Assembly (NCBI GenBank): GCA_021741195.1
Contig: JAIOYL010000014.1
Span: forward strand, 1-34,034
Direction of reading: 5' to 3'
DNA: 34,034 nt
Origin: Sneathiella sp.
GTDB lineage: Bacteria > Pseudomonadota > Alphaproteobacteria > Sneathiellales > Sneathiellaceae
Below the pieces are notes generated by a model. The model ran no database searches. It was not told the origin of the DNA and worked only from the letters and a program-made list of their open reading frames with translations. This document shows positions 1 through 34,034 of this stretch, one piece after another; the stretch's first letter is position 1; the number at the start of each line of letters is the position of its first letter. Made by a program: the position numbers and the translations under genes.

Positions 1-1
1 G

Positions 2-367
2 GCGCCCTATCTCAATGACCATCCGCTCGTTCTCGACTGCTTTGCCGAGCGGGTGACGGAGATCCTTCTTGGCACGAACAACATGAACTGTGGCATGTGC
101 AAATACCGTGAGCAGGCGCTTGGCTTTGAAGACGAGGTCGGGCTCAAGCAGGAAAGCCACCACCATCATGTCGAAGGGATCGGTACGGGCGGCGCGAAAG
201 AACATTCCCATGATCATGGCCACAACCATCCTCACGATCACGACCATTCGCATAATCATGCCCATGACCACAGCCATGCGCATCATTCCCATGATCACGT
301 GCATCACCCCTACCCGCATGCGGATCATCCTCTCGGTCCCGTCAGCATGAAGAAGAGCGGCAACTAG
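2..367 (+). CDS. cbiX: Sirohydrochlorin cobaltochelatase CbiX, C-terminal part (5' truncated by window edge) with His-rich tail
   Basis: Frame is open from base 2 (APYLNDHPLVLDCFAERVTEILLGTNNMNCGMCKYREQALGFEDEVG) to the TAG at 365-367. MNCGMCKYR matches the CbiX MxCxxC motif, followed by a His/Asp-rich tail. Next to cobH. Confidence 0.85.
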   Translation, partial: APYLNDHPLVLDCFAERVTEILLGTNNMNCGMCKYREQALGFEDEVGLKQESHHHHVEGIGTGGAKEHSHDHGHNHPHDHDHSHNHAHDHSHAHHSHDHVHHPYPHADHPLGPVSMKKSGN

Positions 368-371
368 CGCC

Positions 372-1007
372 ATGTACGACTATCTCCGCGATCCGGCGGC
401 AATTTATGAGAAATCCTTCCAAGCGATTGAACGCGAAGCGGATTTTTCAAGCTTTGATGCGGCGGCGAAAAAAATCGTGACGCGCATCATCCATGCTTGC
501 GGCATGCCGGAGATTTTGCCGGATCTCGTCTATCATCCCGATATCAGTTCCTCCGCCATTTCCGCCCTGCGCAAGAACGCACCCGTCTTCTGCGATTGCG
601 AAATGCTGACACATGGCGTTATCCGCCGTCTCTTGCCCGCGCACAATGAGGTGATTTGCACACTAAACGCAGATGGCGTTCCGGCGCTCGCGGCTTCCCT
701 GAAAACGACCCGTTCGGCCGCCGCAGTCGATCTCTGGTTGGACCGCCTTGAAGGCGCCATTACAGTCTTTGGGAATGCACCGACGGCCCTTTTTCACTTG
801 CTGGAACGGATTGAGGCAGGCGCGCCGAAGCCCGCCGCCGTCCTCGCCTTTCCGGTTGGCTTTGTCGGCGCCGCGGAATCGAAGGAAGCCCTGATCGCGA
901 GCAGCATCGACGTTCCTTTTATCACCCTGCGCGGTCGCAAAGGCGGCAGCGCCATGGCCGCCGCGGCGCTGAATGCGATCGCCGGACTGGCGCAGGAGGG
1001 TACATGA
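372..1007 (+). CDS. cobH: Precorrin-8X methylmutase (CobH/CbiC)
   Basis: 211 aa ORF with RIIHACGMPEI..., PVFCDCEML..GVIRR and PVGFVGAAESKEAL, typical of CobH/CbiC. Cob cluster context. Confidence 0.95.
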   Translation: MYDYLRDPAAIYEKSFQAIEREADFSSFDAAAKKIVTRIIHACGMPEILPDLVYHPDISSSAISALRKNAPVFCDCEMLTHGVIRRLLPAHNEVICTLNADGVPALAASLKTTRSAAAVDLWLDRLEGAITVFGNAPTALFHLLERIEAGAPKPAAVLAFPVGFVGAAESKEALIASSIDVPFITLRGRKGGSAMAAAALNAIAGLAQEGT

Positions 1008-2209
1008 CCGCCTGGCTCAGCATTGTCGGGATCGGGGAAGATGGCCTGGAAGCTCTTTCGCCAGCCGCTCGAAAAGCAATTGATGAGGCTACACTGCTTG
1101 TCGGCGGAGAGCGGCATCTTGCCATGCTGCCGAAGGATGGACGGGAGCGAAAAACCTGGCCCAGTCCGCTGATGATCCTTGTCAATGAAATCATGACCCG
1201 GCGCGGCGAGAAAATCTGCATCCTGGCGACCGGCGATCCCATGCATTTTGGCATTGGCGTGACCTTCGCCAAACGGTTGCCAGCGGAGGAAATGGCAATT
1301 TTCCCTGCCCTTTCCGCCTTCACTCTCGCCGCCGCCCGCCTCGGCTGGGATCTTGCGCGAGCCGAATGCATAACGCTGCATGGCCGTCCTCTAGAGCTGC
1401 TGATCACTCATCTCGCGCCGAATGCCAAAATCCTTGCGCTTTCCGACAGTGGCAAGACACCATCGGATGTCGCGGCCCTGCTTGTCTCATCCGGCCTTGG
1501 CGACAGCGACATGAGTATTCTTGAACATATGGGTGGCAGAGACGAAAAGCGGCATCGCGCGCCCGCCCGCGATATTGTCGGGCAGGATTTCCGCGATTTG
1601 AATGTGATTGCAATACATTGCCTTGCAGACGCCAACTCACATATTTACACGGCGACGCCGGGTCTTCCCGATGATGCCTTTCATCATGACGGGCAGCTTA
1701 CGAAACGCGAAATCAGGAGCGCAACGCTAGCCGCCCTTGCCCCATTTCCGGGAGAGCTGTTATGGGACGTTGGAGCGGGCTCGGGTTCTATCGCCATCGA
1801 ATGGATGCGGTGCCATCCGGCGAACCGGGCTGTCGCCGTCGAGCCGCGCGACGACCGGCTCGCCCTGATCGAGGCGAACCGCAAAAAACTCGGCGTCCCT
1901 CAGCTTAAAATCGCGAACGGAAAGGCGCCGGAAGCCCTGACCGGCCTCGATGCGCCTGATGCCGTATTTATCGGCGGCGGGCTCAGTTGTGATGGCATAT
2001 TTGACGCCTGCTGGACGGCGCTGAAACCCGGCGGGAGGCTCGTTGCGAACTCGGTCACGATGGAAGGCGAACAGCAGCTTTTTCATCTGTATGAGACGCG
2101 GGGCGGCACGTTGACCCGCCTCAACATCGCCCGGGCGGAAAAAATCGGCGGTTTCACAAGCTGGAAGCCATTCCGGCAGGTTACGCAGTTAAGATTGGTA
2201 AAAGAATGA
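1004..2209 (+). CDS. cobL: Precorrin-6Y C5,15-methyltransferase (decarboxylating), CbiE-CbiT fusion
   Basis: 401 aa. N-terminal tetrapyrrole methylase domain (SIVGIGEDGLEALSPAARKAIDEATLLVGGERHL) plus C-terminal CbiT SAM domain (LLWDVGAGSGSIAIEWMR). 4-bp overlap with cobH. Confidence 0.95.
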   Translation: MTAWLSIVGIGEDGLEALSPAARKAIDEATLLVGGERHLAMLPKDGRERKTWPSPLMILVNEIMTRRGEKICILATGDPMHFGIGVTFAKRLPAEEMAIFPALSAFTLAAARLGWDLARAECITLHGRPLELLITHLAPNAKILALSDSGKTPSDVAALLVSSGLGDSDMSILEHMGGRDEKRHRAPARDIVGQDFRDLNVIAIHCLADANSHIYTATPGLPDDAFHHDGQLTKREIRSATLAALAPFPGELLWDVGAGSGSIAIEWMRCHPANRAVAVEPRDDRLALIEANRKKLGVPQLKIANGKAPEALTGLDAPDAVFIGGGLSCDGIFDACWTALKPGGRLVANSVTMEGEQQLFHLYETRGGTLTRLNIARAEKIGGFTSWKPFRQVTQLRLVKE

Positions 2210-2910
2210 CAGGCACCCTTTTCGGCCTCGGTATCGGTCCCGGAGACCCGGATCTAATTACACTCAAGGCGCTGAAACGCCTGCAGTCTGCGCCGGTGCT
2301 GGCCTATCCGGCGCTGGAGGATGGCGACAGCCTCGCGCGCGCTATCGTCTCGCCGCACCTGACGGCCCGCAAGATCGAGATCGCGATCCGCATTCCGATG
2401 ACGATTGAACGCGCACCGGCGCAGGCCGCCTATGACCTGGCGGCGGCGGATATCGGCGGCCATCTTGAAAAGGGCGAGGACGTCGCGGTTCTCTGCGAAG
2501 GGGATCCGTTCTTTTACGGTTCCTTCATGTATCTGTTCGGACGGATCGCCGAAAAGTACAAAGTCGAGGTGATTCCGGGTGTATCCTCGCTTACCGCCTG
2601 CGCCACCTCTCTCCAATCCCCATTGTCGGCGCGGAACGATATTCTGACCGTCCTTCCGGCACCGCTGCCTTCGGAAATTTTACGGGAGCGCTTGCTCGAA
2701 ACCGACAGCGCCGCGATCATGAAAGTCGGGCGGCATTTTGCCCGCGTGCGGGACGTGATTTTCGATCTCGGACTGGAAGGCAACGCCCGCTATATCGAGC
2801 GCGCGACGATGGAAAACGAGAGAATTCTGCCACTCGCCGATGTCCCCGAAGATGCCGCCCCCTATTTCTCCATGATCCTGATCCATAAACGGGGGCAGGC
2901 ATGGAAATGA
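2206..2910 (+). CDS. cobI: Precorrin-2 C20-methyltransferase (CobI/CbiL)
   Basis: 234 aa: TLFGLGIGPGDPDLITLKALKRLQ, CEGDPFFYGSFMYL, VEVIPGVSSLTACA. Confidence 0.94.
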   Translation: MTGTLFGLGIGPGDPDLITLKALKRLQSAPVLAYPALEDGDSLARAIVSPHLTARKIEIAIRIPMTIERAPAQAAYDLAAADIGGHLEKGEDVAVLCEGDPFFYGSFMYLFGRIAEKYKVEVIPGVSSLTACATSLQSPLSARNDILTVLPAPLPSEILRERLLETDSAAIMKVGRHFARVRDVIFDLGLEGNARYIERATMENERILPLADVPEDAAPYFSMILIHKRGQAWK

Positions 2911-4736
2911 CGCCGCCTATCGCAATTATCCTGCTGAACGAGAGCGGACGGGAGACTGCGGAGAGATTGCAGGCCCTCTATCCGGAAGCCCTTGTCCATG
3001 GCCTCGCAGGCAGAACGGAGGGGGCGGATGTCACGTTTCAGAAGGCGGCCTCCCATATTCAGGAATTGTTCCGCGCCGGCACGCCAATCGTCGGCATTTG
3101 CGCGAGCGCCATTCTGATCCGTTGCCTCGCGCCGGTTTTACGTAACAAGCTCGTGGAACCTCCGGTAATTGCCATTGGTGACGACGGTCAGTATGTCGTC
3201 CCGCTGTTGGGCGGGCATCATGGCGCAAACCGCTTGGCCAGCGAGATCGCACGGGGGATGGCGGCGCATGCGGCAATTACGACGGCAAGCGATCTCAACT
3301 TCAGCATCGCCCTCGACACGCCGCCCGAAGGCCTCGCGATCGCCAATCCGCAGCATGTGAAGGCATTCGTCGCCCGCCTCCTCGGAGGCGAGAAAATCTG
3401 CCTTGAGGGTACTCATGATTGGCTCCGGGACTCGGACTTGCCATTTTCGGACAACGGTGCGCTTTCCATCGCTGTGACGGCACGGGTCGGCGAAGGATGC
3501 GAAAACCGGCTTCTCTACCACCCGAGGAACCTCGCGCTGGGTGTTGGCTGCGAACGGGGAACCGAACCGGAAGAGCTGATTTCCCTTGTCAAGAAAACAC
3601 TTGCAAGCGAGGGGATTAGCCCGCTTTCCGTTGGCGCTGTCTGCTCAATTGACGTCAAATCCGATGAGCCGGCGGTCCATGCCGCTGCCGCGCATTTCGG
3701 CCTGACGCCGAAATTTTTTACGGCCGCCGAACTGGAAAAAGAAACGCCGCGCCTTGCCACCCCTTCCGATATTGTCTTTCGCGAGGTTGGTTGCCACGGG
3801 GTGAGCGAAGGCGCCGCACTCGCGGCCACAGGGTCCGCCGGCGGCCTGCGCGTTCCCAAGCGGAAATCAAAACGCGCGACTTGCGCGATTGCCGCCGCAC
3901 CATCGGTAATTGACGAAAGAAAAATTGGCAGAATTCAGGGCAAACTGTCGGTGATTGGCATCGGTCCGGGCCAGGACACCTGGCGTACGCCCGAGGCAGG
4001 CGCCCTCATCGGGCAGGCAACCGACCTTGTCGCCTACGGCCTCTACCTCGATCTTCTCGGAAACAGCATCGCCGGCAAAAGGCGGCATGATTTCGGCCTC
4101 GGCGAGGAAGAAAAACGGGTGCGCTCGGCGCTCGACCTTGCGGCCGAGGGCAAGAATGTGGCGCTCATATCCTCGGGCGACATCGGCATCTATGCCATGG
4201 CGACCCTTGTCTTCGAACTGATCGACCGCGAGGAAAATTCTGCGTGGAACCGTCTCGATATCCAGGTCGCGCCCGGCATTTCCGCGCTTCAGGCCGCCGC
4301 CGCGCGGGCGGGGGCTCCCTTGGGGCATGATTTCTGCACCATCTCGCTCTCCGATCTTCTCACTCCATGGGATGTCATCGAGAAGCGGATCACGGCCGCC
4401 GCCGAAGGCGATTTTGTGATTTCCTTTTATAACCCGGTGTCCTTGAAGCGCCGGACGCAGCTTCAGGCGACAAAGGAAATCCTGCTCCGCCATCGCCCCA
4501 CCCAAACGCCGGTGATTATTGCGCGCAATCTGGGGCGTGACACGGAAAGCGTCACCTTTGTCCCGTTGATTGATCTTGATCCCGGGAAAATCGACATGTT
4601 GACCCTGGTGATGGTGGGTTCGAGCGAGAGTCGCCTCACCTCAACGAACTCCGGAACTAAAAGCTGGGTCTACACCCCGCGCGGCTATAGTGGAAAAATG
4701 GCCGAGCGCCCCCAAAAAAATGGAACAGAAAAATGA
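2901..4736 (+). CDS. cobJ: Fused cobalt-precorrin 5A hydrolase (CbiG) - precorrin-3B C17-methyltransferase (CobJ/CbiH)
   Basis: 611 aa. N-terminal CbiG-like region (IVGICASAILIRCLAP...GDDGQYVVPLLGGHHGANRLA; later LALGVGCERGTEPEEL). C-terminal CobJ/CbiH (LSVIGIGPGQDTWRTPEA..., SSGDIGIYAMA, APGISALQAAAARAGAPLGHDF). A shorter start at 2907 is possible. Confidence 0.92.
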   Translation: MEMTPPIAIILLNESGRETAERLQALYPEALVHGLAGRTEGADVTFQKAASHIQELFRAGTPIVGICASAILIRCLAPVLRNKLVEPPVIAIGDDGQYVVPLLGGHHGANRLASEIARGMAAHAAITTASDLNFSIALDTPPEGLAIANPQHVKAFVARLLGGEKICLEGTHDWLRDSDLPFSDNGALSIAVTARVGEGCENRLLYHPRNLALGVGCERGTEPEELISLVKKTLASEGISPLSVGAVCSIDVKSDEPAVHAAAAHFGLTPKFFTAAELEKETPRLATPSDIVFREVGCHGVSEGAALAATGSAGGLRVPKRKSKRATCAIAAAPSVIDERKIGRIQGKLSVIGIGPGQDTWRTPEAGALIGQATDLVAYGLYLDLLGNSIAGKRRHDFGLGEEEKRVRSALDLAAEGKNVALISSGDIGIYAMATLVFELIDREENSAWNRLDIQVAPGISALQAAAARAGAPLGHDFCTISLSDLLTPWDVIEKRITAAAEGDFVISFYNPVSLKRRTQLQATKEILLRHRPTQTPVIIARNLGRDTESVTFVPLIDLDPGKIDMLTLVMVGSSESRLTSTNSGTKSWVYTPRGYSGKMAERPQKNGTEK

Positions 4737-5497
4737 CCGTCTATTTTATCGGCGCCGGTCCCGGCGCCGCCGACCTCATCACGCTTCGCGGCCGCGACCA
4801 GATCGCCGCCTGCCCGGTCTGCCTTTACGCGGGATCGCTGGTTCCAGTGGAGATTCTAACCCATGCGCCAAAGGATGCGCGTCTCATCGATACCGCGCCG
4901 CTCACGCTCGATGACATTATCGCGGAAATGGTCAAGGCAAATGACGCGGGCCTTGATGTCGCGCGCGTGCATTCGGGAGATCCCAGCCTCTATGGCGCGA
5001 TCGGCGAACAGATGCGCCGGCTGGATGAGCTTGGAATCGACTATAGCATTACCCCCGGCGTTCCTGCCTTCGCCGCCGCCGCCGCCGCACTCAAGACCGA
5101 GTTCACCCTGCCCGAGATTAGCCAGACCGTAATCCTCACCCGCACCTCCATGAAGGCGACGGCAATGCCGAACCGGGAGGACCTTTCAACACTTGGTGCG
5201 TCCGGCGCAACGCTGGCCATCCACCTTTCCGTCCGTAACCTTCGCAACGTGACCACCGACCTAATTCCGCACTATGGGGCGGATTGTCCCGTCGCCGTCG
5301 TCTTTCGCGCAAGCTGGCCCGACGAGCAGATCATTCGCGGCACGCTGAAAGATATCCGCGGAAAGGTGCGTGCGGAGAAGATCACCCGCACCGCGCTGAT
5401 CATCGTGGGCCGGGTGCTGGAGGCCAAGGACTATCGCGACAGCGCGCTTTATCATGCCGATCATGTGCATGTCCTGCGACCGAAACGGAAAGCCTGA
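4733..5497 (+). CDS. cobM: Precorrin-4 C11-methyltransferase (CobM/CbiF)
   Basis: 254 aa: MTVYFIGAGPGAADLITLRGRDQIAACPVCLYAGSLVP, RVHSGDPSLYGAIGEQMRRLDELGIDYSITPGVPAFAAAAA. 4-bp overlap with cobJ. Confidence 0.95.
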   Translation: MTVYFIGAGPGAADLITLRGRDQIAACPVCLYAGSLVPVEILTHAPKDARLIDTAPLTLDDIIAEMVKANDAGLDVARVHSGDPSLYGAIGEQMRRLDELGIDYSITPGVPAFAAAAAALKTEFTLPEISQTVILTRTSMKATAMPNREDLSTLGASGATLAIHLSVRNLRNVTTDLIPHYGADCPVAVVFRASWPDEQIIRGTLKDIRGKVRAEKITRTALIIVGRVLEAKDYRDSALYHADHVHVLRPKRKA

Positions 5498-5507
5498 AAT
5501 TCTAAAA

Positions 5508-6248
5508 TTATAGCCTGGTCGCTCGGAGAAGCTCTTCCATATCCGAAAAAACTGAACAATCGGGCAAGGCGGGACGCTCGATCATCAGGACCGGAATGCC
5601 AAACTCCCGCGCCGCCGCAATCTTGGCATAGGTCGCCGCGCCGCCGCTGTTCTTGCTGATCAGAAGTTCGATCCTGTATTCGGTTAGAAGTCTGAAATCT
5701 TCTTCCATAGAGAAGGGACCGCGCGCCCGGAGAAATTCTACCTCAGACTGAGACGGCGCGAAATCGACATTCTCAATGCTTCGGATCAGGAAGAACTTAT
5801 CAGAGCACCTTTCGAATGGCGCGAGTTCCTGTCGTCCTATGGTAAGAAAAATGCGATTGAAGCCAGCCAGCTGCCCGGCTGCCGCCTCGATGCTTGGAGC
5901 TGAAACCCAGCGATCCCTCGCCTCTTCCTTCCATGCGGGCCGTTGATAGCGCAAATAGCGGATTCCTGTATCCTTACAGGCGGTGAAGGCGTTTTGCGTC
6001 ATTCTGCCGGCGAAGGGGTGGCTCGCATCGATAACGAGTTCGATATGACGATCTCTAATAAATTTTTTAAGGCCGACCACCCCCCCGAAACCGCCAACCA
6101 TTTTTTCACCGATCAGGGGCACCGGATTTTGGGTGCGCCCGGCAAGGGAGGTAACAAGATCAATATCGGGTCGCGCCGACAACAACTGATTGAGCTTTAC
6201 CCCCTCCTGCGTCCCGCCAACCAGGAGGATCTTTTTCCGATCAGTCAT
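5508..6248 (-). CDS. cobK: Precorrin-6A / cobalt-precorrin-6A reductase (CobK/CbiJ)
   Basis: 246 aa: KILLVGGTQEGVKLNQLL..., LVIDASHPFAGRMTQNAFTAC, RYLRYQRPAW, ISKNSGG, VLMIERPALP. Confidence 0.93.
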   Translation of the reverse strand: MTDRKKILLVGGTQEGVKLNQLLSARPDIDLVTSLAGRTQNPVPLIGEKMVGGFGGVVGLKKFIRDRHIELVIDASHPFAGRMTQNAFTACKDTGIRYLRYQRPAWKEEARDRWVSAPSIEAAAGQLAGFNRIFLTIGRQELAPFERCSDKFFLIRSIENVDFAPSQSEVEFLRARGPFSMEEDFRLLTEYRIELLISKNSGGAATYAKIAAAREFGIPVLMIERPALPDCSVFSDMEELLRATRL

Positions 6249-7353
6249 TACTACGCCCTACGAGTGCGCCAGCGCGATCAACAACGAGAACATTAATCTC
6301 AATCGTGTCACCGGCGATATCCACAGCGACGTCGCGCGCCTTTCGCGCCACATGATCGGCGAGCGGCAGTGCTGCTTCCTTTGCCCAAGCTAGAACCTGC
6401 ATCGCCGTATTGGCGCTTCGTGTTTTCGCTGTAAGATCCGGCGCCGCGCCGAGCGCCGAAAGTTGTTCGGCGAGCCAGGTGAAATCTACGCTGCTGCGGC
6501 CCGAATGCAGATCCATATGCCCTTGCGCAAGCTTGGTAATCTTGGCGAAACCACCCGCGATCGTCAGCTGCGTTACCGGATGCTTGCGCAGGTATTTCAA
6601 CACACCACCAGCAAAATCCCCCATATCCAGAAGCGCGGTTTCCGGGAGGTCATACAGCGCCGCAACCACCTTTTCCGACGTTGATCCAGTGCTGGCTGCG
6701 AGATGCGTCAGGTGACTAGCACGCGCGACGTCAATGCCGCGGTGGATGGAGGCGATCCAGGAGGCGCAGGAGTAAGGAACCACGATCCCCGTCGTTCCAA
6801 GAATTGACAGTCCGCCCAAAATCCCCAGCCGTCCATTCATGGTATGCTTGGCAAGCTCCATCCCATTTTCAACGCCAATCTCAATCTCTATATCCGAAGG
6901 CATTCCAAAGATCGCCGCGACCTCCTCCACCACTTCCCGCATCATTTTTCGCGGCACCGGGTTAATTGCCGCGTCGCCAACGGGAATTGGCAAGCCTTCC
7001 TTAGTCACGGTTCCGACGCCTTCTCCTGCATGAAATGTGACACCAGTTCCTGCATCGCCTTTTCGTACTGTTGAGATAATGCGGGCGAGATGGGTGACAT
7101 CGGGATCGTCGCCTGCATCCTTGATGATGCTGACACACGCAAAATCCGCCCCCTTTTCCTCTGTCGCCAGCGCGAATGCAGGCGTCTGGCCGCGCGGCAA
7201 TGTAATCGTTACAGGATCCGGGAAATCACCGCCAAAAAATGCCGTCAGCGCCGCCTTGGTCGCCGCTGTCGCGCAAGCCCCTGTTGTCCAGCCATAGCGC
7301 AGCTCTTTTGCATTTTTTTCTTTCATGGAAACATTTATAAGCTGCGGCGTCAC
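6241..7353 (-). CDS. cbiD: Cobalt-precorrin-5B C1-methyltransferase (CbiD)
   Basis: 370 aa: RYGWTTGACATAATKAALTAFFGG, GEGVGTVTKEGLPIPVGDAAINPVPRKMM, GLSILGTTGIVVPYS. Alternative start at 7326 (MKEKNAKELRYG). 8-bp overlap with cobK. Confidence 0.95.
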   Translation of the reverse strand: MTPQLINVSMKEKNAKELRYGWTTGACATAATKAALTAFFGGDFPDPVTITLPRGQTPAFALATEEKGADFACVSIIKDAGDDPDVTHLARIISTVRKGDAGTGVTFHAGEGVGTVTKEGLPIPVGDAAINPVPRKMMREVVEEVAAIFGMPSDIEIEIGVENGMELAKHTMNGRLGILGGLSILGTTGIVVPYSCASWIASIHRGIDVARASHLTHLAASTGSTSEKVVAALYDLPETALLDMGDFAGGVLKYLRKHPVTQLTIAGGFAKITKLAQGHMDLHSGRSSVDFTWLAEQLSALGAAPDLTAKTRSANTAMQVLAWAKEAALPLADHVARKARDVAVDIAGDTIEINVLVVDRAGALVGRSND

Positions 7354-7395
7354 TGATGGCTAGGCGCTCTCGAAATAGATGTGTAAAAGAAGAGT

Positions 7396-8196
7396 ATGGA
7401 CAAAATATTGAGTAAAATGCCAGCCTTTGAGGCAGGCTCGGTCTGGCTGGTTGGGGCTGGCCCCGGCGATGCCGGACTGCTGACTTTGTACGCATACGAG
7501 GCCCTTCGGCAAGCGGATGTGCTAGTCTATGACGCGCTGGTTGGTCAGGATATCCTGGAACTGACAGGTCTGGACACGATCCTTGAATATGCGGGCAAAC
7601 GCGGCGGCAAACCCTCACCGAAGCAGAAGGATATCACGGAGCGCCTGATTTCACTCGCCCGCGAAGGAAAAAAGGTGCTGCGCCTTAAAGGTGGCGATCC
7701 CTATATCTTCGGCCGGGGCGGCGAAGAAGCCCTGATGCTCGCGGCAAACAACGTCCCCTTTCGGGTGATACCGGGTATTTCTTCCGGCGTTGGCGGCCTC
7801 GCTTATGCCGGTATCCCCCTCACCCATCGGGAGATCAATTCGGCGATCACCTTCCTTACCGGCCATGACGCGAGCGGTGAAGTTCCCAATGTGAAATGGG
7901 AGCATATCGCGAAAGGATCCCCGGTCGTTGTGATTTATATGGGGCTCAAGCATATCAAATTAATTACGGAACGGCTGATCGAATTCGGACGTCCAAAGGA
8001 AGAGCCCGTCGCCGTGATTTTTCGGGCGACGCTGGAAGATCAGGAAGTTATCGTCAGCACACTCGAAAACGCCGCAAGCGATGTCGAAAAAAGTGGCCTC
8101 AAGCCGCCTGCCCTGATCGTCATCGGTGAGACCGTGGGCCTCCGGCCGGAACTTGACTGGTTCGGGAAATTTCTTGATGGCAAAAAGGGGGCCTGA
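7396..8196 (+). CDS. cobA: Uroporphyrinogen-III C-methyltransferase (SUMT)
   Basis: 266 aa: VWLVGAGPGDAGLLTLYAYEALRQADVLVYDALV, RLKGGDPYIFGRGGEEA, VIPGISSGVGGLAYAGIPLTHR. Confidence 0.96.
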   Translation: MDKILSKMPAFEAGSVWLVGAGPGDAGLLTLYAYEALRQADVLVYDALVGQDILELTGLDTILEYAGKRGGKPSPKQKDITERLISLAREGKKVLRLKGGDPYIFGRGGEEALMLAANNVPFRVIPGISSGVGGLAYAGIPLTHREINSAITFLTGHDASGEVPNVKWEHIAKGSPVVVIYMGLKHIKLITERLIEFGRPKEEPVAVIFRATLEDQEVIVSTLENAASDVEKSGLKPPALIVIGETVGLRPELDWFGKFLDGKKGA

Positions 8197-8198
8197 CC

Positions 8199-9515
8199 AT
8201 GGCCGCCACGCGTGCTCCAGCCCTTCTTATTGCGGCGCCGGCCTCGGGGTCCGGGAAAACAACGCTGACACTCGCTCTCCTCCGTGCTTTTCGCCGGCAC
8301 GAGAAGAAAGTCGGCTCCTTCAAGGTCGGGCCGGACTATATCGATCCCGCCTTTCATGAACGCGCCTCCGGCAATCCTTGCTTTAATCTCGATCCTTGGG
8401 CCATGCGCAAATCCACCCAGTCCGCCGTCCTCGATGCCGCTTTTTCCGGCAAAAACCTCGTGATTGGCGAGGGCGTCATGGGGCTTTTCGATGGCGCGCA
8501 GGATGGCTCCGGATCAACAGCCGATGTTGCCGCCGATTGGGGCCTTCCCATTCTTTTGATTGTCGACGCCAAAGGCCAAGCGGCGAGTGTCGCCGCATTG
8601 CTTCAGGGATTTAATTGTTTCAGGAAGGATATCCGCATTTCCGGCGTTATTTTCAACAAGGTTGGCGGCGCGGGCCATGTCCGCTTGCTTGAGGAAGCGG
8701 CGGCGAAGGCGGGCATCCCTGCATTTGGTTTCGTGCCAAAATCGGCCGCCTTGACCCTTGATCACCGTCATCTCGGCCTTGTGCACGCGCGTGAAAATAT
8801 GAACATGGAGAGTTTTCTGGATACTGCCGCTGATATCATCGAAGCGACCTGCGATCTCGCAGGGCTCAGAAAAATTGCGAAAGCCCCTTTTGCCGGAACA
8901 AAATCAAATACAGGTTCCCTGCCCCCGCTTGCGCAAAGAATAGCTATTGCCGAAGACGACGCCTTTGCCTTCACCTATCCGCATTTGCTTGCAGGCTGGC
9001 GAGCGGAGGGGGCTGAAATTTCCTTTTTTTCGCCGCTGGCCGACGAGGCCCCGCCCTTGGATGCCGAGGCTGTTTTCCTGCCGGGCGGGTATCCCGAGCT
9101 TTACTGTGAACGGCTGTCGACAGCAGAAAACTTTAAAGCAGGCATGCGGGCCGCTGCTGCCCGCAACAAGCCGATTTATGGGGAATGCGGTGGGTTCATG
9201 GTTCTCGGAAAATGCCTTACGGACAGGGAGGGCAACTCCCATGAAATGCTGGGCCTGCTTCCAGTGGAGACATCTTTCGCCGCCCCGCAACTGCATCTCG
9301 GCTATCTCAGGGCAAGGCTCTCTAGCGATTGCATTCTAGGAAATATTATGGCGAGTTTCACAGCCCATGAATTTCATTACGCGAGCATTGTGTTGCAGGA
9401 AGCAACGCGGCCATTGTTCGAAATCGTAAATGCCCGAAATGAGAGCCTTGGCGCGACGGGCGCCGTTGCGGGCTCGGTGTCCGGCTCCTTTATACATCTG
9501 ATTGACAGGTGCTAG
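8199..9515 (+). CDS. cobB: Cobyrinate a,c-diamide synthase (CobB/CbiA)
   Basis: 438 aa: LLIAAPASGSGKTTLTLALLRAFRRHEKKVGSFKVGPDYIDPAFH, FLPGGYPELY, IYGECGGFMVLG (GATase motif). Confidence 0.95.
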   Translation: MAATRAPALLIAAPASGSGKTTLTLALLRAFRRHEKKVGSFKVGPDYIDPAFHERASGNPCFNLDPWAMRKSTQSAVLDAAFSGKNLVIGEGVMGLFDGAQDGSGSTADVAADWGLPILLIVDAKGQAASVAALLQGFNCFRKDIRISGVIFNKVGGAGHVRLLEEAAAKAGIPAFGFVPKSAALTLDHRHLGLVHARENMNMESFLDTAADIIEATCDLAGLRKIAKAPFAGTKSNTGSLPPLAQRIAIAEDDAFAFTYPHLLAGWRAEGAEISFFSPLADEAPPLDAEAVFLPGGYPELYCERLSTAENFKAGMRAAAARNKPIYGECGGFMVLGKCLTDREGNSHEMLGLLPVETSFAAPQLHLGYLRARLSSDCILGNIMASFTAHEFHYASIVLQEATRPLFEIVNARNESLGATGAVAGSVSGSFIHLIDRC

Positions 9516-9516
9516 A

Positions 9517-10029
9517 ATGAACGAAGACATCACATTCATCCTTGGCGGCGTGCGCTCCGGCAAAAGCAGATTTGCAGAAAAGCACGCGCGTCAAAGCAAA
9601 CGACAGCGGATATATCTTGCGACAGCCGAGGCCTACGATGCTGAAATGGAAACCCGGATAGCACGACATCAGGAAGACCGCGGTGACGGCTGGACGACCA
9701 TTGAGGAGCCCGTCGATCTTGGCGGCGCGCTCATAAAACAATCTAGCGAAAATAACATTATCCTTGTCGATTGCCTGACACTCTGGCTCAGCAATATCAT
9801 GGGGCGCGAACTTGCCATTGATGAAGAGGTCGACAAGCTGCTCGCCGCCATAAAAAATCTCCCCGGCCCGATTATCTTTGTTTCCAACGAAGTGGGTCAG
9901 GGCATCGTTCCGGACAATGCACTTGCGCGGGCATTCCGGGATCACGCCGGACGGCTGCATCAGCGATTGGCAGAAATCGCCAATTCAGTCTATTTTGTAA
10001 CGGCGGGACTGCCGCAGAAATTGAAATAG
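9517..10029 (+). CDS. cobU: Adenosylcobinamide kinase / adenosylcobinamide-phosphate guanylyltransferase (CobU/CobP)
   Basis: ITFILGGVRSGKSRFAEKHA (P-loop), RIARHQEDRGDGWTTIEEP, LVDCLTLWLSN. ORF track starts at TTG 9502; ATG at 9517 just after the cobB stop is preferred. Confidence 0.94.
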   Translation: MNEDITFILGGVRSGKSRFAEKHARQSKRQRIYLATAEAYDAEMETRIARHQEDRGDGWTTIEEPVDLGGALIKQSSENNIILVDCLTLWLSNIMGRELAIDEEVDKLLAAIKNLPGPIIFVSNEVGQGIVPDNALARAFRDHAGRLHQRLAEIANSVYFVTAGLPQKLK

Positions 10030-10036
10030 GCAAAAA

Positions 10037-10828
10037 ATGGCTGACCCCCTTTCACGCGAACTTCCACCCTACAGGGGCGGCTGGGCCCAGGATTTTCTTG
10101 TGTCCTTGGTGTTCCTGACGCGGCTGCCAGTCCGGCCCGCCTTCACGTTCGAATTGAACGCGCTCAAATCCGCCTGCCGCGCGTTCGCGCTTGTAGGTCT
10201 AATCGTTGGCGGTCTTTCCGGCACAGTGTATATTGTCGCCTCATTTCTCGGCGTGCCGGAACTCATCGCTGCGCTGCTCGCAATTGCAGCGCAAGTTCTA
10301 ATTACCGGCGCCCTTCATGAAGACGCCATCGGAGATGTCGCAGATGGCTTCGGCGGCGGATCGGACAAGGAAAAAAAGCTTGCGATCATGCGTGACAGCC
10401 GCGTCGGCACCTATGCTGTCGTGACCCTTGTTCTGGTGATAGGGATCAAATCCGCGGCCATCAGTGCGGTATCGGACACCCTGATGGGATTCGCCATCAT
10501 TGTCACCGCCGCCTCAATCAGCCGCGGCGTGATGTGCTGGGCGCTCTATTTCCTGCCCGCCGCACGCGGCGACGGTTTAGGACGCGGGGCAGGCCATCCA
10601 GACATGATAGCACCGCTTTGGTCGACCTTCCTTATCATCCTGATCGCAGTCCTGATACTCGGGCCTCAGCTTGGCGCAATTGCGCTCTTTGCCGCGATAT
10701 GTGGCGCGACATTGATGGGACTGATTGCCTGGCGGCAAATCGGCGGGCAAACCGGAGATGTTCTCGGCGCCATCCAGCAGCTTTCGGAACTCGCCGTCCT
10801 GGTTACCTGCCTCGCGGTAGTTGGCTAA
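10037..10828 (+). CDS. cobS: Adenosylcobinamide-GDP ribazoletransferase (cobalamin synthase, CobS/CobV)
   Basis: 263 aa membrane protein: FLVSLVFLTRLPV, TGALHEDAIGDVADGFGGGSDKEKKLAIMRDSRVGTYAV. Confidence 0.94.
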   Translation: MADPLSRELPPYRGGWAQDFLVSLVFLTRLPVRPAFTFELNALKSACRAFALVGLIVGGLSGTVYIVASFLGVPELIAALLAIAAQVLITGALHEDAIGDVADGFGGGSDKEKKLAIMRDSRVGTYAVVTLVLVIGIKSAAISAVSDTLMGFAIIVTAASISRGVMCWALYFLPAARGDGLGRGAGHPDMIAPLWSTFLIILIAVLILGPQLGAIALFAAICGATLMGLIAWRQIGGQTGDVLGAIQQLSELAVLVTCLAVVG

Positions 10829-10838
10829 AGGCAACATA

Positions 10839-13364
10839 TCAGGATTTTTTCGGCTTCACACGCTGGGTTGCTTCCGCCTGCAAGGGATCGTCGGGCCAAT
10901 AATGTTTGGGGTACCGGCCCTTTAAATCCTTCTTGACCTCCTGATAGGTGGTCCGCCAGAAACTGCCGAGGTCCTGCGTGATCTGTACGGGGCGGCGTGC
11001 CGGCGACAGGAGATGAACCGAGACGGACACTTTTCCATCTGCAAGCTTTGGTACCTCCTTAAGCCCGAAAACCTCTTGCAGCCGGACCGCAAGCACCGGA
11101 TTGTCCGGGTCCGCGTAGTCGAGACGGATATGCGATCCGCTCGGCACTTCAATGGCTTCGGGCGCAAATTTCCGAAGGCGCGCCAGTTGATCCCGGCTCA
11201 ACTGGTCTTGCAGAATGTCAGCAAGATTAAGCCTTTGAACCTCCGCCAACCGTGACATTCCGGCAAGGTAGGGCAGCAACCAGTCATCAAGCGTCTCTGA
11301 CAAGGCGGCTGTGGAGAAATCCGGCCAACCCGCTTCTGGTTCGTGCTTTCTCGCGAAATTCGCCCGGTCCGTAAGCGTGCGGGCTGCGGCATCCCATGAC
11401 AGCATTTGCAAACCCTTGCGTCGAACAGCTCCGAGCAATGCGTCGGCGATTTCTTCAGGGGCCGGAATATCAATTCTTTGCTGACTGAGAAGGAGCGCAC
11501 CGAGTTTTCGCTCTGATACAGCCAGAACCCTCTCCCTCTTGTCATCCCAGAAAACCCGCCGCGCTAAAATAATGCTGGCGGCGAAATTCTCCTCGATGTC
11601 GCGCGCGAGAATTGGGGCTGCCAGATCAATCCGCGCCTCCCGTCCCTTCCCATCAAGATCAGCAACAACGACGTAAGGTTCCCCTTGCAGCCTGTCATTC
11701 TCGGAAAGCCGAGCCCCCCGGCCGCCAGACAGGCGGTATTGGAGGCGGCTTTCTTCGCGAAGCTCGCCAATCCGATCCGGATAGGCAAAAGCAAGCAATA
11801 AACCGGCCCTGGAAACATCCATGTCCTTTTGCTTTATGGCAAGCCGCCGCGCGAGATCCTGGCTGACCCGAAGGACCTGATTGATCGCCGCAGTTTCATA
11901 CCCTGCCTGTCTGGTTTTCTTCCGTCTAGCCTGCGCCAGAATTTCGAGCCGGTCCCGAAGATCGGCATTTGGAAACTCCCGGTCGCGACGGAAAATATCC
12001 CGTTCTGAAAGAAGTGCTGCAATATCGCAGGCGAAGCTTTCGGCGCCGATGTCCCGCGCCCTTATGACCATGCCAGCGAGCCTTGGATGAAGCGGTAATC
12101 TGACAATTTCCTCTCCCAGAGGCGTTATCTTCCCCTCCCCGTCAAGTGCGCCAAGAGCCTTCAGAATATCCTTCGCTTGCGAGACCAATCCAGCTGGCGG
12201 CTCACTCATCCAGGTAAGTTCAGAGACATCCTGCACACCCCATTTGGCGAGTTCCAGCACGAGGGTACTCAGGTCCGCCGTCATAATCTCGGGCGCGGCA
12301 TGTTCGGTCAAACCGCGATCCTCTGCCGCCGTCCAGAGGCGGTAGCAAATCCCCGGTCCCAATCGCCCGGCGCGGCCGCGTCGTTGATCGGCGGAGGCAC
12401 GGGAAACGCGCTGAGTCACAAGCTGGCTCATACCGCTGTTCGGATCGAAAACCGCGCTTCGAGCCTGCCCGGCGTCAATGACAACCCGCACGCCTTCGAT
12501 GGTCAGGCTGGTCTCAGCGATATCCGTCGAGAGCACTATTTTGCGCCTTCCCGCTGGACCAGGTTCGATGGCCATGTCCTGTTCCTTCTGGCTGAGATTA
12601 CCGTATAGAGGCAGCACCAGCGCGTCCGCCAATGCATGTGATCCCGCTAAAAGCTTTTGCGTACGATTTATTTCACCCGCTCCCGGAAGAAAGACGAGGA
12701 TATCGCCACATTCTTCCGTCATCGCTCTCTTGACAGCCTGCACCACGTTTCCTTCAATACGGCCTGTCGGCGGTCGGTCAAGAAACCGCGATTCAACGGG
12801 GAACTGCCGACCTGTGCTTTGAACAACCGGTGCATGCCCAAGGAAAGATGCGAGACGGCCCATATCCAGCGTTGCCGACATCACGAGGATTTTCAAATCC
12901 TCGCGCAATATCTCCTGCACCTGCCGGGAGAGAGCGAGGCCAAGATCGGTCTGCAGGCTCCGTTCATGAAATTCATCAAAAATAATCAGGCCTATATCAG
13001 AGAGTTCCGGATCCGTCTGCAACCGTCGCGTCAGGATACCTTCCGTGACAACTTCTATACGCGTTCGTCTGCTGACTTTTGTATCCATCCGAACGCGATG
13101 ACCAACCGTCTCGCCAACTTCCTCCCCCATCAGGGAGGCCATCCGACGGGCGGCGGCGCGGGCCGCGAGGCGGCGCGGCTCCAGCATGATGATTTTTTTT
13201 GGTCCAGCGAGCCCCGCGCTCAACAGATAAAGTGGCACCAGCGTAGTTTTCCCCGCCCCCGGGGCTGCCTGCAACACCACGGCAGGGCTAATCTTCAACG
13301 CATTTTTCAGTGCCGGCAGTATATCAACAACGGGAAGGCCGGTTTTTGCAAAATCAACTGTCAT
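10839..13364 (-). CDS. hrpB: ATP-dependent helicase HrpB
   Basis: 841 aa: LQAAPGAGKTTLVPLYLL (Walker A), IIFDEFHERSLQTDLGLAL (DExH), LSTDIAETSLTIEGVRVVIDAG, DQRRGRAGRLGPGICYRLW. C-terminal HrpB domain with KGRYPKHYWPDDPLQA. Confidence 0.95.
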   Translation of the reverse strand: MTVDFAKTGLPVVDILPALKNALKISPAVVLQAAPGAGKTTLVPLYLLSAGLAGPKKIIMLEPRRLAARAAARRMASLMGEEVGETVGHRVRMDTKVSRRTRIEVVTEGILTRRLQTDPELSDIGLIIFDEFHERSLQTDLGLALSRQVQEILREDLKILVMSATLDMGRLASFLGHAPVVQSTGRQFPVESRFLDRPPTGRIEGNVVQAVKRAMTEECGDILVFLPGAGEINRTQKLLAGSHALADALVLPLYGNLSQKEQDMAIEPGPAGRRKIVLSTDIAETSLTIEGVRVVIDAGQARSAVFDPNSGMSQLVTQRVSRASADQRRGRAGRLGPGICYRLWTAAEDRGLTEHAAPEIMTADLSTLVLELAKWGVQDVSELTWMSEPPAGLVSQAKDILKALGALDGEGKITPLGEEIVRLPLHPRLAGMVIRARDIGAESFACDIAALLSERDIFRRDREFPNADLRDRLEILAQARRKKTRQAGYETAAINQVLRVSQDLARRLAIKQKDMDVSRAGLLLAFAYPDRIGELREESRLQYRLSGGRGARLSENDRLQGEPYVVVADLDGKGREARIDLAAPILARDIEENFAASIILARRVFWDDKRERVLAVSERKLGALLLSQQRIDIPAPEEIADALLGAVRRKGLQMLSWDAAARTLTDRANFARKHEPEAGWPDFSTAALSETLDDWLLPYLAGMSRLAEVQRLNLADILQDQLSRDQLARLRKFAPEAIEVPSGSHIRLDYADPDNPVLAVRLQEVFGLKEVPKLADGKVSVSVHLLSPARRPVQITQDLGSFWRTTYQEVKKDLKGRYPKHYWPDDPLQAEATQRVKPKKS

Positions 13365-15514
13365 CTTTTGTCGCCCAGTCCAGCCAGAGCACGTCCAAAC
13401 ATTGGAAAAAGAGTGAGCGCAGCGGCTCCGGCAAATACGGCGCCAACGACGACTTCGCCGCCGAACCGGGCAGTTGGCGGAAAACCGGAGCTTGAAAAAA
13501 TTAGAAACCCTGTCGCGATAATACCGCTTGAGGCAATGATGCCTCTGGATTGCTCACGCAGGGCCGAACCCCATGCTGCGTCATGTTTCCCGTTCAGCCG
13601 GTATCGGTTGAACGAGAGCGCAAGATGGATGAGCGCATCCACAGCGATCCCGAAACAGACGTTGGCGGCGGGTGCCGAGATGATATCCACAGGCACGGCG
13701 AACCATCCTGCACCGCCCAGTATGGTGAGCGGAATAAGGGCAGATGTTAGAACCATCGCGGCCGTGATCGCTATACTCCGGCTGACGATCCAGGCAATTC
13801 CTGCAAACAGGAGAAGGAGGCCCGCAATCCCCATTAGCAGGCTCGTCGCGACAAGCTCGGATAATCTTCCCTGCAGGACATAAACGCCGCCGGTCAATAC
13901 CGGTTTGAACCCTGCATTTTTGACGATCTGCTGAAGTTTAGCCGTTATCTGGTTACGGTCCTGTTGCCGTCCCTCTTCCTTCATCCGTAGCACATATAAG
14001 ACCTCACTCCGGTCCTCGCTCAGGAAATTTTCAGCGACATGCTGATTTATGCCGAGCGACAGCAGGCTGATAATTTCCCGCCAGGGCAGCAGGAAGGCGA
14101 GCGGATGATTATTGGCTTCCGCCATCAGGGCTGGCAGCGAAATAACCGTCCCTATATTTTTTTCGGCAAGCAGATTCTTATGTAGCCTCCACATGGCCTC
14201 ATACCCTGCCTCATTATCGAGCCGCCCGCCATTTTCAAGCCGGACGACAAGCTTCACCGGGCTGCTGCCGCCATTTTTATCGATAAAGGTCAAATCCTCC
14301 CGCAGCTCCGATCCCACTGCAAAATAGGACAGGAGGCTTGGGTCGGTATTAAGCCTAAAAAGTCCCTGAACCGAGACGGCGGCGATCAACAGAAGACAAA
14401 TACCCACGCAATATAGCATCCAAACAAGCCGTTTCGATGGCTTTGCCGCCACGCGGGACATGGCTTCCCGAGGCGTGCGACGCGTTGCAAACAGCAGGAA
14501 AACCGGATAAAGCGCAAAACTGCAAAGAAGCGCCACAATGGCCCCGACAATGCCGCCCATGCCCAGCTGACGAAGCGGTTCCGCAGCAACCATCAGGAGG
14601 GTTGCAAAGCCGAGAAGCGTTGTCACCATACACCAGAAAGATGCCTTGAAGGTCTGAAGGACAGCCTGTTTTACCGCACTGACCTTGTCCGGCTGGGTAA
14701 GCTGCCGCCAATTCGACGTGAGATAGATAACCTGCGACTCGACCAGCACGAATACGATAATGGCGAGGTTTGCTGTCAGGATGCCAACGGGCTGGCCAAT
14801 CCCCTGCAGGATCAACAACGTCAGGAATATCGCCGTAATACCACTGGCGCTTGCCCCAAGCGCAATCACGGGCGAGCGAAAAACGGTCAGCAGGATAACA
14901 GAGAAAATAACGAGCGATACTGTACTGAATAGCTGCATGTCGTGAACAAGGTTTCTTCTGATCTGCTCGACGATATAGGGCATTCCGGACGAGCGGATGC
15001 GAAAGGCGTCTCCCTCGTCGAAAAGCCGCGCCGCTGCTTCAACTTCTGCGACCAAATTAGATGTATCCTGAGTCCCGACAAACGCGATAATCAACGTGGC
15101 GCGATTGTCCTCACTTACTAGAAGCGGGCGCCAGAACGGGCTCTCGCTCGCCGCCCGGACGCTATCAGGTCCCGCCGCCGCGCTGACCAGACGGGTAATC
15201 CCGGGAATTTTCTCAATGTTCCTTGAGAACGTCGCAAGGCGGTCGTAATAGCCGCCGGAAAATATATCCGTGCCCGCCACGCTGATGACAAGAAACTCGT
15301 CGGATGGGAAGAGCTCATGAATACGAGCGGACTGGGCAAGGTCAGGATCGTTAGAGCCAAAAAAGAAATCGGGAGAAACCTTTGGATTCAAGTCGACGAG
15401 GCTTAAAAACAGGGTAACGACCAGTGCCATAACGAACAGGCACGCCGCCATCAGGCGCGTCTCAATCAGCATAAAAAAAGAACCCATAGGCAGGCCGTTC
15501 CTCCTGTGGCACAA
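13361..15514 (-). CDS. RND/MMPL superfamily transporter (COG1033-like), substrate unknown
   Basis: 717 aa with two hydrophobic repeat halves separated by soluble loops (SPDFFFGSNDPDLAQSARIHELFPSDEFLVISVAG; NTDPSLLSYFAVGSELREDLTFIDKNGGSSPVKLVV). More likely start is ATG 15487 (MGSFFMLIETRLMAACLF) downstream of AGGAGG. 4-bp overlap with hrpB. Confidence 0.8.
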   Translation of the reverse strand: MCHRRNGLPMGSFFMLIETRLMAACLFVMALVVTLFLSLVDLNPKVSPDFFFGSNDPDLAQSARIHELFPSDEFLVISVAGTDIFSGGYYDRLATFSRNIEKIPGITRLVSAAAGPDSVRAASESPFWRPLLVSEDNRATLIIAFVGTQDTSNLVAEVEAAARLFDEGDAFRIRSSGMPYIVEQIRRNLVHDMQLFSTVSLVIFSVILLTVFRSPVIALGASASGITAIFLTLLILQGIGQPVGILTANLAIIVFVLVESQVIYLTSNWRQLTQPDKVSAVKQAVLQTFKASFWCMVTTLLGFATLLMVAAEPLRQLGMGGIVGAIVALLCSFALYPVFLLFATRRTPREAMSRVAAKPSKRLVWMLYCVGICLLLIAAVSVQGLFRLNTDPSLLSYFAVGSELREDLTFIDKNGGSSPVKLVVRLENGGRLDNEAGYEAMWRLHKNLLAEKNIGTVISLPALMAEANNHPLAFLLPWREIISLLSLGINQHVAENFLSEDRSEVLYVLRMKEEGRQQDRNQITAKLQQIVKNAGFKPVLTGGVYVLQGRLSELVATSLLMGIAGLLLLFAGIAWIVSRSIAITAAMVLTSALIPLTILGGAGWFAVPVDIISAPAANVCFGIAVDALIHLALSFNRYRLNGKHDAAWGSALREQSRGIIASSGIIATGFLIFSSSGFPPTARFGGEVVVGAVFAGAAALTLFPMFGRALAGLGDKR

Positions 15515-15575
15515 TACATATGGCTATTGTTATCAGTCATGCGAACTCAACCTTACTAAATCCCGATTACTGTCT

Positions 15576-16322
15576 ATGTTACAACAGATTTCAGAAATTG
15601 AAGCCCATTCCCGTGGCGCCATACCGGCGCTTCACACGGAAGAGTATGACGGCTGGCATTTGCGTTTCGCCAGGAACCATACACGCCGCGCCAATTCGGT
15701 CAATGTCCTGACGCCCGGCATACTGCCGCTGTCTGAGAAGATTGGGCATTGCGAAGCATCTTATGAGCGTGTCGAACAATCCTGTCATTTCCGCCTGACA
15801 CCCCTAGCGGATCCCGATCTCGATGACGAACTCGCGGCAAGAGGATATGGTTTTTTCGGGGAAACAGAGGTCAGGGCCATCAACCTGCCGGAACTCGAAT
15901 TGCCGGAAATCAGTCCGGATGTCCAGATATCCGATTGCTATTCGGAAACCTGGTTGAGCGGCCTCGCTGCATTAACCGGGCAAAATATGGAAAAACAGGC
16001 GGTTTTTCGCGAAATGTTGGACCATATCGACATGGATATCCATTGCCTAGGCATTTCCCGAGGATCGAAAATCGTCGCCTGCGGCCTTGGCGTCAGTTCA
16101 TCGACCCATCTCGGGCTTTTCGAATTTGCCACCCATCCGAAATATCGCCGTCAGGGTCTGGCTGCCCGAATAGCCTGGCATCTTCTTGGCGAAGCAAAGA
16201 AGACCGGACTCGAATGGGCTTACCTCCAGGTCGTGAAATCCAATAAAGCGGGGATCGACTTCTGGGGGCGCGTCGGATTTACCGAACCATTATACAGCTA
16301 TCACTACCGGACAAAATCATAG
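15576..16322 (+). CDS. GNAT family N-acetyltransferase, substrate unknown
   Basis: 248 aa. C-terminal GNAT acetyl-CoA motif: [32 protein letters not shown]...[21 protein letters not shown]. Confidence 0.85.
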
Positions 16323-16805
16323 CTCAAGCCTTATGTCCGGCTCGTCAAAATAATATTCGTCACAGTTCTCGCCTTCGCCGCCGCGATCGATGACGAGAAA
16401 ATCACTCACCGCTTCCAAAGCGAGGACCGGATGATGCCAGGTTCCGGCATGGTAATTGACGCCCTGGCTACCCGTCGACAGAAAGGCGCGTAGATCGTCA
16501 GGCGCAACCGTATCGCCTTTTGGCGCCACCAGCACCAGATAGGGGCGATTATTGAGCGGAACGAAGGCCTGACTACCTTTTGGGTGCCGCTCGACCAACC
16601 GGACGGCCAGCGGATAGCTAAGCGGGCTTGCGCGGAAAATATTTACGAGGACCCAGCCGCCAGCGTCCGTTTCAATCTTCGCCAGATCGTGAAAACGGAC
16701 GGTTGATCCCTCATTGATCAGAAAATTATCTGCGCCGTCGGTTTCGATCACATCGCCGAAGGGCGCAAAACCTTCTCTCGTGAGCGGTGCTATTTTCAGT
16801 TTCAT
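16317..16805 (-). CDS. allA: Ureidoglycolate lyase
   Basis: 162 aa: [96 protein letters not shown]. Confidence 0.95.
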
Positions 16806-17827
16806 TTGCCCAACCTGCTGATTTTTCCATAAAGCCTGAGGCGGCTGACCCCGCCATCGGGGATGATGTTCAGGCGGGCATGGCTCACTGGGCCTATATC
16901 CGCCACTTCACGCTCAAATTTGTGGATCGCATCCATGGTGAGCTTCTGTTCGGGAAGAAGCGTTTTCCAGAACATGCTTTGGGTCACCAGAGAATCCTCC
17001 GTGCCGCCGGTCACCAGCGCCGCCTGTATGGAGCAACGGTCCGGATAATTTCCCTTGAAATGAGCCGTATCGACTTCTATTTTCGAAATCACGCCGGGAT
17101 AGCCAAGAGCGATCAGGGCCCAATCATTCCCCGGCTCCCGGCGACGACGGGTTTCCCATCCGTCCCCCATATTTACGCCACGTCCCGGTGCAAGGATTTG
17201 TGACGGAGTACCATAATGCTGGTCGCTGGCCGCGATCCCCCGCCCGCCGTTGACGAGGGCTGCAAGATCAATAAGTTCGTTCGGATCGTGTTTTTCCCAG
17301 TTACACTGGACCTCACCATAGACACGAAGCCGTGCAACGCCGCCGTCCGGATAGATGTTGAGACGCAAATGGCTCCATGTTTTACTGTCCGCAATCGCGT
17401 GCAGGTGAGGGCTGTTTCCCTTCAAACTGACGGCGGGCAGGATTTCTGTCCATTTTGTTGCCGCGGTCGGTTCTCCCTCAACAAGGCAGGCCTCCAGCGA
17501 TGCGGCAGGCGGAAAATTTCCGGTAAAATGGCTGGTATCAATATTCACTCCGTGAATGATGCCGGACAGACCAAGGCGGATAATACAATGATCGAACCCT
17601 TCTCCGCGTTTGCGGCGGCTTTCCCATCCATCCATCCATTTCCCGTTATCATCATATTTGTCAGCAATGAAGACAGGCTCCGCTGGGTCGATCAACCGCG
17701 ATTTATCAGCGAAGAAATCATCGGTCGCGAAGATCACCTCACTGCCGAGGCGCGGCGAGGCAAGATCAATAAATTTCACGGCAAACCCGGCGGTGTCAGT
17801 GGACAACAAGGTCATTCTTTTCTCCAT
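16802..17827 (-). CDS. alc: Allantoicase
   Basis: 341 aa with two allantoicase repeats: [59 protein letters not shown] and [54 protein letters not shown]. Confidence 0.96.
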
Positions 17828-17856
17828 CAGCGGGGCTCTGGAGCCCTCTAAAATCT

Positions 17857-18369
17857 CTACAAATCCATCAATCGGAAACGGGCAATCTTGTCTATTTCAG
17901 CAAGCGCCGTCCGAAATTCTTCATCTGCCGAATTTTTCAGGCGCCTCTCAAACCCTGCCAGAATATCATAGCGATTGCTGTTCCTGACTGCTTTGATAAA
18001 AGGAAAGCCGAATTTGTTTTTATAGGCCTTGTTATAGGTTTGGAATGCCGCGAATTCCCCAGGACTGCAATCTCCAAGCCCCGCGCCTGATTGTTCTGAC
18101 GTTGACGCCGTCGTCAGTACGCCTTGCACGGCTGCCTTTCCAGCGAGGTCGGGATGTGCCTTGATCAGTGCACGCTTTTCAGATTCCGCCGCATCGGCGA
18201 CGATGCCGGCCATCAGATCGGCAAGCGCGTCCACCTCATCATGCTTTTCCATGATTCCCGCTGCCCAGGCCCGCTCGGCAACCCAGGGAGAGTGCTCATA
18301 TATTCCGCCAAATCTTTCAATAAATTGAACATAGTTCATTTTACTAGGTAACATGCTAAATTTTGTCAC
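17857..18369 (-). CDS. uraD: 2-oxo-4-hydroxy-4-carboxy-5-ureidoimidazoline (OHCU) decarboxylase
   Basis: 170 aa: [50 protein letters not shown]. Possible shorter start at 18339. Confidence 0.94.
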
Positions 18370-19298
18370 TTATCGATTTTCCCCGAGTTTGGCGGATGTT
18401 GTTCATGCCAGTGCCGGGCGATCTCAATACGGCGGCAAAACCAGACCGCGTCATGCCCCTTGGCATATTTGAGGAAGCGCTTGAGCGCGGCGATCCGCCC
18501 CGGTCGCCCGACGAGTCGGCAATGCAGGCCGACCGACATCATTTTAGGCGCCGTCGCTCCCTCCTCATAGAATGTGTCGAAGCTGTCCTTGAGATAAGTG
18601 AAATACTGATCGCCACTATTGAACCCCTGCAGGGATGCGAAGCGCATGTCATTCACATCAAGTGAATAGGGAACAATGAGTTGATGACGGCCCACTTCCG
18701 TGATCCAGTAAGGCAGATCGTCGTCATAGGCGTCAGCATCGTAGAGGAACCCGCCCTCTTCCGCCACCAACCGCCGTGTGTTGGGGCTGGTCCGGCCGGT
18801 ATACCAACCCAATGGCCGCTGGCCCGTCATCCGCTCAATTATCTCGATCGCCTGTCGCATATGGGAGCGCTCGACAGTTTCGGGCACATACTGATAATTG
18901 ATCCAGCGGTAGCCATGGCTGCAAATCTCATGACCAAGATCAACAAAGGCCCGCGTAACCTCCGGATTCCTTTCGAGAGCCATAGCCACGCCGAAAATGG
19001 TGAGCGGGATATCAAATTTCTCGAACAACCGGAGCAGGCGCCAAACACCTGCACGGCTGCCATACTCATAGAGCGATTCCATGCTGATATGGCGAACACC
19101 AACAAGCGGCTGGGCACCGATGATTTCCGACAGAAAGGATTCCGATGCATCATCCCCGTGCAGGATTGAGTTCTCACCGCCCTCCTCATAATTGAGGACA
19201 AATTGCAGCGCAATACGGGCCCCTCCCGGCCATTTTGGATCCGGTGGCGTCGCGCCATAGCCAATCATGTCACGGGGGTATTTTCCCTTCCCGGTCAC
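18366..19298 (-). CDS. puuE: Allantoinase, polysaccharide-deacetylase-like PuuE type
   Basis: 310 aa: YPRDMIGYGATPPDPKWPGGARIALQFVLNYEEGGENSILHGD, HEICSHGYRWINYQ, GWYTGRTSPNTRRL, GLHCRLVGRPGRIAALKRFLKY. Confidence 0.95.
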   Translation of the reverse strand: MTGKGKYPRDMIGYGATPPDPKWPGGARIALQFVLNYEEGGENSILHGDDASESFLSEIIGAQPLVGVRHISMESLYEYGSRAGVWRLLRLFEKFDIPLTIFGVAMALERNPEVTRAFVDLGHEICSHGYRWINYQYVPETVERSHMRQAIEIIERMTGQRPLGWYTGRTSPNTRRLVAEEGGFLYDADAYDDDLPYWITEVGRHQLIVPYSLDVNDMRFASLQGFNSGDQYFTYLKDSFDTFYEEGATAPKMMSVGLHCRLVGRPGRIAALKRFLKYAKGHDAVWFCRRIEIARHWHEQHPPNSGKIDK

Positions 19299-20041
19299 GC
19301 AACTTCCCCCGATTTGACTGATGGTTTAGAAAAAATCGAATACAGATCGGCTTTAGGCTCAGTATCGCTTAAATTGAGTTGGTCTTCACAGGCTTGCAAA
19401 TGAGCCTGCATCAGGGCAACCGCCTGTTCCTCATTCCCGCCTTCAATCGCCTCAATAATGTCCGTATGTTCAGCACAGCTGCAAGGTGAAAGATTTCCCT
19501 TCTGATATTGTACAATGATCAGCGATGTGCGGGAAACCAGTTCCTTGACATAGGCTGCCAACGTCTCATTTCCGGCGATTACCGCCAGTTTCAGATGAAA
19601 ATCCCCAGAGAGGCGAACCCAAGCCTCATGATTCCCCTTGTCCAGGCTCTGCCGTTCCGCCGATACAGATCTCCGGAGATCCCTTATACCTGTCGGTGTC
19701 TGGTTCCGGACGGCCATTCGCACAATCCCTTCCTCGATCAGGCGTCGCGCCTGCAGGACTTCATGCGCCTCGTCAGGTGTCGGTTCCGAGACGAAGGCAC
19801 CCCGGTTCGGATGAATTTGCACAATCCGCTCATGAGCCAGCCGTTGCAAAACAGTCCTGATTACCGTGCGGCTAACGCCAAATATTTCGCCGAGAGTGTC
19901 CTCGGATAACTTGGTGCCAGGGGCTAATCGTTGCTCTAGAATGGCGGCAAACATGTCTTCATATATGCGCTCGTTCTGGGCGGCCTTGCGCGGTGGCTTA
20001 TCGGTCCGGTTCAAAGCGACTGTTGGGGCAGTCCTGCTCAT
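19295..20041 (-). CDS. GntR-family transcriptional regulator (FCD effector domain), probable regulator of the purine locus
   Basis: 248 aa: KLSEDTLGEIFGVSRTVIRTVLQRLAHERIVQIHPNRGAFVSEPTPDEAHEVLQARRLIEEGIVRMA (wHTH plus FCD start). First gene of the leftward purine operon, divergent from uraH. Confidence 0.9.
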   Translation of the reverse strand: MSRTAPTVALNRTDKPPRKAAQNERIYEDMFAAILEQRLAPGTKLSEDTLGEIFGVSRTVIRTVLQRLAHERIVQIHPNRGAFVSEPTPDEAHEVLQARRLIEEGIVRMAVRNQTPTGIRDLRRSVSAERQSLDKGNHEAWVRLSGDFHLKLAVIAGNETLAAYVKELVSRTSLIIVQYQKGNLSPCSCAEHTDIIEAIEGGNEEQAVALMQAHLQACEDQLNLSDTEPKADLYSIFSKPSVKSGEVA

Positions 20042-20076
20042 GAAAAATCCTCAAATTTATGCGATTCCCTCACTCC

Positions 20077-20108
20077 ATTTATACAATATAAAAAATTATT
20101 GTATACAA
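20077..20108. promoter_or_regulatory. Candidate GntR operator pair overlapping a candidate leftward promoter
   Basis: Perfect palindrome TTGTATACAA (20099-20108) and a second related site ATTTATACAA (20077-20086) 22 bp away. On the minus strand, TTGTAT-N17-TGTATA resembles -35/-10 boxes and falls on the two sites. Confidence 0.5.
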
Positions 20109-20198
20109 AATAAATAAATTATGTGGACAATCTGTTTTGTGTCATGCAAAGTTTTGTGACGGCTTCGGACGACGCCAACAAAGGCCTGAAGGATTGAG

Positions 20199-20552
20199 AT
20201 GGGGAAACTGACAACGCATGTTCTGGATACCGCCGCAGGGATACCCGGAAAGGGAATCCGGATAGATCTGTACCAGCTGTCAGACGGCAGACGGGCGTTG
20301 ATTGATACGCGCGTTACAAACGCGGACGGGCGTTGCGACGCGCCAATTCTGGAGGGTCAGAATTTCAAGCGCGGCAAGTATGAGCTGGTTTTCCATATGG
20401 GGAGCTATTTTGACACGACAGGCATTGAGTTGCAGGAACCCAAGTTTCTCGACGACATTGTTTTGAGATTTGGGATTAGCGATGCGGACGAGCATTACCA
20501 TGTCCCCCTCCTCGTCTCGCCGTACAGCTATTCTACCTATCGCGGCAGTTAG
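20199..20552 (+). CDS. uraH: 5-hydroxyisourate hydrolase (transthyretin-related)
   Basis: 117 aa: LTTHVLDTAAGIPGKGIRIDLYQL, TNADGRCDAPIL, HYHVPLLVSPYSYSTYRGS (C-terminal YRGS). Confidence 0.97.
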   Translation: MGKLTTHVLDTAAGIPGKGIRIDLYQLSDGRRALIDTRVTNADGRCDAPILEGQNFKRGKYELVFHMGSYFDTTGIELQEPKFLDDIVLRFGISDADEHYHVPLLVSPYSYSTYRGS

Positions 20553-20572
20553 AATGAGGCCGCCCGATATGC

Positions 20573-20578
20573 TATAAT
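20573..20578 (+). promoter_or_regulatory. Possible -10 box (TATAAT) of an internal promoter for xdhA
   Basis: Exact TATAAT in the uraH-xdhA gap, 27 nt before ATG 20605. No good -35 hexamer at 17-18 bp (TAGAAT or TTAGAA), so weak. Confidence 0.25.
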
Positions 20579-20604
20579 GTAAAAATTCGATTTTGGAAGA
20601 TGTC

Positions 20605-22071
20605 ATGCGCCAGAAACTGAAATATGTGCATCGGGGGGAAATTGTCGAGTTGGCGGATTTTGATCCGACGACGACAGTTCTCAATTATCTCCGGTATGAA
20701 CGGGCGCTGACCGGCACCAAGGAAGGCTGCGCGGAAGGCGACTGCGGCGCCTGTACTGTAGTCCTCGGAGATCTGGTTGAGGGAAAGCTTCGCTATCAGG
20801 CCGTTAATGCCTGCATTCAGTTTCTCCCCACTCTCGATGGCAAGGAGTTGATCACCGTCGAGGATTTGAAGTCAGAGGACGGCACCCTGCATCCGGTGCA
20901 GACGGCGATGGTCGAAGCAAATGGCACTCAGTGTGGATTTTGCACACCGGGGTTCGTGATGTCGATGTTCGCCGAGATGCATACAAATGAAAATACGGAT
21001 CGTCGACACCTCAACAATGTCCTGGCGGGGAATCTCTGCCGCTGCACCGGTTATGGCCCCATCGTTGAGGCGGCGGCGAAAATCGCGACATTGGGAGCCA
21101 AGGATCAGTTCCATGACCGTGAAATTGTGACGACCGCTCTTCTTGAAAGCCTTGATAATGAGCCTGCACTTCATCTCAATTGGCAAGACCGCCAATATTT
21201 TGCCCCGAAAACCGTCGACGAACTGGCGCGCTTTCTGGGCGAGCATCCCGATGCGACAATTCTTGCCGGGGCGACGGACGTCGGGCTTTGGGTAACGAAG
21301 CAACATCGCGAATTAAAGTCGGTCGTCTATATTGGCCAGATCGACGCGCTAAAAACTATCGAGGAAGAAGACGGACAGCTCATCATTGGCGCTGGCGTCA
21401 CCTATAGCGACGTCTGGGATACTCTCACCCGCCACTATCCGGACTTTGGTGAGTTGATCCGGCGCATTGCCTCAACCCAGATCCGCAATAGCGGAACCAT
21501 TGGAGGCAATATTGCCAACGGCTCCCCGATTGGCGATACACCGCCCGCGTTGATCGTGCTTGAAGCCACGCTTCGGCTGCGTTCCAAAAGCGGGCATCGC
21601 GATGCCCCGCTTGAAGATTTCTTTATCGGCTATGGAAAACAGGATTTACGCTCCGGTGAATTCGTCGAGGCCGTTCTGCTGCCGCTTCCACGAAAGGACA
21701 GCCGCTTTGCAACCTATAAAATCTCCAAACGTTTCGATCAGGATATCTCTGCTGTCTGCGCTGCATTCCACCTGACCCTCGATAGCGGAAAAGTTGACAC
21801 TATCCGGATATGTTATGGCGGCATGGCGGGAACGCCAAAGCGCGCGATTGCAGCCGAGCAGGCCATCATCGGCAGGAAATGGTCGGAAGAGACCATTGAG
21901 GCTGCATTGACAGTGATAACCGAAGATTATCAACCGATGACGGATATGCGCGCAAGCAAGCAATACAGAATGTTGGCGGCGCAGAACTTGCTGAAAAAAT
22001 TCTATATCGAAACATCTGCACCCGGCATTGCGACGCGGATTGTCGGCGAAGGAGGACTTGCCTATGCGTAG
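20605..22071 (+). CDS. xdhA: Xanthine dehydrogenase small subunit (2Fe-2S / FAD), XdhA
   Basis: GCAEGDCGACTVVLG and CGFCTPGFVMSM...NLCRCTGYGPI Fe-S motifs; FAD domain (ILAGATDVGLWV, TIGGNIANGSPIGDTPPALI). ORF track starts at TTG 20593; ATG 20605 with upstream GGAAG is preferred. Confidence 0.96.
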   Translation: MRQKLKYVHRGEIVELADFDPTTTVLNYLRYERALTGTKEGCAEGDCGACTVVLGDLVEGKLRYQAVNACIQFLPTLDGKELITVEDLKSEDGTLHPVQTAMVEANGTQCGFCTPGFVMSMFAEMHTNENTDRRHLNNVLAGNLCRCTGYGPIVEAAAKIATLGAKDQFHDREIVTTALLESLDNEPALHLNWQDRQYFAPKTVDELARFLGEHPDATILAGATDVGLWVTKQHRELKSVVYIGQIDALKTIEEEDGQLIIGAGVTYSDVWDTLTRHYPDFGELIRRIASTQIRNSGTIGGNIANGSPIGDTPPALIVLEATLRLRSKSGHRDAPLEDFFIGYGKQDLRSGEFVEAVLLPLPRKDSRFATYKISKRFDQDISAVCAAFHLTLDSGKVDTIRICYGGMAGTPKRAIAAEQAIIGRKWSEETIEAALTVITEDYQPMTDMRASKQYRMLAAQNLLKKFYIETSAPGIATRIVGEGGLAYA

Positions 22072-24418
22072 CCCTCCCGCCAACACAAGGGAAATTCAGG
22101 GTCAGGTTCATAGCGCCCATCCCCATGACAGCGCCGCGAAGCAGGTTGCTGGGGACGCCCTTTATATTGATGATATCGCGGAGCCTAAGGATCTCCTTCA
22201 TCTTTATATCGCGCAAAGTGAAAAGGCCCATGCAAAGCTTCTGAAGATGGATGTTTCAGCGGTCAGGACCGCGCCCGGCGTTGTTGCCGTACTGACGGCT
22301 GAAGATGTGCCGGGAGTAAATGACGCTGCCCCACTTGCCGGTGATGATCCGGTGTTCGCAGAAGGGATTGTCGAATATGCGGGCCAGTCTTTATTTGCTG
22401 TCGCGGCTGAAACAATGGACCAGGCACGCGCTGCAGCGAAGCTTGCAATAATTGAATATGAAGAACTCCCGGCGATTGTCACCGTTGAGCAGGCGATGGA
22501 AGCAAGCTCCTTTGTCCTGCCCCCCCGGGAGATCCGGCGCGGCGACGCCACCAAAGCGATAACAACGGCAAAGCACCGGTTGCGCCAGCGCTTAGAAATC
22601 GGCGGACAGGATCATTTCTATCTCGAAGGCCATGTCGCCCTCGCACTTCCCGGTGAGGACGGCGATATCTTCGTTCATTCCTCGACCCAACATCCGACGG
22701 AGATTCAGCATAACGTCGCCAAATTCCTTGATCTGCCGGATCATTCGGTCACCGTCGAGATACGGCGGATGGGCGGCGGCTTTGGCGGCAAGGAAACGCA
22801 AGGCGCCTGGTTCGCGGCGATTGCGGCGCTCGCGGTGAAGATGACCGGTCGGCCAGCGAAAATTCGCCTCGATCGGGACGACGATATGATTATGACCGGC
22901 AAACGCCATGACTTTGTTGCCACCGTCGAGATGGGTTTCGATGATGAAGGGCGCGTGAGCGGAGCTGAATTCATTTTCGCATCGCGCTGCGGCCGATCTG
23001 TGGATTTATCTGCCTCCATTAACGACCGGGCGATGTTCCATGCTGATAATTGCTATTACTTTGAGAATGTCACGATCATCTCCCATCGCTGCAAGACGCA
23101 CACGGTTTCAAACACGGCATTCCGCGGCTTCGGCGGTCCGCAAGGTATGCTCGCGCCGGAACGGATGATGGACGCCATCGCCTGCTACCTCGGCAAGGAT
23201 CCGCTTGAGGTGCGCAAAAGCAATCTCTATGGCAAGGAAACACGCAACGTCACCCCTTACCAAATGACGGTCGAGGACAATATTGCGCCAGAGATTATTA
23301 CCGAGCTTGAAAAGAGCGCCGACTATGCCGCGCGCCGGAACGCTATCCGCGCTTTCAACAGGATGAGCCCCTATCTCAAGAAAGGCATCGCGCTGACGCC
23401 TGTGAAATTCGGTATCTCCTTCACTGCATCCCATCTTAATCAGGCTGGCGCCCTTTTGCATGTCTATACGGATGGCAGTGCCATGATCAACCATGGTGGC
23501 ACCGAGATGGGCCAAGGGCTTTATATCAAGGTCGCGCAGGTCGTCGCTGAGGTTCTCCAAATCGATATCGAGCGGGTTAAAATCACGGCGACCAGGACCG
23601 ACAAGGTGCCAAACACCTCACCGACTGCCGCATCTTCCGGCGCGGATCTGAACGGCAAGGCGGCCGAGGCCGCGGCGCTGTCTATTAAGGAGCGGCTCAT
23701 CACTTTCGCTGCCGCCCATTATGATATTGCTGCGGACGAAATTAAATTCCTGCCGAACAGAGTGCGCATCGGAAAAGACGAGATTTCGTTCAAGGATCTG
23801 GTGCAGCTTGCTTATATGAACCGGATTTCGCTTTCCGCAACAGGATATTACCGCACACCGAAAATTCACTATGATGCCACGACCCTCTCCGGCCGGCCGT
23901 TTTATTATTTCGCCTATGGCGCGGCCGTCTCAGAGGTGATCATCGATACCTTAACCGGCGAGAACAAGGTTGTTGCGGTGGATATTCTCCATGATACCGG
24001 CAAGAGCCTCAATCCCGCGATCGACCTTGGCCAGATCGAAGGAGGTTATATTCAGGGCATGGGGTGGCTGACAACGGAAGAGCTTTACTTCGATGCCAAG
24101 GGTATTCTGAAAACGCACGCCCCCTCCACATATAAGATTCCAGCCTGTAGCGATCGCCCGGCGATTTTCAATATGAAGATCTTTGAGCGCGGCGAGAATA
24201 TCGAAGAAACGATCTTCCGATCGAAAGCTGTCGGCGAACCCCCTTTCATGCTCGCCATCTCTGCCTTCAACGCCATTGCAGATGCCATTTCCAGTGTCGC
24301 CGATTACCACCTCTATCCCGACCTCGACGCACCCGCGACACCGGAGCGAGTGCTGATGGCCGTGCAGAAAATAACCGAAACCGTCCACGAGAGCGAACTG
24401 ACGGAAGCCGCACAATGA
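22064..24418 (+). CDS. xdhB: Xanthine dehydrogenase molybdopterin-binding large subunit, XdhB
   Basis: GGGFGGKETQ, AFRGFGGPQGMLAPERMMD, GGTEMGQGLYIKVAQV, QIEGGYIQGMGWLTTEEL. ORF track starts at 22028; ATG 22064 with GGAGG upstream is preferred. Confidence 0.96.
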   Translation: MRSPPANTREIQGQVHSAHPHDSAAKQVAGDALYIDDIAEPKDLLHLYIAQSEKAHAKLLKMDVSAVRTAPGVVAVLTAEDVPGVNDAAPLAGDDPVFAEGIVEYAGQSLFAVAAETMDQARAAAKLAIIEYEELPAIVTVEQAMEASSFVLPPREIRRGDATKAITTAKHRLRQRLEIGGQDHFYLEGHVALALPGEDGDIFVHSSTQHPTEIQHNVAKFLDLPDHSVTVEIRRMGGGFGGKETQGAWFAAIAALAVKMTGRPAKIRLDRDDDMIMTGKRHDFVATVEMGFDDEGRVSGAEFIFASRCGRSVDLSASINDRAMFHADNCYYFENVTIISHRCKTHTVSNTAFRGFGGPQGMLAPERMMDAIACYLGKDPLEVRKSNLYGKETRNVTPYQMTVEDNIAPEIITELEKSADYAARRNAIRAFNRMSPYLKKGIALTPVKFGISFTASHLNQAGALLHVYTDGSAMINHGGTEMGQGLYIKVAQVVAEVLQIDIERVKITATRTDKVPNTSPTAASSGADLNGKAAEAAALSIKERLITFAAAHYDIAADEIKFLPNRVRIGKDEISFKDLVQLAYMNRISLSATGYYRTPKIHYDATTLSGRPFYYFAYGAAVSEVIIDTLTGENKVVAVDILHDTGKSLNPAIDLGQIEGGYIQGMGWLTTEELYFDAKGILKTHAPSTYKIPACSDRPAIFNMKIFERGENIEETIFRSKAVGEPPFMLAISAFNAIADAISSVADYHLYPDLDAPATPERVLMAVQKITETVHESELTEAAQ

Positions 24419-25467
24419 GCAACTGGGCGGACATATTAACGGTATTCACGCCGGAGGAGGGGCCCGCCGTTCTTGTCACCGTCGGGGCGATCAAGGGTTC
24501 AACGCCGCGCGATACCGGCGCTAACATGCTGGTAACGACGAAGAGGACTGCCGGAACCATCGGCGGCGGACGGCTGGAATATCTGGCGATTGAGAAAGCG
24601 CGCGCCATGTTGAGCGACTATAGCGCAGATGCGCAAATCCTGAAGCTACCGCTTGGACCGGATCTCGCGCAGTGCTGCGGGGGCCATGTTGATATCCTTA
24701 TGGATAAGCTGGAAGCCGATGAGGTGTTAAATTTATTTAACCGGTTAAATATACTTAATGACTTTGGCGTTCTGCTGTCCCACTGGTCGAAAAAGGGATC
24801 CCGCCGACAGCTCGCCGGGATAAGCGACTGCCCCATCTATATCGACAAACCGCTGCAATCCGCAATCGAACGGAGAATTGTTGCTCCGGGCGCGGAGATT
24901 GTTTTCTCTCCCACAGATAAAGCGAGTTTTACGCTTGTGCAGTCCCTAAACAATGCAGAATTTCATATAACCCTTTTCGGCGCGGGACATGTTGGAAAAG
25001 CCCTTGTCCATGTGTTATCGCCGCTCCCCTGCTCGATTATCTGGGTCGATCAGCGCGAGGATACGTTTCCCGATCACATCCCCTCCAACGTCCGAAAAAT
25101 TGTGACCGACAGCCCGGCGGACCAGGTTGCGGGCAGCCTGGCAAACAGTTTCTTTCTGGTCATGACCCATAGCCACCAACTGGACTTGGAGATTTGCGAA
25201 ACACTGCTCAACCAAAGATCGGATGAAGCCTATATCGGCGTGATTGGCTCAAAGACAAAAAAGGCGAAGTTTGAAAAGCGTCTTGCGCTCCGCGGCTTCG
25301 ATGCCGGAACGATCGCGCGGATAACCTGTCCGATCGGGCTCGACCATTTGAACGGAAAGCGCCCGGCGGAAATTGCCTTAAGCGTCGCAACAGATATTCT
25401 TCTTCGGCATCGGCGCGCGGTTGAAAGAAAGGCTTCGACAAAGGTGGAAGGTGCAAATGGAATATAA
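24415..25467 (+). CDS. xdhC: Xanthine dehydrogenase accessory protein XdhC (Moco-binding chaperone)
   Basis: 350 aa: VTVGAIKGSTPRDTGANMLVT, GTIGGGRLEYLAIEKAR, LGPDLAQCCGG, LFGAGHVGKALV, GVIGSKTKKAKFEKRL. ATGA overlap with xdhB. Confidence 0.95.
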   Translation: MSNWADILTVFTPEEGPAVLVTVGAIKGSTPRDTGANMLVTTKRTAGTIGGGRLEYLAIEKARAMLSDYSADAQILKLPLGPDLAQCCGGHVDILMDKLEADEVLNLFNRLNILNDFGVLLSHWSKKGSRRQLAGISDCPIYIDKPLQSAIERRIVAPGAEIVFSPTDKASFTLVQSLNNAEFHITLFGAGHVGKALVHVLSPLPCSIIWVDQREDTFPDHIPSNVRKIVTDSPADQVAGSLANSFFLVMTHSHQLDLEICETLLNQRSDEAYIGVIGSKTKKAKFEKRLALRGFDAGTIARITCPIGLDHLNGKRPAEIALSVATDILLRHRRAVERKASTKVEGANGI

Positions 25468-25561
25468 TTGCGCTTTGCTGACAGACAGCGGAACGCTATC
25501 TGCGAGAATAAAATAACGCGGATTGGGCCGCAACAGTTTGAGAACGAGGGGGATGTGTTGA

Positions 25562-27115
25562 ATGACTATTGGCAGCGGAGAAACACCGCAGCTGGAATTA
25601 CGGGGGATTACAAAACAATATCCCGGATGTCTGGCCAACGATCATATCGATCTCAAGATAATGCCCGGCGAAATTCATGCATTGCTCGGTGAAAATGGAG
25701 CGGGCAAAAGCACCCTCGTAAAAACCATCTATGGCGTCCTTGAAGCTGACGAAGGCGAGATTTTCTGGGCCGGAGAGCTGGTCAAAATCCCGAACCCGCA
25801 TGCCGCCCGAAAAATTGGCATCGGCATGGTGTTCCAGCATTTCTCGCTATTTGAAGCGATGACGGTCACCGAGAATATCGCACTCGGGATGTCCGGACGA
25901 CAGGATATGAAAGCCCTCGAAAAACAAATTATTGAGGTTTCCAGCAATTACGGCCTGCCCTTGGAGCCACGCCGGCAGGTGCATACGCTTTCTGTCGGTG
26001 AAAAGCAGCGCATTGAAATCGTTCGCTGCCTGCTCCAGGATCCCAAGCTCCTGATCATGGATGAGCCGACGTCGGTTCTCACGCCCCAGGAAGCCGCGAA
26101 AATGTTCGAAACGCTTCGCCGCCTTTCTTCCGAAGGTGTTTCCATCCTTTACATCAGCCACAAGCTCGATGAGATCAAGGCGCTCTGCCACAAGGCGACA
26201 ATTCTCCGCGGCGGCAAATATATCAGCGAATGCGACCCGACGCTTGAAACGGCCAAAAGTCTCGCCGAGATGATGATTGGCACGGACCTCCACGCGCCTG
26301 AGCATAATATCGAGGAGAACACGGGCCCAATTCGCCTGAAAGTCCGGAATCTCAGCGTCGACGCGGACATCGAATTTGGCATTAATCTCAGCACCATTAA
26401 TTTCGAGGTCCACAGCGGGGAAATTCTGGGCATCGCAGGTGTCGCCGGTAACGGGCAGGTGGAACTACTTTCCGCATTGAATGGCGAAACCAAATGCGAA
26501 GATGGTGAAGCCATTGAGCTTGACGGAAAAGCGATCGGCCGTCTTGGGCCGAACCAGCGCCGCAATCTCGGCCTCGCCTTTGTGCCGGAGGACAGGCTTG
26601 GACATGGTTCCGTCCCGGAAATGATGCTGACGGAGAATGCGTTTTTAAGTGGTTACAGCCGTATGCAGCTTATGAACAGCGGCTTTATCAATACCGGTGC
26701 GACCGCCGCCTATGCCAAGGAAATTGTCGACAAGTTCGACGTCCGGACACCTGGAATCCATCACACGGCGAACAGCCTTTCAGGCGGGAACCTGCAGAAA
26801 TTCATTGTCGGCCGGGAAGTCCTGCAAAAGCCCAATGTCATTATTGTCGCCCATCCGACCTGGGGGGTTGACGCGGGGGCGGCGGCCTCCATTCACCAGA
26901 CACTCATTGATCTTGCGGAAGCCGGCGGCGCTGTTCTTGTCGTCAGCCAGGATCTCGATGAGCTGTTCGCCATCAGCGGCCGTATTGCCGTAATCGCCGA
27001 CGGCCGACTGTCTGTTAGCCGCAACCTTAAAGAAATCACAATTGAAGAAATTGGTCTTCTGATGGGTGGCACCCATAGCATGGGCGAAACCGGAGGGCGG
27101 TCACATGTTGCTTAA
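25562..27115 (+). CDS. ABC transporter ATP-binding protein with two ABC domains, BMP-type purine/nucleoside importer
   Basis: 517 aa: LLGENGAGKSTLVKTIYG, LSVGEKQRIEIVRCLL, LLIMDEPTSVLTPQEA; second half GVAGNGQVELLSAL, SGGNLQKFIVGRE. Confidence 0.93.
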   Translation: MTIGSGETPQLELRGITKQYPGCLANDHIDLKIMPGEIHALLGENGAGKSTLVKTIYGVLEADEGEIFWAGELVKIPNPHAARKIGIGMVFQHFSLFEAMTVTENIALGMSGRQDMKALEKQIIEVSSNYGLPLEPRRQVHTLSVGEKQRIEIVRCLLQDPKLLIMDEPTSVLTPQEAAKMFETLRRLSSEGVSILYISHKLDEIKALCHKATILRGGKYISECDPTLETAKSLAEMMIGTDLHAPEHNIEENTGPIRLKVRNLSVDADIEFGINLSTINFEVHSGEILGIAGVAGNGQVELLSALNGETKCEDGEAIELDGKAIGRLGPNQRRNLGLAFVPEDRLGHGSVPEMMLTENAFLSGYSRMQLMNSGFINTGATAAYAKEIVDKFDVRTPGIHHTANSLSGGNLQKFIVGREVLQKPNVIIVAHPTWGVDAGAAASIHQTLIDLAEAGGAVLVVSQDLDELFAISGRIAVIADGRLSVSRNLKEITIEEIGLLMGGTHSMGETGGRSHVA

Positions 27116-28181
27116 GATCGAGAAACGCGCCGAATATTCGAAGGCAATGGTTTACCTCACGCCTGTGATCGCTCTGGTACTGACAGTGCTGGCCAGCATC
27201 ATTTTGTTTAAACTACTTGGGGTTAATCCAATTGAGGCTCTGTATCAGTTTTTTGTTGCGCCACTTGATTCCAAATATGAACTTTCGGAACTCTTCGTAA
27301 AGGCGACGCCTCTTATTCTCTGCGCTATCGGTCTGTCCGTTGGCTTTCGCGCCAATGTCTGGAATATCGGGGCGGAGGGGCAGCTGACCATGGGAGCGAT
27401 CGTCGGGAGCAGCCTTTTCATATATTTTCCCGAAACAGAGAGTGTCTTCCTGTTGCCCGCGATGATTATGCTGGGCGCCGTCGGCGGCGGCGCCTGGGCA
27501 GCAATCCCGGCGTATTTCAAGACCCGCTTCAATGCGAATGAAATATTGACCAGCCTGATGCTTGTCTACGTTGCCATTCTGGTTCTCTCTCTACTTGTCC
27601 ATGGGCCCTGGCGGGACCCGGCCGGCTTCAATTTTCCGGAATCCCAGACGTTCAGTCCGAGCGCCACCATGCCCATCCTTGTCTCCGGCACCCGCATGCA
27701 TTTTGGCACTTTACTTGCCTTGCTTGCCGTTCTTGGCACCTGGATCATGTTGGCCCGCACCCTCATTGGGTTTCAGGTAAAAGTCATCGGAGCCGCGCCA
27801 AGGGCAGGCGGTTATGCCGGATTCAGCCAGAAGAAAGTTGTCTGGTTCGTCCTGCTTTTTGGGGGCGCCATGGCGGGCATTGCCGGAATATCGGAAGTGA
27901 GTGGCCCCATTGGCCAGGTTCTCCCCACAATTTCGCCCGGCTACGGCTTCACTGCCATTATTGTTGCCTTTCTTGGACGGCTGCACCCCGTCGGTATCTT
28001 TTTTGCTGGCCTGCTTATGGCGCTCACCTATCTGGGCGGCGAGACGGCACAGATCAGTCTTGGTCTGCCTGTAGCGGTAACCGGCGTCTTTCAGGGCATG
28101 GTCCTCTTCTTCCTGCTCGCCTGTGACGTTCTCGTTCACTACCGTTTCCGTCTGAATACTGCAAGAAAGGTCGTATCCTGA
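27105..28181 (+). CDS. ABC transporter permease (YufP/BMP-associated type)
   Basis: Hydrophobic protein: ATPLILCAIGLSVGFRANVWNIGAEGQLTMGAIVG, ARAGGYAGFSQKK, PGYGFTAIIVAFLGRLHPVG. ATG 27105 (MLLKIEKRAEYSK) preferred over GTG 27066. Confidence 0.92.
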   Translation: MLLKIEKRAEYSKAMVYLTPVIALVLTVLASIILFKLLGVNPIEALYQFFVAPLDSKYELSELFVKATPLILCAIGLSVGFRANVWNIGAEGQLTMGAIVGSSLFIYFPETESVFLLPAMIMLGAVGGGAWAAIPAYFKTRFNANEILTSLMLVYVAILVLSLLVHGPWRDPAGFNFPESQTFSPSATMPILVSGTRMHFGTLLALLAVLGTWIMLARTLIGFQVKVIGAAPRAGGYAGFSQKKVVWFVLLFGGAMAGIAGISEVSGPIGQVLPTISPGYGFTAIIVAFLGRLHPVGIFFAGLLMALTYLGGETAQISLGLPVAVTGVFQGMVLFFLLACDVLVHYRFRLNTARKVVS

Positions 28182-29110
28182 TGTCTGGATTTGATTGGAT
28201 CACTCCGGTAATCCTCACCGTCATCACGGCGGCCACTCCCCTAGTCTTCGCTGGCATCGGCGAACTCATCACGGAAAAGTCAGGCGTGCTTAACCTTGGC
28301 GTCGAGGGAATGATGCTTGTCGGTGCCGTAAGTGGGTTTATAACGGCCACCGTTACCGGAAACTATTTCCTTGCCGTCGCCGCCGCTGCGCTTGCCGGTG
28401 CCATAATGGCTTTTCTGTTCGGCATCCTGACATTATCGTTGATGGCAAATCAGGTCGCGACCGGTCTCGCGCTGACCCTGTTTGGCGTGGGCCTGAGCGC
28501 CTTGATGGGGCAGAATTTTGTCGGCCAGCCGGTCGCAGCACTGGCCAAGCTCGATATCCCGGGTTTATCTGACCTGCCTTTTATCGGCCCAATCCTTTTC
28601 GGCCAGGACGGGCTGGTCTATCTTTCTTTTGTTATGGCTATTGTGGTCAGCTGGTTTCTCTATAAAACCAAGGCCGGACTTATTTTGCGCGCCGTCGGTG
28701 ATTCACATGACGCCGCCCATTCGATCGGTTATTCAGTGATCGGCATTCGTTATCTCGCTGTAATGTTTGGCGGCGCGATGTCAGGAATCGGCGGCGCTTA
28801 TCTGTCGCTCGCCTACACCCCTATGTGGGCGGAGAATATGACAGCAGGTCGGGGCTGGATTGCCCTCGCACTGATCGTCTTCGCTACATGGAAGCCTGGT
28901 CTTGTGGTCGTCGGTGCCTATATGTTTGGCGGCATTACGATTTTGCAGTTGCACGCGCAGGCCGCGGGACTTAACGTGCCTTCACAGGTTCTTTCCATGC
29001 TGCCTTATCTTGCAACCGTATTTGTTCTCGTCTTGATATCGAAAGATCAATCCCGGATCAGAAAACATGCGCCGGCCTGTATCGGCAAGATTTTTCATCC
29101 AGCTGCTTAA
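28181..29110 (+). CDS. ABC transporter permease (YufQ/BMP-associated type)
   Basis: 309 aa: TAATPLVFAGIGELITEKSGVLNLGVEGMMLVGAVSGF, MFGGAMSGIGGAYLSLAYTPMW, GRGWIALALIVFATWKP. Confidence 0.93.
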   Translation: MSGFDWITPVILTVITAATPLVFAGIGELITEKSGVLNLGVEGMMLVGAVSGFITATVTGNYFLAVAAAALAGAIMAFLFGILTLSLMANQVATGLALTLFGVGLSALMGQNFVGQPVAALAKLDIPGLSDLPFIGPILFGQDGLVYLSFVMAIVVSWFLYKTKAGLILRAVGDSHDAAHSIGYSVIGIRYLAVMFGGAMSGIGGAYLSLAYTPMWAENMTAGRGWIALALIVFATWKPGLVVVGAYMFGGITILQLHAQAAGLNVPSQVLSMLPYLATVFVLVLISKDQSRIRKHAPACIGKIFHPAA

Positions 29111-29151
29111 TCCACAGGAAATAACAATCACTTATGACAAAGGAGAAAGTA

Positions 29152-32475
<3,324 letters not shown>

Positions 32476-32541
32476 ACAGTTTGCCCATAAAAATATTTGC
32501 GATGCAGTTGGAAACATTTTCAGTTTGAGGGACAGGCGTAA

Positions 32542-33744
32542 ATGGAAATAGATCTTATGGAATGGGCCCAGCTGGCCATTCGCTGGATCCATATGATTAC
32601 CGGGATCGCCTGGATCGGGGCCTCCTTTTACTTCGTCTGGCTCGACATGAACCTGACCCCGCCGGTCAAGGACGGTTATAAAGACAAGGCTGGCGTTAGT
32701 GGAGAGCTCTGGGCTGTGCATGGTGGTGGCTTTTACGAGGTGCAGAAATACCGCCTCGCCCCACCGGAAATACCGCCAACACTCCATTGGTTCAAATATG
32801 AAGCCTATTTCACATGGTTCAGCGGCATTACCCTGCTCACAATCCTCTATTATTTCAGTGCCGACATCTATCTGATCGACAGGAGCATTGCCAATATTTC
32901 AACCGATGCGGCTATCCTGATCGGGGTCGGTTCCATTGTCGGCGGCTGGATCATTTATGACCTGCTATGCAAATCGCCCCTGATCAACAATCAGGCCGTA
33001 TTCGGCGTTGTCCTCTTTATCCTGTTTACCCTCGCCGCCTTCGGCTTGTCGCATGTGTTCAGTGGGCGTGGCGCCTATATTCATGTCGGCGCGATCATGG
33101 GCACCATCATGTTCGCCAATGTTTTGATGGTGATCATTCCGGGCCAGATGGCGCTGGTATCGGCCGCAAAGAAAGGCGAAGCGCCGGATCCGGTATATGG
33201 CCTCCGGGCGAAACAGCGGTCGCTTCACAACAATTATTTCACGCTGCCGGTGCTGTTCATCATGATCAGCAATCATTATCCAATGACCTATGGCAACCAT
33301 TATGGCTGGCTACTCCTCGCCGGGATATCGCTGGTTGGTGTCCTTGTCCGCCATTTCTTCAACATGAAAAATCAGGGACAGGCGAAGCAGGGCTTCATCC
33401 TGTTGCCAATTGCCTTCATCTTGTTCTTTGCAATTGCCTATGCAGCGGCGCCAAAATCAGAGGATCAGAGTTCAACGGAAAAAGTCCCTTTCACAACAGT
33501 TGAAAAAATCATCCAGGAACGGTGCTCAAGCTGCCATGCCGCTAAGCCCGCAAATGCGGACTTCGAGACGCCTCCGAAAGGGGTGAAGCTGGCAACAGCC
33601 GCCCAGATCCTGCGCGAGAAAACGCGCATCAAACAGCAGGCCGTCAACACCAAGACCATGCCGCTTGGCAATGCTACGCAAATGACTGACGAGGAACGGA
33701 AATTAGTCGGTCGGTGGATTGCTCAGGGCGGCTTAGCGAACTAG
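32542..33744 (+). CDS. puuD: Urate hydroxylase PuuD (membrane urate oxidase with C-terminal cytochrome c domain)
   Basis: 400 aa: WIHMITGIAWIGASFYFVWLDMNLTPP, WAVHGGGFYEVQKY, YLIDRSIANIS, RSLHNNYFTLPVLFIMISNHYPMTYG; C-terminal heme c motif CSSCH. Confidence 0.95.
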   Translation: MEIDLMEWAQLAIRWIHMITGIAWIGASFYFVWLDMNLTPPVKDGYKDKAGVSGELWAVHGGGFYEVQKYRLAPPEIPPTLHWFKYEAYFTWFSGITLLTILYYFSADIYLIDRSIANISTDAAILIGVGSIVGGWIIYDLLCKSPLINNQAVFGVVLFILFTLAAFGLSHVFSGRGAYIHVGAIMGTIMFANVLMVIIPGQMALVSAAKKGEAPDPVYGLRAKQRSLHNNYFTLPVLFIMISNHYPMTYGNHYGWLLLAGISLVGVLVRHFFNMKNQGQAKQGFILLPIAFILFFAIAYAAAPKSEDQSSTEKVPFTTVEKIIQERCSSCHAAKPANADFETPPKGVKLATAAQILREKTRIKQQAVNTKTMPLGNATQMTDEERKLVGRWIAQGGLAN

Positions 33745-34034
33745 GGATAGAACGGGGCGGCGGCTGTCGGCGCTTATAGCGCCTTCGCCACTGTCTTTCC
33801 TGTTGCGAGCAAAATGACGTATATATTTGTCAGTGACGTTTTCCGTTTCCACAATGACGCAGACGTCAATGGTGTTGAACTGGTGATCGATCACCGCACC
33901 GTCACCAATATATCCGCCGAGGCGAAGATAGCCCTTCAGTAAGGGGGGCAGTTCGGCTTGCGCTTTTTCAAGGTCGATTTCCTTACGCTTCATCACATTC
34001 ATCGGGATGTAATGCGTTTCCAGCGCTCTTGGGC
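33733..34034 (-). CDS. OlsB-like (L-ornithine N-alpha-acyltransferase / hemolysin-related) protein, C-terminal part truncated by window edge
   Basis: Open to the window end: PRALETHYIPMNVMKRKEIDLEKAQAELPPLLKGYLRLGGYIGDGAVIDHQFNTIDVCVIVETENVTDKYIRHF, matching the OlsB C-terminal LPPLLKGYLRLG..GDGAVIDHQFNT signature. Confidence 0.82.
   Translation of the reverse strand, partial: PRALETHYIPMNVMKRKEIDLEKAQAELPPLLKGYLRLGGYIGDGAVIDHQFNTIDVCVIVETENVTDKYIRHFARNRKDSGEGAISADSRRPVLSLVR

Follow-up and report, generated by a model that had tools for sequence, protein, structure and literature searches.

Organization of the purine locus

The window, by which we mean the whole stretch of 34,034 nucleotides analysed here, comes from a marine bacterium of the genus Sneathiella and carries two divergent sets of purine-catabolism genes. 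They are separated by a gap of 157 bp between gntR on the minus strand and uraH on the plus strand, which is, as the sequence-only reading had noted, the only sizeable divergent gap of the purine locus. With a gene set on either side, the gap thus lies between genes for an essentially complete pathway leading from adenosine to glyoxylate. A search for an intrinsic terminator within it found none. The genes and sites are arranged as follows.

16317-19298, minus strand: puuE allantoinase, OHCU decarboxylase (uraD), allantoicase and ureidoglycolate lyase, downstream of gntR
19295-20041, minus strand: gntR, GntR-family regulator with FCD domain, presumed binder of boxes A-C (Pfam GntR 1e-16, FCD 2.4e-25)
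20042-20198: gap between gntR (minus) and uraH (plus)
20077-20086, plus strand: box A, ATTTATACAA, weaker gntR-proximal box, 8/10 copy of box B; its conserved part is the TATACAAT half
20099-20108: box B, TTGTATACAA, perfect palindrome of the GT-N2-AC type
20121-20130, plus strand: box C, ATGTGGACAA, holding the candidate uraH -35 hexamer
20124-20152, plus strand: candidate sigma70 promoter of the uraH-xdh operon (-35 TGGACA, 20124-20129; N17; -10 CAAAGT, 20147-20152)
20199-20552, plus strand: uraH, hydroxyisourate hydrolase, opening the plus-strand purine operon (TIGR02962 above cut-off)
20593-33744, plus strand: xdhA, xdhB, xdhC, BMP-type ABC transporter, adenosine deaminase, class V aminotransferase and urate oxidase (PuuD-type), collinear

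The regulator and its probable operator class

The regulator belongs to the FadR (FCD) subfamily, with an N-terminal helix-turn-helix domain (PF00392, 1e-16) and a C-terminal FCD domain (PF07729, 2.4e-25), both above cut-off. The metal site of FCD domains comprises an Asp or Asn and three His residues, the usual residue four positions before the first His being Asp. H149, H192 and H214, which we take to be these histidines, are invariant in 32 sequences, and Ser145, four residues before the first of them, is invariant as well, including in the outgroups. Counted without gaps from the VSRT motif, in the numbering of Suvorova et al. (2015; PMC4494728), the regulator has Glu27, Asp28, Ser37, Arg38 and Thr39. 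Asp28 and Arg38, the latter in the recognition helix, have been associated with G/C at conserved operator positions (Suvorova et al., 2015) and are invariant in 25 orthologues and seven outgroups.

Operators of the FadR subfamily follow the pattern TKGT/ACMA with GT and AC at a distance of 3, and a distance of 2 marks a minority class that includes HpxS, HypR, MdcY, PrpR, UxuR and others (Suvorova et al., 2015). TTGTATACAA is an A/T-rich palindrome of the TKGT/ACMA pattern with a GT-AC distance of 2, kept in 25 genomes. The half-site TNGTNNNACNA, with its 3-nt centre, had been put forward earlier and does not fit, since GT and AC are 2 nt apart in the Sneathiella boxes.

Three boxes at a period of 22 bp

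The sequence-only reading described a double operator made up of the perfect palindrome B and its 8/10 copy A, 22 bp apart from start to start. Both sites and their spacing hold, but the count does not, because box C, absent from that reading, sits another 22 bp beyond B in the same register and makes the putative operator of the window's species a triple one. Taken alone, the box sequence is modest, only suggestive evidence for an operator. In dinucleotide-shuffled versions of the 157-bp gap, some perfect 10-bp palindrome turns up in 21%, TTGTNNACAA in 1.1%, and a palindrome accompanied by an 8/10 copy at a distance of about two turns in 0.26%. TTGTATACAA has a genome count of 4 versus 3 for the reversed control pattern. 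What carries the case is conservation in 25 genomes, namely the window genome and 24 others of the genus that were searched.

A gntR orthologue is divergent to uraH in all 24 of the other genomes, and phylogenetic footprinting of the gntR-uraH gaps, proposed earlier as a check, recovered the sites in 25/25 genomes, mostly at 22 bp. Box B is found throughout, as a perfect palindrome in 22 genomes and as the variants GTACAC (L012 and L013) and GTTCAC (L016). Box C adjoins uraH in every genome as [TC]GTRGACAAT, and ATGTRGACAAT has a single occurrence in the whole genome. Measured as mean pairwise column identity in the 12 short-gap species, conservation is 0.97 for B, 0.97 for C and 0.88 for A, where the TATACAA columns are nearly invariant; the flanks reach 0.53 towards gntR and 0.39 close to uraH. 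Across the set, pairs of ACAA boxes are spaced by 22 bp in 46 cases and by 44 bp in 13, any other spacing being represented at most 6 times. A few gntR-side pairs in the clade with long gaps are spaced by 21 or 23 bp. The gap of L016 (G023) has four boxes with ACA spacings of 22, 24 and 22 and contains the variant palindromes TTGTACACA and TTGTTCACA.

The boxes could instead be mainly promoter elements, the A+T-rich -35 and -10 hexamers of two divergent promoters, as a -35-like hexamer is found in C, TACAAT in B and TATAAA in A. This would leave the perfect palindrome and the constant 22-bp period of three boxes unexplained, the boxes persist in gaps of 300-400 bp, and L016 has an extra box; we regard such an origin as highly improbable. 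Judged by their sequence and its conservation, the boxes are very probably a real, conserved operator region of the adjacent GntR. Footprinting strongly supports the earlier view that the adjacent FCD-type GntR has its operator here, placed for control of both purine operons; the number of sites and the proposed gntR promoter are excepted.

Two gap architectures and their possible origin

The genus falls into two sister clades that differ in gap layout. In the window's clade (L005-L017) the gap measures about 152-178 bp, with three contiguous boxes and one extra in L016. In the sister clade (L018-L029), half of the genus, it measures about 270-365 bp, and the boxes form two separate putative double operators, ACAAT with TTGTATACAA near gntR and ATACAA with [TC]GTRGACAAT near uraH. 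Divergons with co-operative common double sites and with operon-specific separate ones have both been described (Suvorova et al., 2015). The short-gap clade resembles the former, with sites in mid-gap at a constant 22/22 bp, the four-box array of L016 excepted. The latter kind, whose sites stay beside their respective operons when gaps lengthen, is found in L018-L029 and not in the window's species.

The outgroups closest to the genus (L075-L078 and L080) have gaps of 284-360 bp, so that the short gap is probably the derived state, although the more distant outgroups L030 and L031 have short gaps. In the short clade, the spacer between B and C is 56% like the double on the uraH side in the long clade, versus 37% like the sequence that follows B there. 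Such a resemblance would follow if two doubles had been fused in register by a deletion of 117-174 bp between ATACAA repeats, and the triple array looks like the product of one such event. Two doubles in one clade and a fused triple in its sister would form a natural series for studying how divergent regions shrink with helical phase kept.

Specificity of the sites

Genomes were scanned with a sequence model of the paired sites, taking the best 150 candidates per genome. The purine locus was the top match in 25/25 genomes, and no other convincing match was found in them among these candidates; the paired sites are nearly unique in the genome. In 20 genomes of the class without a strong orthologue the best 150 candidates gave weak matches only, the top one (E 0.002) in a genome with eight scattered matches, and a same-family genome lacking the regulator gave no match among its best 150. 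The sequence-only reading had suggested looking for the palindrome near other purine genes, where none was found, either with TTGTATACAA or with the paired-site model (best 150 candidates per genome).

The sole other intergenic TTGTATACAA in the window genome is in the promoter of a MatR-like FCD gene. In six genomes the 10-mer occurs at 14 places, 6 at the purine locus and 4 just upstream of a MatR-like FCD-GntR; FCD-gene promoters hold 10 of the 14, and the window genome has only 5 FCD genes. The 10-mer alone therefore does not specify the purine GntR, and the MatR-like protein may bind it too. Its presence at a second FCD promoter supports its identity as an FCD operator and raises the question of cross-talk. 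At the MatR-like locus (L003:1501-1510; G000:C116:9194-9203), TTGTATACAA lies about 50 bp upstream of the regulator gene, which adjoins a malonyl-CoA synthase gene, with a TTGTATG box 21 bp before it, and this arrangement recurs in L098, L104 and L106.

One may ask whether the main ligand of the boxes is another protein (the FCD paralogue resembling MatR, say, or a nitrogen regulator), with the adjacent GntR acting elsewhere. The TTGTATG box that accompanies TTGTATACAA at 21 bp before the MatR-like gene speaks for this. Against it, with the best 150 candidates scored in each genome, A and C at 22 bp are found only at the purine locus beside gntR, in every genome of the genus, and no such site is seen in the same-family genome that lacks gntR, which makes another main ligand very unlikely.

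Several other families keep the divergent gntR-uraH arrangement, with boxes TTGTATCC, ACACAATG and GGATACA, in most as pairs 21-24 bp apart. In the nearest other families, the paired-site model gave nothing convincing among the 150 top candidates of each genome, a point against the proposed operator reading; the boxes there are of the altered TTGTATCC/GGATACA types, often still with a spacing of about 22-23 bp. Outside the genus the architecture is kept, and specificity appears to drift.

Candidate promoters and proposed mode of regulation

The pattern TRGACA-N17-CAnnnT is kept 41-94 nt before uraH in 24/25 genomes and is a good candidate for the uraH promoter, with a -10 that is a weak match to consensus. 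The exception is L016, which is without the CAnnnT -10 present in the other 24. Box C overlaps the -35 of this candidate, a feature missed in the sequence-only reading, and the overlap supports repression. The weak -10 would also suit activation, in which case the adjacent GntR would activate the uraH operon from the boxes, or act on it as a dual regulator, and box C would serve as a contact for RNA polymerase recruitment. We consider this unlikely, since the -35 hexamer itself is inside box C and FCD-type regulators most often act as repressors from sites of this kind. Most likely, both operons are repressed by the adjacent GntR.

On the minus strand, TTGTAT-N17-TGTATA had been proposed as the gntR promoter, about 30-35 nt before the start codon. 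This assignment is not supported: its -10 ends 38 nt before the start codon, and TGTATA has neither A2 nor T6, the two most important -10 bases. It was not among the best minus-strand candidates in a scan with simple weights. Other candidates (TTGTAT-N19-TATAAA, TCCACA-N18-TACAAT and ATGACA-N16-CATAAT) are inside or beside the array and not clearly conserved. As the gntR promoter could not be located, autorepression of gntR is weakly founded.

In all, we think it quite probable that the gap acts as a compact control region for two divergent operons, in which GntR dimers on A-B-C repress both operons until a pathway compound releases the protein. FCD-type GntR dimers would in the first place occupy the strong palindrome B and thereby help to fill the weaker A and C, which flank it at exactly 22 bp, about two turns and hence on the same face of the DNA. 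Filling of C would cover the -35 of the uraH-xdh promoter and filling of A and B the stretch where the gntR-puuE-uraD-allantoicase operon starts. Both halves of the pathway and the regulator itself would in this way be repressed, with a pathway compound freeing the protein from the DNA. A more specific possibility, to which we give somewhat less than an even chance, is a cooperative operator for three dimers whose shared central palindrome serves both promoters, which arose by a clade-specific deletion between short ATACAA repeats that fused two ancestral 22-bp doubles in register, and in which box phase helps to separate FCD paralogues. If true, the phase of the outlying boxes (22 bp at the purine locus and 21 bp at the MatR-like locus) would help to keep apart paralogues sharing a core palindrome.

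Relation to known systems

HpxS of the Klebsiella hpx system is linked to purine or allantoin genes, and its gene neighbourhood differs from that in Sneathiella. It shares the GntR/FadR subfamily with the purine regulator and is listed in the 2-nt class; among the open-access papers searched, HpxS appeared only in the review by Suvorova et al. The FadR/FCD operators of the 2-nt class (PMC4494728) have in common with the Sneathiella boxes an A/T-rich palindrome, TTGT/ACAA boxes, a GT-N2-AC centre and a divergon containing the transcription factor. Sneathiella has three boxes at an exact 22-bp period, whereas the extra half-boxes described there are 7-12 nt from the site centre. The MatR-type malonate regulators are likewise FCD-GntR proteins with TTGTATACAA and a second box upstream of their own gene in four Sneathiella genomes; the MatR-like protein is about 30% identical to the purine regulator, and its locus differs in the box distance of 21 bp and in having no box C. 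NanR, another FCD-GntR, puts three dimers on its repeated (GGTATA)3 operator (PMC8012715), which consists of closely packed direct repeats, in contrast to the palindrome with outlying boxes at 22 bp seen here.

Among the open-access papers searched, none had both TTGTATACAA and GntR, and no matching system was found for GntR with purine or urate genes. The predicted operator is newly described and of a known kind; all that sets it apart is the phasing of the triple array and the fusion by which it seems to have arisen. It provides a specific predicted operator for control of purine catabolism in an alphaproteobacterial group, for which none is described in those papers, and a system for asking how FCD paralogues with a common core operator avoid cross-talk.

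Other features of the window

No RNA element was matched in an Rfam search of the window. The listed reading frame of xdhA starts with TTG at 20593, and an ATG about 12 bases further on is the likelier start (20593-20605). The urate oxidase of the PuuD type (32542-33744) has a Urate_ox_N domain and a weak C-terminal match to cytochrome c. The same contig also carries a cluster for cobalamin biosynthesis (window positions 372-10828) with CbiC, CbiG, CbiJ, CbiD, several precorrin methylases, cobyrinate amidotransferase and CobS.
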